The notes beneath the pieces are model-generated. The model was given only the letters and a program-made list of their open reading frames with translations. It ran no database searches and had not been told where the DNA came from. From NCBI GenBank assembly GCA_027078745.1, contig JALWWO010000019.1:62001-126000 (forward strand): DNA of 64,000 nt, given 5' to 3'. Shown in pieces: positions 1-64,000 of the stretch. Each line of letters begins with the position of its first letter. Position 1 is the first letter of the stretch. Source of the stretch: Chromatiaceae bacterium. Its GTDB lineage: Bacteria; Pseudomonadota; Gammaproteobacteria; Chromatiales; Chromatiaceae. The position numbers and the translations under genes were made by a program.

Positions 1-1232
1 ACGATGAGATCCGCCTCGATCACGCGCTCGGTGCCCTCCACCGGAATGGGGCGCATTCCATCCATGGTGCAATCCGCAATCTTCAATCCAATGGCCCGAC
101 CGTTGGCATCTTTCACTAACCCGATGGGCATGACACCATCGAGGATGGTAACCCCCTCTTTCAAGGCATCCTGCACCTCGTGCTCCGAGGCGGTCATCTG
201 ACCCCGAGGGAACAAAGAAGTCAGAGTTACCTGAGCGCCCTGGGCCGCCGCTGCTGCCGCCGAATCATGCACCATAAAGCCATCTCGGATGACGTCTTCC
301 GGCATCTCAGAAGGTTTGGCGTGCTGGATATGCCCGATGCGGCGAGCGACAGAAACCACGTCGATGGAGGTATCACCACCCCCTACGCAGACCACCTTTT
401 CCGCAGTGAACTTCATGCGGCCCTCGTTGAAGGCCTTGAGGAAAGCGACGCCGGAGACACAGTTGGGCGTTTCGTCCCAACCTTCTATAGGCAAGCCGCG
501 CCCGCTCTGGCAGCCGATCGCCCAGAGGATGGCATCATAATCCTGCTCGAGTTCTTCGATCTTGATATCTCGACCGACTTTCACCCCGAGCTTCACATCC
601 ACCAGCCCCATATCCAGAATGCGTTGAATCTCTGCGTCGAGCTTGTCCCGAGGTACCCGATAACCGGGGATGCCGAACTTGAACATGCCGCCTAGGCTCT
701 GGTTTGCTTCAAAGATGGTGCAATGATGCCCTTTGCGCTGGAGCTGATAGGCCGCCGCCAATCCTGCAGGACCACCCCCCACGATGGCTACTTTCTTGCC
801 CGTCGCCGGACCTGCTTGAAACTGGTACCCATTCGCGAGGGCTGTGTCCCCGATGAACTGTTCTACTGCGTTGATCCCCACATAGTCCTCCAGCTCATTT
901 CGATTGCAGCCGTCCTGGCAGGGGGCGGGACAAACGCGCCCCATCATGGCTGGGAAGGGATTTGCATCCGTGGAACGGCGGAAAGCATACTCATGCCAAT
1001 CCACCCCTTCTGGGGGAAGTTCCTGCTGCCGGACAATGGCCAGCCATCCCCGAATGTCCTCACCAGAAGGACAGGAACCCTGACACGGAGGCGTTTTATG
1101 TACATAGGTGGGGCACTTGTAGGAAGTGTCCTGTACGAAGATCTTCTCCGTCAGGCTATCCCAAGTGTTCTTGCCATCTTGAAAGCGCCGCCAGGAAAGC
1201 TTGGTCTTCATCTCGTCGCTGGAAGTCGCCAT
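1..1232 (-). CDS. dsrL: DsrL, NAD(P)H:acceptor oxidoreductase (3' end missing)
   Basis: Cytoplasmic iron-sulfur flavoprotein of the reverse Dsr pathway, known to couple DsrAB-dependent sulfur oxidation to NAD(P)+ reduction. The frame is open from an ATG at 1230-1232 to the window edge, giving about 410 residues, so the C-terminus, which carries ferredoxin-type clusters in the family, is outside. Visible parts are an N-terminal cysteine region (C40, C50, C54, then GRVCPAPCQDGC near residue 100), an FAD-binding VAIVGGGPAGLAAA near residue 150, and a second nucleotide-binding VVCVGGGDTSIDV near residue 285. This is the GltD-like fold. It follows dsrK on the same strand after a 209-nt gap that holds a hairpin. 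Assignment is firm; only the end is unseen. Confidence 0.93.
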   Translation of the reverse strand, partial: MATSSDEMKTKLSWRRFQDGKNTWDSLTEKIFVQDTSYKCPTYVHKTPPCQGSCPSGEDIRGWLAIVRQQELPPEGVDWHEYAFRRSTDANPFPAMMGRVCPAPCQDGCNRNELEDYVGINAVEQFIGDTALANGYQFQAGPATGKKVAIVGGGPAGLAAAYQLQRKGHHCTIFEANQSLGGMFKFGIPGYRVPRDKLDAEIQRILDMGLVDVKLGVKVGRDIKIEELEQDYDAILWAIGCQSGRGLPIEGWDETPNCVSGVAFLKAFNEGRMKFTAEKVVCVGGGDTSIDVVSVARRIGHIQHAKPSEMPEDVIRDGFMVHDSAAAAAAQGAQVTLTSLFPRGQMTASEHEVQDALKEGVTILDGVMPIGLVKDANGRAIGLKIADCTMDGMRPIPVEGTERVIEADLI

Positions 1233-1362
1233 GAATTGTTCTCCGTATCAGTAGGAAACCGAAAGGTCGAAAGAGTTAACCCATGCTGCACCGCTACAGG
1301 GGATGCGCGCCGTTGGATTTTCGACATCCTCCCCATCGAATGAGGATTCCCGCACACAGCTT

Positions 1363-1392
1363 CTCAGATCTGAAGTGCTCTGAAGCACTGAG
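1363..1392 (-). promoter_or_regulatory. Hairpin in the dsrK-dsrL gap
   Basis: AGTGCT (1374-1379) and AGCACT (1384-1389) form a perfect 6-bp stem around the loop CTGA. An outer CTCAG/CTGAG pair (1363-1367, 1388-1392) can extend it with mispaired bases between. There is no U-run, so it looks more like an mRNA processing or stability element than a terminator. It lies in the 209-nt gap 1233-1441, in which no gene is visible. Confidence 0.4.
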
Positions 1393-1441
1393 CGGGCAAA
1401 CCGGACCTGTCTCGCCCTTGAAGTAAAGCGGATCCACCCGC

Positions 1442-2956
1442 TTAAGCCGCTTCATCCTCCGTGCGCTGCCCTGTCAGGATGATCGCATTGGAGACGAGTT
1501 GGTGAACGCTGACGATCTGATCCATCTCCATACCGTAATAGGGGAGTACCTTGGTAAACTGGCTTTTACAGATGGCGCAGATCGCCGCCATATGCGTTAC
1601 CTTTTTCTCCCGCATCACGTTGTTAAGGGCTTCGACCCGCGGCTTCGCACCCTTGACCCGCAACTCCATCAGGTCATCCGTGAGCAATCCGCCACCCCCT
1701 CCGCAGCAGAACGTGCGCTCCCGGATGGTCTCTTCGTCCATATCGTAGAAATGATTGCAGACCGCCTTGATGACGGCACGTGGAATGTCGAACTGCCCGC
1801 CAGGCCAAGAACCCATGCGAGAAGCCCGAGCCACATTGCAGGAATCGTGGAAAGTCAACACCTTGTCATCGTTCTGGGACTTATCGAACCGGAGTTTCCC
1901 TTGCTGAATCAGCTCATAGGTAAACTCACAAATATGCTGGGGCACCGGATAGCGAGGATCCAAGAAATCCCAGGGGCCTGCCAAAGTATTCAGAAAGCTA
2001 TAAGCCACCCGCCAGGCATGGCCGCATTCTCCAAAAACGATGCGCTTAACCTTGAGATCTATGGCTGCCTTGCGGATGCGCTGGGCAACCCGACGCATGT
2101 TTTCGTAAGAGCCGATGAACATGCCGAAGTTAGCGGCTTCGGAGGCATAGGAACTGAGCGTCCAAGAAACGCCCGCCTCGTGAAAGACTTTGCCATAGCC
2201 GATCAAGCCGTCCACATGGGGTTCGGCGAAGAAATCTGCCGAAGGAGTGACGAGTAGAATCTCCGCCCCTTCCTGATCCAAGGGGTATCTGACTCTCACT
2301 CCCGTATCGTCGAACACATCTTCTTCCAACCCTTCCAAAGTGTCTGCCAGGGCAGGTCCCGGCAACCCCAGGTTGTTGCCGATCTTGTAAACTTTGCCGA
2401 TGATCTCATTGCAATATTTTTGACCAATGCCGATATGATCCATGATCTCTCGGGCCGCCATAGAGATCTCAGCGGTGTCGATCCCATAGGGACAGAACAC
2501 AGAGCAGCGCCGGCATTGGGAGCACTGATGATAATAGCTGTACCATTCATCGAGCACTTCCTTCGTGAAATCTTCCGCGCCCACGAGCTTGGGAAAGTAT
2601 TTGCCGGCGAGGGTAAAATAACGCCGGTAAACCTTGCGCATGAGATCCTGGCGCGCTACCGGCATATTCTTGGGGTCGCGGGTCCCCAAATAGTAGTGGC
2701 ATTTATCTGTACAAGAACCACATTTCACACAGGCATCCAGATAGACCCGCAATGAGCGATAGCGTTGAAGGAGGTCGCCCATTTTCTCCAACGCTTTTTC
2801 CTGCCAATTCTCAACCAGTTCCCCGGGAAAGCCTAGGGGTTCCTGATGTTCGGGTTTCGCCACAAAGGGCTTGGAATGGGACATGGTTCCCGGTTCGATC
2901 GCGGGTACCTCAGCGTACTGCTGGAGCTGGGGAACCTCAAAATTAGCCTTTGCCAT
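1442..2956 (-). CDS. dsrK: DsrK, HdrD-like iron-sulfur subunit of DsrMKJOP
   Basis: Cytoplasmic subunit of the DsrMKJOP membrane complex, thought to oxidise or reduce the DsrC (tri)sulfide and exchange electrons with the quinone pool through DsrM. The 504-residue protein has two 4Fe-4S motifs, CVKCGSCTDKC (residues 76-86) and CSQCRRCSVFC (about 145), like the HdrC/HdrD ferredoxin part. It then has CCG-type cysteine motifs: FHDSCNVA, and ERTFCCGGGGG near residue 415, which in this family bind the catalytic noncubane cluster. It follows dsrM by 54 nt. The length and motif order match the family. Confidence 0.96.
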   Translation of the reverse strand: MAKANFEVPQLQQYAEVPAIEPGTMSHSKPFVAKPEHQEPLGFPGELVENWQEKALEKMGDLLQRYRSLRVYLDACVKCGSCTDKCHYYLGTRDPKNMPVARQDLMRKVYRRYFTLAGKYFPKLVGAEDFTKEVLDEWYSYYHQCSQCRRCSVFCPYGIDTAEISMAAREIMDHIGIGQKYCNEIIGKVYKIGNNLGLPGPALADTLEGLEEDVFDDTGVRVRYPLDQEGAEILLVTPSADFFAEPHVDGLIGYGKVFHEAGVSWTLSSYASEAANFGMFIGSYENMRRVAQRIRKAAIDLKVKRIVFGECGHAWRVAYSFLNTLAGPWDFLDPRYPVPQHICEFTYELIQQGKLRFDKSQNDDKVLTFHDSCNVARASRMGSWPGGQFDIPRAVIKAVCNHFYDMDEETIRERTFCCGGGGGLLTDDLMELRVKGAKPRVEALNNVMREKKVTHMAAICAICKSQFTKVLPYYGMEMDQIVSVHQLVSNAIILTGQRTEDEAA

Positions 2957-3010
2957 GATTCAACCTCGTCAGCAGGGCGGTAGTCTGGAAGCCTTGGTCA
3001 GCGAAGCCCG

Positions 3011-3745
3011 TCATTCCTGTTGCTCAAGACGCTTAGCCCAGTCTGCAATATGCCGCTGTTCTCGGGGATTATCGACCTGGTTTCTTGTGGGACTGAAGAA
3101 AAGCCCTGGCGCATGGAGTAACTTGCTAAACGGAAAGACAATCATCAGGATTGCTACGAGCAAGAGATGGAGCAGCAACAGGGGATCTGCCGGCAGGGGC
3201 TGCACCTGAAAGCGCAGCAGACCGAGGAAGAAATCCTTGACGGAAACCACATCCACATGGAATAAAAACTTCATCCCTAAACCGCTCAATCCGATGGCCA
3301 CGAGCAGGGCGAGAATGAGATGATCCGACTTATTGGTGACATAGCGCACTCGATCCACCAAGAAGCGCCGAGCCCATAGCCCCGCTAAGCCCACCACCAT
3401 GGCGATGCCTCCGTAGATACCAAAGGGTTGCACCAATTCAATGGGCAGCCAGACCGGATCCATGAAATAGCGGAGATGACGTAGGGTGACTAAGAACAAC
3501 CCGAAGTGGAACATCCATCCGAAGATCCAGATCCACTTGTTTCCCTTGAAAAGACTTTCGAAGAACACAACTTCCCGAGCGAGGCGGAAGACAACGCCAC
3601 TTTGAGTTACAGGCGCGGGCGTCGTGGGGATTTTGAGGGGCGCAGGTGTGCGCACATACTGCGCGATCTTGATCGCGAGACCCGCCAGAAGCACAGCGGC
3701 GGCAACATAAAACAGAAAGGCATATACGACGGTCAGGAATGACAT
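3011..3745 (-). CDS. dsrM: DsrM, membrane b-type cytochrome of DsrMKJOP
   Basis: NarI-like integral membrane subunit that carries b hemes and passes electrons between DsrK and quinones. The 244-residue protein begins with a hydrophobic helix (residues 4-26). Further membrane segments follow near residues 75-90, 105-125, 140-160 and 185-205, giving about five helices. Histidines in FGWMFHFGLF, FLFHVD and LLLLHLLLV are candidate heme ligands. It sits directly upstream of dsrK, the usual order. The 182-nt gap that separates it from dsrC holds inverted repeats. Confidence 0.94.
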   Translation of the reverse strand: MSFLTVVYAFLFYVAAAVLLAGLAIKIAQYVRTPAPLKIPTTPAPVTQSGVVFRLAREVVFFESLFKGNKWIWIFGWMFHFGLFLVTLRHLRYFMDPVWLPIELVQPFGIYGGIAMVVGLAGLWARRFLVDRVRYVTNKSDHLILALLVAIGLSGLGMKFLFHVDVVSVKDFFLGLLRFQVQPLPADPLLLLHLLLVAILMIVFPFSKLLHAPGLFFSPTRNQVDNPREQRHIADWAKRLEQQE

Positions 3746-3847
3746 GCTTCCGCTACCTTGGGTGAATCCGTTGAAAATGCAGCCCTTTCATCGCGCCTGC
3801 ATCTTCGATGATCTGGCAAACGATCTGACAAGCAGATGAACACCTGC

Positions 3848-3901
3848 CAGCGGGAGAGCCCGATTGCCGGGCAGCAGCACGGATCCAGCGGGAAATCGCT
3901 G
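3848..3901 (-). promoter_or_regulatory. Inverted and direct repeats between dsrC and dsrM
   Basis: GCCCG (3858-3862) and CGGGC (3868-3872) form a GC-rich hairpin with a 5-nt loop. A short direct repeat, CCAGCGGGA, flanks it at about 3848 and 3892. There is no U-run. Since dsrC product is needed in excess over the membrane complex, a partial terminator or 3'-end stabiliser here is plausible, but this is inference. Confidence 0.4.
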
Positions 3902-3927
3902 AGCCCGTGCCCTAGCTGAGACCGAGC

Positions 3928-4260
3928 CTAGACGCAGCCCGTAGGTTTCGGCAGACCGGCATAGCGGCAAGCCTGCTTAGCAGGACCGTAGGGGAACAGA
4001 CCGTAGAGATACTTGCTGTTTCCCTTCTCCTTGCCGAGCTTCTTGCCCACCGCCTTGGTGAGTACGCGAACAGCAGGAGCGATCTGATACTCCTCGTAGT
4101 ATTCGCGCAAGAAGTTGATGATGTCCCAGTGCTCATCAGTGAGCTCTAGGTCATCCTCCTTTGCCATCACCTCGGCTACGCCGGGAACCCAGTCATTGAT
4201 GTTGGCGAGGTAGCCTTCTTCATCGGTTTCAAGGATTTTGCCGTCGACTTCGATAGGCAT
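3928..4260 (-). CDS. dsrC: DsrC, sulfur carrier with both redox cysteines
   Basis: Small cytoplasmic sulfur-carrier protein, the physiological partner of DsrAB, DsrEFH and DsrMK. It carries persulfide or trisulfide on two C-terminal cysteines. The 110-residue sequence ends in QACRYAGLPKPTGCV, placing the conserved cysteines at 98 and 109, eleven residues apart as in true DsrC. The DsrC-type insertion around GKEKGNSKYLYG, missing from TusE, is also present. It starts at ATG 4260, behind a GGAG-containing site and 36 nt after dsrH. A cysteine-free paralogue lies at 9972-10310. Confidence 0.97.
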   Translation of the reverse strand: MPIEVDGKILETDEEGYLANINDWVPGVAEVMAKEDDLELTDEHWDIINFLREYYEEYQIAPAVRVLTKAVGKKLGKEKGNSKYLYGLFPYGPAKQACRYAGLPKPTGCV

Positions 4261-4296
4261 AGCGGATTTCTCCTGTGTGTGTCGGGAGGAAAGAAG

Positions 4297-4605
4297 TTAT
4301 AACCAGGCTTGCACTTTGTCGTTTTGCGCGGCGAGATCCACGAATCCGGCATAGTCCACTACCTGGATACCCTCGATCAAACGGTCCTCTGAAATCCCCC
4401 GTGCTTTGAGATCCGGGCCGAGGACGTAGATCGATAGACGACCGAGCGCAGCTTTCACTTGGCTTTCCACGCCCGTTCCAGTCATGGCCGCATAGACTCC
4501 ATCCTCGATCATGAGGACAGCGGCCCCCTGAGAGGCAAATTTGAGACAGGATTCTAGGGAATTCCGCTCAAACGGGGATTTGTTGACAGTGTGCAAAATG
4601 CTCAT
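4297..4605 (-). CDS. dsrH: DsrH, sulfurtransferase subunit
   Basis: Subunit of the cytoplasmic DsrE2F2H2 hexamer, which transfers sulfur from a TusA-type donor to DsrC. The 102-residue TusB/DsrH-like protein carries Cys20 in the segment RNSLESCLKF, the position of the conserved DsrH cysteine. It follows dsrF after 11 nt and precedes dsrC, the canonical order. The presence of dsrEFH separates oxidative sulfur bacteria from sulfate reducers. Confidence 0.95.
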   Translation of the reverse strand: MSILHTVNKSPFERNSLESCLKFASQGAAVLMIEDGVYAAMTGTGVESQVKAALGRLSIYVLGPDLKARGISEDRLIEGIQVVDYAGFVDLAAQNDKVQAWL

Positions 4606-4616
4606 GGGTGGATCCC

Positions 4617-5027
4617 TCAGAAGCTGAAGATGACGTCAGATTCATCCATGAGTTCGGCAATCCGGGCAGCATCCACCACCTCGACGATGTTCTCAATCTC
4701 CTCTTCCGTCTCCCAGTCCTCCCAGGGGATTTCCACCAAATCTTCCTTAGTTAGCCCGCGCACCGCCAGGGAATCTTTGTCCACATAGATGCGCTTCACC
4801 TCGTAGTCCCCGAGCGTCCGGTAGGTCGGGGAGAAATTTTTCATCCCGATCTCCGAAGTGTCCTGCCCTTTGACGAGCTGATAGACCCCATCGTCGATGA
4901 ACATCAGGCGAACTTCTTGGTCGAAGGCAGCTCCGATGAGCACGACTTCCAGGGATTCCCAAGCATAGATGGTGCCGTAGGGTGCCTTTCGGTTGAGGTA
5001 CAGGAATTTCTTCACGACTTCAGACAC
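4617..5027 (-). CDS. dsrF: DsrF, sulfurtransferase subunit
   Basis: TusC/DsrF-like subunit of the DsrEFH sulfur-transfer complex, 136 residues. The N-terminal MSEVVKKFLYLNRKAPYGTI strand-loop and the FIDDGVYQL segment are typical of the DsrE-like fold. I see no cysteine in the translation, so this subunit is probably structural, with sulfur carried by DsrE and DsrH. It lies 11 nt after dsrE and 11 nt before dsrH. Length and order match the family. Confidence 0.95.
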   Translation of the reverse strand: MSEVVKKFLYLNRKAPYGTIYAWESLEVVLIGAAFDQEVRLMFIDDGVYQLVKGQDTSEIGMKNFSPTYRTLGDYEVKRIYVDKDSLAVRGLTKEDLVEIPWEDWETEEEIENIVEVVDAARIAELMDESDVIFSF

Positions 5028-5038
5028 GGTAATCCCCC

Positions 5039-5431
5039 TTAGTCGCCGAAGACCACGAGGCGATCTGACTGAATCGCCGCCTCGATGAGCTGCCCGAGTC
5101 CGGAAATACGGAATTTGGGATGGATATTGGTAGCATCCTTGCCATTGCGCTTTGCTTCGCCTTCATCCACGAGGCCGCGGCGCTGGGCCGCAGCCACGCA
5201 GACCACCAGGTCGAGGTCGTGCTGTTCGGCCAGCTCCGCCCAGCGATTGACGATATGGCGATCATCCTGGGGCGGCGTGGTCAAGCGCGTACCGTTGTTC
5301 ACCCCGTCGTGATAGAAGAAGACACGGAAGATTTCATGTCCCTTCTCCAAAGCTGCTTTGGTAAACAGATAGGCGCTGTCCGACGCCTGATGCTGGTACG
5401 GTCCCTCGTTGACTTGAATTGCGAACTTCAT
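5039..5431 (-). CDS. dsrE: DsrE, sulfur-carrying subunit of DsrEFH
   Basis: TusD/DsrE-like subunit that carries the active persulfide of the DsrEFH complex. The 130-residue protein has Cys78 in DLDLVVCVAAAQRRG, the position of the sulfur-binding cysteine known in the family, and the fold signature VFFYHDGVNNG at about 37-47. It follows dsrB after 32 nt and precedes dsrF. It is expected to receive sulfur in the cytoplasm and pass it to DsrC. Confidence 0.96.
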   Translation of the reverse strand: MKFAIQVNEGPYQHQASDSAYLFTKAALEKGHEIFRVFFYHDGVNNGTRLTTPPQDDRHIVNRWAELAEQHDLDLVVCVAAAQRRGLVDEGEAKRNGKDATNIHPKFRISGLGQLIEAAIQSDRLVVFGD

Positions 5432-5463
5432 TACGACCTCTCGCTGATTGGCATGGGTTCGCC

Positions 5464-6534
5464 TTAGAAGCGGATGTGGTTAGAAGCGTTGAAGCTGGCC
5501 CGAGCACCCCGCCAAGTATCGATATGATACTTGGTGAAGGGCAGCTCTACTTCCTCAAAGAAGCGCGGCCACCCGATGCGCTCGATCCACTCTCCGACCC
5601 GCTCCCAATCCCGTGCGCCTTCTTTATAGGCTTTGAGGATGCGCTTGACGATGGCGGTAGCTTCCGGCCAACGGGGCGGATTGTTGGGGATGCCTGCAGC
5701 CACCAGCTTCTGGAAGGTGGGCTTGCCTCGGGCGTTGGAGTGGTTCCCGCCGACCCAGATGGCGAGCTTAGTATGCTCCGCATCGTTGATCTGCATGGGG
5801 GGGCACGGGGGGAAGCAGGCACCGCAGCAGATACATTTGCGCTCATCCACTTCTAGAGAAGGCTTGCCATTGACCATGGCCGGACGGATGGCAGCCACGG
5901 GGCAACGGGCGACCACAGAAGGACGCTCGCACACATTGGCCACGAGATCATGGTTGATTTTCGGGGGCTTGGTGTGCTGCACATTGATCGCGATATCACC
6001 CTGCCCGCCACAGTTGATCTGACAGCAAGAGGTGGTGATGTGGACGCGGTTGGGCATGTTGGTGTTTTTGAACTCATCGATGAGTTCGTCCATCATGGAC
6101 TTGACTACACCGGAAGCATCTGTGCCGGGAATATCACAGTGCAGCCAACCCTGAGTATGGGAAATCATGGTGACGGAATTTTGGGTGCCCCCCACGATAA
6201 AGCCCGCTTCTTCCACTGCTTTGATAAGCGGTTCTACCTTGGAAGCGTCTGAAACGACGTACTCCAGGTTCGAGCGCAGGGTGAAATGGATGTACCCATC
6301 CGCAAATTGGTCGCCGATATCGCACAGCTTGCGCAAGGTGAAGAGGTCGAGGATCCGCTGGGTACCCACTCTGACTGTCCAGATCTCATCCCCACTATAG
6401 GCCACATGGCGCAGCACACCAGGCCGGGGATGCTCGTGATACTTCCACATGCCAAAGTTCTTGCGCATCACAGGATGCATGTACTGCCAGGGATCCGGAC
6501 AACCGCTCTCGATCGGCTCGCGCATATCTGCCAT
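5464..6534 (-). CDS. dsrB: DsrB, dissimilatory sulfite reductase beta subunit
   Basis: Beta subunit of the cytoplasmic siroheme DsrA2B2 enzyme, running in the oxidative direction and releasing sulfite from DsrC-bound sulfur. The 356-residue protein has the siroheme-4Fe-4S motif TTSCCQINCGGQGD and a ferredoxin motif CICCGACFPPC (about residue 230). I chose ATG 6534 (MADMREPIE) because GGAG lies 8 nt upstream and family members begin near here. An upstream in-frame ATG at 6600 would fall inside a hairpin. The gap to dsrA is 69 nt. Confidence 0.96.
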   Translation of the reverse strand: MADMREPIESGCPDPWQYMHPVMRKNFGMWKYHEHPRPGVLRHVAYSGDEIWTVRVGTQRILDLFTLRKLCDIGDQFADGYIHFTLRSNLEYVVSDASKVEPLIKAVEEAGFIVGGTQNSVTMISHTQGWLHCDIPGTDASGVVKSMMDELIDEFKNTNMPNRVHITTSCCQINCGGQGDIAINVQHTKPPKINHDLVANVCERPSVVARCPVAAIRPAMVNGKPSLEVDERKCICCGACFPPCPPMQINDAEHTKLAIWVGGNHSNARGKPTFQKLVAAGIPNNPPRWPEATAIVKRILKAYKEGARDWERVGEWIERIGWPRFFEEVELPFTKYHIDTWRGARASFNASNHIRF

Positions 6535-6576
6535 CGCCTTTTCTCCAAATAAAAAATTCTGTTTACACGTTGATTC

Positions 6577-6600
6577 ATGCCCCCGAGTAGCTGGGGGCAT
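6577..6600 (-). promoter_or_regulatory. Perfect hairpin in the dsrA-dsrB gap
   Basis: ATGCCCCC (6577-6584) and GGGGGCAT (6593-6600) form a perfect 8-bp stem with an 8-nt loop. It starts just after the dsrA stop codon (6604-6606) and lies upstream of the dsrB ribosome site. No U-run follows directly on the transcribed strand, though an A/T-rich stretch begins about 18 nt later. It is probably an intercistronic processing or stability hairpin. Confidence 0.5.
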
Positions 6601-6603
6601 CTC

Positions 6604-7857
6604 TCACTTACCGGCTTCCGCTTGCCGTTCGAACCAGGCTTCCGCCGCCTCATCCCAACCATCCATGCGGATATAGGAGCTTTGGCGCGGATGATTCAGC
6701 ATGTTGGGGTCGGGATCGATACCGATGCCTTCGAGGAAGTTGGCCAGGCCGATGCGCTCGATCATCTCACCGCAGCGCTCGTGTTCTAACCCATTCTCCG
6801 CCCAGAAATCGATGATATTCTCGGCCAGCTCCACGAGAGATTCCCAGTCCTCTTCGGTTTCCAGCTTCTTGAAGGGAATGAGGACGGTGCCCATGAGATC
6901 CCCGATCTTCAGGGTTCGCTTGCCGCCGACACAGATAGTAACCCCTTTATCATCCCCTGGGTGCAGGGCCTTGGGCATGACGTTCAGGCAGTGCATGCAG
7001 CGCACGCAATCCCGATTGTTGACCGTAAGAGTGTCGTCATCGTTCAGAGAAAGAGCCTGCGTGGGGCAGCGGCTGATCACGTTGTCAATGATGTACTGAC
7101 GACCTTTGGTCTGCACGTACTTCTTGACCTCCTCTTGATCGACCTTCATGTCGTCTCGCCAGGTGCCCAACACGGCGAAATCTGCCCGCTCGATAGCGTT
7201 CTGGCAGTCATTCCCGCAACCAGAGATCTTGAATTTGAACTTGTAGGGAAGGGCAGGACGGTGCACGTCGTCGGTGAAGTTATTCACCAGGAGGCGATGG
7301 GCTTTCAGCTCGTTGACGCAGGACATCTCACAGCGAGCAGCGCCCACGCAGGACATGGCAGTGCGCACGCAGGGCCCTGCTCCACCTAGATCCCAACCAT
7401 ATTCGTTGATCTCGTCGAAGAAATGCTGGGTGTTCTTAGTATCCGTGCCGATGAACATGATGTTGCCGGTCTGGCCGTGGAAGGTGACGAGGCCAGAACC
7501 ATATTTTTCCCAGCTATCGGCGAGCTGGCGCAGGATGGCAGTAGTGTAATGATTACCGGCAGGTGGCTGCACACGCAGGGTGTGGAACTCCTTGGATTTC
7601 GGAAATGCATGGGCGACTTCTGAAAAGCGGGGGATGATGCCTCCGCCGTAGCCGTACACCGAGACCGTCCCCCCCTTCCAATAGCCCTTGCGGGTCTCAT
7701 AGGAATGCTCCAGCTGGCCGAGCAGGTCATTGGTCATCTCATTGATGCGTTCTTCAGGGTGCTCATCCCGCAGGCGCTTGATGCCGGTGATGAAGCTCGG
7801 CCAAGGGCCGCTCTCCAGCTGATCAAGCATCGGGGTAGGGTGCTTTTCGATAGCCAT
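6604..7857 (-). CDS. dsrA: DsrA, dissimilatory sulfite reductase alpha subunit
   Basis: Alpha subunit of reverse-type dissimilatory sulfite reductase, binding siroheme coupled to a 4Fe-4S cluster. The 417-residue protein has cysteines C163, C170, C176 and C180 in PCVRTAMSCVGAARCEMSC for the siroheme-cluster site. A ferredoxin-type stretch CVRCMHCLNVMP follows near residue 290. An AGGAGA ribosome site lies 9 nt upstream of ATG 7857. It is the first gene of the operon and has a sigma70-like promoter about 240 nt upstream. Together with dsrEFH and dsrL this marks an oxidative enzyme. Confidence 0.97.
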   Translation of the reverse strand: MAIEKHPTPMLDQLESGPWPSFITGIKRLRDEHPEERINEMTNDLLGQLEHSYETRKGYWKGGTVSVYGYGGGIIPRFSEVAHAFPKSKEFHTLRVQPPAGNHYTTAILRQLADSWEKYGSGLVTFHGQTGNIMFIGTDTKNTQHFFDEINEYGWDLGGAGPCVRTAMSCVGAARCEMSCVNELKAHRLLVNNFTDDVHRPALPYKFKFKISGCGNDCQNAIERADFAVLGTWRDDMKVDQEEVKKYVQTKGRQYIIDNVISRCPTQALSLNDDDTLTVNNRDCVRCMHCLNVMPKALHPGDDKGVTICVGGKRTLKIGDLMGTVLIPFKKLETEEDWESLVELAENIIDFWAENGLEHERCGEMIERIGLANFLEGIGIDPDPNMLNHPRQSSYIRMDGWDEAAEAWFERQAEAGK

Positions 7858-8264
7858 TGCGCTGTCTCTCCTATCTCATAAAGCGGAAATTTTTCGGATA
7901 GCCTGGTGCACGCAGTATCAGCGGCTGATGGGGCTGGATTGCTGAATCAAACGGAGGATACTGCATCAAATGCCCGGGTTGGAACCGTACGGTATCTTAC
8001 CTACAAACATCGATCCGCTGAAGACCCGCTAATTCCACTTTTGAAAACCAGCAGCTGCATCCTTGGGGCCGGAAGTACTGCAAATCGAGCGGCGATGTTA
8101 CACGGTCATTACAAGCTAGTCAACGGATTCTAATATAAGAGATTCCTCATTTTCTAGCTTTTCGTTCTGACCGCTGACCGGTACGGACGGCTTTTCCGTT
8201 GTTTTCCCCTCATCCTGCCGTCATATAAACTTCAAGATTTCGGGCAGCGTCAGGACAGAGGAAG
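7858..8264. other. Divergent intergenic region between dsrA and the 8265 gene
   Basis: These 407 nt hold no convincing gene. They contain the dsr promoter (8095-8123, minus) and a leader of roughly 230 nt. GCAGTATC (7912-7919) pairs with GATACTGC (7957-7964), and a near-palindrome ATCAGCGGCTGAT lies between them. A TATAAA box at 8224-8229 may serve the plus-strand genes, but no good -35 box accompanies it. Confidence 0.6.
8095..8123 (-). promoter_or_regulatory. Sigma70-like promoter for the dsr operon
   Basis: On the minus strand TTGACT (8118-8123) and TAACAT (8095-8100) are separated by exactly 17 nt. They match the -35 and -10 consensus at five and four of six positions. Transcription would begin near 8088, leaving a leader of about 230 nt before dsrA. 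This is a sequence match only. Confidence 0.6.
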
Positions 8265-8456
8265 ATGTTAAAGCTCAGCGATATTCTCATAGCCCATAAG
8301 GAAATCGAATCCTTTGAGGAACTGATTCCCATCGTCCAGGAAGTGGCCCGATCGGGAGAACGGTTCTTTCAAATCGATCTCAAACCGCCCTATCCGGACA
8401 CCCCAGAAGCTTGGGAAGACCGTTTGGAAGCGGCCTTCAGTGGCTTGATCCGTTAA
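8265..8456 (+). CDS. Small conserved-looking protein of unknown function
   Basis: I do not recognise this 63-residue protein. It is acidic, begins MLKLSDILIAHKEIESFEEL, is predicted to be mostly helical, and has no cysteine and no membrane segment. A purine-rich AGAGGA lies just before the ATG, and a TATAAA box lies about 35 nt upstream. It is 16 nt upstream of the next unknown gene on the same strand and divergent from dsrA, which suggests one transcript reaching the Cas6-like gene. The compact spacing supports a real gene. Confidence 0.6.
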   Translation: MLKLSDILIAHKEIESFEELIPIVQEVARSGERFFQIDLKPPYPDTPEAWEDRLEAAFSGLIR

Positions 8457-8472
8457 CGCTTAGGAACACACC

Positions 8473-9195
8473 ATGAAGACAGCGCTTCTCAAAGATCGCC
8501 CCTTGCCCGATAGCGCCGCCGACGCGATCTTCCACCGCCTGCAGGCGGAGCAGGGTGCTTTCGCAATGCATCTGCAGGCTCTGGAGGAAAGGCTTAGGGA
8601 ACTGCAGCAACAGGGCGCTCAACCGAAGGAACTCGCCGATGTGCACCTGCAAATCGCTCGCACGCTGGTGGGGTTGGAGCGGGGCGCAGAAGCCTGGCCA
8701 CTCGCTAGAAGTGCCTTCGACGTGTTCATCGAGGTAGAGGATTTCGAATCCGCTGCGGATGCCTGTGATGTGCTGTTTCAGAGTGATCAACCCCAATCGC
8801 TCTGTGCCCTGGGTCAGGGGATTTGGCTGGCCGTCACCTATCCCATCGATCCGGAGCTTTCCGTGGAACTGCTCACTCACATCGTGGAAGAGACCCCGGA
8901 CGACTCAGACGGCGCGGCGGTAGCCGCGACCACCGCCCTGTTTCTGGCGGATCTGCGGGCCCAGGGAAAGCAGCGGGAAAACCTCATGTTCTTCGCCAGT
9001 CAAACCCTGGGCCAGGTAGCCCGCCGGCACAGCGGGGTGGACAATCAGGGGGCCTTCGATCAGTGGATGGAGCGGCTAGAGCTGAAGGAACCGGAAAAGT
9101 TCTTAGTTCGCCTGCGCAATGTGGTGGACGTACTGGTCCAAGAAGACTGGTGGTTTGATCGGGAAGCCCTGCAACAAAAACTGCCCGTGAACTGA
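8473..9195 (+). CDS. Unknown helical protein, 240 residues
   Basis: I do not recognise a family. The protein looks all-helical and acidic, with heptad-like stretches (residues 20-50, AFAMHLQALEERLRELQQQG). Paired helices of TPR-like spacing follow (DVHLQIARTLVGLERGAEAW, then SAFDVFIEVEDFESAADACD). It has no signal peptide or membrane segment, and the cysteines (near residues 97 and 111) are not in a known motif. It lies between the 63-residue gene and the Cas6-like gene, 5 nt before the latter, so co-transcription and perhaps a scaffold role are likely. Function is unknown. Confidence 0.75.
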   Translation: MKTALLKDRPLPDSAADAIFHRLQAEQGAFAMHLQALEERLRELQQQGAQPKELADVHLQIARTLVGLERGAEAWPLARSAFDVFIEVEDFESAADACDVLFQSDQPQSLCALGQGIWLAVTYPIDPELSVELLTHIVEETPDDSDGAAVAATTALFLADLRAQGKQRENLMFFASQTLGQVARRHSGVDNQGAFDQWMERLELKEPEKFLVRLRNVVDVLVQEDWWFDREALQQKLPVN

Positions 9196-9200
9196 GCCCC

Positions 9201-9887
9201 ATGTTTTGGCAAGAAGACGAAGCAGAAAAAGATTTTCCCGTTTCAGACGCAGTGGTAGATGTGGTCTTCCGCTTGGAGGGAAAGCGGATTCCCGTAGACC
9301 ACGCCTATGCACTTGCCCAAGCGATTCGAACTCAAGCGCCCTGGTTAGGGGGCTATTCAGAGGTAGGGATTCACAGCATTCACGTGGCCGCTTCTCAAAA
9401 CGGTTGGGAACGGCCGGCTCATGCTCCGGATCAATATTTGATCTTATCTCGCCGCACCAAGCTGCGCATCCGCATTCCGAAAGAGCATTTAGCTCAGCTC
9501 TGCACAGATTTAGAAGGCAAGGTCTTAGACATCGCCGGTTGTCCGGTCCGCATTGGAAAAGGCCATCACCGCCCCCTCGACCGGGCCCGCACGCTGTTTT
9601 CCCGTTACGTCGTCATGAAACCCCAGCAGCCGGAGGTTCAGTTTTTGGAAGAAATGGCGGGATTGCTCCAAACCCTGGGAATCCAAGTGCGCAAGGCCCT
9701 CTGCGGAAAGGAAACCTCGTTGCACACCCCAGAGGGTCCTTTGCCTACCCGCAGCCTTCTCCTGGCAGACCTCTCACCAGAAGAATCCGTTCGACTGCAA
9801 CAGCGAGGCCTAGGCCCCCATCGGGAGATGGGGTGCGGGCTATTCATTCCCCACAAAGGCATTGCTCCCATCGTGAGGAACTCTTGA
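9201..9887 (+). CDS. Cas6/Cmx6-like RAMP protein, stand-alone
   Basis: This 228-residue protein resembles the Cas6/Cmx6 family of type I-MYXAN CRISPR systems. Signatures are the opening strand VVDVVFRLEGKRIPVDHAYA, the PWLGGYSEVGIHSIHVA segment, the YLILSRRTKLRIRIP strand, and a C-terminal glycine-rich loop LQQRGLGPHREMGCGLFIPHKG typical of RAMP RNA-binding proteins. Cas6 proteins cut CRISPR precursor RNA, but no CRISPR array or other cas gene is in the window. The neighbours are dsr genes and a DsrC paralogue. A histidine (His44 in PVDHAYA would be the usual candidate region) may be catalytic, but I cannot confirm it. Function here is probably on another RNA, or non-catalytic. Confidence 0.75.
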   Translation: MFWQEDEAEKDFPVSDAVVDVVFRLEGKRIPVDHAYALAQAIRTQAPWLGGYSEVGIHSIHVAASQNGWERPAHAPDQYLILSRRTKLRIRIPKEHLAQLCTDLEGKVLDIAGCPVRIGKGHHRPLDRARTLFSRYVVMKPQQPEVQFLEEMAGLLQTLGIQVRKALCGKETSLHTPEGPLPTRSLLLADLSPEESVRLQQRGLGPHREMGCGLFIPHKGIAPIVRNS

Positions 9888-9911
9888 GAACCTAGCGTTC
9901 TTTGGTATGCT
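9884..9911 (+). promoter_or_regulatory. Sigma70-like promoter for the DsrC-paralogue gene
   Basis: TTGAGA (9884-9889) and TATGCT (9906-9911) are separated by 16 nt. The -35 box overlaps the stop codon of the Cas6-like gene. This would give the paralogue at 9972 its own transcript with a leader of about 55 nt. An AGGAG ribosome site lies at 9959-9963. Confidence 0.55.
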
Positions 9912-9971
9912 CTGGCTGTTCAACGCAGAACCTGGGTCTATTGCAATGACCCCAATGTAGGAGTAACGAAG

Positions 9972-10310
9972 ATGGCCTTAGAGGTAAACGGCAGGACAAT
10001 TGAACTCGATGAAAATGGGAACCTGGTTAACTATCAGGATTGGGATCGAGAGGTTGCCATCGCCCTCGCGAAGATCGAAGGCATCGAACTGACCCAGGCG
10101 CACTGGGATGTGATCGAATACCTGCGGGAAGAATACATCGATAACAACCAGAATCAACCCATGGAACGGCAGATTAACAAGGATATGAGCAAACGTTGGG
10201 GCAAAAAGGTAACCAGCAAGGATCTCTATAAACTCTTCCCCCGCGCCCCCAGCAAACAGGGTAACCGGATTGCCGGACTACCCTTTGTGGCCCGAAAAGG
10301 CGGTTACTGA
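9972..10310 (+). CDS. DsrC/TusE-family protein without cysteines (RspA-like)
   Basis: The 112-residue protein is clearly homologous to DsrC at 3928-4260: both share a VNG/VDG start, an LT-x-HWD helix and a C-terminal AGLP. The positions of the two redox cysteines are N98 and K109 here, and the whole protein lacks cysteine. It therefore cannot carry sulfur in the known way. Cysteine-free members of the family have been named RspA and proposed to be regulatory. It starts behind AGGAG (9959-9963) with its own promoter. Neighbours are the Cas6-like gene upstream and convergent rnfH downstream. Confidence 0.88.
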   Translation: MALEVNGRTIELDENGNLVNYQDWDREVAIALAKIEGIELTQAHWDVIEYLREEYIDNNQNQPMERQINKDMSKRWGKKVTSKDLYKLFPRAPSKQGNRIAGLPFVARKGGY

Positions 10311-10316
10311 TTCCCC

Positions 10317-10337
10317 AAGGTGGCCTCGGGCCGCCTT
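10317..10337. terminator. Possible hairpin terminator between convergent genes
   Basis: AAGGTGGCC (10317-10325) and GGCCGCCTT (10329-10337) form a 9-bp stem with one G-U pair and a 3-nt loop. It lies in the 29-nt gap between the convergent DsrC-paralogue and rnfH stop codons. There is no U-run on either side, so termination is uncertain. Confidence 0.4.
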
Positions 10338-10339
10338 GC

Positions 10340-10657
10340 TCAGCGCTTCTCCCCCGCACCCTTGCGCATTTTTTTTCCCTGGGCGGCCCGCTTCTTGCGC
10401 TGGACCTTGGGATCTGCGATGAGGGGCCGATAAATCTCCACCCGATCCCCGTTCTCCAAGGGATGATCCAGAGTAGTGAGCTTCCCATAGATCCCTACCT
10501 TATTCTTCTCGAGATCGATTTCGGGAAAGCGTCGGAGAATACCGGAGCGCTCGATGGCCTCCCGCACCGTCAGGCCCGGCTTCCCTTCCACGGTCAGCAG
10601 GGCTTGCTCATTCTGTTTGGCATAGGCCACTTCCACTTGCACTAGGGAATCAACCAT
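10340..10657 (-). CDS. rnfH: RnfH family protein (UPF0125)
   Basis: Small ubiquitin-like beta-grasp protein, 105 residues, usually found beside ratA or rnf genes; its exact role is unclear. The segment VQVEVAYAKQNEQALLTVEG, the LTVREAIERSGILRRFPEID helix and DRVEIYRPLIADPK are family hallmarks. The tail is rich in lysine and arginine. I chose ATG 10657 because it overlaps the ratA stop region, as is usual for translational coupling. The longer frame adds 23 residues without family similarity. Confidence 0.88.
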   Translation of the reverse strand: MVDSLVQVEVAYAKQNEQALLTVEGKPGLTVREAIERSGILRRFPEIDLEKNKVGIYGKLTTLDHPLENGDRVEIYRPLIADPKVQRKKRAAQGKKMRKGAGEKR

Positions 10658-11081
10658 ATACTTCGTCCCCCCGTCTGCAGAAGGCATCCACCAGCGTGTT
10701 GGCGATCTGATGGAACACAGGCCCAAAGGCCCGATCGATCAGGCCGCCGGAAAACTCGAATTCTAAGTCCAAGGTCACTTTGCAGGCATCGGGTCGCAGG
10801 GAAAGGAAATTCCAACGTCCCTGCAGGTATCGGAAGGGGCCCTCTTGCAATGCGATCTCCATCCAAGCGTTCCGCTCGAAGCGATTGCAGGTGGAAAAAG
10901 CCTGTCGAATGCCCAGCCGAGCCACCACGATTTCCGCACAGAGCTGGTTTTCCTCTCGGCGCAGCACCCTCGTGCTATGACACCAGGGCAAGAACTCTGG
11001 ATAGGCCTCCACCGCATAGACCAGGGCAAACATTTCCGCTGCAGAGTGGTATACCAAAGCGCTCTTGTTCACCCGAGCCAT
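10650..11081 (-). CDS. ratA: RatA/PasT family START-domain protein
   Basis: Type II toxin-antitoxin family RatA/ubiquinone-binding Coq10-like protein, 143 residues. E. coli RatA blocks 70S assembly, while the wider family binds ubiquinone. Typical segments are MARVNKSALVYHSAAEMFAL, VEAYPEFLPWC and the closing helix VFHQIANTLVDAFCRRGDEV. ATG 11081 shares its A with the stop codon of the transporter gene upstream, which argues against the longer frame. It overlaps rnfH by a few bases. Confidence 0.87.
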   Translation of the reverse strand: MARVNKSALVYHSAAEMFALVYAVEAYPEFLPWCHSTRVLRREENQLCAEIVVARLGIRQAFSTCNRFERNAWMEIALQEGPFRYLQGRWNFLSLRPDACKVTLDLEFEFSGGLIDRAFGPVFHQIANTLVDAFCRRGDEVYG

Positions 11082-12454
11082 CAGAGCACACCCATGCCAT
11101 GCAGAAACACAAGCAGCACCCCTAAGGGGGAGATATAGCGCACTGCAAAGCGCCAAGAACGGTAGATCCAGCCGTCGGGCAACTGCAGTTCCTCCAAGGT
11201 CGAACGGCGGGCCATCATCCAGCCAGCGAACACCGCCATAGCAAGCCCACCCAGGGGCAACATGAAGTTCGCTGTCAAGATATCGATGAGATCAAAGATC
11301 CCGTTGGACTTTACCTCACCGGCGAAGGGGAAGCTGAAGGCCCATTGATTGAAGGAAAGGATGGTTAGAATACCCAAGAACCAAGCGAGTATGGCTACGA
11401 TCACCGTAGCTCGCACCCGCTGCATCCCCTGATTCTCCACCAGCCAAGCCACAGCAGGTTCGATGAGGGAGATGGCGGAGGTCCAGGCGGCGAACACTAG
11501 AAGAATGAAGAACAGGGTGCCGAAAAAGAGACCCCCCGCCATGTTGCCGAAGGCGATGGGCAGGGTGAGAAAGACTAAGCCAGGCCCCGCGCCGGGTTCC
11601 AACCCATTGGCGAACACGATGGGAAAGATGGCCATACCGGCCAGCAGGGCTACCAGAGTATCTAGGAGAGCGATGAGCACGGCGGACCGCGTGATCGACG
11701 TGTGGCGATCCAGGTAGGAACCGTACATCATGATCGCACCCATGCCCAAGCTCAGGGTAAAGAACGCATGACCCATGGCAGTGATCACCGCGCCTGCGGT
11801 CAGTTTCTCGAAGTGGGGGACGAACAGAAATTCTAAGCCCTGCATGAATTGCCCTGTATTCAGGGCATAGCCCACCAGCGCCAAGAGCAGAAGGAACAGA
11901 GCGGGCATGAGGAAGCGCACCGCCTGTTCGAGACCGGACCGCACCCCCCGAGAAACCACGATCGCCGTCATGACCATGAAGATGGTGTGCCAGGCCAGAA
12001 GGCGTTCTGGGTCCCCTACCAGGTCGCCGAACAGGGCTTCTGCTTCAGGTCCAGTCAGGGCGGTGAAATGGCCATCTGCTGCGCGGAACACATAGGCAAG
12101 GGCCCAGCCGGCGATGACGCTGTAATAGGAGATGATGAGAAAACCAGCGATCATCCCCCCCCAACCCACGAGCTGCCAGAAGCCATGTCGGTTTTCCGCC
12201 TGGGCCAAGGTGCGCATGGTATTGATGGGACTCTGCCGGCCTCGCCGTCCGATGAGGATCTCCGCCATCATGATGGGGATGCCGATGAAGAGCACGCACA
12301 AGAGGTAGATCAACACAAAGGCCCCTCCCCCATTCTCGCCGGTGATATAGGGGAATTTCCAGACATTGCCCAGCCCCACTGCGGAACCCGTGGCCGCCAA
12401 GATGAAGGCGAGCCGCGTCGACCACATGCCGTGGATGGAGGGAGTCACCGCCAT
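11081..12454 (-). CDS. Sodium-dependent NSS-family transporter
   Basis: Inner-membrane sodium symporter of the neurotransmitter:sodium symporter (LeuT-like) family; the substrate is not predictable. The 457-residue protein begins with the signature GSAVGLGNVWKFPYITGENG in helix 1. It continues with about twelve hydrophobic segments, including GMIAGFLIISYYSVIAGWAL. ATG 12454 (MAVTPS) fits the family better than the frame opening at 12505. It lies 60 nt after glmM and overlaps ratA by one base, so it may share the transcript. Confidence 0.9.
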   Translation of the reverse strand: MAVTPSIHGMWSTRLAFILAATGSAVGLGNVWKFPYITGENGGGAFVLIYLLCVLFIGIPIMMAEILIGRRGRQSPINTMRTLAQAENRHGFWQLVGWGGMIAGFLIISYYSVIAGWALAYVFRAADGHFTALTGPEAEALFGDLVGDPERLLAWHTIFMVMTAIVVSRGVRSGLEQAVRFLMPALFLLLLALVGYALNTGQFMQGLEFLFVPHFEKLTAGAVITAMGHAFFTLSLGMGAIMMYGSYLDRHTSITRSAVLIALLDTLVALLAGMAIFPIVFANGLEPGAGPGLVFLTLPIAFGNMAGGLFFGTLFFILLVFAAWTSAISLIEPAVAWLVENQGMQRVRATVIVAILAWFLGILTILSFNQWAFSFPFAGEVKSNGIFDLIDILTANFMLPLGGLAMAVFAGWMMARRSTLEELQLPDGWIYRSWRFAVRYISPLGVLLVFLHGMGVL

Positions 12455-12514
12455 GAAAACACTCCTTGTGCAAAGATTAAAGAATTGGTCTGTAGGATAT
12501 CGCACCTACGGCCA

Positions 12515-13876
12515 TTAAGAAGTCGTCCCATTCGTTCGGTTCTCAGGCTGTGCCCGCACCGCTTGGGCCAATCGTTTCGCTGTCGCCTGCACCGCTTCGG
12601 GATCCCTGCCTTCCACCATGACCCGAATCAGAGGTTCTGTGCCCGAGGGGCGTAACAGGACTCGCCCCTGATTGCCCAGGTTTGCTTCCGCCGCCCGGAT
12701 CGCCGCCTGCACGTACTCATTGTCGAGCGCGCTCTGCGGCTGGTCATGAGCCACATTGATCAAAACCTGGGGATAACGCGGTACCTCGATCGCAGCTGCA
12801 GAAAGGGGTTGGTTGCGCTGGCGCAGGGCTTCCAATACTTGCAGGGCGACCACGATGCCATCGCCCGTGCTGGTGCGGTCTCGGCAGATGATGTGACCGG
12901 AAGGTTCCCCACCGAGGACGCCATCTTCCCGCTTGAGCTGCTCCAGGATGTACCGATCTCCCACCGGCGTGCGCACAAAGCCAATGCCCAGAGCTGCCAG
13001 CGCCTGTTCCAGCCCCAAATTGCTCATGAGGGTGCCCACCACGCGGCCCCGAAGCATGTCTTGGTCTCGACGAAATTTCGCCAAGATATAGAGAATCTGA
13101 TCCCCATCTACCAACTGGCCCCGTTCATCCACCAGGAGGACCCGATCTCCATCGCCGTCGAAGGCAATGCCCAGATCCGCTTCCTGGGCTAGAACCATTC
13201 GTTGCAAGGCTTCTGGATGGGTGGAACCCAAGCCCTGATTGATATTCAATCCGTCGGGTTCTACCCCCATGGGGATCACTGTGGCGCCGAGCTCTTCAAA
13301 CACATGAGGGGCGATATGGTAGGTAGCCCCATGGGCGCAGTCGACGACTAGGCGCAATCCCTGAAGGCTCAAGCTGGTGGGCACCGTGCTCTTGCAGAAT
13401 TCGATGTAACGGCCGGCGGCATCTTCCAAGCGCTTCGCCTTGCCCAGCTCGGCGGAAGGTACGGTCCGCAAGGGTTGGGATAGATGGACTTCGATCTCGG
13501 CCTCTACTTCATCGGGCAGTTTATCCCCTGTAGCGGAAAAGAACTTGATGCCGTTGTCCTCGAAGGGATTGTGGGAAGCGCTGATGACGATACCCGCCAC
13601 CGCCCGCAAGGTGCGCGTGAGATAGGCGATGGCAGGGGTGGGCATGGGTCCCAAGAGGCGGATATCCATGCCGGCGGCCACCAGACCGGCTTCTAGGGCG
13701 GATTCGAACATGTAGCCGGAAATGCGGGTGTCCTTGCCGATGAGCACCTTGCCCCCGCGCCCACCGCCGAGCACCCGACCCGCCGCCCAGCCCAAGCGCA
13801 CCATGAATTCCGGGGTGATGCAGCCTTGACCGACCCGGCCCCGAATGCCATCCGTACCGAAATATTTACGCTTCAT
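12515..13876 (-). CDS. glmM: Phosphoglucosamine mutase
   Basis: Converts glucosamine-6-phosphate to glucosamine-1-phosphate for peptidoglycan and LPS precursors in the cytoplasm. The 453-residue protein starts [13 protein letters not shown], has the phospho-serine loop [17 protein letters not shown] near residue 100, the metal loop [13 protein letters not shown] near 240, the sugar loop GGEPSGH, and the phosphate loop [12 protein letters not shown] near the end. Its ATG (13876) lies within the 3' end of folP, so the two are translationally coupled, as in many Gammaproteobacteria. Confidence 0.97.
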
Positions 13877-14729
13877 CCTGACTCCTGACCGCCCAGGCAA
13901 CCTGCAGAGCATCCCGGGTTTCCTTGGGATCATGGGTGCGGAAGAGGCGCGCACCCCGTTCCAGGGCGAGCACCGCCGCTGCTAAGCTGCCCGCCAACCG
14001 ATCTTCCACCGGTCGGCCTGTCAGCGCGCCGATCATGGACTTGCGAGAGATGCCCACCAGCACCGGATAGCCCAGTTGAGCGATCTGATCCAGCCTCGCT
14101 AACAGCTGAAGATTGTGCTCCAGCGTCTTGCCGAAGCCGAATCCCGGATCGATACAAATCTGTTCCCGAGGGATGCCTGCTGCCTCGCAGTGCTGAATCC
14201 GCCGGGCTAAGAAATCCCGCACTTCCACAACCACATCCTGATAATGGGGAGCCTGCTGCATGTGCGCCGGTGTTCCCTGCATGTGCATGAGGCAGACGGG
14301 TACCCCTAGTTCCACCGCAGTTTCCAGGGCACCTGGCATACTCAGGGCGCGCACATCGTTGATGAAACCAGCACCAGCCGCCACCGCCGCCCGCATGACT
14401 TCCGGCTTGCTCGTGTCCACGGAAATGGGCAGGGGAAGTTTCGCCGCCAGCATTTCAATCACTGGCACCACCCGCCGGCGCTCCTCTCGAGCGGGAACCG
14501 GTTTCGCCCCGGGTCGGGTGGACTCCCCCCCCACATCCAGTAGATCGGCGCCGGCTTCTGCCAAGGCTTCCGCATGGGCGAGGGCGCGATCCAGGGTCTG
14601 AAAGCGTCCCCCGTCAGAAAAGGAATCCGGCGTTACGTTGAGCACGCCCATGACGCAGGGCCGAGAGAGATCCAGAGACCGGCCGCCACAGTCGAGACGA
14701 CCGAACGAGGGAACCTCTGTCGAATGCAT
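13866..14729 (-). CDS. folP: Dihydropteroate synthase
   Basis: Joins dihydropterin pyrophosphate and p-aminobenzoate in folate synthesis. The 287-residue TIM-barrel protein carries both signatures: [17 protein letters not shown] (residues 27-43) and [17 protein letters not shown] (about 59-75). It also has the [13 protein letters not shown] phosphate-binding segment. It lies 6 nt after ftsH and overlaps glmM by 11 nt, the conserved ftsH-folP-glmM order. Confidence 0.97.
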
Positions 14730-14735
14730 GAAGAG

Positions 14736-16658
14736 CTATCCGGTAGGCTTGCTCAGGGGATCTGGATCCAAGGGATCTTCGTCGGCAGCGTCCAGATCTT
14801 CCAAGACATCTGCAAGATCGTCCGCATCTCCAGAATCTCCATCGGGGAAATCCCAAGGAGGTTCGGGATCTCGGCCCGACATGATGGCATCGATCTGATG
14901 GGCCTCCAGGGTTTCATAGCGCATGAGCGCTTTCGCCATGGCGTGGAGCTTATCCAGGTTTTCTTCCAGCAATCGGCGGGCTTCCGCATAGCTCCGCTCG
15001 ATGATCGCCCGCACTTCCTCATCGATGAGATGGCTGGTCTCATCGGAAATATCTTTGTGTTGAGCTACCGAGTGTCCCAGAAAGACTTCCTCTTCCTCTT
15101 CCCCATAGGTCAGGGGTCCCAAGCGCTCCGACAGCCCCCATTTGGTCACCATATTCCGAGCGATGTCCGTGGCCCGCTGAATATCGTTCTGGGCACCCGT
15201 GGTGACGGCATCCGGACCAAAAATCAATTCCTCGGCGATGCGCCCCCCGAACAAGCTGGCGATCTGGCTTTCCAAGCGCTGCTTGGTATAGCTGTAGCGA
15301 TCTTCCTCCGGCAGGAACAGCGTGAGGCCCAGAGCGCGGCCCCGCGGGATGATGCTCACTTTGTGCACGGGATCATGCTCCGGTACCAAACGGCCCACGA
15401 TGGCATGACCGGCTTCATGGTAGGCAGTGAGCTTTTTTTCCTCCTCAGACATGGCCAGAGACTTACGCTCTGTGCCCATCAAAATCTTGTCCTTAGCCTT
15501 TTCCAGATCCGCCATCTCTACCAGGCGTTTGTTCTCTCGAGCGGCGAACAGAGCGGCTTCATTGACCAGATTAGCCAGATCCGCACCGGAAAACCCCGGC
15601 GTGCCTCGGGCGATGGTGCGCGCATCCACATCTTCCGCCAAGGGCACTTTGCGCAGATGTACTTTCAGAATCTGCTCCCGACCCCGCACATCCGGCAGAG
15701 GCACCACCACTTGCCGATCAAAGCGACCGGGACGCAGCAAAGCGGGATCCAGCACATCCGGCCGGTTGGTAGCTGCGATGACGATGATGCCTTCATTGCC
15801 TTCGAAGCCGTCCATCTCCACCAGCAATTGATTGAGGGTCTGTTCCCGTTCGTCGTGGCCGCCTCCGAGCCCTGCCCCCCGATGGCGGCCCACGGCGTCG
15901 ATTTCATCGATGAAGATGATGCAGGGGGCTTGTTTCTTCGCCTGCTCGAACATGTCCCGCACCCGAGAGGCTCCCACGCCCACGAACATTTCCACGAAGT
16001 CCGAGCCGGAGATGGTGAAGAAAGGCACCTTGGCTTCCCCGGCGATGGCCCGGGCCAACAGGGTTTTCCCCGTGCCTGGCGGTCCCACCATGAGCACCCC
16101 GCGAGGGATCTTGCCCCCCAACCGCTGGAATTTCCCGGGATCCCGCAGGAACTCCACCAGTTCCGCCACCTCTTCCTTGGCTTCCTCCACGCCGGCCACA
16201 TCGGCGAAGGTCACCTTCACCTGATCTTCGGACAGCAGCCGAGCCCGGCTCTTGCCGAAGGACATGGGACCTCGACCCCCGCTGCCGCCTTGCATCTGCC
16301 GCATGAAAAAGATCCAGATCCCGATGAGCACGAGGAAGGGAAACCAATTGATGAATAAAGAGACCAGAACGCTGGGCTTTTCCGGCGGTTGGGTTTGAAT
16401 TTCGACGCCATTATCGAGCAGATCCCCGATCAACCCCTCATCTCTGGGGGCATAGGTGGAAAACTTCTGACCGGAGACATGGATCGCTTCGATGGCACGT
16501 CCCCGAATGTTCACAGCTTTGATCTGACCCTGACGAACTGCTTCGAGGAAATCCGAATAAGGCAGAGTACGGCTGACCTTTCGGGGTGCCGTGAAATTGT
16601 TGAACACCGACATGAGGAAGATCGCAATGATCATCCACAGGATGAAATTTTTTGCCAT
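14736..16658 (-). CDS. ftsH: ATP-dependent zinc metalloprotease FtsH
   Basis: Membrane-anchored AAA+ protease that degrades misfolded membrane proteins and regulators such as LpxC. The 640-residue protein has two N-terminal membrane segments (residues 3-21 and about 98-118), Walker [15 protein letters not shown], Walker [10 protein letters not shown], the second region of homology and the zinc site HEAGH near residue 415. I chose ATG 16658 (MAKNFILWM), the usual start, over the ATG three codons earlier. rlmE lies 5 nt upstream. Confidence 0.97.
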
Positions 16659-16663
16659 GTCAT

Positions 16664-17308
16664 TCACGGCATAACCCTCGTTTGCTGCGCGTTGGGAAAA
16701 AGTTCCTTGGCTACGAGATAGCGCTCTCGGCTTTCAGGACGAGAAGATTTCGGCTTGCGGCTCACAACTTTCCGAAAATGGCGGCGCAGTGCCCGCAGAT
16801 AGGCATCAAAGCCTTCTCCCTGAAAGCTCTTCAAGACCAAACTGCCTCCCGGGCGCAGGAACTGCAAGGAGACATCCAAAACCAACTCGCAGAGCGCCAT
16901 CATGCGGGGCTGATCCGCTGCCGTACCGCTGAGATTGGGGGCCATGTCCGAGAGCACAAGATCCAAGGGGGCATCGCCCAGGGCTTGGCGCAGTCGCTGC
17001 AAGGTGGTTTCTTCCTGGAAATCCCCCTGAATGAACTGCACATTTGGCAGGGGCTCCATGGGGAGTCGATCCAAGGCGATGATCTGGCCCCGTCTTCCGA
17101 GCTGCTTTGCGGCGATCTGGCTCCAGCTTCCGGGGGCTGCGCCCAGATCCAGCAGACGCATTCCCGGTTTCAGCAGCTGATCCCGCTGTTGCAGCTCCAA
17201 CAATTTAAAGGCAGCTCGGGAACGATAGCCCGCTGCTCGGGCTTGCTGCACATAGGGATCTCGAAAATGCCGATCTAGCCAACGCCGGCTGCGCTTCGTT
17301 CGGGACAT
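16664..17308 (-). CDS. rlmE: 23S rRNA 2'-O-ribose U2552 methyltransferase
   Basis: SAM-dependent methyltransferase (FtsJ/RrmJ) that modifies 23S rRNA in the 50S subunit. The 214-residue protein has the [20 protein letters not shown] entry, the SAM motif [16 protein letters not shown] (about residues 52-67), [12 protein letters not shown] near 120, and [12 protein letters not shown] with the catalytic lysine of the K-D-K-E set. It sits just upstream of ftsH, the conserved order. Confidence 0.96.
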
Positions 17309-17346
17309 TCCCTTATTCTATCGGAAAAGAGATCAGATCCCCAGCT

Positions 17347-18195
17347 ATGAAAATCGCTGCCCTTTCTGACATTCATGGAAACCTGCCCGCCCTGGAAGCG
17401 GTGTTGGAAGACCTCGAGGTTTGGCAGCCCGACGCCGTTATCATGAACGGCGACCTGGTGAGCCGAGGCCCCTACAGCAAGGCCTGCTGGGAACGATTGG
17501 AAAACTGTTTTCCTAAGGTACATTATCTTAAGGGCAATCATGAAGCCTATGTGAGCCAGGGCCTCGACACAGTGCCGGACGATCCCAAAGATCCCCGATG
17601 GGAACTGTCCCGCTTCGCCCGATGGACGGCGCAGCAGCTAGGCCCTGAACGGGTCGCAGCGCTGCGCCGATGGCCGGATCAACTCGAATGGGTGGGGGCG
17701 CAGGACCGACACTTTTCCGCAACCCACGGTTCCCGCCAGGGCAATCGGGTGGGAATCTCCGCTAGCACACCGGAAGCGGAGCTGCCCGCTCGGGTGGGAG
17801 CCTCGGGCGGTCTCTTTCTCGCCGCTCACACCCATAAACCCCTGGTGCGCCCCTATGGAGATACCCTCATCGTCAACTCCGGCTCCGTGGGCACGCCCTT
17901 GGATGGGGATGTGCGGGCAGCCTATGCTCAGATCCGCTGGCATCGGGGACGCTGGCAAGCCCGAATCCGCCGCATCGCCTATGACCGCTGCCAGACGGAG
18001 CGGGATTTTTGGGAAAGCGGTTTTCTGGAAGCAGGGGGCCCCTTCGCCCGCATCATCCTGGCGGAATTTCGGGAAGCGCGGGTGCTGGCCGGTTCCTGGA
18101 TGCGGCGTTTCTATGCGCCGGTGCTCGCGGGAGAGCTCAGCCTCGCCGATGCAGTCGCCCAGCACCTGGAAGCGGAAGGGATTTCCGATCTCTAA
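17347..18195 (+). CDS. Metallophosphoesterase, YfcE/calcineurin-like
   Basis: Cytoplasmic two-metal phosphoesterase with unknown substrate, 282 residues. All core metal motifs are visible: LSDIHGNLPALEAVL (residues 6-20), NGDLVSRGPYS (about 36-46), KGNHEAYV (about 61), and the late histidines in LFLAAHTHKPLVRPYG. The pattern is that of a single-domain serine/threonine-phosphatase-like or phosphodiesterase protein. It is divergent from rlmE (38-nt gap) and overlaps the convergent lspA stop by 4 nt. Confidence 0.85.
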   Translation: MKIAALSDIHGNLPALEAVLEDLEVWQPDAVIMNGDLVSRGPYSKACWERLENCFPKVHYLKGNHEAYVSQGLDTVPDDPKDPRWELSRFARWTAQQLGPERVAALRRWPDQLEWVGAQDRHFSATHGSRQGNRVGISASTPEAELPARVGASGGLFLAAHTHKPLVRPYGDTLIVNSGSVGTPLDGDVRAAYAQIRWHRGRWQARIRRIAYDRCQTERDFWESGFLEAGGPFARIILAEFREARVLAGSWMRRFYAPVLAGELSLADAVAQHLEAEGISDL

Positions 18196-18671
18196 CCCTG
18201 GTTCTCCCGAAGGCTGGTGAGGAACAGGATCACCACCCCCAGGGTGATGGCGCTGTCAGCCAAATTAAAGGCGGGCCAGTGCCAGTCCTGCCAGTGCAGA
18301 TCCAGAAAATCCACCACCCGGCCGGTGCGGAGCCGGTCCACCAGATTCCCCAGCGCGCCGCCGATCAGCAGGGACAGGGCGAAGGCGGAGAGTCGTTCCC
18401 TGCGGGGCAGGCGCAGGAGCCAGATGCTCAGCACCAGGGTCAGCAGGATCGCGAGGCCGGAAAAGGCCCAGCGCTGCCAGCCCCCCGCATCCGCCAGAAA
18501 GCTGAAGGCTGCCCCCTCGTTATAAACCAAGATCAATTGGAACCAGGGCAGAAGTTCCACCGGCCGGTGGAGGCGTAGATGGGTTTCCGCCAGCCATTTG
18601 GTCCCCTGATCCAACAGGAGCACCCCCAAGGCCAGCGAGAACCAACGGATGTTTGCGGGCTGCCAAGCCAT
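18192..18671 (-). CDS. lspA: Prolipoprotein signal peptidase II
   Basis: Inner-membrane aspartyl protease that removes signal peptides from diacylglyceryl-modified prolipoproteins. The 159-residue protein has four hydrophobic segments, the LVYNEGAAFSFLAD signature, GALGNLVDRLRTGRVVDFLD with the first catalytic aspartate, and FNLADSAITLGV with the second. It follows ileS by 6 nt, the standard order. Confidence 0.97.
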   Translation of the reverse strand: MAWQPANIRWFSLALGVLLLDQGTKWLAETHLRLHRPVELLPWFQLILVYNEGAAFSFLADAGGWQRWAFSGLAILLTLVLSIWLLRLPRRERLSAFALSLLIGGALGNLVDRLRTGRVVDFLDLHWQDWHWPAFNLADSAITLGVVILFLTSLRENQG

Positions 18672-18677
18672 GAATGT

Positions 18678-21503
18678 TCAGGCGAAGCGCCGTTCTTCTC
18701 CAGCCCCGAAGAGGTTATCTAGGCAACGCCCGCATAGATCGGGATGTGCTGGATGGGTGCCCACCTCCGGTCGCAGGTGCCAGCAGCGGGCGCATTTTTT
18801 ATGGGGAGATCTGCGCACCACCAGGGCCATGCCCGCCCGCTCCGTGTCCTGGGCTTCCGGCGGGCGATCCGCCGTCGGATGCAAGCTTGCATCCGAGGTG
18901 ATCAGGACGAACCGCAGTTCTTCCCCCAAGCGGTTCAAGGTTTCCAAGAGATCGGGCGCGCAGTACAGATCCACTTCCGCATCTAGGGAACCGCCGATGA
19001 GGCCGGATTGCCGGGCGGTCTCCAGGGCTTTCGCCACCGCCACGCGCACGGAGCGTACTTGTTCCCAGAAATCCCGATCCAAAGGTTCCTGCGCGTCCAA
19101 GGTGAAGAGGGCTTCATACCAGCGGGCGAGGAATACGGATTCCTCCCGATCCCCGGGCAAATGCTGCCAAATCTCTTCGGCGGTGAAGCTGAGGATCGGC
19201 GCCAGCCAGCGGACCATGGCTTCGGCGATGTGGAACAAAGCGGTCTGGCAGGAACGGCGGGCCCGACTGTCGGCCTGGGTGGTGTACTGCCGATCCTTGA
19301 TGACATCCAGATAGAAGCTCCCTAAGTCCACCACGCAGAAATTGTGGACCATCTGATAGATGAGATGGAATTGATAGTCCGCATAGGCCTTGCGGATTTT
19401 CTCCTGCAACTGATGAGCGCGATCCACCGCCCAGCGATCCAAGGCGATCATTTGTTCCGGCGGCACCTGATGTTCCGCCGGTGCAAACCCGTTCAGATTG
19501 GCCAGCAGGAAGCGCGCGGTGTTGCGGATGCGCCGATAGGCGTCTGCGGTGCGCCTGAGGATCTCCTCGGAAACGGCCATCTCCCCCCGATAATCCGTGG
19601 CGGCCACCCAGAGCCGGATGATGTCCGCCCCTAGGGTTTTCATCACGTCCTGAGGGCGCACTACATTGCCCTTGGATTTGGACATCTTTTCCCCCTTGGC
19701 ATCCACCGTGAACCCATGGGTCAGGCATTGGCGATAGGGCGCCTGATCCCGCAGGGCCAGAGCGGTGAGCAAAGAGGATTGGAACCAACCCCGATGCTGA
19801 TCTGAGCCTTCCAGATAGAGATCCGCCGGCACCCGGAGTTCGGGGCGCCGCTCCAGCACACAGGCATGGGTGATGCCGGAGTCAAACCATACATCCAAGG
19901 TGTCCTGGACCTTTTCGTACTGCACCCCCTCCGCTTCGCCCAAGAGTTCTTCCGGCCGAAGGGCGAACCAAGCATCTATGCCTTGGGTCTCCACCCGTCG
20001 GGCGATGGCTTCGATCCATTCCGAGGTGCGGGGATGCAGTTCGCCGGTCTCCCGATGGAGGAAGAAGGGGATGGGCACGCCCCAGGTGCGCTGGCGGGAA
20101 ATGCACCAGTCCGGGCGGTTTTGCACCATGCCCCGAATGCGGGTCTTGCCCCAGTCCGGCATCCAGCGCACCCGTTCGATCTCCCGCAGGGCCGCTTCCC
20201 GCAACCCTTTCTGGTCCATGCTGATGAACCATTGGGGGGTCGCCCGAAAGATGATGGGAGACTTGTGCCGCCAGCAATGGGGATAGCTGTGGGTCAATCG
20301 GGATGCCTGCACCAAGGCCCCCTTGGCTTTCAACACCGCCACCACCTGTTCGTTGGCGGTGAAGACGGATTCCCCGGCGAACAGAGGCGTATCCGGCAGG
20401 AAGCGACCGTCCCCCCCCACCGGATTATCCACCGGCAGCCCGTAGCGGCTGCCCACCAGATAATCTTCCAGACCGTGTCCAGGGGCGGTGTGCACGGCAC
20501 CGGTGCCCGCATCCAGGGTGACATGTTCTCCCAAAATGATGGGCACTTCCCGATCGTAGAAGGGATGCTGCAATCGCAGCCCCTCGAAAGCCTCTCCTCG
20601 AGCGTAGCAGAGCACCTGATAATGGGCGATGCCCCAGCGATCTAGGGTATCCCGCAGCAGCCCTTCCGCCAGGATCAAGCGCTCCCCCTCGGTCTGCACC
20701 ACCACATATTCCAAGGCCGGATTGAGGGCCACCGCGCGGTTGGCGGGCAAGGTCCAAGGGGTGGTCGTCCAGATGACCAGGGACAGGGGCCCGGAACCGA
20801 GGTTCTCCGGCGCAGAATGGCAGCGGGCGAGGAGGGCTTCCTCGTCCACCACGGGAAAGCGCACATCGATGGCGATGGATGCCTTATCCCGGTATTCCAC
20901 TTCGGCTTCGGCCAAGGCAGATCGGCAATCCACACACCAGTGCACCGGCTTATAGCCCTTTTGAATATGGCCTTTCTCCAGGATGCGGCCCAGGGCGCGG
21001 ATAATGTCCGCTTCAAAGGCGAAATCCATGGTCAGATAAGGATTTTTCCAATCCCCCAGCACCCCGAGGCGCTGGAAGTCCCGCCGCTGCCCGTCGATCT
21101 GCCGATGCGCATAGGCGCGGCAGGCCTCGCGGAAGGCCTGTGGGCTGATCTTCGCCCCGGGCTTGCCTTTCCTTTTCTCCACTTGCAGTTCGATGGGGAG
21201 GCCGTGGCAGTCCCAGCCAGGCACATAGGGGGCATCCAACCCTTCCAGGGTTTTGGACTTGAGGATGAAGTCCTTGAGCACCTTGTTTACCGCGTGGCCG
21301 ATGTGAATATCCCCATTCGCATAGGGGGGACCATCGTGCAAAATGAAGGTGGAAGCACCGGCCCGAGCAGTCCGGATCTTGCCGTAGAGATCCATCTGTT
21401 CCCAGCGTTTGAGCAGCGCGGGTTCCCGCTGGGCCAGATTCGCCTTCATGGGAAAACTGGTTTTGGGCAAATTGAGGGTGTGCTTGTACTGACTCACTGG
21501 CAT
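18678..21503 (-). CDS. ileS: Isoleucyl-tRNA synthetase
   Basis: Charges tRNA-Ile. The 941-residue class I synthetase has [10 protein letters not shown] (about residue 67) and KMSKSKGN (about 605), a full editing domain (for instance [12 protein letters not shown]), and a C-terminal zinc motif [10 protein letters not shown] ... [11 protein letters not shown] 21503 gives the usual [13 protein letters not shown]-like start. lspA follows directly; ribF, often upstream, is not here. The gene upstream is glk. Confidence 0.97.
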
Positions 21504-21590
21504 GGATCCTAAAAATTTCGAACGAGCGCCGGCGGGCGAAGTCGCTAAGTGTACGGTCTTTTGCGGGCGAAGCAGAAAATTGTACCGAAT

Positions 21591-22559
21591 TCAGGCCGCA
21601 GAATACTGAAAGCACCGAGCAGCACCCAACAGGGGGGTTCGGGGTTGCAGGATGACCCGCACGGGCATTTGGCGCAGGAGATCCGCCATGCGTCCCTTGT
21701 GGAAGAAGGCATCTAGAAAAACCGAGCTGCGCAGGAGATGCAGTTGCTTCGGCGCGATGCCCCCTCCCAGATACACCCCCCCCAGGGCGAGATAGCGCAG
21801 GGCCGCATTGCCCGCTTCTCGGGCATAGAGGCGGACGAACCAATGCAACGCCTCCTGACAGCGGGGACAGGTACCTGCCACCGCCGCACGGGCGATGGCC
21901 GCCGCCCGATCCCCTGCCAGCGGGATCGCCTCCGCACAGCCCGTCTGGGCGCAGAGGAATTCGTAGAGGGTGGCGATGCCCTGTCCAGAAACCACCCGTT
22001 CCCAGCTCACATGGCCATAGCGTTCTTGAAGCCAGCGCAACAGGGCGATTTCCCGCTCCTCTTGAGGGGCGAAATCCCCGTGTCCGCCCTCCCCCGCACA
22101 GGGCCAATGGGTCTTGCCGTCCCAGTACAGCCCCGCTTCGCCCAGGCCGGTGCCCGCCGCGATCACACAGGCATTGCCGCGGCTTTCCGGTTGTCCCGGG
22201 TGCAGCACCGCCAGATCTCCTTCCTCCAGGGCGGGAATGCCCCAGGCGATGGCTTCCAGATCGTTGAGCAACCGCACCTGATCCCATTTGAACTGAACGG
22301 CCAGGGCCGCACCCTGGATCTCCCAGCCCAGATTGGTGAGGTGGCAGCGATCTGCCCGCACGGGACCCGCCAAGGCGAGGGCGGCTGCCTTGCCGGAAAA
22401 GGGCACCTCGTTCAGATAGGCCTGCAAGAGCGCTTCTAAGGAATCGAACTTTCGGCTGGAAAAACGGCGTTCTTGGAAGAGCTGAATGCGCGTCCCTCCC
22501 CATCGGGCGAGGGCGAGATGGGCCTTGGTGCCGCCGATGTCTCCGACTAAAATAGTCAT
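21591..22559 (-). CDS. glk: Glucokinase
   Basis: Phosphorylates glucose with ATP in the cytoplasm. The 322-residue proteobacterial-type glucokinase starts MTILVGDIGGTKAHLALA (phosphate-1 loop), has VIAAGTGLGEAGLYW (about 135) and the GEGGHGDFAPQ motif with the conserved histidine (about 158). It lies 87 nt upstream of ileS and is divergent from the glycosyltransferase gene. With pgi and glgA elsewhere in the window it suggests internal sugar or glycogen turnover. Confidence 0.93.
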   Translation of the reverse strand: MTILVGDIGGTKAHLALARWGGTRIQLFQERRFSSRKFDSLEALLQAYLNEVPFSGKAAALALAGPVRADRCHLTNLGWEIQGAALAVQFKWDQVRLLNDLEAIAWGIPALEEGDLAVLHPGQPESRGNACVIAAGTGLGEAGLYWDGKTHWPCAGEGGHGDFAPQEEREIALLRWLQERYGHVSWERVVSGQGIATLYEFLCAQTGCAEAIPLAGDRAAAIARAAVAGTCPRCQEALHWFVRLYAREAGNAALRYLALGGVYLGGGIAPKQLHLLRSSVFLDAFFHKGRMADLLRQMPVRVILQPRTPLLGAARCFQYSAA

Positions 22560-22602
22560 TCCCGTTCTTCCTTCCGCACAGAGTGTGCCATCTTAGCATT
22601 CC

Positions 22603-23547
22603 ATGGAGCACCGACCCGCGATTTCCGTCGTCATGAGCGTTTACGAACGGGCGGAATGGCTGCCAGCATCCATTCAGAGCGTGCTGCAACAGTCCTTTGG
22701 AGACTTTGAATTCCTCATCATCAACGACGGTTCCCAAGATCCCGCCGTGCAGGCAACCTTAGAAGAATATGCGGCGACGGATGGGCGGATTCGTTTGATC
22801 CACAAAAAGCAAAACGAAGGATTGACGGCAGCCCTCATCGACGGCTGCCAACAGGCCCGGGGACGATACATCGCCCGCATCGATGCGGGGGATCGGATGA
22901 GGCCGGAACGGCTCGCACGGCAAAAGCAAGTGTTGGATCAACATCCGGATTGCCATCTGGTGAGCGCGCAGGTGGCGTTCCTGGGGCCCGATTGGGAACC
23001 CCTCTGGATCGCGCGGGGTGAGCCGGACAGTCCCGTGCCGGTCTGGGTGTTGCCGTCCGATCCTCGGGAAAAGATCCAGGCGGACATTCCCCATCACGGT
23101 TCCACCCTGTTCCGGAAATCCGCTTATGATCGGGTCGGGGGCTATCGGCGGGCGTTTTACTATGGGCAGGATTGGGATCTCTGGTATCGGTTGGCGGAGA
23201 TCGGCACCTATTTCGTCGTGCCCCAGGTGCTCTATGAGGCCCGATTGTTTCCCGATGCCATCAGCCTATCCCACAGCCGGCGACAAGCGCAGATCAGCCG
23301 CTATTCCCTCGCCGCCCATCTGGCCAGAAGACAGGGGCAGCCCGAAGCCCCTATCCTGGCGAAGGCCCGAGAGATCCGCCCGGGCACCGGCCCGCAGGTC
23401 AAGCGGACCAACGGCTATTATTTCATCGGGGAAGCCTTGCGCCGGAACCGGAATCCCGCCTGCCGGCGCTATCTCTGGCGGGCGATCCAGTTCGATCCCT
23501 GCTATTTCCGCGCCTATTATCGATGGGTGCAATCCCTATTGCTGTAG
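22603..23547 (+). CDS. Family 2 glycosyltransferase
   Basis: GT-A fold glycosyltransferase, 314 residues, with unknown donor and acceptor. It shows AISVVMSVYERAEWLPASI at the start, FEFLIINDGSQDPA with the nucleotide-binding aspartate, and ARGRYIARIDAGDRM, in which DAGD replaces the more common DXD. YGQDWDLWYRLAE is the usual acceptor/catalytic region. It has no membrane helix. It is divergent from glk and overlaps the convergent SDR gene by 12 nt. Confidence 0.88.
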   Translation: MEHRPAISVVMSVYERAEWLPASIQSVLQQSFGDFEFLIINDGSQDPAVQATLEEYAATDGRIRLIHKKQNEGLTAALIDGCQQARGRYIARIDAGDRMRPERLARQKQVLDQHPDCHLVSAQVAFLGPDWEPLWIARGEPDSPVPVWVLPSDPREKIQADIPHHGSTLFRKSAYDRVGGYRRAFYYGQDWDLWYRLAEIGTYFVVPQVLYEARLFPDAISLSHSRRQAQISRYSLAAHLARRQGQPEAPILAKAREIRPGTGPQVKRTNGYYFIGEALRRNRNPACRRYLWRAIQFDPCYFRAYYRWVQSLLL

Positions 23548-24291
23548 GCTGCGGCCCCCGTCCACCGCGATGATCTGACCGGTGATATAGGGGGCATCCC
23601 GCACCAAAAAGAGCAGAGTGCGGGCGATGTCCTGGGGAGAACCCGCCCGCTTCAGGGCCGTCCGGTCGAGAATGCTTTCCCGCGCCGCCGCATCCAGTCC
23701 CGTTTCCGGCCAGAGGATGACCCCGGGGGCGATGCCGTTCACCCGCACTTCGGGGCCCAGCTCCCGGGCAAGGGTCTTCACCATCATGGCGTTTCCCGCC
23801 TTGGCGATGGAATAAATGGGATAGTTTTTCAGGGGGCGTTCCCCATGAATGTCCACGAGATTCACGATGCTGCCCCGACTGGTTCGGAGCCAGGGCGCCA
23901 CTGCACAGGAAAGAAAAAAGGGCGCCTTGAGGTTAGTTCCCAGCAGCGCTTCCCACTGGGTTTCTTCCACTTGGTCCAGCGGCGTGGCATAGAAGGTGGA
24001 AGCGTTGTTCACCAGCACATCCAGCCGGTTCCGAAAGGTGCGGATCTGGTCCAGGAGCGTGGGGATGGCATCGCGGTCTTGTAGATCTGCCTGCACCAGT
24101 CGCACGGAATCCAGCCGGTTCGCCTCCAGTTCTTTGCGAAGCGCCGAGGCTGCCGCTGAGGAACGGCGGAAATGCAGGATCAGATCCAAGCCCGCGCCGT
24201 GCAAGGTGCGGGCGATCTGAGCGCCGATGCGCTGGGCTGCGCCGGTGATCAAAGCGACCTGGCCCCCTAGGCTCGGGGATTGTTCATTCAT
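23536..24291 (-). CDS. Pteridine-reductase-like SDR
   Basis: NADPH-dependent short-chain dehydrogenase of the PTR1/FolM type, 251 residues, likely reducing dihydrobiopterin or a related pterin. Motifs are the cofactor loop [32 protein letters not shown] and the catalytic YSIAKAG, ending in [12 protein letters not shown]. The TGAAQRIG loop with arginine favours NADPH. ATG 24291 overlaps the lolD stop by 8 nt. The frame opens earlier but that part is lolD in another frame. Confidence 0.85.
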
Positions 24292-24973
24292 CTTGGGGCT
24301 CCAAGCGGCCGTCCTCCAAGCGCAGGATGCGATCCATGCGCTCGGCAAGCCGGAGATCGTGGGTGACGATCAACAAACTCGTGCGGCTCTCCTGATTGAG
24401 GCGCAGCATGAGCGCATACACCTGATCCGCCGTGTGGCGATCCAAGTTCCCCGTGGGCTCATCCGCGAGCACGCAGGCGGGTCGGGTGACCAGGGCGCGG
24501 GCGATGGCGGCTCGCTGCCGCTCCCCGCCGGACAGGGCGCTAGGTCTGTGCTGGCTGCGATCGCCCAAACCCACCTGTTCCAACAGGGCCAGGGCTCGTC
24601 GCTTGGCCTGTCGCACCGGAACACCCCCGATCAACAGGGGCATGGCCACGTTCTCCAGGGCTGTGAATTCCGGCAGCAGATGATGGAACTGATACACAAA
24701 ACCCAGATGGCGGTTGCGCCGCCGTCCCTTTTCCTTTTCCGAAAGCGGCCCGATGTCCTGATTCCCCCAGAATACTTTTCCTCGGCTGGGTCGCTCCAAG
24801 CCGCCTAGGCAGTGGAGCAAGGTGCTCTTGCCGGAACCGGACGCCCCCAGGATGGCGACCCGCTCCCCCGCTTGCAGACGGAGTGCCACCGACCGCAGCA
24901 CCACCACTTCTTGCGGTCCTTGCCGGAAGGTTTTGCCCAGTTCCCGAGCGGCCAACACTGGGGCTTCACTCAT
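24284..24973 (-). CDS. lolD: Lipoprotein-releasing ABC ATPase LolD
   Basis: ATPase of the LolCDE complex, which releases outer-membrane lipoproteins from the inner membrane to LolA. The 229-residue protein has Walker [11 protein letters not shown] (about 42), the LolD-typical [17 protein letters not shown], signature LSGGERQR and Walker [16 protein letters not shown] 24973 overlaps the lolC/E stop by 8 nt, so the pair is coupled. The longer open frame upstream is only lolC/E out of frame. Confidence 0.95.
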
Positions 24974-26213
24974 AGCGCAGAGCCTCCGCCGGTTCCGTGC
25001 GGGCCGCCCGCCAAGCGGGGTAGAGGGTGGCGAGGACGGAGAGGAGAAAGGCACTGCCCGCCACGATCCCCACATCGGAAAGATGAATATCCGAAGGCAT
25101 TTGACTGATGTAATAGATGTTGGGATCCAAAAAATGCACCCCGAACAAGCGCTCGATCTGCGCCACCAGGGTTTCCACATTCGCCGCGAGCAGCACCCCG
25201 AAGACCAGGCCCAGCAGGGTGCCGATGAAACCGATGGTGGTGCCCTGAACGATGAAGATGCCCAGGATCTGCCCCGGGGAAGCCCCCAGGGTGCGCAGGA
25301 TGGCGATGTCCGCTCGCTTGTCCGTCACCACCATGACCAGGGTGGAAACGATGTTGAAAGCGGCCACGGCGACGATGAGAAAGAGAATGATGCTCATCAT
25401 GCGTTTCTCCGTGCGCAGGGCGGCGAAGAAATTTTGATGCACCTGGGTCCAGTCCAGGACCCGATACAGCCCGCCCAGTTCATAGGCGAGCTGCCGGGCG
25501 AGCCTGGGGGCTTCGAAGAGATCCTGAAATTTGAGGCGAAGGCCGGTTACCCGATCTCCGAGCTGCAGGAGCTTAGCAGCGTCGCGCAGGTGCAAAAAAC
25601 CCGCGTTCCGGTCGTAGTCCGACATGCCCACGGAAAAGATGCCGCTGACTCGGAAGGACTTCAGGCGGGGCAGGATACCGATGGGGGTGGCGCGGATCTG
25701 CGGCGTTACCACGGTTACCCGATCCCCGATTCCGACTCCGAGCACCGCCGCCAGTTCTCGGCCCAGGATGAGCTGGAATTGACCGGGTTGCAGGGAATCC
25801 ACGGAACCCCGGATCATATCCCGACGCAGATCGGACACTTGGTCTTCCTCCAATGGCACAATGCCCCGCAGCAGGGCGGCGCTCACCTGGTTCCCGTTCA
25901 CCAGCATGGCTTGCACCTCGATGAAGGGTGCTGCTCCCACCACATCGGGATGAGCTCGGGCTCGCGCCAGCAAGTCCTGCCAGTTCGCCAGATCGCCGCT
26001 CGGATCGGACAGAGTGGCATGGGAAGCCATGCTCAGGATGCGTTCCCGAATTTCCTTGTGGAAGCCGTTCATCACCGAGAGCACCACGATGAGGGCCACG
26101 ATGCCCAGGCTGATGCCCAGCATGGAAATCAGGGAGATGAAAGAGATGAAATGATTGCGGCGCTTGGCGCGGGTATAGCGCAGGCCGATCAACAGGGGTA
26201 GGGGGCGAAACAT
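24966..26213 (-). CDS. lolC: Lipoprotein-releasing permease LolC/LolE
   Basis: Transmembrane subunit of the lipoprotein-release system. The 415-residue protein has the classic topology: one helix near residues 22-48 ([20 protein letters not shown]), a large periplasmic domain, and three C-terminal helices around residues 275-300, 320-345 and 375-400. It ends in [20 protein letters not shown], the FtsX-family signature. Only one permease gene accompanies lolD here, so it may work as a homodimer (LolF-like). I cannot decide between C and E. Confidence 0.93.
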
Positions 26214-26308
26214 GGGGGTATTAGAGCATAGATCTGCGGGTTCCGTTCAGGGAACTCCCTTCGGGGTCCAAGGTCTTTGGAAACATTTTCGTCCTGAGGA
26301 GTGGCTTG

Positions 26309-27232
26309 ATGATCGAAGTAGAACAGCTCTCCCGATGCTACGGAGACTTCCAGGCAGTGCGGGAAGTTTCCTTCCGCATCGGCCGCGGTGAAGTAGTGGG
26401 TTTGCTCGGCCACAACGGGGCGGGCAAGACCACCATCATGAAGATGCTCACCGGCTTTTTGGAGCCTACCGGCGGTACCATCCGCATCCGCGGTTTGGAT
26501 CTCCGATGCCACCGGCGCGCCGTGCAGGCACGCATCGGCTATTTGCCCGAGAACTGCCCCCTGTACCCGGAGATGACTGTCCTGGACTATTTGGACTATC
26601 GGGCTGCCCTGCAAGGCATTCCCCCCCAGCAACGACCGGCAGCGATCCGGCGAGCGGTGGAGCGCACCGCCCTGGCACCCAAGGCCGGCGCCCCCATCGC
26701 CACCTTGTCCCGAGGCTATCGGCAGCGGGTCGGCGTGGCCCAAGCCATTCTGCACGAACCGGAAATCCTCATCTTGGATGAACCCACCAACGGACTGGAT
26801 CCCACCCAGATTCTCCACATGCGCCAGCTCATCCGCACCCTGGCGGAACGGGCGACCCTGATCCTGTCCACCCACATTCTGCAAGAGGTGTCGGCAGTCT
26901 GCGATCGGGTACTCCTCCTGCGGGCGGGCCGCTTGGCACTGGATGCGCGATTGGAAGAACTGGCCGCGCCGCACCGCCTGTTGATCACCCTGGATCAGCC
27001 GCCGGAAGCGGCGATGCCTCGGCTGCAAGCCCTCGCTTCCGATTGCACCCTCGCGGAGGAAAAAGGCCCAAGATACACCTATGCCCTGGGCTTCGAGGAT
27101 CCTTTGGCCGCAGCGCCCCGGGTGGCCCGCACCATCGGGGAAGCGGGCTGGGCGCTCTATGAATTGACCCCGGAACGCCGCGATCTGGAAACCCTGTTCG
27201 GCTTGCACAATTCGGAGGTGGCCCATGCCTGA
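26309..27232 (+). CDS. GldA-type ABC ATPase
   Basis: ATPase of an ABC-2 type transporter, 307 residues. It has Walker A LLGHNGAGKTTIMKML (about 35), signature LSRGYRQRVGVAQA, Walker B ILILDEPTNGLDPTQI and the H-loop STHILQE. The C-terminal extension is of the GldA/DUF4162 type. GAGGA (26296-26300) lies 8 nt before ATG 26309; a TTG one codon earlier is less likely. The next gene overlaps by 8 nt and encodes the matching permease, so this is an operon with the GldFG fusion and DUF4340 protein. Confidence 0.9.
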   Translation: MIEVEQLSRCYGDFQAVREVSFRIGRGEVVGLLGHNGAGKTTIMKMLTGFLEPTGGTIRIRGLDLRCHRRAVQARIGYLPENCPLYPEMTVLDYLDYRAALQGIPPQQRPAAIRRAVERTALAPKAGAPIATLSRGYRQRVGVAQAILHEPEILILDEPTNGLDPTQILHMRQLIRTLAERATLILSTHILQEVSAVCDRVLLLRAGRLALDARLEELAAPHRLLITLDQPPEAAMPRLQALASDCTLAEEKGPRYTYALGFEDPLAAAPRVARTIGEAGWALYELTPERRDLETLFGLHNSEVAHA

Positions 27233-30095
27233 AATCCTACGCATCGCCCGCAAGGAACTGGAAGGCTTCTTCGCCTCGCCGGTGGCCTATCTCTTTTTGG
27301 GTGCCTTCCTCGTCCTGAACCTGTTCGTGTTCTTCTGGGGAGAAGCCTTCTTCGCCCGGAATCTCGCGGATGTCCGCCCCCTCTTCGACTGGATGCCCTT
27401 GTCGCTCATCTTTTTGTCCGCCGCCCTCAGCATGCGCCTGTGGAGCGAGGAACGGCGGGCGGGCACCTTGGAAACCCTCATGACCCTGCCGGTTTCCCCG
27501 GTGCAATTGGTGTTGGGCAAGTTCCTGGGGGCCCTGAGCCTGATGGGCATCGCCCTCGCCCTCACTCTTCCCCTCCCCCTGACGGTTTCTTTCTTAGGTC
27601 CCTTGGACTGGGGGCCCGTGCTGGGGGGCTATCTGGCCAGCTTCCTCCTCGCCGCCGCCTATCTGGCCATCGGTCTGTTCGTCTCCGCGCGAACGGACAA
27701 TCCCATCGTGAGCCTCATGGGCACCACGCTGTTTTGCGGATTCTTCTATTTCCTGGGTTCCCCTGTCCTCACCGGACTGTTCAGCTATTCGCTGGGGGAA
27801 TGGCTGCAGCTGCTGGGCAGCGGTTCCCGATTCGCCGCCATCACTCGGGGCATTCTCGATCTCCGAGACCTCTATTTCTATCTGAGCATCGTCGGGCTGT
27901 TCCTGAGTCTGAACACCTATAGCTTGGTGCGCCTGCGCTGGGCGGATGCCAACCGCCGGATGCCGGAACAACGCCGTTGGACCTGGATCACCGCTCTGGT
28001 GGCTGCTAATTTCCTCGCGGCGAATCTCTGGCTGCAACCCATCGCTTGGGCGCGCTGGGATACGACGCAGGGCCGGATCTACACCCTTTCCGAGAGCACC
28101 CGCCATTATCTGGCCCAGCTCCAAGAACCCCTGTACATCCGCGGCTATTTCAGCGCCCAGACCCATCCTTTGCTGGCTCCCCTGGTGCCCCAACTTCGGG
28201 ATCTGCTGCGGGAATACGAGGTTGCCGGCGGGGATAAGGTGCGGGTGGAATTCATCGATCCCCTGGAGGATCCCGTTCAGGAACGGGAGGCGGGGGAAAA
28301 ATACGGCATTCATCCGGTGGCTTTTCAGACCGTCAACAAGTATCAAGAAGCCGTGGTCAATGCCTATTTTCATCTCCTGATCCAGTATGGCGATGCCTAT
28401 GAAGTGCTGGGCTTTCGGGATCTCATCGAGATCAAGGAAGAACCCGGGGCAAAACTGGCGGTGCGGCTGCGCAATCCGGAATACGACCTCACCCGCACCA
28501 TTCGAAAGGTGCTCTACAGCTATCGGGCGGGGGGAAATCTGTTCCAGCTGCTGCCCGAACCGGTGCAGTTTCTGGGCTATATCTCCTCGGACGACCGGTT
28601 GCCGGAACCCCTGGTACAGCTCCGCCAGGCGTTGGAACAGGTACTCGCCGAATTCGCGCAGGAATCGAAGGGCCGCTTTCAGTACCGCATTCAGGATCCC
28701 GATGCGGACGGCGGGCGACTGGCGGAAGAAATCCAAAAACGCTTCGGCTTCCAACCCCTAACCCTGGGCTTGCTGGATCCTCGCACCTTTTATTTCTACA
28801 TGGTCTTGCAGGCGGGAGAGGAGACCGTGCCCGTGCCCCTGCCCGAAACCCTGGATGCGGCGGGCTTGAAGCGGGTCATTCGGGCAGGCCTCAAGCGCTT
28901 CGCGCCGGGGGTGCTCAAAACGGTCGCGCTCTACACCCCCCCCAATCGCCCGGGCTCCCTGCGCACCTATGAAGATCTGAAGGTCGCATTGGGGCATCAG
29001 GCTCGGTTGCAGGAAACGGACCTGAGCGCGGGTTCTGTGCCCGAAGGGACGGATCTGTTACTGGTGGTGGATCCCAGGGACTGGACGGAAAAGCAGGTCT
29101 TCGCCCTGGATCAGTTTCTCATGCAGGGGGGCACGGTGGTGCTCGCCGCCGCTTCCTTTTCCGTGGATCTGGGGGGACGCTCCCTCCAAGCCCATAAGCA
29201 ACCCACGGGCTTGGAGGATTGGTTGGATCATCTGGGCCTCCGTTTGGCGGAAAGCATGGTGCTGGATCCCCAGAACACCCCCTTCCCCGTGCCGGTGCAA
29301 CGCCAGATCGGGGGCTATGTGGTGGAGGAGATCCAAACCCTGCCCTATCCCTATTTCCCAGATATTCGGGAAGATGGCATGGACCCGCAGACCGGTATCT
29401 TCACCAATCTGGGCCAGCTCACCCTGAATTGGGTGTCCCCCCTGCAACTGGACACCGAGAAAAACCGAGATCGCCAGATCTATCGGCTTCTGTGGAGTTC
29501 GCCCGATGCCTGGACCAGTTCTTCGGAAAACATTCAACCGGATCTGGAGCGCTATGGCCCCCTGGGCTTCCCCATCGGGGAACACCGGCAGCGGCATCTG
29601 CTGGTCGCCGCCGTCGAAGGGCGCTTTGATTCCTATTTTGCCGGCAAGCCTTCTCCCCTCGTTCAGGAAGCAGCGGAGGAAACGGAGGCGGCGGAAGATC
29701 AGGCGCAAGAAGCTGATCAGAACGCCCCGATCGCCCAGGTGGTGACGGTTTCTCCCCCCTCGGCCAAGGTCATCCTCCTGGGGTCCAGCAGTTTTCTCAC
29801 GGATACTGCCATGGATCTGGCCACGGAGGTCATCGGTACCCGTTACACCCAACCCTTGATCCTGATGCAGAACCTTATGGATTGGGCGTTGGAGGATCGG
29901 GGACTGCTGGCCCTGCGGGGACGCGGTCGATATAGCCGATTGCTGCGGCCCTTGGATCGATCCGAGCAACTGTTCTGGGAATTCTTCCATTACGGGCTGG
30001 CGGGTTTTGGCCTGTTGTTGCTCTATGGATGGCATCGCCGGAACCGCTTGCAACAGCAACGCCGCCATGAAGCCATCTTAGCTGGGAGCCTTTGA
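27225..30095 (+). CDS. Fused ABC permease / GldG-like auxiliary protein
   Basis: A 956-residue fusion. Residues 1-240 are an ABC-2 permease of the GldF type with about six helices (AYLFLGAFLVLNLFVFFWG at 16-34; FLGALSLMGIALALTLPLPL). Residues 245-930 are a GldG-like periplasmic domain (WDTTQGRIYTLSESTRHYL, then a long soluble region with ELD-like beta-alpha repeats), closing with one helix near 925-945. The acidic stretch near residue 815 (EAAEETEAAEDQAQEADQ) is probably a linker. In gliding Bacteroidetes GldF and GldG are separate; proteobacterial fusions occur, and the substrate is unknown. A GGAGG site precedes the start. Confidence 0.87.
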   Translation: MPEILRIARKELEGFFASPVAYLFLGAFLVLNLFVFFWGEAFFARNLADVRPLFDWMPLSLIFLSAALSMRLWSEERRAGTLETLMTLPVSPVQLVLGKFLGALSLMGIALALTLPLPLTVSFLGPLDWGPVLGGYLASFLLAAAYLAIGLFVSARTDNPIVSLMGTTLFCGFFYFLGSPVLTGLFSYSLGEWLQLLGSGSRFAAITRGILDLRDLYFYLSIVGLFLSLNTYSLVRLRWADANRRMPEQRRWTWITALVAANFLAANLWLQPIAWARWDTTQGRIYTLSESTRHYLAQLQEPLYIRGYFSAQTHPLLAPLVPQLRDLLREYEVAGGDKVRVEFIDPLEDPVQEREAGEKYGIHPVAFQTVNKYQEAVVNAYFHLLIQYGDAYEVLGFRDLIEIKEEPGAKLAVRLRNPEYDLTRTIRKVLYSYRAGGNLFQLLPEPVQFLGYISSDDRLPEPLVQLRQALEQVLAEFAQESKGRFQYRIQDPDADGGRLAEEIQKRFGFQPLTLGLLDPRTFYFYMVLQAGEETVPVPLPETLDAAGLKRVIRAGLKRFAPGVLKTVALYTPPNRPGSLRTYEDLKVALGHQARLQETDLSAGSVPEGTDLLLVVDPRDWTEKQVFALDQFLMQGGTVVLAAASFSVDLGGRSLQAHKQPTGLEDWLDHLGLRLAESMVLDPQNTPFPVPVQRQIGGYVVEEIQTLPYPYFPDIREDGMDPQTGIFTNLGQLTLNWVSPLQLDTEKNRDRQIYRLLWSSPDAWTSSSENIQPDLERYGPLGFPIGEHRQRHLLVAAVEGRFDSYFAGKPSPLVQEAAEETEAAEDQAQEADQNAPIAQVVTVSPPSAKVILLGSSSFLTDTAMDLATEVIGTRYTQPLILMQNLMDWALEDRGLLALRGRGRYSRLLRPLDRSEQLFWEFFHYGLAGFGLLLLYGWHRRNRLQQQRRHEAILAGSL

Positions 30096-30098
30096 ACC

Positions 30099-31082
30099 AT
30101 GTCGCAGATAGAAAACTACGCCGCTGCATCCTGTGATCCCGAGAAGAGCCTCCGCCCTTGGCAGTTCGGGCTCAGCGTCCTGCTCGGCCTGCAGTTGCTG
30201 CTCGCGGCAATCCTATTGTTTCAGGGTTCGGCACCGGAGAACCTGTCCGCCCAGGGGCCTTTGCTCACCTTTTTTCCCCCGACGGTTCGACGGCTGACCA
30301 TCGCTTCCCCAACGCGGGAGATCGTGCTGGAAAGGCGAGGGGATCCTTGGCAACTGGCTGATGGTTTTCCGGCGGATGAGGAAAAGGTGAATGCCCTGCT
30401 GGAAAAGCTCGCCCGAATCCAGCGGCGGATTCCCGTCGCCACTTCCGAAGCCGCCCAAACCCGCTTCCGAGTGGCGGAAGATCGTTTTGAACGGCGACTG
30501 GTGCTGGAGGATGACAAGCAGGTGTTGGGTACCCTGTATCTGGGAGATTCCCCGGGCTTTCGTCGGTTGTTCGTGCGGGCTGCGGGAGAGTCCGCTATCT
30601 ACGAAGCTGCGCTCAATCTCTTCGATGCCGGGGATCGACCGGAGGATTGGACGAAAAAGACCGCGCTGGCTGTACCGGAAGACCAGATCCAAGGCATCGA
30701 AGCTGAGGACCTTTCTCTCCGTCGAGAAGGGGAGCATTGGACGCTGGCGGATCTTCAAGCGGGAGAACGCTTAGATTCGGCAGCGGTGCAAAAGCTGGTG
30801 CGGGGACTCGCGAACCTGCGCTTTCAAAAGCGTCTGACCGCGAAGCCGGAATCTCTGGGGGCGTCACCGACGCAACGCCTTCGGGTTCAGTTTGATGGAA
30901 AGGTGCGGGAGTACGCCTTCTTTCCACAGGGGGAAAATTTCGTGCTGAAGGTTTCCGATCGACCGGAATATTTCCAGATCCCTTCCTACCAGTTGGAAGG
31001 CTGGTTTCCGGTGAAGCGGGAAGCGCTGTTGAATGCGGAAGCGGGCGAAGCCCAGATTGCACCGTCCTCAGCAGGGGACTAG
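30099..31082 (+). CDS. DUF4340 protein
   Basis: Partner protein of GldA/GldFG-type exporters, 327 residues. It has one N-terminal membrane helix (residues 23-42, FGLSVLLGLQLLLAAILLFQ) and a periplasmic body of repeated strands such as IVLERRGDPWQLADGFPADE, typical of DUF4340. It starts 3 nt after the fused permease, so it is the third gene of the operon. The role is unknown but is likely extracytoplasmic. Confidence 0.85.
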   Translation: MSQIENYAAASCDPEKSLRPWQFGLSVLLGLQLLLAAILLFQGSAPENLSAQGPLLTFFPPTVRRLTIASPTREIVLERRGDPWQLADGFPADEEKVNALLEKLARIQRRIPVATSEAAQTRFRVAEDRFERRLVLEDDKQVLGTLYLGDSPGFRRLFVRAAGESAIYEAALNLFDAGDRPEDWTKKTALAVPEDQIQGIEAEDLSLRREGEHWTLADLQAGERLDSAAVQKLVRGLANLRFQKRLTAKPESLGASPTQRLRVQFDGKVREYAFFPQGENFVLKVSDRPEYFQIPSYQLEGWFPVKREALLNAEAGEAQIAPSSAGD

Positions 31083-31230
31083 GGAAATCGGGCTGCAGGG
31101 GCTCATGCAGCTTGGGTTGATTCGGATTGCCCTGTCCTTGTTCGCAAAGTGTTCGCAAAACCGCCCGATTAGCATAGGATGAGAAGAAGCATTGCTTCGC
31201 TGTGAGGACTGGAGAAGGAGCCTGCTAGCG

Positions 31231-31530
31231 ATGAGAGAAATCAACACCCGCACCCATCTGCGCTTTAAGCCGGACCCGCTGGAATATGCTCAGGTCGCCC
31301 TCTATTCTCCGGATCAAGAAGAGGCGTTTAAGCCGGATTTCGTGGCCCTCATCGTGGAAGAAGCACCCCTCGCAGGCTGTAGTCTCATCGCCCATGCCTA
31401 TCCGGGCATAGAGGTGAACGCAGAATGCTTGGTGAAGATCGGCGAGCTGGCCCCTGTCCACGCCCAGGTGATCTGGAAGAAGCCCTTAGAATCCGACCTC
31501 GTGCGCTTTGGCCTGAAGTTTTTCGAATGA
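31231..31530 (+). CDS. PilZ-like domain protein
   Basis: Small cytoplasmic protein of 99 residues that resembles degenerate PilZ domains. Visible are FKPDPLEYAQVALYS at the start, the FVALIVEEAPLAGCSLIAH core and the closing VIWKKPLESDLVRFGLKFFE. The RxxxR and D/NxSxxG c-di-GMP motifs are not seen, so nucleotide binding is doubtful. GGAGAAGGAG lies just upstream of ATG 31231; the frame opens earlier without similarity. Confidence 0.6.
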   Translation: MREINTRTHLRFKPDPLEYAQVALYSPDQEEAFKPDFVALIVEEAPLAGCSLIAHAYPGIEVNAECLVKIGELAPVHAQVIWKKPLESDLVRFGLKFFE

Positions 31531-31549
31531 GGGCATTGCCCTCGCGGCA

Positions 31550-31751
31550 TCAGTCGATATGGCCTTTCCGGTATTGGTCGTCGAGATAGCCGCCGAGGGC
31601 CCCGACGCCAGCCCCGAGGAGGGCGCCTTTGCCCGTGCGCTGAGGGAACCGATGCGCGCCCCCGTAGTTGCGCCACCGCTGGCCCATTCGGGCTTGGTCG
31701 TGCTGCAACGGGCGAGGCTGAAGGCTGTGAAGAAGACGAAATGCGTTTCAT
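31550..31751 (-). pseudogene. Frameshifted glycine-zipper (lipo)protein gene
   Basis: Reading the minus strand in three frames reconstructs one small exported protein. MKRI comes from the ATG at 31751. A hydrophobic segment in a second frame, FVFFTAFSLARCSTTKPEW, is followed by GGATTGARIG. In a third frame come RTGKGALLGAGVGALGGYL and DDQYRKGHID with a stop at 31550. Together they match the layout of a lipoprotein signal followed by a glycine zipper. No frame covers all parts, so at least two frameshifts have occurred. The region 31753-31990 holds nothing else that I recognise. Confidence 0.55.
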
Positions 31752-32006
31752 AACCCCTTTCGGATCAGATCCAGGAAATCAACGGCATCCACAGGGATAT
31801 TTGTCCGCCAGCGCCCGAACCAAGCCGATGATTGGCATGCCCTCCATGAATTTGCGGTTCTTTTGATGTTTCTGCACTTAGGCAAGGCCCTCTTCCAGGG
31901 GGCTGTCTATGGCAGATCAGGCGCTTGAGGTGTTTTCGATCGCTCGCCGCGTCTTGATACTGTACCGCACCTGCCGATAAACCCACAGCAAGTGATCGTT
32001 GGACCG

Positions 32007-33095
32007 ATGATCATCCGCTCCTATCGAAAAACCCGCTATTGGCATCGGCTGCCAGATGGCCGTGTGCAATGCGACCTCTGCCCCCGAGCCTGTCGCTTGA
32101 AAGAAGGGCAGCAAGGGTTCTGTTTTGTGCGCACCTGTGTGGAAGGGGAGATCGTGTTAACCAGCTATGGCCGGTCCAGCGGCTTTTGCGTCGATCCCGT
32201 CGAAAAGAAACCCTTCTACCATTTTTTGCCGGGCACGCCGGTCTTATCCTTCGGCACCGCCGGTTGCAATCTGTCCTGCAAGTTCTGCCAGAATTGGGAC
32301 ATGAGTAAGTCCCGCGAGATGGATACCCTGGCCGCGCGGGCGGATCCCGAAACCATCGCTCGGGCGGCACAACAATCGGGCTGCCGCAGCGTCGCTTATA
32401 CCTACAATGATCCCGTGATCTTCTTGGAATATGCCAGAGATACCGCGTTAGCCTGTCGAGCCTTTGGGATTCGCAACCTAGCGGTCACGGCAGGCTATCT
32501 GAATCCCGAGGCTTGGGAAGATTTTTTCTCGGTCATGGACGGAGCCAATGTAGATCTCAAGGCCTTTCGGGAAGACTTCTATCGCCGCCTCTGCGGGGGA
32601 CATCTGCAACCTGTGCTGGAGACTCTGGAATATTTGCGTCGGGAAACGACAGTCTGGCTCGAACTGACCACCCTGTTGATCCCCGGCTATAACGAGGGAG
32701 AAAAGGAATTGCAGGAGATGACTCAATGGGTCGTCGAACATCTGGGGCCAGAAGTGCCCATGCATTTCACCGCCTTTCATCCGGATTGGCAACTGCGCCA
32801 GGTGCCCCCCACCCCCGCCGCTACCCTGAGAAAGGCCCGAGAAATCGCTCTGGCCAACGGTGTCCGCTACGCCTACACTGGCAATGTCTATGATCCCGTC
32901 GGCACAAGCACCTATTGTTCCAAGTGCCGGGCGCTGCTCATCGGGCGGAACGGCTACGAACTGACGGCTTGGCACTTGGATGGGCGGGGCTGCTGCAAGA
33001 CCTGCGGCACGCCCTGCGCCGGTCGCTTCGAAGCCCAGCCCGGGAACTGGGGGAACCGGCGCTTGCCCCTCTCCCCGCCGAGCGCATCCTCATGA
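32007..33095 (+). CDS. amrS: AmmeMemoRadiSam radical SAM protein (AmrS-like)
   Basis: Radical SAM enzyme of the PflA-like AmrS family, 362 residues, of unknown substrate. The cluster motif GCNLSCKFCQNW (CxxxCxxC) lies near residue 90. An N-terminal extension with CDLCPRACRLKEGQQGFCFVR and a C-terminal cysteine set YCSKCRALLIGR ... CCKTCGTPCAG probably bind metal. ATG 32007 gives the family start IIRSYRKTRYWHRLPDGRVQ; a GTG five codons earlier is possible. It overlaps the YihY gene by ATGA. The usual partners Memo and AMMECR1 are not in the window. Confidence 0.9.
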   Translation: MIIRSYRKTRYWHRLPDGRVQCDLCPRACRLKEGQQGFCFVRTCVEGEIVLTSYGRSSGFCVDPVEKKPFYHFLPGTPVLSFGTAGCNLSCKFCQNWDMSKSREMDTLAARADPETIARAAQQSGCRSVAYTYNDPVIFLEYARDTALACRAFGIRNLAVTAGYLNPEAWEDFFSVMDGANVDLKAFREDFYRRLCGGHLQPVLETLEYLRRETTVWLELTTLLIPGYNEGEKELQEMTQWVVEHLGPEVPMHFTAFHPDWQLRQVPPTPAATLRKAREIALANGVRYAYTGNVYDPVGTSTYCSKCRALLIGRNGYELTAWHLDGRGCCKTCGTPCAGRFEAQPGNWGNRRLPLSPPSASS

Positions 33096-33982
33096 AACCC
33101 GCCCGACCTTCTTGTCTAGGGCTGATCCTCCGGCACCCTTGGCGCTTTTCCCGTCAGGTGATCCGCGCCTTCAAGCGCAATCAGGGGCTGTTGCTCTCCG
33201 GCGCCGTGGCCTATTACATGCTCCTTTCCATCATTCCCTTGATGATGCTGCTGCTGGTAGGGCTTTCTCAATTCGTCCCCCAAAAACAGCTCTTAGCCAC
33301 CGTGCGCTATGATCTCAATCTGGTCATGCCCACAGTAGCTGATCTGGTGACGGAACATCTGGTGGAATTCCTCGACAATCGGCATCTCATCGGCTGGCTA
33401 GGGTTCTTCGTGCTCCTGTTCTTCGCCACCACCACTTTCACGGTGTTGGAAAACGCCCTCTCGGTAATTTTCTTCCATCGAGTCGCCATCCATCGCCGCC
33501 ATCCGCTGATTTCCGCCCTGATCCCCTTTCTCTTCATCGCCCTCATCGGCCTGGGTCTCCTGCTCATCACCCTGGCTAACGGGGCGCTGCAAACCTTGGA
33601 TGAGGAATCCATCCAGCTGTTCGGGCGGGTCTGGCACCTACAGGGGATCTCTGCCTCCAGTCTCTATCTCTTCAGTTTCGGGGGCCTGGTGATCCTGATG
33701 ACCGGTTTTTACCTCATCATGCCCCCAGGGCGGCTCTCCTTCTCCTATGCCCTGATCGGAGGCACGGTGGCGGCGATTCTGTGGGAGGGCAGCCGGCATC
33801 TGCTCGTCTGGTATCTCACCACCCTTTCCTTGGTCAATCTGGTCTATGGTTCCTTTGCCAACGCGGTGATCCTGCTGTTGAGTTTTGAAATCGCCGCCTT
33901 CATCCTGTTGTTCGGCGCCCAGATCATCGCGGAGTTCGAACGCTGTGACTTCCGCGAGGAACCCCCTGCATTTCACACTTGA
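33092..33982 (+). CDS. YihY/UPF0761 family membrane protein
   Basis: Inner-membrane protein of the YihY family (once called RNase BN, wrongly), 296 residues with about six helices. Hallmarks are the N-terminal FKRNQGLLLSGAVAYYMLLS, FFVLLFFATTTFTVLENAL, and the C-terminal YGSFANAVILLLSFEIAAFI region with LFGAQIIAEFER. The start ATG overlaps the AmrS stop by ATGA, so they are coupled. Function is not established. Confidence 0.9.
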   Translation: MKPARPSCLGLILRHPWRFSRQVIRAFKRNQGLLLSGAVAYYMLLSIIPLMMLLLVGLSQFVPQKQLLATVRYDLNLVMPTVADLVTEHLVEFLDNRHLIGWLGFFVLLFFATTTFTVLENALSVIFFHRVAIHRRHPLISALIPFLFIALIGLGLLLITLANGALQTLDEESIQLFGRVWHLQGISASSLYLFSFGGLVILMTGFYLIMPPGRLSFSYALIGGTVAAILWEGSRHLLVWYLTTLSLVNLVYGSFANAVILLLSFEIAAFILLFGAQIIAEFERCDFREEPPAFHT

Positions 33983-34037
33983 AGCCCAGTGCGACCTGGG
34001 GATAATGCCTGCCTTTTCTCGGCAAAGGACCTCGATC

Positions 34038-34955
34038 TTGTTCAAGAACCTGCATCTGTTTCAGCTCAAGGCACCGGAAACGCTTTCTCCTGAAACCTTG
34101 GAACGCCAGCTTGCAACCCATTTATTTCGCCCCTGTGGCTCGTTGGAAACCGCCACGCTAGGATGGGTGCCCCCTCTGGACGACGCGGCCCGCGCCCTGG
34201 TCCATCGCGCCAACCATTGTTTGTTGCTCTGCGCCCGACGTCAGGAACGCTTACTCCCCGCCTCAGTGATCACCGAAATCTTGGAAGAACGGGTGCTGGA
34301 GCGGGAGCAGCGGGAAATGCGCTCCATAGGAAGACGAGAGCGGCGGCAGCTGCGGGAAGAAATCCTTTCGGAACTGTTGCCCCGCGCCTTCACCCATTCC
34401 CGCCGGATCCGCGTCTATGTGGATCTGCAGACCCATTGGCTGCTGGTAGATGCAGCCAGTACACCGCGCGCGGAAGAGGTGGTGAGCTTGCTGCGGAAAA
34501 CCCTGGGTTCTCTGCCGGTGCAACCACCCCATCCCCAAGGGGCACCGGCCCAGCACATGACTCGCTGGGTCTCTGAAGGACAGGTGCCTGGGGGTCTGGA
34601 ACTGGGGGACGCTTGCGAACTGCGGGATCCCAGGGATTCCGGCTCGGTAGTGCGCTGTCGCGGGCAGGACTTGGGCAGCGAGGCCATCGCCGCGCACATT
34701 CGAGCGGGCAAGCAGGTGGTCAAGCTGGCCTTGGAATGGCCGGAACGGGGTAGCTTTATGCTCCAAGAAGATCTTTCCATCAAACGCTTGCGTCTGGCGG
34801 ATGCCTTGCGCCAAACCGCGCGGGATGACCTGGAAGACGAGCGCGCCCGATTGGATGCGGAATTCTTCCTCCTGACCCAGACCTTGCGGGAACTGTGCCG
34901 CTGGCTGGAAGAACGCTTCTCGCTCCACCCTTCTGCGGAAACGGGAACCCGATGA
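34038..34955 (+). CDS. rdgC: Recombination-associated protein RdgC
   Basis: DNA-binding ring protein that restrains RecA, 305 residues. RdgC proteins begin MWFKNLxxYRL; here the match is LFKNLHLFQL, so a TTG start at 34038 fits best, with AAGGA 8 nt upstream. An ATG start at 34005 is less likely. Other family segments are CGSLETATLGWVPP (about residue 36), CARRQERLLPASVI, IRVYVDLQTHWLLVDAAS, and SIKRLRLADALRQTARDDLE near the end. It overlaps the next gene by ATGA. Confidence 0.9.
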   Translation: MFKNLHLFQLKAPETLSPETLERQLATHLFRPCGSLETATLGWVPPLDDAARALVHRANHCLLLCARRQERLLPASVITEILEERVLEREQREMRSIGRRERRQLREEILSELLPRAFTHSRRIRVYVDLQTHWLLVDAASTPRAEEVVSLLRKTLGSLPVQPPHPQGAPAQHMTRWVSEGQVPGGLELGDACELRDPRDSGSVVRCRGQDLGSEAIAAHIRAGKQVVKLALEWPERGSFMLQEDLSIKRLRLADALRQTARDDLEDERARLDAEFFLLTQTLRELCRWLEERFSLHPSAETGTR

Positions 34956-36649
34956 ACCAGACCTTGCCGCTATTAATCGACGAAGACCGAGCGCAGGCAC
35001 TGCGCGCCGAGTCCCTTTCTTTCCCTTCCCTCACCCTCAGCAAGCGACAGCTTTGCGACCTGGAATTGCTGCTCAACGGAGGCTTCGCGCCCTTGCGGGG
35101 CTTCTTGGATCGAGCCGCCTATGAACAGGTGTTGGAAACCGCCCATTTGCCGGACGGCAGCCCCTGGCCTATGCCCATCATGCTGGACCTCGATGAGTCG
35201 CTGGCAAAACGGCTGCGCCCGGGCGACCGACTCGCTCTGCGGGATGGAGAAGGGTTCATGCCGGCGGTCCTAGAAGTGGAGGAGATCTGGAAGCCGGACA
35301 AAAGGCGAGAAGCCCTGGCCATCTATGGCACGGACGATCCCGCCCATCCCGGGGTGCGCTATCTGTGGGAGCAGGTGAAAGAATATTATGTATCCGGGAC
35401 GCTGCTGGGCATTCAGCTCCCTGCCCATTATGAGTTCGAGAACCTCTGGGACAGTCCGGAGGAACTGAAACAGCGGTTCCGCAAGATGGGCTGGCGGCAG
35501 GTGATCGCCTTTCATGCTACCAATGTGTTGCATCGGCTTCATCGGCAACTCATCCTCGACACGGCGAAGGCCTATGCCGCTCCCGTGCTCATTCATCCGG
35601 CAGTGGGGGAGACCAAGCCCGGCGATCTGCACCACTATGCCCGAGTGCACTGTTATCAGGCCATCCAGCGCCGCTTCCCCCATGAGCTGACCATGCTTTC
35701 CCTGCTGCCCCTCGCCATGCGCATGGCCGGCCCTCGGGAGGCCCTCTGGCATGCTTTGGTCAACCGGAACTTCGGTTGCACCTATTTTGCCATCGGGCCC
35801 CATCACGCTTCTCCCCCGAAAACCGAGGGCAAGCGGTTTTACGGGACCTATGAAGCCCAAGAATATGCGAGCAGCTTTGGGGAGGAATTGGGCATTCAGA
35901 TCATTCCCCTGCGAGAATACCGTTATGTGCCTGTCAAAGGTGCCTTTTTGCCAGAGGATCAAATCGAAGCAGAGGGCCTGGAAAGCCTGTCCCTGAGCGC
36001 GGCGGAACTCAAGGAGCGCTTGCAGCAGGGCAAGGAGATCCCGGACTGGTTCAGTTATCCGGAAGTGTTGCAGCAGCTGGCCCGGGTCTATCCCCCCCGC
36101 AGCCGGCAGGGCTTTACCCTGTTCTTCACTGGGCTTTCCGGTTCGGGCAAATCCACCCTGGCGAATATTCTCTTCGCCAAGCTCATCGAGTCGGGCAAGC
36201 GGCCTGTGTCCCTGCTCGATGGGGACATCGTGCGCCAGAATCTTTCCAGCGAGCTGGGTTTTTCCAAGGCCCATCGGGATCTCAACATCCGGCGCATCGG
36301 CTTCGTGGCTAGTGAGATCACCAAAAACGGCGGCGTGGCCATCTGCGCACCCATCGCCCCTTATCGGGAAACCCGCAGGGCGGTGCGGGAGCTCATCGAA
36401 CAGCACGGTGCTTTCATCGAGATCCATGTTTCCACCGCCCTGGCGGTCTGCGAGGCCCGAGATCGCAAGGGACTGTATGCCAAGGCCCGCAAAGGCATCA
36501 TCCCCGCGTTCACCGGCATCAGCGATCCCTACGAAGTGCCTGAAAAACCGGAGTTGCGAATCGATGCGGGGGAACTCGCTCCCGCAGAAGCAGCCCAGGA
36601 GATCTTGCTCTATCTGTTTAAGGAGGGTTTCTTAGATGAAGAGGATTGA
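34952..36649 (+). CDS. ATP sulfurylase / APS kinase fusion with altered sulfurylase motifs
   Basis: A 565-residue fusion. Residues 1-375 are ATP sulfurylase-like: a PUA-like N-domain, IHPAVGETKPGDLHHYARVH, and SLLPLAMRMAGPREALWHAL. Residues 385-565 are APS kinase-like, with P-loop GLSGSGKST (394-402), DGDIVRQNLSSELGFSK and IAPYRETRR. The sulfurylase QTRNPLHRAH motif reads HATNVLHRLH (188-197) and GRDHAG reads GPHHAS (282-287). Thus the glutamine and both arginines that bind sulfate/ATP are gone while the HxxH pair is kept. The first domain may be inactive or changed in substrate. It starts at ATGA overlapping rdgC and overlaps the cytochrome gene by 14 nt. Confidence 0.85.
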   Translation: MNQTLPLLIDEDRAQALRAESLSFPSLTLSKRQLCDLELLLNGGFAPLRGFLDRAAYEQVLETAHLPDGSPWPMPIMLDLDESLAKRLRPGDRLALRDGEGFMPAVLEVEEIWKPDKRREALAIYGTDDPAHPGVRYLWEQVKEYYVSGTLLGIQLPAHYEFENLWDSPEELKQRFRKMGWRQVIAFHATNVLHRLHRQLILDTAKAYAAPVLIHPAVGETKPGDLHHYARVHCYQAIQRRFPHELTMLSLLPLAMRMAGPREALWHALVNRNFGCTYFAIGPHHASPPKTEGKRFYGTYEAQEYASSFGEELGIQIIPLREYRYVPVKGAFLPEDQIEAEGLESLSLSAAELKERLQQGKEIPDWFSYPEVLQQLARVYPPRSRQGFTLFFTGLSGSGKSTLANILFAKLIESGKRPVSLLDGDIVRQNLSSELGFSKAHRDLNIRRIGFVASEITKNGGVAICAPIAPYRETRRAVRELIEQHGAFIEIHVSTALAVCEARDRKGLYAKARKGIIPAFTGISDPYEVPEKPELRIDAGELAPAEAAQEILLYLFKEGFLDEED

Positions 36650-36926
36650 TGCTCGAATCGGTTTTTTTCTGAGCCTCGGCCTGTTCGCCGCCTTCAATGC
36701 TTGGGGCGAAGCAGGTCCGAAAGCGGAGTGGCTCTATCAGCAGCATTGCACAAGCTGCCATCGGTCTGAGGTCTATACCCGCTCCGACCGGAAGATCGGT
36801 ACCTATGAGGCGCTCCATCGTCAGGTACAGCGCTGTGAGCTTGCCTTGAATCTCCGGTGGTTCGATGAGGAGATCGATGCGGTGACCCGCTATCTCAACC
36901 AGCACTACTATCGGTTCACGCCCTGA
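36636..36926 (+). CDS. Small exported mono-heme cytochrome c
   Basis: A 96-residue protein with an N-terminal signal-like helix (residues 7-24, RIGFFLSLGLFAAFNAWG) and one heme motif CTSCH (38-42), so it acts in the periplasm. Beyond the start codon there is no methionine, so the sixth heme ligand cannot be the usual Met; His61 or His89 are candidates. A third cysteine (C67, in VQRC) is also present. It starts within the end of the sulfurylase/APS kinase gene and is followed by soxY, which suggests a sulfur-redox role. Confidence 0.82.
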   Translation: MKRIDARIGFFLSLGLFAAFNAWGEAGPKAEWLYQQHCTSCHRSEVYTRSDRKIGTYEALHRQVQRCELALNLRWFDEEIDAVTRYLNQHYYRFTP

Positions 36927-36975
36927 TGGGAAACCGCTGTCACTTCGGGAGAGCGCTGCATAGCACAGCTTCCCA
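36927..36975 (+). terminator. Hairpin after the cytochrome gene
   Basis: TGGGAA (36927-36932) pairs with TTCCCA (36970-36975), with inner pairing of GCTGT and ACAGC. TTGTTTG follows directly. This resembles a weak intrinsic terminator separating the cytochrome gene from soxY. Confidence 0.4.
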
Positions 36976-37073
36976 TTGTTTGCTATGTTACCTCCCTAGG
37001 ATATCGTGCAGTACCACACAGGGATCCCTAGAGTACGTTTCTCTTTACCCCATTCCCAGGATTGGAGATTCTC

Positions 37074-37538
37074 ATGACTGATACAACACGCAGAACCCTA
37101 CTCAAAGGTTCCATCGCCCTCGGCACCCTGAGCGCGGCAGGCTTGCTGAGCCCGCGCCTGCTGCTCGCCGATTGGCCGGAAGCCGCCTTCACCGCTAAAG
37201 AGATGGAAAAGGCGCTGCAAGATCTGGTGGGCACGGCCCAGCCCACCGCCAGCGATAAGATCAAGATCAAGGCGCCAGACATTGCCGAAAACGGGGCGGT
37301 GGTGCCCATCACTGTGGAATCCGATTTGGAAGAGATCGAATCCATCAGCATCCTCGCTTCCGGCAACGCGACCCCGTTGGTCGCCTCCTTCCAGCTTGGA
37401 GAAGGGGCCATCGGCTTTGTATCCACGCGGATCAAGATGGGGAAAACCGCCGATGTGATCGCTGTGGTAAAGACGGCAGAGGGAGTGTACAGCACCTCGA
37501 AGAATGTCAAGGTTACCATCGGCGGCTGCGGCGGCTGA
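37074..37538 (+). CDS. soxY: SoxY, sulfur-compound carrier subunit
   Basis: Periplasmic subunit of the SoxYZ carrier, which holds thiosulfate-derived sulfur on a C-terminal cysteine. The 154-residue precursor begins with a twin-arginine signal TRRTLLKGSIALGTLSAAGL and ends in the carrier motif GGCGG (Cys152). A TGGAGA site lies just before ATG 37074; the frame opens four codons earlier. soxZ follows after 34 nt. soxXA, soxB and soxCD are not in the window. Confidence 0.96.
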   Translation: MTDTTRRTLLKGSIALGTLSAAGLLSPRLLLADWPEAAFTAKEMEKALQDLVGTAQPTASDKIKIKAPDIAENGAVVPITVESDLEEIESISILASGNATPLVASFQLGEGAIGFVSTRIKMGKTADVIAVVKTAEGVYSTSKNVKVTIGGCGG

Positions 37539-37572
37539 GCGCGGCAACATCTTTTCATGAGGACAGGAACCA

Positions 37573-37887
37573 ATGGCATCTAGCATCAAGATTCGCGCGA
37601 AGCTTCGGGGCGACCTGGTCGAGGTCAAGGCACTCATCAGCCATCCCATGGAAACCGGTCTGCGCAAGGATAAGAAGACCGGCGAACTCATCCCCGCTCA
37701 CTTCATTCAGGAAGTGGTGGCGAAAGCTAACGGCAAGACCGTGATGACTGCCCTTTGGAGCGGGGGTGTCTCCAAGAATCCCTACATCGCCTTTAAGTTC
37801 AAGGGAGCGAACAAGGGGGACGAGGTGGAACTCTCCTGGAAGGACAATAAGGGCGAAACCGGTTCCACCACGGCGAAAATCAAGTAA
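37573..37887 (+). CDS. soxZ: SoxZ, partner of SoxY
   Basis: Partner subunit of the SoxYZ carrier, 104 residues, immunoglobulin-like fold. It shows IRAKLRGDLVEVKALISHPM at the start, the FIQEVVAKANGK segment, and KGDEVELSWKDNKGETGST at the end. It has no signal peptide, as usual, and is exported with SoxY through the Tat pathway. An AGGA-containing site precedes the ATG. The moxR gene follows after 42 nt. Confidence 0.95.
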   Translation: MASSIKIRAKLRGDLVEVKALISHPMETGLRKDKKTGELIPAHFIQEVVAKANGKTVMTALWSGGVSKNPYIAFKFKGANKGDEVELSWKDNKGETGSTTAKIK

Positions 37888-37929
37888 CGCTACAGGAATG
37901 GAAGTGGGGCAGGGAAGCCCTCTCGCACC

Positions 37930-38871
37930 ATGCCCAATCTCTCTCCCCGAGCAACCTATGATCGGCTGCGGGCGAACATCACCCAGGTGATCACGGGACA
38001 GGAAGGGGCGGTGCGCAAGCTCCTCGCCGCCTTCGCGGTAGGGGGGCATGTGCTTTTGGAAGATCTGCCGGGCACGGGAAAGACCACCCTCGCCAAAGCC
38101 TTCGCCCGCTCCCTCGATCTGGATTTCCAACGCATTCAGTTCACACCGGATCTGCTCCCCTCGGACATCCTGGGGGTTTCCATCTTCGATCAGGAACAGG
38201 GCCGCTTTCGATTCCACGCAGGCCCCCTGTTCACGGAAGTGCTCCTGGCCGATGAGATCAACCGAGCCTCCCCCCGCACCCAATCCGCCCTTTTGGAAGC
38301 CATGGGGGAAGCCCAGGTGAGCCTGGACGGAAAGCGCTATGAATTGGGCGATGATTTCTTCGTCATCGCTACCCAGAATCCCAAAGAGCTGCACGGCACC
38401 TATCCTCTACCGGAAGCCCAGATGGATCGCTTCGCCATGCGCTTTCATCTGGGCTATCTGTCTCCGGAAGCGGAGATGCAGATTCTCGATGCCCAACAGC
38501 AGGGTCATCCCCTGGACCGGCTGGAACCCTGCGTGGACAAGGCTGCGATCCGCACCTTGCGCCAGGCAGTGAGCCAGGTGCGCATGAGCAAGGAAATCAA
38601 AGCCTATATCATCGCCCTGGTCCATGAGACCCGTCAGATGGCAGACATCGAGGTGGGGGCCAGCCCTCGGGCTTCCCTGACGCTCATGAAAACCGCCCAG
38701 GCCCTGGCCCTGTTCGATGGGCTGGACTTCGTGACCCCGGATCAGGTGCAGGAGCTGGCAGTCCCCGTGATCGCCCATCGGCTCAAGCTCGATGCCCAGG
38801 CCCGCTTCCGAGGGATCGCGCAAAGTACCTTGGTGGAAGAGGTCCTCGCACGGGTACCGGTTCCCCTTTGA
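37930..38871 (+). CDS. MoxR-family AAA+ ATPase
   Basis: Cytoplasmic AAA+ chaperone-like ATPase, 313 residues. It has GQEGAVRKLLAAFAVGGHVL, Walker A EDLPGTGKTTLAKAFAR (about residue 43), Walker B VLLADEINRASPRTQSALLE, and the sensor ATQNPKELHGTYPLPEAQMD. MoxR proteins often assist maturation of protein complexes together with DUF58 and transglutaminase-like partners. The next two genes are those partners, which confirms the module. Confidence 0.95.
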   Translation: MPNLSPRATYDRLRANITQVITGQEGAVRKLLAAFAVGGHVLLEDLPGTGKTTLAKAFARSLDLDFQRIQFTPDLLPSDILGVSIFDQEQGRFRFHAGPLFTEVLLADEINRASPRTQSALLEAMGEAQVSLDGKRYELGDDFFVIATQNPKELHGTYPLPEAQMDRFAMRFHLGYLSPEAEMQILDAQQQGHPLDRLEPCVDKAAIRTLRQAVSQVRMSKEIKAYIIALVHETRQMADIEVGASPRASLTLMKTAQALALFDGLDFVTPDQVQELAVPVIAHRLKLDAQARFRGIAQSTLVEEVLARVPVPL

Positions 38872-38878
38872 GCCGATC

Positions 38879-40201
38879 ATGTTTCGATCCTCGCTCTTCC
38901 GCAGTTTCCGCTGGATCTACCGGATAAATACCTGGGTGCGCCGCCACTTCACCCCCGTAGGCTATGGGGTCCTCGGGTTGATGATCGCTGCCGGCGTCAT
39001 CGGAGTGGATCTCAGCAGAAACCGCGCCTATCAGCTCTTTGCCTTGAGCCTCGCCCTAGTATTCATCGCCTTGCTCGGCAGCTTGCGCTTCCAACCCAAG
39101 ATTCAGGTGGTGCGCCGACTGCCCCGTTATGGCACCCTGGGGGAACCCCTGATCTACCGCCTGCACCTGACCAATTTGGATCCTCAGGTCCAACGGGATC
39201 TTGCTGTTCAGGATGCATTGCACCAACCTTGGCCGAGCTACCGAGAATTTCAGCGCTGGCGGCGGCAGAACAAGACGAAGCAGAACCCCTTCGATGCTTC
39301 CGTAGGTTATCCCGCTTGGCTCGCCCTCCTCCGTTATCAGCGGGGAGCGAATACCCAGCGAACGACTCTGCCGCCCCTCCCACCCAACACCCAGGTTTCT
39401 GTTTCCCTGCAGCTCAATCCCCAGCGGCGGGGGCTGATCTATTTCTCTTCCGTGCTGCTGAGCCGTCCCGATCCCCTGGGCATCGCGCAAGCGACTGCCC
39501 GATTCCCCCTATCCGATCGGCTCTTGATCTGTCCTAAACGCTATCCGGTGCCCAGGTTTCATCTGCCCGGCGGCCGGAAATATCAGCGGGGCGGGGTGCA
39601 ATTGGCTTCTTCTGTGGGGGATCAAGGGGAATTCGTGGGGCTGCGGGACTATCGCCCGGGGGATCCCCTGAAGCGCATCCACTGGCGGAGCCTGGCTAAG
39701 ACGGGCCGCCCCTTGGTGAAGGAACTGGAAGAGGAATATTTCACCCGCCATGCCCTGATCCTGGACACCTTCATCGAAGATCGGGCTTCCAACCAGTTTG
39801 AAGCCGCTGTGTCTGTAGCCGCTTCCCTGGCCATCGCCGAGCGGCCCTTGGACAGCCTGTTGGATCTGCTCTTCTTGGGGCCCACCGCTTATCAAGTGAC
39901 CATTGGGCGCGGGCTGGGTCAACAGGAAGAACTGCTGGAAGCCCTCGCCTGTGTGGAACCCTGCCGGGATCAACCTTTCCAACGGCTCAGCACCCTGGTT
40001 TGGGAACAGGCTGACGCGCTCAGCGGGTGTCTCTGCGTGCTGCTCGGCTGGGATGCGCCCCGCCGCCGACTGGTGGAAGGATTGCGAGCTAGGGGCGTTC
40101 CGGTGTCCGTGCTCTTGGTCAGCGCGGGAGAACCGGTGCCCGGCACCTATCGGATTCATCCCCAGCGGTTGGGAGAAGATCTAGCCGCATGGCAACCCTG
40201 A
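38879..40201 (+). CDS. DUF58 protein of the MoxR module
   Basis: Membrane-linked protein of 440 residues. Two hydrophobic helices lie at about residues 27-45 and 50-68, followed by a soluble von Willebrand-like domain with the DUF58 signature VGLRDYRPGDPLKRIHWRSL. The start ATG at 38879 follows the moxR stop by 7 nt; a longer frame is only moxR out of frame. It overlaps the following gene by 13 nt. Function is likely as an adaptor for the MoxR ATPase. Confidence 0.92.
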   Translation: MFRSSLFRSFRWIYRINTWVRRHFTPVGYGVLGLMIAAGVIGVDLSRNRAYQLFALSLALVFIALLGSLRFQPKIQVVRRLPRYGTLGEPLIYRLHLTNLDPQVQRDLAVQDALHQPWPSYREFQRWRRQNKTKQNPFDASVGYPAWLALLRYQRGANTQRTTLPPLPPNTQVSVSLQLNPQRRGLIYFSSVLLSRPDPLGIAQATARFPLSDRLLICPKRYPVPRFHLPGGRKYQRGGVQLASSVGDQGEFVGLRDYRPGDPLKRIHWRSLAKTGRPLVKELEEEYFTRHALILDTFIEDRASNQFEAAVSVAASLAIAERPLDSLLDLLFLGPTAYQVTIGRGLGQQEELLEALACVEPCRDQPFQRLSTLVWEQADALSGCLCVLLGWDAPRRRLVEGLRARGVPVSVLLVSAGEPVPGTYRIHPQRLGEDLAAWQP

Positions 40202-42159
40202 ACGTTCCGCCGGGGCTGGGGGCTGCAACCCTGCTCTTCTGGGGCTGGCAATCGGAGCTGCTGTTCTTCGCCCTGCCCCTGGCCCTGCTCTTCGAAAGTG
40301 TGCATTGGGTGCGCTGGCGCTGGGACCTCTCCGACCGCGAGTTGACCCACATAGTCAACCTCCATTTCCTCTTAGGATTGGGGGTGGGGCTCTATCTGTT
40401 CTTGGAAAAAGGGCCCCACGGCCTGTTCACCCTGATCCAATGGCTTCCCCTGGTGAGCTTCCCCTTGGTGAGCCTCGTGCGTTACAGCCAAGTAGGGACC
40501 ATCGCCTATCGCAGCCTCTTTTTGTCCCTGCGACGTTCCCAACGTCCCTTAGCCTTTCAGCGGATCGACCCCAGCTTCCCCTATCTGCTGCTGTGCTGGA
40601 TCGGCGCCGCCATGCAGCCTTCGGAAGGCTTTTATGCCGGGCTTTTGGGGCTGGTGGCTTGGAGCCTCTGGACGGTGCGACCCCGACGCTATGCGCCTTG
40701 GCGCTGGGGCATCGCCCTTGCCCTGAGTCTGTCTGGTGCTTGGGGCCTGCAAAGAGGCATCTACGAAACCCAAGTTCTGTTGGAACAATGGATCCTGGAT
40801 CAGGTTGCGGACTGGTACAACCTGCGCAATCCCTCGGAGCAGTCCACCCGAATCGGTCAGATCGGTGAGATCAAGCTGTCCGACCGGATCTTGCTGCGGG
40901 TGCGTGCTCCTCGGGAACTGGGGGATGGGCTATTGCTGCGCCAGACCAGCTACGACCATTATTTCGAAGGTCGATGGCTTACCTCGGGAAATCGTTTCCG
41001 GCAGATGACTGCTCTGCCAGATACCTTGAATTGGCCTCTGGCTTCGGGAGAGCCCCGAGGACCTTCCGTGGAAGTTGCCATGCGATTGCGGCGGGGTCGG
41101 GGGCTGCTTCCCTTGCCAGGAAGAACCCAGCGCATCGACGGCCTGCAAGCTGCGGTGGTGGAACGCAGCGATTGGGGCGTGGTGCGGGTGCGGGAAGGGG
41201 CGGAGTATCTGATCTATCGGGCACGGCTGGGAGAGGGCACCCCGAGGGACGGGCTGCCGACTGCTGAAGATCTGCACCTGCCCGTTCAAGAGGCCGCCCT
41301 GATGCAAAAGCTCGTCGCGGAACAAGGATTAGCCCAAGGTTCCCCAGAAGCGCGCGTCCAAGCCGTGCGCCGATTTTTCCAGCAGGGATTTTCCTATTCT
41401 CTCGTGCTCAACCCCGACCGCTGGCCCGCCCGAACAGCCCTGGCCTGGTTCCTCACGGAATCCCGCCGAGGCCATTGCGAGTACTATGCCACGGCTACAA
41501 CTTTGTTATTGCGGGCGGCGGGCATCCCAGCCCGCTATGCCACGGGTTTTCTCGTGGACGAATATAGCCCTTGGGAGGAAGCCTATCTGGTGCGGCGCAG
41601 CCATGCTCATTCCTGGGCTCTGGCCTATCTCGATGGCAGCTGGGTGGATGTGGACACCACACCAGCTGTCTGGATTCAGGAAGAACTGCAACAGCGTTCC
41701 TTCTGGCAGCCGGTTTGGGATGGGTTTTCCTGGTTGCTGGATCGCTGGCAGCGCTGGCGCTGGGGTACGGAAGAGGAAACCGCCAACCATCGCTGGCTCG
41801 CCTGGCTGCTGATTCCCCTGTTCGGCTCCTTGATCTGGCGGCTCTCCCGTCGGAAGCGCCTTGCTCCCCCCCGAAGAACGGAAGTGCGGACTGTGGCGCT
41901 GGATTCTCCCTTCTATGAAGTGCTAGCGGAGCTACAGGCAGTCGGTTACGAGCGGATGCCCGGGGAAGCCCTGGGTCATTGGCTGCGCCGAGTGCGCCCG
42001 CCCGATCTGGATCAGCTGGAAAGGCTGTTGATTCTGCATCAGCGATTGCGATTCGATCCTAACGGATTGGATCCGGCGGATCGAGCGGAATTGAAGCGTC
42101 AGGTGGGGCGGTGGTTGCGGCTCTGGTCGGGGGCAAGAGCATCGCGGCAAGGCAGATGA
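40189..42159 (+). CDS. TgpA-type membrane transglutaminase-like protein
   Basis: A 656-residue protein with about six N-terminal helices (residues 5-200), a periplasmic transglutaminase-like domain, a further helix near 550 (WLAWLLIPLFGSLIWRL) and a C-terminal DUF4129 region. The catalytic triad is visible: Cys in RGHCEYYATATTLLLRAAG, His in RRSHAHSWALAYLDG and Asp in WVDVDTTP. It is the third gene of the MoxR/DUF58 module and resembles TgpA of Pseudomonas. Its last 61 nt overlap a small convergent gene. Confidence 0.92.
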   Translation: MATLNVPPGLGAATLLFWGWQSELLFFALPLALLFESVHWVRWRWDLSDRELTHIVNLHFLLGLGVGLYLFLEKGPHGLFTLIQWLPLVSFPLVSLVRYSQVGTIAYRSLFLSLRRSQRPLAFQRIDPSFPYLLLCWIGAAMQPSEGFYAGLLGLVAWSLWTVRPRRYAPWRWGIALALSLSGAWGLQRGIYETQVLLEQWILDQVADWYNLRNPSEQSTRIGQIGEIKLSDRILLRVRAPRELGDGLLLRQTSYDHYFEGRWLTSGNRFRQMTALPDTLNWPLASGEPRGPSVEVAMRLRRGRGLLPLPGRTQRIDGLQAAVVERSDWGVVRVREGAEYLIYRARLGEGTPRDGLPTAEDLHLPVQEAALMQKLVAEQGLAQGSPEARVQAVRRFFQQGFSYSLVLNPDRWPARTALAWFLTESRRGHCEYYATATTLLLRAAGIPARYATGFLVDEYSPWEEAYLVRRSHAHSWALAYLDGSWVDVDTTPAVWIQEELQQRSFWQPVWDGFSWLLDRWQRWRWGTEEETANHRWLAWLLIPLFGSLIWRLSRRKRLAPPRRTEVRTVALDSPFYEVLAELQAVGYERMPGEALGHWLRRVRPPDLDQLERLLILHQRLRFDPNGLDPADRAELKRQVGRWLRLWSGARASRQGR

Positions 42160-42281
42160 GGATTCTTTGGATCCGCGCGTTTGTCCTCGATTTCGAGCTG
42201 CGCCAACGCGAAGATCACGTAACTGAGGATCAGAAGGATGAACCCACCTCCCACGAACAGAATGATTCGGATGCTTTCCAT
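42099..42281 (-). CDS. Small single-helix membrane protein, unknown
   Basis: A 60-residue protein with one hydrophobic segment at residues 5-27 (RIILFVGGGFILLILSYVIF) and a charged tail. A strong AGGAG ribosome site lies 7 nt before ATG 42281. It is convergent with and overlaps the TgpA-like gene by 61 nt. No family is recognised, and the C-terminal part may simply be read antisense to that gene. Confidence 0.55.
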   Translation of the reverse strand: MESIRIILFVGGGFILLILSYVIFALAQLEIEDKRADPKNPHLPCRDALAPDQSRNHRPT

Positions 42282-42320
42282 GAACGTGCTCCTGAAGGAA
42301 ATCTATTTCTATATTAGTAT

Positions 42321-43322
42321 ATGATAAAATACTGTAAAACAAAGAACCGAATCGCCCCCCTCATCCGTTTGCTCGCCGATGGGCAGTACCATTCCGGCAC
42401 CGTCCTCGCCCAATCCCTGGGCATGAGCAGAGCAGGCGTTTGGAAAGCGGTGCAAGGCATTCGCAGCAAGTTCGGCCTGGAGATCCACAGCCATAAGCGA
42501 TGGGGCTATCAGTTATCCCAACCCTTGGAACTGTTGGACGAGGAAAAAATCCACAGGGCGCTACCCGCTGAAGCGAAGCAACCGCTCAAACTGGAACTCT
42601 TCCAAGAACTGGATTCCACCAATGCCTATCTCCTCCAACAGGAAAAAATCGGCGCACCGAAGGGCAGTATTTGCCTGGCGGAATACCAACGATCGGGCCG
42701 AGGTCGGCGAGGGCGGCACTGGGTTTCTCCCTTCGGCAGCAACCTGTATCTCTCCCTACTGTGGCGCTATGCTCTGGCTCCTCAGGAGCTGGGCGCCCTG
42801 AGCCTCGCCGTCGGCGTGGGCGTTGCTCAGGTATTAGAAAGCTTCGGAGTGCAAGCAATCGCCCTCAAATGGCCCAATGATCTGCTCTGGCAGGGGAGGA
42901 AGCTCGGCGGCATCCTCATCGAAATGGTGGGGGAAGCCCAGGGGCCCTGCTCGGTGGTGGTGGGAGTAGGAATCAACACCAGGCTCTCCCCAGAGGCCGC
43001 TGCCCGCATCGAACAACCCTGGACGGATTTGGAAAGCATTCTGGGGACCGCCTGCAGCCGCAATGCCCTGGCTGCCGCCCTCATCGGTGAGTTGCTGAAG
43101 ACCATGGAATGCTATGAGAAGCAGGGATTTTCCGCCTTTCTCTCAGCCTGGCACCGCTATGACCCCTACCTAGGCGCGCCGGTCGCTCTGCATCAGGGCA
43201 TTCGCGTTTTCCAGGGGATCTATCGGGGTATCACGGAAACCGGCGCCCTGCGTCTCGAACATAACGGGAAGATCCAGACTTTTCAGGGAGGAGAAATCAG
43301 CCTGCGGACGCGATCACCCTAG
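42321..43322 (+). CDS. birA: Biotin-protein ligase and bio repressor BirA
   Basis: Attaches biotin to acetyl-CoA carboxylase BCCP and can repress bio genes. The 333-residue protein has an N-terminal winged helix (LIRLLADGQYHSGTVLAQSL, MSRAGVWKAVQGI), the ligase loop QRSGRGRRGRHWVSPFGSNL (about residue 117), the KWPNDLLWQGRKLGGIL motif, and a C-terminal SH3-like domain. No Shine-Dalgarno sequence is seen before the ATG, only an A/T-rich stretch with TATATT (42308-42313), so it may be nearly leaderless. It overlaps the deaD remnant. Confidence 0.94.
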   Translation: MIKYCKTKNRIAPLIRLLADGQYHSGTVLAQSLGMSRAGVWKAVQGIRSKFGLEIHSHKRWGYQLSQPLELLDEEKIHRALPAEAKQPLKLELFQELDSTNAYLLQQEKIGAPKGSICLAEYQRSGRGRRGRHWVSPFGSNLYLSLLWRYALAPQELGALSLAVGVGVAQVLESFGVQAIALKWPNDLLWQGRKLGGILIEMVGEAQGPCSVVVGVGINTRLSPEAAARIEQPWTDLESILGTACSRNALAAALIGELLKTMECYEKQGFSAFLSAWHRYDPYLGAPVALHQGIRVFQGIYRGITETGALRLEHNGKIQTFQGGEISLRTRSP

Positions 43323-43975
43323 GCGCTGCGCTGTTGTTTGGGGGATGGGTGCCGGTCTATCCAAGAAATCCGCAGTTGCCGCCCGCACCCGCAGATCCTG
43401 GAACACTGCCCGGGGCATGCCGGTGGGCAGATCCACCAGGCTGAAGATTACTCGGCCTGACCCCGTGTTCCCGACCCACTTCGATGCGGAATCGCTCCAT
43501 CCCCCGCTCCGAGCGCTTGGCGAACGGTCGTGGCTTTTGCCCTCGCTTCTTCTCTCGGAAGCTGGGGGCCGGCGGCTTCCGATCCGGTCTCAGCAAGAAT
43601 TCCCGATCCCCCAGAGGAAGCTGGCCAAGAGCGGCTGCGATCTCCAGAACGGGCACATTGTGTTCTTCCTGGTATTGTTCCACGAGCCCTTGCATGAAAC
43701 TCAGTTCGCCCGCTTTCGGGGTTGCCGGTAATGCGCTGTTTGAAATCCACGATCCGGCGGTTGATGGTCTCAGGGCGATTCCAAGGGCTCGATCTTCCGG
43801 TGGGCCGCTCGTTCGATGGCCCGAAACATCCGCTGCGCTCGGGACGCTACGAAGAGGATGGCATCGCCCAGACCCTCTGAATGAGGGTGGGAGTCTCATA
43901 GCCGAGTTGGACAATGGTGCGGAGCAGGGATTGGGGCAAGGGGAGCTCGGTGAAACGGGAGAGAGGGTGGGCCAT
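43314..43975 (-). pseudogene. Remnant of a DEAD-box helicase gene (deaD/csdA-like)
   Basis: The minus strand starts MAHPLSRFTELPLPQSLLRT (ATG 43975) and reaches the Q-motif LGYETPTLIQ at 43877. It then jumps, in another frame, to GDAILFVASRAQRMFRAIER (from 43868), which in DeaD lies after motif VI. The whole ATPase core is missing. Later parts are INRRIVDFKQRITGNPESG, the SFMQGLVEQYQEEHNVPVLE stretch and the C-terminal RNA-binding segment MERFRIEVGREHGVRPSN. A second small deletion at about 43446 and a frame change lead to FSLVDLPTGMPRAVFQDLR and a stop at 43314. The gene cannot make a helicase. Confidence 0.8.
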
Positions 43976-44041
43976 GAAAGAACCATCGTGGAAACAATGC
44001 TGAAAGAAATTTTTCAGTATACTACAATCCATGCTTATTAG

Positions 44042-44965
44042 ATGGATTTTTCCGGGCAGTCTGACCAGATGATTCGCATTTTACTCAACGGAAAGCGCGC
44101 CTGTATCCCAGAGGTGCGCGAAACGATCGAGGCCTTCCGCCGAGAAACGCCGGGCGGCATGGACGTTCGAGTAACCTGGGAACAGGGGGATGCCCAACGC
44201 TTCGTGCACGAGGCCCGAGCGGATGGCGTGCAATGTGTGGTCTCCGCTGGCGGTGATGGGACCCTCAACGAGGTGGTCAACGGCCTGGCTGCCTTGCCCC
44301 AGGAAGAGCGCCCGGAGTTAGCGATTTTGCCCTTGGGCACGGCCAATGATTTCGCCCGGGCTTGCGCCATTCCCCTCAATATCCGAGACGCCCTGCATCT
44401 CGCCCTACATGGGGACAGCAAGCCCGTAGACCTGGTTCAAGCCAATGACCGCTATTTCATCAACGTGGCCTCCGGCGGATTTGCCGCAGAAGCCTCGGCC
44501 AATCTTTCTCCCCAACTGAAAAACTTTCTGGGCGGTGGTGCCTACACGTTGAGCGCCCTGATCCGCTCCCTCAGCGCCACCCACGGGGAGGGACGATTGC
44601 GGGCAGAGGGGGTGGATCTGAGCGGAACCGCTTTGGCGGGGTTGGTCTGCAACGGTCGTCAAGCGGGGGGCGGGCAACTGCTCGCCCCCCACGCCTATAT
44701 CGATGATGGTTGGTTGGATGTGCTGGTCATCCTCACCTTTCCCCTGCCGGAGGTGGGCCAGGTCATCCGGGAGCTTTTGGACGATGAGAAGGACGGGCGC
44801 TACATCAAGCGTTTTCGCACCCGTTGGTTAGATTCCTGGCCCAGCCGGCCCCGCACGGTGAATTTGGACGGAGAACCCTATCGAGCAGAATACATCCGTT
44901 TCACCCTGATTCCTAAGGCAGTCCGGTTGATCCTGCCTCCCCACTGTCCCTGTGTGCGAGGCTGA
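44042..44965 (+). CDS. yegS: YegS-type lipid kinase
   Basis: Diacylglycerol-kinase-fold lipid kinase of the YegS family, 307 residues, which phosphorylates a lipid such as phosphatidylglycerol. Motifs include VVSAGGDGTLNEVVNGL (about residue 66), ILPLGTANDFARACAIP, the FINVASGGFAAEA segment and the C-terminal VNLDGEP. The start may be the second ATG (44069, MIRILLNGK), which matches the family start better. It lies just upstream of ridA on the same strand. Confidence 0.9.
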   Translation: MDFSGQSDQMIRILLNGKRACIPEVRETIEAFRRETPGGMDVRVTWEQGDAQRFVHEARADGVQCVVSAGGDGTLNEVVNGLAALPQEERPELAILPLGTANDFARACAIPLNIRDALHLALHGDSKPVDLVQANDRYFINVASGGFAAEASANLSPQLKNFLGGGAYTLSALIRSLSATHGEGRLRAEGVDLSGTALAGLVCNGRQAGGGQLLAPHAYIDDGWLDVLVILTFPLPEVGQVIRELLDDEKDGRYIKRFRTRWLDSWPSRPRTVNLDGEPYRAEYIRFTLIPKAVRLILPPHCPCVRG

Positions 44966-45097
44966 CCTGTTGAAAGGGGAAGGAACCATCGGGTGAACAT
45001 GGCTGAAAGATGCGCACCGCCGGAAGCGCCGGTAGACCTCGATCCAGTCCGGGAGCCGGCAGCATCGATTTCCCAAACCACCCGAAAGCAGAATGCC

Positions 45098-45137
45098 TTT
45101 CTCAAGAAACTCAACTTTTTCTCAAGAAACTCAACTT
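45098..45137. repeat. Two tandem copies of a 20-bp unit
   Basis: The unit TTTCTCAAGAAACTCAACTT occurs twice in a row (45098-45117 and 45118-45137) in the yegS-ridA gap (44966-45221). TTTCTCAAGAAA is itself partly palindromic. The rest of the gap holds no gene that I can support. Confidence 0.7.
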
Positions 45138-45221
45138 GCCAGCCCTGCCCTGAGGCGCCAGAGAACCAGCCCAGGACAGAGAAACGCTTTACCGCAGCAA
45201 GAAAATAGAGGACAACAGCCC

Positions 45222-45608
45222 ATGGAAAAGAAGATCATTCAAACCGACCGCGCGCCCTGCGCCATCGGCACCTATTCCCAAGCGGTCCAGGTGGGGAACA
45301 CAGTCTATCTGTCCGGCCAGATTCCCCTGGTACCGGAGACCATGACCCTGGTTGCGGGAGATCGGAAAGCGCAGATCCGTCAAGTATTCGAGAATCTGCG
45401 GGCGGTGGCAGCGGCGGCGGGGGCTTCTCTGAACGAGGTGGTGAAGCTGCAAGTATTTCTGACAGATCTCGGGGATTTCCCCCTGGTCAACGAGATCATG
45501 GGGGAATACTTTCAAGCGCCCTATCCCGCGCGGGCAGCGGTGGGGGTGGCCGCCCTGCCCAAGGGGGCGGCGGTGGAGATGGATGCGATCTTGGTCAAAT
45601 CCGCTTAG
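45222..45608 (+). CDS. ridA: RidA family enamine/imine deaminase
   Basis: Cytoplasmic trimeric enzyme, 128 residues, that hydrolyses reactive 2-aminoacrylate and related imines. It shows [50 protein letters not shown], and the conserved arginine in [22 protein letters not shown] 45222 has GAGGA 9 nt upstream; the longer frame has no similarity. It overlaps the convergent pgi stop by 4 nt. Confidence 0.95.
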
Positions 45609-47248
45609 GTGCGGTGCTTCAGATAGTAATCGAGCAAGGCCCGCGTGGAAGCGTCGTGTTCCTCCGTCGCTTTTCCCTGGGCGATCTCTTCCAGCAACAC
45701 GCCGGCAAGTTCCTTGCCGAGCTCCACGCCCCATTGATCAAAGGAATTAATGCCCCAGATCACCCCCTGCACGAAGATCCGATGCTCGTACAGAGCGAGG
45801 AGCGCCCCCAGGGTTCGGGGAGTGAGACGCTCCATCAGAATGGTGTTCGTGGGCCGGTTGCCCGGGAAGCTGCGATGGGCGACGAGCAGTTCCCGCTGGG
45901 CCTCGCTGAGATCCCAGTTTTCCATGTCTGCCCGCGCTTCTTCCGGCGTGCGCCCCTTCATGAGGGCTTCCGTCTGGGCGAAGCAGTTGGCTAGGAGCTT
46001 TTCCTGATGATCGCTCAGGGGATGCAGGCTGTTGATGGCAGCGATGAAGTCCGCCGGAATCAATTGAGTACCCTGGTGGATGAGCTGGAAAAAGGCATGC
46101 TGGCCATCGGTGCCTGGGGCTCCCCAGACCACGGGCCCCGTGTCATAGGTCAATCGCTCCCCCGTGCGGCTGACATATTTGCCGTTGCTTTCCATGTCCG
46201 CCTGCTGGAGATAGGCGGGGAGGTAGCGCAAATATTGATCATAGGGCAGCACCGCTTGGGTGGGGGCACCGGCAAAATTGCGGTACCAGATGCCGAGCAG
46301 TCCCAAGCGCACCGGCAAGTTGCTCTGCAAGTCCGCCGTGCGGAAGTGTTCGTCCATGGCATGGGCTCCTTCCAGCAGCTGCCGGAAACGGTCCATGCCC
46401 ACCGCCAGGGCGATGGGCAACCCGATGGCAGACCAAAGGGAGTAGCGTCCGCCCACCCAGTCCCAGAATCGGAACATGTGCTTGGTATCGATGCCGAAGG
46501 CCCGTACCCGCTCTTCGTGGGTGGACACGGCGACGAAATGATCCCGCACCGCAATTTCTTCGCCTAGGGCTGCCAATAACCAGGCCCGGGCGCTGTTGGC
46601 GTTGGTCATGGTCTCCTGGGTGGTGAAGGTCTTCGAGGCCACCACGAACAGGGTTTGTTCGGGGTTCAGGGTGCGCAGGGTTTCCCGCAAATGGGTACCG
46701 TCCACATTGGAGACGAAATGGACCCGCAGATCTTCAGATTGATAGTGGCGCAGGGCTTCGCACACCATGAGGGGCCCGAGGTTGGAACCGCCGATGCCGA
46801 TGTGGACCACATCCCGAATGGAATGACCGGTGAACCCCCGCCAACTGCCGCTGCGCACCTCAGTGACAAAGTTTTCGATCTTCTCCAGCTCCGCATTGAT
46901 GCCGGGCATCACATCTTCCCCATCCACATAGATGGGCCGGTTGGAGCGGTTGCGCAGGGCGATGTGCAGCACTGCCCGATCTTCCGTGTTGTTGATGTGT
47001 TCCCCTTGATACATGCGCTGGATCCAGCGGGGAAGCTGCGTTGCCTCAGCCAGACGGGTCAATAGCTGAAGGGTCTCATCCGTGATGAGATTTTTAGAAT
47101 AATCCACGTACAGCCCCGCCACGGATTGGCTGTATCGTTCGGCACGCCCTGGATCCCTTGCGAAGAGATCCCGCATGTGTACCGAAGCCATCTGTTCCCA
47201 ATGGGCTTCCAAAGCTTTCCATTCCGGGAGTTGATTCACTAACGACAT
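45605..47248 (-). CDS. pgi: Glucose-6-phosphate isomerase
   Basis: Interconverts glucose-6-phosphate and fructose-6-phosphate, 547 residues. Signatures are [20 protein letters not shown] (about residue 150), [37 protein letters not shown], and the C-terminal [23 protein letters not shown] 47248 has AGGAG 7 nt upstream; the frame opens 57 codons earlier without similarity. It is divergent from glgA across a 477-nt gap. Confidence 0.97.
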
Positions 47249-47725
47249 GAAGACGCTCCTGTTGACGGGCTGTTCGGGCAGCTTTGCCATCTGATCGCGG
47301 GTTTGTGGGATTCCGTGCAGAATCAATTCGCGGGGCGGAAGACCCTGTCCTCGGACCGAGAGGGAGCTGCGCCCTCCAACTTGCGCAAGCCAGAAATTTA
47401 TATTCGGATGGTTTGGCATTCTGGCACAACTGTTTCCCCTCCGTCAGCCTGTAGGCTGATGCGATCTTCGCGCAATAGCAACTCCTAGGTTTGATCAGGT
47501 CGCCGCGCTTAACAGCCTCGCATGCCCCTGCTAGGCGCATAGCACCAGAGGATCAAGCCGAGAAGCATGTGCCCCTCTTCGGCGTCTCAAGCCTCTTGCC
47601 GCCCTAGGATAGCGCGGGGCAGGGTTCTTTGTTATTCTGCTCAGGTTTTCTGTAATCATCTCTCCGGCGCAGGATTCACCCTTCTCCAGGGTGCGACCTG
47701 CATTCCCTCAGATTTGGCGGTTGGA
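47249..47725. other. Divergent intergenic gap pgi / glgA
   Basis: No convincing gene is seen in these 477 nt. On the minus strand an A/T-rich box TATAAAT lies near 47400 and may belong to a pgi promoter, but the -35 match is poor. On the plus strand TTGTTA ... TAATCA lies at about 47627-47660 before glgA, with loose spacing. Neither is strong enough for a firm promoter call. Confidence 0.5.
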
Positions 47726-49204
47726 ATGCGCATTTTAGTTGCCAGCAGTGAAGCTCACCCTCTGATCAAGGTCGGTGGATTAGCAGATGTCGCCGGCTCC
47801 CTGCCAGTGGCGCTTCGGGATCTCGGTCAGGATGCGCGGCTCATCTTGCCCGCCTATCCCCAGGCGGTGAAGCGGGTACGAGAGCTCCGCACCCTGGGAG
47901 ATCTCCAACTCTCCCTCAGCCAAACGCAAGTGCGCATTCTGGGGGGACTGCTGCCCAATCGGGAAGTACCCGTCTATCTGGTAGAAGCCCCCGCCTATTT
48001 CTGTCGGGAGGGCAATCCCTACACGGACACCAGCGGCCGAGATTGGGGGGACAATGCAGAACGGTTTCTGCTGTTCTGCGAAGCAGTGGTGCGCATCAGT
48101 CTCGGCTGCCCCATCCTAGATTGGCGCCCGGACATTCTCCACTGCAACGACTGGCAGACCGGCTTAGCGCCCGCGCTGCTGCACCGGAATGATCAGGCCC
48201 CAGGCATCGTCTTCACCATCCACAACTTGGCCTATCAGGGACTCTTCGACCGAGAGACCTTCGACCGCCTGCGCCTGCCGGAAGAACTCTGGTCCCTCGA
48301 TGGCCTGGAATTTCACCAACAGTTTTCCTTCATCAAAGGGGGCATCGTGTTCGCAGATCGGGTGAACACCGTGAGCCCCACCTATGCGCGGGAAGTGCAA
48401 ACCTTAGAACATGGCTGCGGGCTGCACGGTCTGCTCTCCGCCCTGGGAGATCGCTTCTCCGGCATCCTCAACGGGATCGATTATCAGGTTTGGAACCCCG
48501 CCGCCGATCCTCACATTCCCCAACCCTATGATCGGGATTCCTTCAGCCTCAAGGCAGAGAACAAGCTCGCCCTACAGCGGGAATTCGGTTTGCCCCGCAA
48601 TGAAGAGGCCCTGTTGTTCGGCTATATCGGTCGGCTCTTTGCCCAAAAAGGGGTGGATCTGATCCTGGCCATTCTGCCGCGGCTGCTGGCCCAACCCAAT
48701 GTGCAGATCATCTTTCAGGGTTCTGGAGAGACGGGCATCGAACAGGCGCTCTTGACTGCCCAGGAAACCTATCCCGACCGCATCGGCGTGTTTCTGGGCT
48801 ATGACGAAGTGCGCGCCCATCGCATCGAGGCGGGCAGCGATGCCTTTCTCATGCCCTCCCGTTTTGAGCCCTGCGGACTCAATCAGCTCTATAGCCTGCG
48901 CTATGGCACTGTGCCCATCGTGCGCCGCACCGGCGGGTTGGCAGATACGGTGGTGGATGCGGGCATGGCGGGGATTGAGACGGGGAAATCCACTGGCTTT
49001 CACTTCGAAGCTCCCAGCGCGGAAGACCTCTGGGGCGCGGTGCAGCGCAGTTGTACCCTCTTTTGGCAGCATCCCCAGGCGTGGCGCCGCATGGCGCTCA
49101 ACGGCATGGCGCAGGATTTCAGTTGGGAAGCTAGCGCGCGCCAGTATCTACAGCTCTATCAAGCTGCGCTCGCGCCTGCTCGGGAGAGAAAAGCCCTGCC
49201 CTAA
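47726..49204 (+). CDS. glgA: Glycogen synthase
   Basis: ADP-glucose:glycogen glucosyltransferase (GT5), 492 residues. It starts [20 protein letters not shown] with the KxGGL ADP-glucose loop, has [20 protein letters not shown], a [12 protein letters not shown] segment, [16 protein letters not shown] near residue 300, and the C-terminal [20 protein letters not shown] with the catalytic ExxxxxG/L region. ATG 47726 fits the family; the open frame upstream is not conserved. It overlaps the convergent hisE stop by 4 nt. The other glg genes are not here. Confidence 0.96.
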
Positions 49205-49536
49205 GTGGATTCTCGGGCCGCTTTTTCCGCTAGACCCGAGCGACCGAAGCGCTTTTCCAAGGCGTGCAGCACGGCTTGCGGGTGCAGATCCTGCTGGGCT
49301 AAGAGCACCAGGCAATGAAACCAGAGATCGGCAAGTTCCTGGATCAGGGCTTGGGGTTCTCCATTCTTCGCGGCGATAAGGGTTTCCGCCGCCTCCTCGC
49401 CGATTTTCTTGAGGATGGCATCCAGTCCTTTTGCATACAGGCCTGCCACATAGGAAGTTTGCGGATCGGCCTGCTTGCGGTCGGTTAAGACTTGGGCGAG
49501 TCGATCCAGGATGCGGACAGGGTCGGATTCAGCCAT
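49201..49536 (-). CDS. hisE: Phosphoribosyl-ATP pyrophosphatase
   Basis: Second step of histidine synthesis, cleaving PR-ATP to PR-AMP, 111 residues. The MazG-like fold shows [17 protein letters not shown] with the metal-binding EExxE set and [15 protein letters not shown]. It overlaps hisI by 8 nt and is the last gene of the panD-mdh-hisA-hisI-hisE operon. HisE and HisI are separate here, unlike the enteric fusion. Confidence 0.95.
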
Positions 49537-49915
49537 AGATGGTTTTGGGATCCTTGCGCACGGGTTCCACCTCTACCCATGCTCCCCCCTGCAATTCCCG
49601 ATAGAAGCAATGATGCCGCCCCGTGTGGCAGGCGATGCCCCCCTTCTGTTCCACCTCCAGCAAGATCACATCCCCATCGCAGTCCAGGCGAATGCGGTGC
49701 ACGATCTGCTCGTGTCCGGAGGATTCCCCCTTCTTCCAGAGCTTTTGCCGAGAGCGAGACCAATAGACCGCCTTGCCCGTCTCCCGGGTCAGAGCGAGGG
49801 ATTCCCGACTCATCCAGGCGAGCATGAGCACCTGCCCGGAACCTCGTTCTTGGGCGATGGCGGGCACCAAACCCCGATCATCCCAGCGAATGCGATCCAA
49901 CCAATCTTCCCTCAT
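49529..49915 (-). CDS. hisI: Phosphoribosyl-AMP cyclohydrolase
   Basis: Third step of histidine synthesis, opening the PR-AMP purine ring, 128 residues. It has the [20 protein letters not shown] helix, [18 protein letters not shown], the aspartates in [14 protein letters not shown], and the zinc-binding [17 protein letters not shown] 49915 overlaps the hisA stop as ATGA; the longer frame adds 10 residues from hisA. Confidence 0.96.
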
Positions 49916-50670
49916 GATCCGGTTTCCTCTGCGATTGCCGCGCACTGATCCGCTACCTGCTGCCCCTGGGCGAAATCCAAGGTGCCTTCGTAGATCGCTC
50001 GGCCTGTGATGGCCCCCAAGACGCCACAGGCCTCTAGGGGGCAGAGGGCCCGCACGTCGTCCAAGCTCGTGATGCCGCCGGAAGCGATGACTGGAATATC
50101 GATGGCTTCGGCCAGGGCTCGAGTGGCGGGAATGTTAGGCCCTGTCATCATGCCATCCCGCCCGATGTCCGTGTAGATGATCGCGGCGACCCCGTCCCCC
50201 TCGAAACGCTTGGCCAGTTCCGTCACCCGCTCGCCGGTGATCTTCGACCAACCTTCGATGGCTACCTGTCCATCCCGGGCATCCAGTCCTACGAGAATCC
50301 GCCCGGGAAAGCTGCGACAGGCTCGGGTAACGAACGCAGGTTCCCGCACTGCCTGGGTACCGAGGATGCAGAACTGCACCCCCGCTTGCAGATAGGCTGC
50401 TATGGTGGCCTCTGAGCGAATGCCGCCCCCCACCTGAATGGGCACTTGAGGAAACGCCTCGGCGATGGCGCGGATGGCAGCGCCGTTCACCGGTTCCCCG
50501 GCGAAGGCCCCGTTGAGATCCACCAGATGCAGCCGCCGACAGCCAGCAGCCACCCAGCGCGCTGCCATTTCGGTGGGATCCTCGGAAAAGATGGTTTCAT
50601 CTTCCATGCGGCCCTGGCGCAGGCGAACGCAGCGTCCCTCCTTGAGATCGATGGCAGGGATCAAGAGCAT
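49912..50670 (-). CDS. hisA: ProFAR isomerase HisA
   Basis: TIM-barrel isomerase of histidine synthesis, 252 residues. It opens [20 protein letters not shown] with the catalytic aspartate, and has [17 protein letters not shown], a [15 protein letters not shown] segment, and [14 protein letters not shown], then [14 protein letters not shown]. It follows mdh by 9 nt and overlaps hisI by ATGA. In the usual gammaproteobacterial order hisF lies between hisA and hisI; here it is absent. Confidence 0.97.
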
Positions 50671-50679
50671 GGCCGCCTC

Positions 50680-51663
50680 CTAGGGTCGCAAGAATCTTTC
50701 CACCATGGCCCGCTCTTCCTGCAATTCCTGCTCGGACGCAGCCAAGCGGGCTTTGCTGAAGGCATCCAATTCCAGATCCTGCACGATGGCGTAATCCCCC
50801 TCTCTGCAGATCACCGGATAGGAGAAGAACAAACCTTCCCGAATACCGTAACTCCCGTCGGCATGCACGGCCATACTCACCCAATCCTTTGGCGGGGTGC
50901 CCAAGACCCAGTCCCGCATGTGATCTACGATGGCGGCGGAAGCGGAAGCGGCAGAGGAAAGGCCCCGCGCTTCGATGACTGCTGCCCCCCGCCGCTGAAT
51001 CTTAGGAATGAAATGATCGATGGCCCAATCTCGGGTGACCCAGTCCAAAGCGGGTTTCCCCTGAATGCGGCAATGGCGGATGTCAGGATATTGGGTGAGG
51101 GAATGATTGCCCCAGACAGTCATCCGTTGGATGTGAGAAACCAGGGTATTAGTCTTCTTGGCCAGCTGCCCCAGCGCCCGATTGTGATCCAAACGAGTCA
51201 TGGCGGAAAATCGGGTGATGGGAATGTCCGGCGCATTAGCGGAGGCGATCAGGGCATTGGTATTGGCGGGATTGCCCACCACCAGCACCCGCACATCTTC
51301 CGCCGCATGCTCGTTGATCGCCCGCCCCTGCTGGGCAAAGATGCCCGCATTGTCCAGGATCAGATCCTTGCGTTCCATGCCCTTGGTGCGCGGCTTGGCG
51401 CCCACCAAAATCGCATAGTTCGTTTCTCGGAAACCGATGGCGGGATCGTCGGTGAGCACTACATCGTAGAGCAGGGGAAAAGCACCATCTTCCAGTTCCA
51501 TGCCCACCCCATTGAGGGCAGACAAAGCAGAGGGAACCTCCAGCAAGCGCAGGATCAGGGGTTGATCCGATCCAAACATCTCTCCCGAGGCCACCCGAAA
51601 GACCAAAGCATAACCGATGTGCCCTGCAGCACCCGTGATGGTGATCTTAATGGGTTGTTTCAT
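50680..51663 (-). CDS. mdh: Malate dehydrogenase
   Basis: NAD-dependent TCA-cycle enzyme, 327 residues, of the LDH-like MDH type seen in Thermus and many proteobacteria. It has the cofactor loop [17 protein letters not shown], the [15 protein letters not shown] loop with catalytic arginines, [13 protein letters not shown], the TRLDHNRA segment, and the catalytic histidine in [12 protein letters not shown]. It is 2 nt after panD and 9 nt before hisA, which puts it inside a compact operon. Confidence 0.96.
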
Positions 51664-51665
51664 TC

Positions 51666-52046
51666 TTAGGCAGCCTGCACGGGAATGGCGTGGCTCTGGC
51701 GGATCACCTGATTGTGCTCATCACAATAAATCAAGGTGGGCTGAAAACGATCCGCTTCCGCCTCTTCCATGGTCGCGTAGGCGCAGATGATGACGCGATC
51801 TCCGGGCGCTGCTTTATGGGCGGCCGCTCCGTTTACCGAAATCACTCGGGAACCTGCCTCCGCCCGGATGGCATAGGTGGTAAAGCGTTCCCCATTTGTC
51901 AGATTGTAGATCTGGATCTGTTCATATTCCCGCAGTCCTGCCAATCGCATCAACTGCTCATCGATGGCGCAAGAGCCTTCATAATCCAGCTCTGAATGGG
52001 TTACGCAAGCCCGATGCAGCTTACATTTCAACAAAGTGATTCGCAT
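51666..52046 (-). CDS. panD: Aspartate 1-decarboxylase
   Basis: Makes beta-alanine for pantothenate and coenzyme A, 126 residues. The self-cleavage site is Gly24-Ser25 in [10 protein letters not shown], which generates the pyruvoyl group. Other motifs are [20 protein letters not shown]-like text around residue 60 and [10 protein letters not shown] near 87. ATG 52046 gives the family start [13 protein letters not shown]; the frame begins 9 codons earlier. It is the first gene of the operon with mdh and his genes. Confidence 0.96.
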
Positions 52047-52448
52047 ACCTTCTCCCGGTGGCGATAAATGCACCGCTTTTCCAAACGAACCCAGAGGATT
52101 TGTGGGACCACCCTGAGGCGGAAAGCCTATGCTAACAAGCCAGCTTCACGCAGTCATCGAGATCACCGCGCCGGTTTGCAACGAAGCAAACCCATGCTGT
52201 GCCTGGCGCCTATGCCAGAAAGTGCTTGCCGTACGCGCGCATCGTTCCAAAGAAATGGCCGGGAAGTTTCAGGGCAAGCGACTGGCTTCAAATCAATACA
52301 TTAACTTACCCATCATTGCGCAGGTGATCAACCAGGCTGAGTATGTAAATCGACACTTCCCCCACATCACAGGGAACAAGCTACTATAAGCAAAATGGCG
52401 AGTTTGCGACCCAGGATTCTACCGACACCCTTTTCCGCAGAGGATGGC
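52047..52448. other. Divergent gap panD / rnt, no gene seen
   Basis: About 400 nt without a convincing coding region. Short open frames (for example 52129-52389, plus) have no good start site or recognisable product. TATGTAAAT near 52343 is a possible -10-like sequence for rnt, but no matching -35 is evident. No repeat or RNA gene is recognised. Confidence 0.5.
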
Positions 52449-53090
52449 ATGAGCGATCTGTTTCAGAAGAAGGACCCCATCGCCCAGCGGTTCCGCGGTT
52501 TTCTGCCCGTGGTCGTGGACCTCGAAACTGCAGGTTTCGATCCCCAGCGCCATGCCCTGCTGGAGATCGCCGCCAGCATCCTCCGCATGGATGCGCGAGG
52601 GCGGCTCGTCCCTGGGCCCCTGCTCGCCTGCCATGTACTGCCTTTCTCCGGGGCAGAACTAGATCCGAAGGCCCTCGCCTTCACGGGCATCGATCCTCAC
52701 CATCCCTTTCGCGATGCCAAACCGGAGGCGGAGGCCCTGCGCCAGATCCTCACCCCCATCCGCAAGGCAGTGAAACAGACGGGTTGCAATCGGGCAATCC
52801 TCGTGGGGCACAACGCTGCCTTCGATCTGAGCTTCATCAAGGCAGCGGTGGAGCGCATCGGCTTCAAGCGGAATCCATTCCACCCCTTCAGCGTGTTCGA
52901 TACGGTTTCCTTGGCAGGTCTCGCCTACGGGCAAACGGTGCTCGCCAAGGCGGTGCAGGCAGCGGGTTTTGACTGGGATAACGGAGAAGCCCATTCCGCC
53001 CGCTACGATGCAGCGCAAACAGCTCGGCTCTTCTGCACCATCGTGAACCGATGGGGAGAACTGGATCCCAACCGACCTTGGGAAAGCTAG
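52449..53090 (+). CDS. rnt: Ribonuclease T
   Basis: DEDD-family 3'-5' exoribonuclease for tRNA end turnover and 5S/23S maturation, 213 residues. It has [20 protein letters not shown] with the first D and [18 protein letters not shown] with the third aspartate, and [17 protein letters not shown] with catalytic His and Asp. ATG 52449 ([20 protein letters not shown]) fits the family start. The following membrane protein starts 7 nt after its stop, suggesting one transcript. Confidence 0.95.
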
Positions 53091-53097
53091 GTGCCCT

Positions 53098-54906
53098 ATG
53101 TTTTTATCCCAGCCCTTGCCCCATGGGCGACTTTTGGATCGGGCCTATCAACTGCCCTGGTGGATTGCGCTGCTGGGCGCGCTGATCGCCTATCTATTCT
53201 TTCATCCCATGGCCAGCCTGCGGGAAACGGCACCGCCGGAAGGCCCTTTTGACACCTTGATCTTCGGGCTCATCCAAGCCCTTTCCCTGCTGGCTGAGCC
53301 CGCCCAATACCTGATTCCCGCAATCCTGCTCAGTTTGGCCGCCCTCAACGGCTTTTTGCAGGGCAGAGCTCTCTATCTGCGCACTCTGTTTTTCCAAACC
53401 TCTGGCACAACACTACGGCAGCGATCTCGGGAAGAAGTCGCCTTTCTGCTGGCCTGGAAAGCCCGTTCCCAGGGATTTCCGGTCCTGCGAGTCAGCGAAC
53501 CCCTGCGCAAGCTCGGATTCGATCTGGAACTGGAAGATTCAAAGGGAAAACGCCACCTCGTCCATCTGGGCTATTGGCAATGTTCCCAGCTAGGTCGGGA
53601 ACCCGTTCGCACCAGCTACGAGCAGATGCAAACCTTGGGACGGGATGGGCTCTGGATGTTGATTTCCGGTCGTTTTTCACCGGAAGCTATCGCTTTCTGC
53701 ACTGGACGCGCTCTGAAACTCATCGATGGACAGGCCTTTTTGCACTTACTTCACCCGTCCTCGACTCTGGTAATGCAATGGCTTCAGCAGGCCCATTCAT
53801 TTTTCACACAGAAACCGCGACCCCCTCAGCGCTGGAGAGCACCCGCTCAAGCACCTGAAATCAGAAGGGAACCGACCTTGCCACCGACGGCGCCGGAAAT
53901 CCCATCGATTCGCGCCGAACGCCGCCGAGCTTCGCCCCCTGAATCCCAGGGACCGCAGGTTCTCTTCGATCCTCTGCTCACACCGGCACGCCTCTTGGAT
54001 TGGGTGGGCATGGGCTTTTCCCTGGTCCTCGCCTGGTGGCTCTATCAGTGGTTTAACAGCCTGCCCGCAGCACCCCTGCAAGATCCCTGGGCAAGGCTGG
54101 GCAGCGCATTGCCCCCAGCACAGACGGTAGCTCATTCCACACAAGAAAGAATCCGAACCGCCCTGCGGAAAGATCCCCCGGGGCAGCTCGGACGCTATGC
54201 ACCTGAACCCCCTGAACCGGAAATTTCAGAGCATTCCACACCGGCGAGCGGGCAACTTGCGGAAGAACCGGTAGAAGAACTCTCTTTCCGCCAGACATTA
54301 GACGAAGCCTTCAACGCTCGTTATGTGCCGCCGCCGGATTGTTTCGATTCCGATGCGCCGGACAGCCTGGCCCGCTGTGGCAATCATCGGATGCGGGCCT
54401 ATCGTGCCTTCATCGCGAGCAACGGAAAAACCATGGTGCCCTCGGCCCCTCAACCCCCAGCCCCGAGCCTTGAGCCATCTCCCATAGATGCATATCAAGC
54501 GCAAGCCCCGATCCCCGATTGGCGGCGCTCGTACCCAACCCAGCCTGATTCCCTTTCTTGGCGAGAAGAACAGGCTTGGCGGGAACAGAATGCATCCGAC
54601 GGTTGGGGAGCGGTGGACTGGGATCAGCCCGTGCCCGATTGGCGGCACGGTACTCAAGTCCCTTCAGATTGGCGGCATCCACCCCCTGGCATGCTCTACG
54701 GTCGGCCCTGGTGGTCGGATGCACCGCCGCCGGAACCCGTCTATTCTCCCCCTGCACCGAGGGATTGGCGTTCACTCCAACCCCCCGACGCAACCCAAGT
54801 CGAGCCGAACACCTGGCGAGCTGAACAGGCTTGGCGGGAACTTCACACATCCGACGGCTGGGGAGCGGTGGATTGGGATCAGCCTGTGCCCGACTGGCGG
54901 CGATGA
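53098..54906 (+). CDS. Membrane protein with degenerate Mrr-like domain and Trp-rich repeats
   Basis: I do not know the function of this 602-residue protein. Two N-terminal helices (about residues 20-37 and 60-85) are followed at about 105-220 by a region resembling Mrr/type IV restriction endonucleases (AFLLAWKARSQGFPVLRV, GLWMLISGRFSPEAIAF, LIDGQAFLHLLHP). The usual core QCKxW reads HLGYWQ here, so the catalytic lysine is missing. A further helix lies near 302-320. The C-terminal third is rich in Pro and Trp, with two near-identical copies of AWRE..ASDGWGAVDWDQ-type repeats and several DWR motifs. It may be co-transcribed with rnt. Confidence 0.72.
   Translation: MFLSQPLPHGRLLDRAYQLPWWIALLGALIAYLFFHPMASLRETAPPEGPFDTLIFGLIQALSLLAEPAQYLIPAILLSLAALNGFLQGRALYLRTLFFQTSGTTLRQRSREEVAFLLAWKARSQGFPVLRVSEPLRKLGFDLELEDSKGKRHLVHLGYWQCSQLGREPVRTSYEQMQTLGRDGLWMLISGRFSPEAIAFCTGRALKLIDGQAFLHLLHPSSTLVMQWLQQAHSFFTQKPRPPQRWRAPAQAPEIRREPTLPPTAPEIPSIRAERRRASPPESQGPQVLFDPLLTPARLLDWVGMGFSLVLAWWLYQWFNSLPAAPLQDPWARLGSALPPAQTVAHSTQERIRTALRKDPPGQLGRYAPEPPEPEISEHSTPASGQLAEEPVEELSFRQTLDEAFNARYVPPPDCFDSDAPDSLARCGNHRMRAYRAFIASNGKTMVPSAPQPPAPSLEPSPIDAYQAQAPIPDWRRSYPTQPDSLSWREEQAWREQNASDGWGAVDWDQPVPDWRHGTQVPSDWRHPPPGMLYGRPWWSDAPPPEPVYSPPAPRDWRSLQPPDATQVEPNTWRAEQAWRELHTSDGWGAVDWDQPVPDWRR
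54568..54900 (+). repeat. Duplicated tryptophan-rich coding repeat
   Basis: Two near-identical units of about 77 bp lie at 54568-54643 and 54823-54900, inside the preceding gene. Both encode QAWRE...SDGWGAVDWDQ followed by PVPDWR, with a few synonymous or conservative changes. Single DWR motifs also occur between and before them. Confidence 0.8.
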
Positions 54907-55078
54907 AGCTGGAAATCAGTGGCTAGGAGGGAAAGTAGTGCGCAGCCCCTTTTAAATCTGGGATCTGTTTAACTGCGCCCGATTCATCATTACTCCGGCC
55001 TCATCGGCGCAGAGGGCCGGAAATCCAATGGGATGAATGATGCGTTGTGAATTGTGAAGGATGCGCCCTGCGCTTCAT

Positions 55079-55984
55079 TCACCCTTCTTCCAACCTTTCC
55101 GCTAAGCAGAGCCGCAAGGAGTCTTCCCAAGCGGGCAGGGCGATGCCAAAGGTTTCCCGAATCTTCCTGTTGTCCAGCACAGAATAGGCGGGGCGGGTGG
55201 CGGGAGCCTGATAGTCTGCGGAATGGATGGGCCGCAGATCGCAGGAGGTCGCGCCGATGGCCTGCTGGATGGCTTGGGCAAACCCGAACCAACTGGTTTC
55301 CCCACCGCCGGTCAGATGGTAAACGCCTCTGCATTGCGCGCAGTCCAGTTCGCCGGCGAGGAAGCGATAGAGGATCAGGGCCGTTGCTTCAGCGAGCAGG
55401 CGGCTCCAGGTGGGTGAACCGATCTGATCGTCCACCACCTGCAAGCTTTCCTTTTCCTGAAGCAACCGCATCATGGTGCGCAAGAAGTTCTGCCCCCGCA
55501 GGCCATAGACCCAGCTAGTGCGCAGGATCACCGCGTTGGCACCGGATTTCATGAGGCTTACTTCCCCCGCCAGCTTGGTTTCCCCGTAGACATTGAGGGG
55601 GCCGGCCCGGTCCTCTTCCCGATAGGGGCGCTTGGCCGTGCCGGAAAAGATGAAGTCCGTGGAGTAGTGGAGGATGGGCACCCCCCGTTCCCGCAGCAAG
55701 GCGCCCAGCATTCCGGGGGCATCCGCATTGACCCGATGGGCCAATTCCGGCTCGCTCTCCGCCCGATCCACCGCGGTATAAGCCGCCGCGTTCACCACTG
55801 CATCCGGCACAGTCTCCTGAATCAACTGGCTGAGGGAACGGGGATCGGCGAGATCCACTTGGGGACCGCAACAGCCATCGATGGAAGCGCAGATCAGCTT
55901 GCCCAACGGGTTCAGGGTGCGCTGCAGCTCCCAGCCCACTTGGCCGTTGGCACCGATGAGTAGAAGGGTGGGTCGTCTGTACAT
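55079..55984 (-). CDS. rfbD: dTDP-4-dehydrorhamnose reductase
   Basis: Last step of dTDP-L-rhamnose synthesis, 301 residues. The Rossmann motif LLIGANGQVGWELQRTL, VVNAAAYTAVDRAESEPELA, the STDFIFSGTAKRPY segment, and the catalytic YGETKLAGE are all visible. RTSWVYGLRGQNFLRTMM follows. It lies 12 nt after rfbC. rfbA and rfbB are not in the window. Confidence 0.96.
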   Translation of the reverse strand: MYRRPTLLLIGANGQVGWELQRTLNPLGKLICASIDGCCGPQVDLADPRSLSQLIQETVPDAVVNAAAYTAVDRAESEPELAHRVNADAPGMLGALLRERGVPILHYSTDFIFSGTAKRPYREEDRAGPLNVYGETKLAGEVSLMKSGANAVILRTSWVYGLRGQNFLRTMMRLLQEKESLQVVDDQIGSPTWSRLLAEATALILYRFLAGELDCAQCRGVYHLTGGGETSWFGFAQAIQQAIGATSCDLRPIHSADYQAPATRPAYSVLDNRKIRETFGIALPAWEDSLRLCLAERLEEG

Positions 55985-55996
55985 GTTCGGATCGTT

Positions 55997-56560
55997 TCAA
56001 CGCTGGGGAAAGGTCGGGAATCGTTCTTCTTCGATCTCGGCGAGGGGAAGCGCGGCGGCATCCTTGGGGGATAGCACAGGCGTTCCGGTCAGGGGCCATT
56101 GAATGTTGATCTGGGGATCGTTCCAAGCCACGGAGAATTCCGCTTCTGGATGATAGAACTCCGTGCACTTGTAGCTGAACAGGGCTTCTTCCCCCGTCAC
56201 ATAGTAGCCGTGGCCGAACCCTTCGGGCACCCAGAATTGCCGCTTGTTCTCTCCAGAAAGCAGTACCCCCACCCAGCGCCCAAACCAGGGGGAACCCCGC
56301 CGCAGATCCACGGCTACATCGAAGACCTCCCCCCGCAGCACCTGCACCAACTTGCCCTGCCCGTGAGGGTGTTGCAGGTGCAGACCCCGCAGCACCTGTT
56401 GCCGAGAATAGGCCAAATTGTCCTGCACCATGCGGGCCGGAATCCCCAGTTCTTCATAACGCCGCGCCTGCCAGGTTTCTAGAAAAAACCCCCGATCATC
56501 CCCGAAGACCTTGGGTTCCAGGATCAGCACCCCGGGAATGGCGGTTTCGATCACTTTCAT
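55997..56560 (-). CDS. rfbC: dTDP-4-dehydrorhamnose 3,5-epimerase
   Basis: Third step of dTDP-L-rhamnose synthesis, 187 residues. It has FGDDRGFFLETWQARRYEEL, the QDNLAYSRQQVLRGLHLQ segment with the catalytic histidine, VFDVAVDLRRGSPWFGRWVG, and VPEGFGHGYYV with the conserved tyrosine region. ATG 56560 is preferred to the GTG one codon earlier. It is 18 nt downstream of acnA on the same strand and 12 nt upstream of rfbD. Confidence 0.96.
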   Translation of the reverse strand: MKVIETAIPGVLILEPKVFGDDRGFFLETWQARRYEELGIPARMVQDNLAYSRQQVLRGLHLQHPHGQGKLVQVLRGEVFDVAVDLRRGSPWFGRWVGVLLSGENKRQFWVPEGFGHGYYVTGEEALFSYKCTEFYHPEAEFSVAWNDPQINIQWPLTGTPVLSPKDAAALPLAEIEEERFPTFPQR

Positions 56561-56578
56561 CACGGTAGCCTCGGATGA

Positions 56579-59239
56579 TCAACCGGCGGCGAGCTTGCGC
56601 AACACCGCTTGCAGAATGCCCCCGTTCTGGTAATAGGCTACCTCGTTGGGCGTGTCGATGCGCACCCGCGCTTGAAAACGGCGGGTCTCGCCGTTCTCTG
56701 CGCGGGCGATCACCTGCACTTCCTCAGCCCTGCCCCCGTCCAAACCCAGGATCTCATAGCGTTCCCGTCCCGTGAGGCCGAGGGAAGCGGCAGACTCACC
56801 CGCCTGGAACTCCAAGGGCAGGATGCCCATGCAGACCAGATTGGTCCGGTGGATCCGCTCGTAGCTTTCCGCGAGCACCGCCCGCACGCCCAACAGTCGA
56901 GGCCCCTTAGCAGCCCAGTCCCGAGAAGAACCGGACCCATATTCCTTGCCTGCGATGACGATCACCGGCACTCCCTCGGCGCGGTATCGCATGGCAGCGT
57001 CATAGATAGACAGCAGTTCCCCGGAGGGCTGATGGCGGGTGACGCCCCCCTCGGTGCCCGGGGCCAGGAGATTCCGCAGCCGGATATTGGCGAAGGTGCC
57101 CCGCATCATCACCTCATGATTGCCCCGCCGGCTCCCGAAGCTGTTGAAATCCGCCGGCGCGACTCCCTGTTCCTGCAGATAGCGTCCCGCCGGACTGTCC
57201 GGCTTGATGGCGCCGGCGGGGGAAATATGATCCGTGGTGATGGAATCCCCCAGCAAGGCGAGGCAGCGGGCGCCCCGAATATCGCTCACCGGTTCCGGCT
57301 CCCGCTGCATCCCTTCAAAATAGGGGGGGCGACGGATATAGGTGGAATCCGGCCAAGCATAGGTCTGACCCGAAGGGGCATCGAGGGCTTGCCAGCGGGC
57401 ATCTCCGGCGAACAGATCCCGATAGGACTGGGTGAAGGCTTCCCGAGTAACCGCCTGTTGGATCGCCTGTTGGATCTCCTCGGGGCTGGGCCAGAGATCC
57501 CGCAGGAAGACGGGCCTGCCCTGCGCATGCCCCAGGGGTTCTGCATCCGGGTCTAGATCGATCCGGCCCGCGATGGCATAGGCCACCACCAGGGGTGGGG
57601 AAGCCAGATAGTTCATGCGCACTTCCGCATGCACTCGCCCCTCGAAATTGCGGTTGCCGGAGAGAATGGAAACGGCGCACAGATTCCCTTGGGCGATGGC
57701 TCGGGAAACCGGCTCCGGCAAGGGGCCGGAATTGCCGATGCAGACAGTGCAGCCGTAGCCCACCGGATAGAAGCCCAGCTGCTGCAAGGGTTCCAGCAAT
57801 CCCGCCCGTTTCAGATAATCCGTGACCGCCAGGGAACCCGGCCCCAGGGTCGTCTTAACCCAGGGCGCCGACCGCAAGCCCCGCTCCACAGCCTTCTTCG
57901 CCAACAAGCCCGCCGCCAGCATCACAGAGGGATTGGAAGTATTGGTGCAGGACGTGATGGCTGCGATGACGATGGCGCCATCGGAGAGTTGGAAGCGCTG
58001 CCCCCCCATCTCCACCGGAACCGATGAGGTGCCCTCGGGCAAATTGCGCTCCGCCTTCAGGGCCGCCAGCGCTTGAGGGAAATGCTCCGCCATCGCCTTC
58101 AGGGGCACCCGATCTTGGGGCCGCCTAGGTCCCGCAAGGGCGGGTTCGATGGTGCTCAGGTCGATTTCCAGGGTTTCGGAATAGTCCGCTTCCGGTGTGC
58201 TCTCCTCTTGAAACACGCCCTGCGCCCTCGCATAGGCTTCCACCAAGGCAATCCGTTCTTCCGAACGGCCCGTGAGGCGCAGATAGCGCAGGGTCTCCGC
58301 ATCGATGGGGAACAGGCCGCAGGTAGCACCGTATTCCGGTGCCATGTTGGCGATGGTGGTTCGCTCTCCCATGGGCAAGGCGCCCAGGGCAGGCCCGTAA
58401 AATTCCACGAAGGATCCTACCACCCCCAGTTGGCGCAGCCTTTCCACGATGGCCAAGACTAGATCCGTGGCGGTAACCCCCGCTCGCAGGGCACCCACCA
58501 GCCGCACCCCCACCACCCGGGGAATCAGCATGGAGATGGGTTGGCCCAGCATGGAAGCCTCGGCCTCGATGCCCCCGACTCCCCAGCCGAGCACCCCCAG
58601 CCCGTTGACCATGGTGGTGTGGGAATCCGTGCCCACGCAGGTATCGAAATAGGCCCGCCGGATACCGTCCCTTTCCTCAGTACAGACCACCCGCGCCAAA
58701 TATTCGATATTTACCTGATGGACGATGCCCGTATCCGGCGGCACCACCCGAAAGTTTTCCAGGGCGTTTTGCCCCCATTTGAGGAAGGCATAGCGCTCCC
58801 GATTCCGCTGGAACTCTCGGGCGGCGTTCTGGGACAGGGCTTCTTCCGTGCCGAAGAAATCCACCTGCACCGAATGATCGATGACCAGTTCCACCGGCTG
58901 TTGGGGATTGATGCGGGCGGGATCGCCCCCCAAAGCTTTCATGGCATCCCGCATGGCAGCCAGATCTACCACAGCGGGCACGCCGGTGAAGTCCTGCATG
59001 AGCACCCGCGCAGGGCGATATTGGATCTCTCGGCTCGGCGCTCGCGGATCCCAGTTCGCCAGGGCCTGAATGTCTTCGGCCGTTACGGTGATGCCGTCCT
59101 GATGGCGCAGGAGGTTTTCCAACAGGATCTTGTGGGCCAAGGGCAGGCGTTCCGCACCTGGTACCGCGTGGATGGGAAAGAATTCGTAGGTCTGGCCGCC
59201 GACCTTCAGTTGGGATTGCACGGGGGAAGCATCTGTCAT
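56579..59239 (-). CDS. acnA: Aconitate hydratase A
   Basis: TCA-cycle aconitase of the AcnA/IRP1 type, 886 residues, with a 4Fe-4S cluster. Motifs are [20 protein letters not shown], the first cluster cysteine in [18 protein letters not shown] (about residue 430), the other two in [16 protein letters not shown] (about 498), and the swivel domain with [28 protein letters not shown]-like text near residue 89 ([20 protein letters not shown]) is also typical. Confidence 0.97.
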
Positions 59240-59303
59240 CTCGGGTTCCGATTAGGGTGCTGAAAAGCCAATTATTCTAGCGAAAAATCCGGTGGCAGGT
59301 GTT

Positions 59304-61235
59304 CTAGCCCGATGACAGCCCTTCTTGGGCGAGGATGCGATAGATGAACACGTCCTCCAGGCTGGGGGTTCTGGGCTGAATAGCCTGGAGCCGCAACCCT
59401 TGCAGCAACGCAGCGATTCGGCGGCGGGCTTGGGCCGGGTCCGGCGCGAGCAGATGGATGCGTTGCCCGAAGAGGGCCACCCCTGGGAAACCCGCCTGCT
59501 CCAGCCGTTGCAGGGCAGCCAGGGGCTGATCCACCGCGATTTCCAGCAGCTGCCCCACCTCGTGGGTCAGGGCGGTCTTCATCGCTTGGGGCGTGCCCGC
59601 TGCGATGATGCGCCCGGCGTGCATAAGGGCCAAGTGATCGCAATGCTCCGCCTCGCTCAGATAATGGGTGGTGATGAGGATCGCCACCTGATCCAAGCGG
59701 GCCATCTGCACCAGGATTTCCCAGAATCGCCGCCGGCCCAGGGGATCCACCCCCGAGGTGGGTTCATCCAGGAACAGCACCTGGGGTTGATGGATCAGGG
59801 CGCAGCCCAGGGCGAGACGCTGGCGAATACCCATGGGCAATCGGCCGCTGCGCTGGTTTTCAAAGCCGTGCAGATCCGCCATCTCCAGCACCCAGCGCAT
59901 GCGTTCCCGAAGCAATCGCCGGTGCAAGCCGTAGATGCGCCCATAGAGGCGGAGGTTTTCCAGCACCGTCAGATCTTGATAGAGGGAAAAGGCCTGGGAT
60001 AGGTAGCCGATACGAGCCTTGATGGTTTGGGAAGCCTGGCCGATCTCTGCGCCTGCTACCTGACCGGAACCGCCAGTGGGCTGCAAGATGCCCGTCAGCA
60101 TCTTAATGGCTGTGGTCTTGCCCGCCCCGTTCGCCCCCAGCAAGCCGAAGATCTCGCCGGATTTCACCTGAAAGCAGATCCGATCCACCGCCCGAAAGTC
60201 GCCGAAGTCTCGGCTGAGCTGCCGAGCTTCGATGGCCACGGAATCCCCCTGCCCGATGCGGGAAGCGTGCGGCACGGGCGCCGGAGCGGCGGTTCCCAAG
60301 CCCTGCTGCCGCAACAGGGCCACAAAGGCATCTTCCAATTCCGGCGGTCGGGTTTGGATGGATTCTAGGACGCAATCCCCCAGGGCAGTGCGGATCTGAT
60401 CCAGGGCTTGGCGCGGGGAAGCCCGATCCACGAACACCCGCAGTTCCGACCCAGCGGCCTCCACCTGGGGATAGTGCTGCTGCAATCGGTGCAAGGCTTG
60501 GATCTGCGGGCGGGCATGCACCGAGACCACCACCCCGGGCACCGCGCGGGGCAGGGCATCCGGTTCTCCTTGGGCCAGCACCCGCCCGCCGTAGAGCAGG
60601 GAAAGGCGATGAAAGCGAGCGGCCTCATCCAGATAAGCGGTGGCAATCAAGGCGGTGAGGCGGCGCGCCTGCAACTGAGCCGCCAGAATCGCCCAGAAAT
60701 CCCGCCGAGAGACTGGATCCACACCGGTAGTGGGTTCGTCCAGGATCACCAGATCCGGATCATGGATCAAGGTGCAGATCAGCCCGAGTTTCTGTTTCAT
60801 GCCGCCGGAAAGCTGCTTCATGGGTCGCTGGCGAAACGCAGCGAGCCGCGTCATGGCGAGCAACTGCGCCTTGCGCGCCCGCAGGGTTTCGGGTTCCACC
60901 CCCCGCAGCTGTGCGAAGAAGTCGATGTTTTCCTCCACGGAGAGCTCCCCGTAGAGGTTCAGGCCCAAGCCCTGAGGCATGAAGCCCAAGCGGGGTTTGA
61001 TGTGCTCTGCCGTCGCTTCGGAGTCGATCCGCTGACCGAACATGAAGACCTCGCCCCTGTCCTGAGCGAGGACGCCGGCGAGGATCTTCAGCAAGGAACT
61101 CTTCCCCGCCCCATCCGGCCCGATGAGCCCATAGACCTCTCCCCGCCGCACCTGTAGATCCACGCCGGAAAGCGCTTCCCGCTTCCGGTAGTGCTTCCGC
61201 AGCCCTCGCACCTGGATCAGATGATCCGCAGGCAT
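59304..61235 (-). CDS. ABC exporter ATPase with two fused ATPase domains
   Basis: A 643-residue protein with two complete ABC ATPase domains. Domain 1 has LIGPDGAGKSSLLKIL (about residue 38) and LSGGMKQKLGLICTLIHDPD; domain 2 has LLGANGAGKTTAIKMLTG (about 367), LPMGIRQRLALGCALIHQPQ and FLDEPTSGVDPLGRRR. This is the N-terminal layout of RbbA/YhiH-type exporters. It has no membrane domain. ATG 61235 shares its A with the stop of the HlyD gene. No permease gene follows; acnA is next on the same strand. Confidence 0.9.
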   Translation of the reverse strand: MPADHLIQVRGLRKHYRKREALSGVDLQVRRGEVYGLIGPDGAGKSSLLKILAGVLAQDRGEVFMFGQRIDSEATAEHIKPRLGFMPQGLGLNLYGELSVEENIDFFAQLRGVEPETLRARKAQLLAMTRLAAFRQRPMKQLSGGMKQKLGLICTLIHDPDLVILDEPTTGVDPVSRRDFWAILAAQLQARRLTALIATAYLDEAARFHRLSLLYGGRVLAQGEPDALPRAVPGVVVSVHARPQIQALHRLQQHYPQVEAAGSELRVFVDRASPRQALDQIRTALGDCVLESIQTRPPELEDAFVALLRQQGLGTAAPAPVPHASRIGQGDSVAIEARQLSRDFGDFRAVDRICFQVKSGEIFGLLGANGAGKTTAIKMLTGILQPTGGSGQVAGAEIGQASQTIKARIGYLSQAFSLYQDLTVLENLRLYGRIYGLHRRLLRERMRWVLEMADLHGFENQRSGRLPMGIRQRLALGCALIHQPQVLFLDEPTSGVDPLGRRRFWEILVQMARLDQVAILITTHYLSEAEHCDHLALMHAGRIIAAGTPQAMKTALTHEVGQLLEIAVDQPLAALQRLEQAGFPGVALFGQRIHLLAPDPAQARRRIAALLQGLRLQAIQPRTPSLEDVFIYRILAQEGLSSG

Positions 61236-62347
61236 CACCAACGAGGCTTCGCCCAGGGTGTGTTTTCCCGCCAACGGATGACCGCATCCGCAGGCAGGCC
61301 TGGGCTGAGCCGATGATCTGGGTTTTCGTCTAGATAGAGCTTCACCGCATAGACCAGTTTGACCCGCTCGTCCGGTGTCTGCACTTCCTTGGGGGTGAAC
61401 TCCGCTTGCGCAGCGATGAAGCGGACGCGGGCGGGGAAGGATCGATCCGGGAAAGCATCCGTGTAGATGCGGGCGGGCAGGCCCAAGCGCACCTTGCCGA
61501 TCTGCTTTTCCGGCACATAGACCTTGAGATAGAGGCGGTCGAGGTCCACCAAATCCAGCAGGGGACTGCCCGCAACCACCACTTCCCCCAGGTTGGCAAT
61601 GCGGGTGGTGATGATCCCGCGTTCAGGGGCCCGCAGTTTCCGTTCCTCCAACAGGGTTTGCATCTCCGCCAGGGCAGCCCGGGCTTGCGCTTCCTGGGCA
61701 ACCAGGGCTTCGACTTCCTCTTCCTTGACGCGGATGCGATCCCAGCCCAGCTGGGCTTCCGCCCGCTTTTTCTGGGCTTGCAGCAAGGCAGTCTTCGCTC
61801 GGGCATATTCCGCTTCCGCCACCTTCCGGGCCAAGGCCTTCTGCTCAGCGCTTTCCTGATCCACTGTGCGCGTCTGCAAGAGCCGCTGGAATCGCTCCGC
61901 ATCCCGCACCGCCTGTTCCGCCCGGGCTTGGGCAGCGGCGAGCGCCGCTTGGCTGTGAGCGACCTCCGCTTCCGCTGTGTCGATCTGCAGGGGCACCTGC
62001 TTCTTCAGCAGGACCAAGGCGGCCTGGGCTGCCCGTCGCTTCGCCTGCAGGGCTGCTAAGGCCGCGCGCGCCTGCTCCACCTTGGCCCGGGTCTGGGCAT
62101 CGTCCAGTTGCACGACCACTTGCCCCGCCTCCACCGCATCTCCCTCCCGCACCAGAAAGGCTTGCACCCGTCCCCCGACTTTGGCGGCGACGCGGTAATG
62201 ATCCCCTTCAATGCGGCCGTTGGCCTGGATCAAGCCTTCGGGCAGCTGGGGTGTGCCGATGGTGCAGCCGCTTTGCCAGCAGAAACCGCCGATACCCAGC
62301 CCCAGGGTGGCGAAGAACCAGGTGAGGAATCGATGGCGGACAGACAT
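61235..62347 (-). CDS. HlyD-family periplasmic adaptor
   Basis: Membrane-fusion protein of an ABC exporter, 370 residues. It has an N-terminal helix (residues 5-24), the lipoyl/barrel segment VAAKVGGRVQAFLVREGDAV, a long alpha-hairpin at about 90-235 with many Ala, Gln and Glu, and the beta-barrel GEVVVAGSPLLDLVDLDRLY. Its lipobox-like GCTIGTP near residue 27 may indicate a lipoprotein. It overlaps the ATPase gene by one base and lies 9 nt after sucA. Confidence 0.93.
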   Translation of the reverse strand: MSVRHRFLTWFFATLGLGIGGFCWQSGCTIGTPQLPEGLIQANGRIEGDHYRVAAKVGGRVQAFLVREGDAVEAGQVVVQLDDAQTRAKVEQARAALAALQAKRRAAQAALVLLKKQVPLQIDTAEAEVAHSQAALAAAQARAEQAVRDAERFQRLLQTRTVDQESAEQKALARKVAEAEYARAKTALLQAQKKRAEAQLGWDRIRVKEEEVEALVAQEAQARAALAEMQTLLEERKLRAPERGIITTRIANLGEVVVAGSPLLDLVDLDRLYLKVYVPEKQIGKVRLGLPARIYTDAFPDRSFPARVRFIAAQAEFTPKEVQTPDERVKLVYAVKLYLDENPDHRLSPGLPADAVIRWRENTPWAKPRW

Positions 62348-62356
62348 GACAGCGCT

Positions 62357-64000
62357 TCAATCTAGCGAACCGCACAGAGCGGTTTCTATCAACTGGGCCT
62401 GTTGTTCGAGATGTACCTGGCGGTAGCCTACGGCGGGAACGGCAGAGTCCGGCCGCCCCACATAGCGGAGCACGCGATCTTTTCCCAACAAGGCTTGCAG
62501 CGGGTCTTTGATCTGCTGCCAAGCCCCCTGATTGCGGGGCTCTTCCTGACACCAGATCCATTGCGCTGCTCGGGCATAGGGCCGGAGTGCGGCAGCGCAA
62601 GCAGTCTTGGGGAAAGGATAGAGCTGTTCGAGGCGAATCAGGGCCACCCCCTTCAACCCTTGGGCACTCCGAGCCTCCAGGAGCTCGAAATAGATTTTCC
62701 CGGTGCAGAGGATCACTCGTTGAACCGCAGCGGGATCTAGATCATCTTCTCCTAACACTGTCTGAAACCCCCCCTGCTCCAGCTCTTCCAAGCGGGAGGT
62801 GGCCAGGCGATGGCGCAGCAAGCTTTTAGGGGTCAGCACGATCAGAGGACGACGATAGGGGCGGAGCATCTGACGGCGCAGGAGGTGGAACATTTGGGCA
62901 GGCGTGGTGGGCACGCAGACTTGCATGTTTTCCTCCGCGCAGAGCTGGAGAAATCGTTCCAGACGGGCAGAAGAATGCTCCGCACCCTGTCCTTCCAAGC
63001 CATGGGGCAGCAACAGCACTAGACCGCAGTAGAGATCCCATTTGGTGCCGGCGGAGCTGATGAACTGATCGATCACCACCTGGGCCACGTTGGCGAAATC
63101 CCCGAACTGGGCTTCCCAGAGGGTCAGTTCTCGAGGTTCCGCTGTGGCATAGCCGTATTCGAAACCGAGCACTGCTTCTTCAGATAAAAGGGAGTCGATG
63201 GCGGTGAAGGGCGCCTGGTCTGGGCTGAGATGTTGCAAAGGGGTATAGCTCGCGCCCGTCTTCTGGTCGTGCAGGGTGGCGTGTCGGTGAAAGAAGGTGC
63301 CTCGGCTGCAATCCTGTCCGGACAGGCGCACCCCATAGCCGGCATCCACCAGGGTGGCATAGGCGAGAAGTTCGCAGAACCCCCAGTCCGCCATGCGCGT
63401 TCCCTCGGCCATGCGTTCCCGTTCTTCCCAAAGCTTGGCCACTCTCGGATGCAGCTGGAACCCCTCAGGTACTTGCAGCATGCGCCGCGCTAGCGCCTGC
63501 AGTTTTTCCCGAGGCACGCCGGTATTCAGATCTTGATCCCAGGGCTGATTCCGGTAGGGCTGCCAGTTTACTCGATGCTTGCGATCCAATTGGCAGAGCA
63601 CGGGGCGGGCGACCACCACCCCTTGTTCGAGGGCGCGGCGATAGTCTGCCATCATGGCGTTCATCTCTTCCCTACAGATCACACCAGCTGCGATCAGACG
63701 CTCCCCATAAACGACCCGAGGGCTGGGATGGCCCCGGATCCGCTGGTACATCTTGGGCTGGGTTACCGCAGGTTCATCCGCTTCGTTATGACCCAAGCGC
63801 CGATAACAGACCAGATCGACGACCACATCCTTGTGAAACTGATTCCGGTAATCCAGGGCGAGGCGGGTCACGAAGATTGCAGCTTCGGGATCGTCCCCAT
63901 TCACATGGAAGACCGGCGCTTGCACCATCTTGGCCAGGTCAGTGCAGTAGGGGCTGGAACGGGTGTCCAGGGGGTTGCTGGTGGTGAAGCCGATCTGATT
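62357..64000 (-). CDS. sucA: 2-oxoglutarate dehydrogenase E1, C-terminal part
   Basis: E1 subunit of the 2-oxoglutarate dehydrogenase complex, thiamine-diphosphate dependent. The frame is open to the window edge, so about 547 residues of the C-terminal half are present. It begins NQIGFTTSNPLDTRSSPYCT, then FHVNGDDPEA, FHKDVVVDLVCYRRLGHNEA, and LTLWEAQFGDFANVAQVVID. The N-terminus is outside. The next gene is an HlyD protein instead of the usual sucB. Confidence 0.96.
   Translation of the reverse strand, partial: NQIGFTTSNPLDTRSSPYCTDLAKMVQAPVFHVNGDDPEAAIFVTRLALDYRNQFHKDVVVDLVCYRRLGHNEADEPAVTQPKMYQRIRGHPSPRVVYGERLIAAGVICREEMNAMMADYRRALEQGVVVARPVLCQLDRKHRVNWQPYRNQPWDQDLNTGVPREKLQALARRMLQVPEGFQLHPRVAKLWEERERMAEGTRMADWGFCELLAYATLVDAGYGVRLSGQDCSRGTFFHRHATLHDQKTGASYTPLQHLSPDQAPFTAIDSLLSEEAVLGFEYGYATAEPRELTLWEAQFGDFANVAQVVIDQFISSAGTKWDLYCGLVLLLPHGLEGQGAEHSSARLERFLQLCAEENMQVCVPTTPAQMFHLLRRQMLRPYRRPLIVLTPKSLLRHRLATSRLEELEQGGFQTVLGEDDLDPAAVQRVILCTGKIYFELLEARSAQGLKGVALIRLEQLYPFPKTACAAALRPYARAAQWIWCQEEPRNQGAWQQIKDPLQALLGKDRVLRYVGRPDSAVPAVGYRQVHLEQQAQLIETALCGSLD

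What the first reader, a model, noticed from the sequence alone, without database searches (positions are those of the whole stretch)
8265..10310. Cas6/Cmx6-like protein without CRISPR, next to a cysteine-free DsrC paralogue and divergent from dsr
A stand-alone RAMP protein of the Cas6/Cmx6 type lies in a compact four-gene plus-strand cluster (63 aa, 240 aa, Cas6-like, DsrC-like), back to back with the reverse dsr operon. No array or other cas gene is visible in 64 kb. A Cas6-type RNA-binding or RNA-cutting fold associated with sulfur-carrier homologues suggests a repurposed RNA-processing system, for example acting on dsr mRNA or its long leader. The Cas6-like call and the DsrC homology are read from the sequence; the joint function is inference.
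Basis: partly seen in the sequence, partly recalled or inferred. Interest (0 to 1): 0.82.

Follow-up and report, generated by a model that had tools for sequence, protein, structure and literature searches.

The report
CRISPR-free Cas6 gene wedded to dsr
A protein of the Cas6 family, known only for cutting CRISPR RNA, turns out to sit in a conserved gene cluster back to back with the sulfur-oxidation (dsr) genes of almost every gammaproteobacterium that has them, whether or not it has CRISPR, so an RNA-binding protein of the CRISPR type appears to have been given a job in sulfur metabolism.

Summary
Window 9201-9887 encodes a true Cas6-family protein (PF09559 E 1e-66; AlphaFold model closest to type I-B CAST Cas6, Z 24.9). 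The 2.18-Mb genome has no Cas1 or Cas3 and the window no array. In 274 evenly drawn Gammaproteobacteria genomes the gene occurs in 91, dsrA in 94, both in 87 (odds ratio about 550); there is no significant link to Cas1. Of 66 genomes with both on one contig, 65 have them within 4.5 kb, always divergent. The exceptions I inspected are contig ends. The cluster partners are conserved: a 63-aa protein, a TPR-like helical protein, and a DsrC paralogue that lacks both active cysteines and ends in R/GKGGY. The rDsr-linked proteins form a clade separate from CRISPR Cmx6, and keep the glycine-rich loop and an invariant histidine. They are absent from 48 dsrA-positive genomes of other Pseudomonadota classes. 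Best reading: a Cas6 lineage domesticated as a core accessory of the reverse Dsr pathway, probably still binding or cutting RNA. The RNA target is unknown: leader and intergenic hairpins that I tested gave no specific support for dsr mRNA. No paper found describes this link.

The parts
8265..8456 (+). h63: 63-aa protein of unknown function, first gene of the cluster; conserved ...FFRxDVKPPYPDTPENWEDRLEAAFSG
   Evidence: Found in 75 of 80 named loci and 100 of 109 loci in ORF clustering; no Pfam/NCBIfam family over cut-off
8473..9195 (+). h240: 240-aa all-helical TPR-like protein (probable scaffold/adaptor)
   Evidence: 67 of 80 named loci; AlphaFold2 pLDDT 94.4; best PDB matches are TPR domains, Z 13.8 over 169 residues, a level that is only suggestive for helical repeats
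9201..9887 (+). Cas6-family protein (Cas6L), stand-alone, rDsr-linked clade
   Evidence: PF09559 E 1.2e-66, TIGR02807 129.6 bits; AlphaFold2 pLDDT 90.5, Z 24.9 to 8fcj_B; H34, R85, R91, G205, G211, G213 in 104/104 homologues
9972..10310 (+). DsrC-like paralogue without cysteines, C-terminus RKGGY
   Evidence: PF04358 E 1.7e-33; 91 of 93 cluster paralogues scored end in R/GKGGY, 57 of 57 true DsrC end in GC[VSI]
7858..8264 (.). Divergent intergenic region between dsrA and the cluster
   Evidence: 407 nt here; 409-1482 nt in 61 relatives, where the longer ones hold a TauD-like dioxygenase gene
6604..7857 (-). dsrA, first gene of the divergent reverse dsr operon
   Evidence: TIGR02064 E 2.1e-197
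1442..6600 (-). rest of the dsr operon in the window: dsrB, E, F, H, C, M, K
   Evidence: ORFs; DsrC confirmed by PF04358/TIGR03342; same order in the named loci

Best explanation
SHOWN: the gene belongs to a distinct, CRISPR-independent clade of the Cas6 family that has become a near-universal companion of the reverse dissimilatory sulfite reductase (rDsr) pathway in Gammaproteobacteria (GTDB sense; the three deep-branching rows look betaproteobacterial). It is encoded in a divergent cluster with a small protein (h63), usually a TPR-like protein and a cysteine-free DsrC paralogue. INFERRED MECHANISM: Cas6L keeps RNA binding, and perhaps slow metal-independent cleavage, and works as a post-transcriptional factor for sulfur oxidation. 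The DsrC paralogue, whose RKGGY arm cannot carry sulfur, would act as a docking or sensing subunit that reads the state of the Dsr machinery, and the TPR-like protein as scaffold. The likeliest RNA is a transcript of the dsr locus itself, whose segments are known to be present at unequal levels; this last step is the weakest.
For: Co-occurrence: Cas6L 91, dsrA 94, both 87 of 274 genomes, Fisher p 2e-57; Cas1 not significantly linked, p 0.06, and 49 of 91 Cas6L genomes have no Cas1. Of 66 same-contig pairs 65 lie within 4.5 kb and all 65 are divergent. The four Cas6L-only genomes show the cluster at or near a contig end, and five of the seven dsrA-only genomes were inspected and have dsrA near one. 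Gene order dsrA- | h63+ h240+ Cas6L+ DsrC-like+ in most of 80 named genomes. Fold: Z 24.9 to CAST Cas6, the listed hits being Cas6 or other CRISPR RAMP chains. Shared with CRISPR Cmx6: D33, H34, R91, G203, G205, R208, G211, C212, G213; glycines of this loop are essential in Haloferax Cas6 (PMC3945376). Separate clade: branch support 99. DsrC paralogue tail R/GKGGY in 91 of 93, and an orthologue elsewhere in the four genomes checked whose cluster lacks it. In A. vinosum, dsrEFH and dsrC transcripts exceed dsrA (PMC3397948), and DsrC is reported to bind DNA upstream of dsr (PMC5944118).
Against: No RNA target found: no conserved dsrA leader element; the dsrC-dsrM hairpin is also present where Cas6L is absent. 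The histidine used by P. furiosus Cas6 (His46) seems to have no counterpart in this clade (my reading of the alignment); whether H34 is catalytic is unknown. Genomes of other Pseudomonadota classes run dsr without Cas6L (0 of 48), so it is not needed for rDsr chemistry as such. Co-occurrence tests ignore phylogeny, although about 57 families and within-family joint absence argue for a real link. Unlinked cases exist: G142 (41 kb apart), L031, L061, L092.
Confidence: 0.45

Rival explanations
1. Cas6L is an ordinary CRISPR RNA-processing Cas6 that works in trans on arrays elsewhere in the genome and merely sits next to dsr.
For: It scores over the NCBIfam cut-off for type I-MYXAN Cas6/Cmx6, and 42 of 91 Cas6L genomes also have a Cas1.
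Against: The window genome has no Cas1 or Cas3; 49 of 91 carriers have no Cas1, 62 Cas1 genomes have no Cas6L, and the link is to dsrA instead. It forms a clade apart from CRISPR-linked Cmx6. The CRISPR Cmx6 genes I checked sit beside cas3/cas8, these beside dsr.
Confidence: 0.04
2. Fold re-use without RNA: the Cas6 fold now serves as a protein-binding platform, for example an assembly factor or chaperone for DsrAB, DsrC or the Dsr membrane complex.
For: Constant partnership with a TPR-like protein and a DsrC paralogue, both protein-binding folds. The N-terminus carries an almost invariant W3 within a W-acidic motif, and several TPR domains that match h240 bind W-acidic peptides. Clade-specific invariant residues outside the RNA loop (W48, R85, E145, G169, K219).
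Against: The residues most conserved between CRISPR Cmx6 and this clade are those of the RNA-binding glycine-rich loop and basic positions, which a pure scaffold would not need to keep.
Confidence: 0.25
3. Cas6L binds a stable RNA (tRNA or a small RNA) rather than dsr mRNA, as part of an RNA modification or sulfur-status signalling system related in logic to TusE-MnmA tRNA thiolation.
For: TusE, the tRNA-thiolation relay protein, is a DsrC homologue (PMC3397948); 2-oxoglutarate oxygenases (TauD-like, 2OG-FeII) recur in the cluster.
Against: The DsrC paralogue has lost the sulfur-carrying cysteine, so it cannot relay sulfur; no tRNA-modifying enzyme was recognised among the recurrent cluster genes.
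Confidence: 0.2

Closest known systems
Cas6/Cmx6 of type I-MYXAN (I-B-like) CRISPR-Cas (TIGR02807, PF09559)
   Same: Same sequence family and fold; shared glycine-rich loop GLGxxRxxGCGxF, R91 and PxDH motif
   Different: Separate clade; no array, no other cas genes found; clade-specific W48, R85, E145, G169, K219; mostly a W-acidic N-terminus; neighbours are dsr genes
Cas6 of the type I-B CRISPR-associated transposon (PDB 8fcj, 8fcu)
   Same: Closest solved structure, Z 24.9, 2.3 A over 200 residues, 28% identity
   Different: It belongs to a Cascade-transposon complex; the H34 position is N there
DsrC / TusE sulfur-carrier family (PF04358, TIGR03342)
   Same: The cluster paralogue has the same domain and length, 48% identical to the window's own DsrC
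   Different: Both C-terminal cysteines lost and a conserved R/GKGGY tail instead of GC[VSI]; cannot carry sulfur
DsrC paralogues noted near dsr in purple sulfur bacteria (e.g. THSYN_22565 in Thiodictyon)
   Same: A DsrC-like protein close to the dsr cluster (PMC5944118); probably this gene
   Different: The paper suggested a TusA-like sulfur relay role and did not mention a Cas6-like neighbour

Membership tests
Cas6 protein family (homology) | Curated family score | tested here: met
   PF09559 225 bits against cut-off 26.7; TIGR02807 129.6 against 98.85
Cas6 protein family (homology) | Double ferredoxin-like RAMP fold | tested here: met
   AlphaFold2 model pLDDT 90.5; Z 24.9 to 8fcj_B, listed hits are Cas6 or other CRISPR RAMP chains
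Cas6 protein family (homology) | C-terminal glycine-rich loop | tested here: met
   G205, G211, G213 in 104 of 104 homologues
Cas6 endoribonuclease (activity) | Active-site histidine or basic network | tested here: inconclusive
   H34 invariant (104/104) and shared with 6 of 7 comparison Cmx6, but the P. furiosus His46 position appears lost; Cas6 active sites vary (PMC3652601)
Cas6 endoribonuclease (activity) | Cuts RNA | not testable with these tools
   No assay
CRISPR-Cas system (type I-MYXAN or other) | Neighbouring cas genes | tested here: not met
   Neighbours are dsr, h63, h240, DsrC-like; no Cas1 or Cas3 in the genome
CRISPR-Cas system (type I-MYXAN or other) | CRISPR array | tested here: not met
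   No array in the 64-kb window. The rest of the genome could not be scanned for arrays
DsrC (sulfur-carrying) | Penultimate cysteine, plus second cysteine about 10 residues before | tested here: not met
   P0004 has no cysteine and ends RKGGY
DsrC/TusE domain family | PF04358 / TIGR03342 domain | tested here: met
   E 1.7e-33 and 8.6e-29, over cut-off
RspA (cysteine-free DsrC-type regulators; name recalled from memory) | Regulatory role without sulfur transfer | not testable with these tools
   The original description was not in the library
TPR proteins (for h240) | TPR helical-hairpin repeats | tested here: inconclusive
   Model matches TPR domains at Z up to 13.8, near the level common for helical repeats; one member hits TPR_19 at E 0.0045

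The most novel reading that the evidence does not exclude
Cas6L is a sequence-specific RNA endonuclease dedicated to sulfur oxidation: it trims the long dsr transcript (or a dedicated small RNA) under control of the cysteine-free DsrC paralogue, which senses whether DsrAB or DsrEFH are loaded. This would be a CRISPR RNA-processing enzyme turned metabolic regulator, conserved in essentially all rDsr Gammaproteobacteria.
Probability: 0.25. Interest if true: 0.92.

Novelty: new variant of a known kind. Interest (0 to 1): 0.82.

Why it matters
Cas6 is regarded as a CRISPR component, and databases name these proteins CRISPR Cas6/Cmx6. Here such a gene is a near-constant companion of one of the main routes of microbial sulfur oxidation, present in purple sulfur bacteria, nematode symbionts and free-living oxidizers, independent of CRISPR. 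That gives a missing accessory component for the rDsr pathway, whose regulation and unequal transcript levels are not understood, a clear case of a Cas protein domesticated outside defence, and a correction for automated CRISPR annotation. A single knockout and one CLIP experiment in Allochromatium could settle the main question.

Tried and rejected
1) h240 as a Cse2/Cas11 small subunit: weak hits (Pfam in 3 of 46 members, best E 0.0011; PADLOC Cas11e E 0.0009) were not borne out by profile-profile comparison with 13 Cse2 sequences (probability 0.2%), and no Cse2 appears among the listed structure matches. 2) A structured dsrA leader as Cas6L target: a hairpin over the Shine-Dalgarno is seen in the Allochromatium group, but across 58 loci the dsrA Shine-Dalgarno is no less accessible than in other dsr genes (median unpaired 0.42 against 0.33-0.43). 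The first leader script stopped with an error after one group. 3) dsrC-dsrM hairpin as target: strong in most loci (66% with z below -2, against mononucleotide shuffles) but also in dsr operons without Cas6L (3 of 5 with z below -2) and variable in sequence. 4) Known RNA families in window 1-20000: none. 5) Cas6L-only and dsrA-only genomes as true exceptions: the clusters lie at or near contig ends (dsrA-only G112 and G270 not inspected). 6) Cas6L in other Pseudomonadota classes: not found, even with a clade-specific profile in 12 loci. 7) Literature: no paper found linking Cas6 to dsr.

Full report
1. The observation. The four + strand ORFs lie exactly where the finding puts them, 16, 5 and 84 nt apart, and face away from dsrA across 407 nt. 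ORF 9201-9887 is a Cas6-family protein by two curated libraries (PF09559 E 1.2e-66; TIGR02807 129.6 bits, over cut-off). ORF 9972-10310 is a DsrC-domain protein with no cysteine. The window has no CRISPR-like array, and the genome (2.18 Mb, 97% complete, a relative of Candidatus Thiosymbion in the Chromatiaceae by its closest matches) has a single TIGR02807 gene, no Cas1 and no Cas3 HD domain.

2. In the window's own family nearly every genome carries the gene (all but two of the listed members of family f1). In 80 named genomes fetched with up to 10-kb flanks the commonest order is dsrK M C H F E B A on one strand and h63, h240, Cas6L, DsrC-like on the other: h63 in 75, dsrA in 68, h240 in 67, DsrC-like in 65. 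In 274 Gammaproteobacteria genomes drawn evenly, Cas6L is in 91, dsrA in 94, both in 87, neither in 176 (odds ratio 547, Fisher p 1.9e-57), while Cas1 shows no significant association (42 of 91 against 62 of 183, p 0.06). By my count of the family codes, Cas6L spans 57 families. Where both genes are on one contig (66 genomes), 65 are within 4.5 kb and all 65 are divergent; the exception is G142, a 1.4-Mb genome where they are 41 kb apart.

3. The exceptions. I read the contigs of the four Cas6L-only genomes: G160, G100 and G218 hold the same TauD-h63-Cas6L-DsrC-like cluster (with h240 in G100 and G218), and G126 a short contig with TauD and Cas6L, in each case with a contig end near where dsrA would lie (L148, L149, L150, L130). 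Five of the seven dsrA-only genomes (G156, G143, G103, G239, G243) have dsrA at or near a contig end on the side of the cluster; G156 even shows TauD and h63 before its contig stops. G112 and G270 were not inspected. Genuinely unlinked copies exist: L031, L061 and L092 have no dsr within 10 kb.

4. Taxonomic limits. In a different sample of 299 Pseudomonadota genomes, the four gammaproteobacterial-class genomes with dsrA all have Cas6L, and none of 48 dsrA-positive genomes of other classes does. Four of the latter that I read (L158, L160, L161, L162) do have a divergent TauD-like gene and h63 next to dsrA; in L158, and as far as I could read the others, further genes follow (a small protein and a siroheme-synthase-like gene in L160-L162), and no Cas6L was detected by a clade profile. 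TauD and h63 therefore look like older rDsr companions, and Cas6L, the DsrC paralogue and h240 like a gammaproteobacterial addition. This is inference from few loci. Many of the other 48 appear to carry only dsrAB near dsrA and may be of another kind.

5. The protein. AlphaFold2 with 61 homologues gives pLDDT 90.5. The best solved relatives are the type I-B CAST Cas6 (8fcj_B, Z 24.9, 2.3 A over 200 residues, 28% identity), then P. furiosus-type Cas6 (Z 14-17). H34, R85, R91, G205, G211 and G213 are identical in 104 of 104 sequences. The positions shared with CRISPR Cmx6 are chiefly the glycine-rich loop (G203, G205, R208, G211, C212, G213), R91, D33 and H34; W48, R85, E145, G169 and K219 are specific to the rDsr clade. 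Glycines of this loop are essential for Haloferax Cas6 (PMC3945376). Cas6 active sites are known to vary and some lack the usual histidine (PMC3652601), so conservation of H34 suggests but does not prove catalysis. A tree of 46 rows separates the rDsr-linked proteins from seven comparison Cmx6 proteins by a branch with support 99. Five of those seven sit beside cas3 or cas8 genes, one is the CAST protein, and one (L147) has no cas neighbours in the stretch shown.

6. The partners. The DsrC paralogue ends in RKGGY (88) or GKGGY (3) in 91 of 93 sequences; 57 of 57 true DsrC sequences end in GC[VSI]. The penultimate cysteine is the sulfur-binding residue of DsrC (PMC3397948), so this paralogue cannot carry sulfur, yet its tail is strictly kept: a docking or sensing arm is the natural inference. 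Four genomes checked whose cluster lacks it (G021, G026, G031, G032) have an RKGGY orthologue elsewhere; G018, whose cluster is cut off by a contig end, gave no close hit. h240 is predicted with high confidence as an all-helical, TPR-like protein (pLDDT 94.4; Z up to 13.8). An apparent relation to the CRISPR small subunit Cse2 did not survive profile comparison.

7. Mechanism. Shown: conservation, linkage, fold, retained Cas6 core residues, independence from CRISPR. Inferred: RNA binding, possible cleavage, a regulatory role with the DsrC paralogue. The A. vinosum literature gives two facts that such a factor could explain or join: dsrEFH and dsrC transcripts exceed dsrA (PMC3397948; a gradient is also visible in PMC11267869), and DsrC is reported to bind DNA upstream of the dsr cluster (PMC5944118). 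I looked for a cis RNA target and found none that is specific. Rivals are a protein scaffold without RNA and an RNA target other than dsr mRNA; a CRISPR role in trans is nearly excluded.

8. Novelty and verdict. No paper in the searched library describes this link; one genome paper mentions a DsrC-like gene near dsr as a possible sulfur relay. Subscription papers are mostly not held, so prior notice cannot be excluded. The protein is a homologue of Cas6 but not part of a CRISPR-Cas system: I class it as a new variant of a known kind. The co-occurrence is among the strongest such signals one could ask for; the mechanism is open.

Noticed in passing
L109:1157-2089 (+), L121, L079 and about 65 loci; own genome G000:C18:202200-203069: A TauD-like 2-oxoglutarate dioxygenase gene often lies between dsrA and h63. 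It is missing at this place in the window, but a 50% identical homologue sits about 130 kb away on the same contig.
   Followed up: partly
L158, L160, L161, L162: rDsr loci of other Pseudomonadota classes have a divergent TauD-h63 pair, followed in L160-L162 by a small protein and a siroheme-synthase-like gene, without Cas6L.
   Followed up: partly
window 3746-3927 and 54 relatives: The dsrC-dsrM intergenic region folds into a strong GC-rich hairpin in most genomes, with varying sequence; it may set dsrC transcript levels.
   Followed up: partly
L038, L054, L056, L076 and relatives, leader of dsrA: In the Allochromatium group a CUUUCCU...AGGAGAG hairpin can hide the dsrA Shine-Dalgarno.
   Followed up: partly
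window 9201-9230: The Cas6L N-terminus (M-F/Y/L-W-Q/E/N-acidic) has a W in nearly all sequences within a W-acidic motif, and several top matches of the h240 model are TPR domains solved with W-acidic peptides: a possible docking pair.
   Followed up: no
databases TIGR02807 and PF09559: These models name rDsr-linked proteins 'CRISPR-associated Cas6'. In the gammaproteobacterial samples nearly every hit sits in the dsr-type cluster, so automated CRISPR annotation is misled.
   Followed up: yes
L031:10001-10687: In the closest relative (Candidatus Thiosymbion of Catanema) Cas6L stands without h63, h240 or dsr within 10 kb.
   Followed up: no
L140:2458-3066, L141:472-1077, L148:3380-4042: A roughly 203-aa protein without a known family recurs beside the cluster where h240 is missing; perhaps its replacement.
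   Followed up: no
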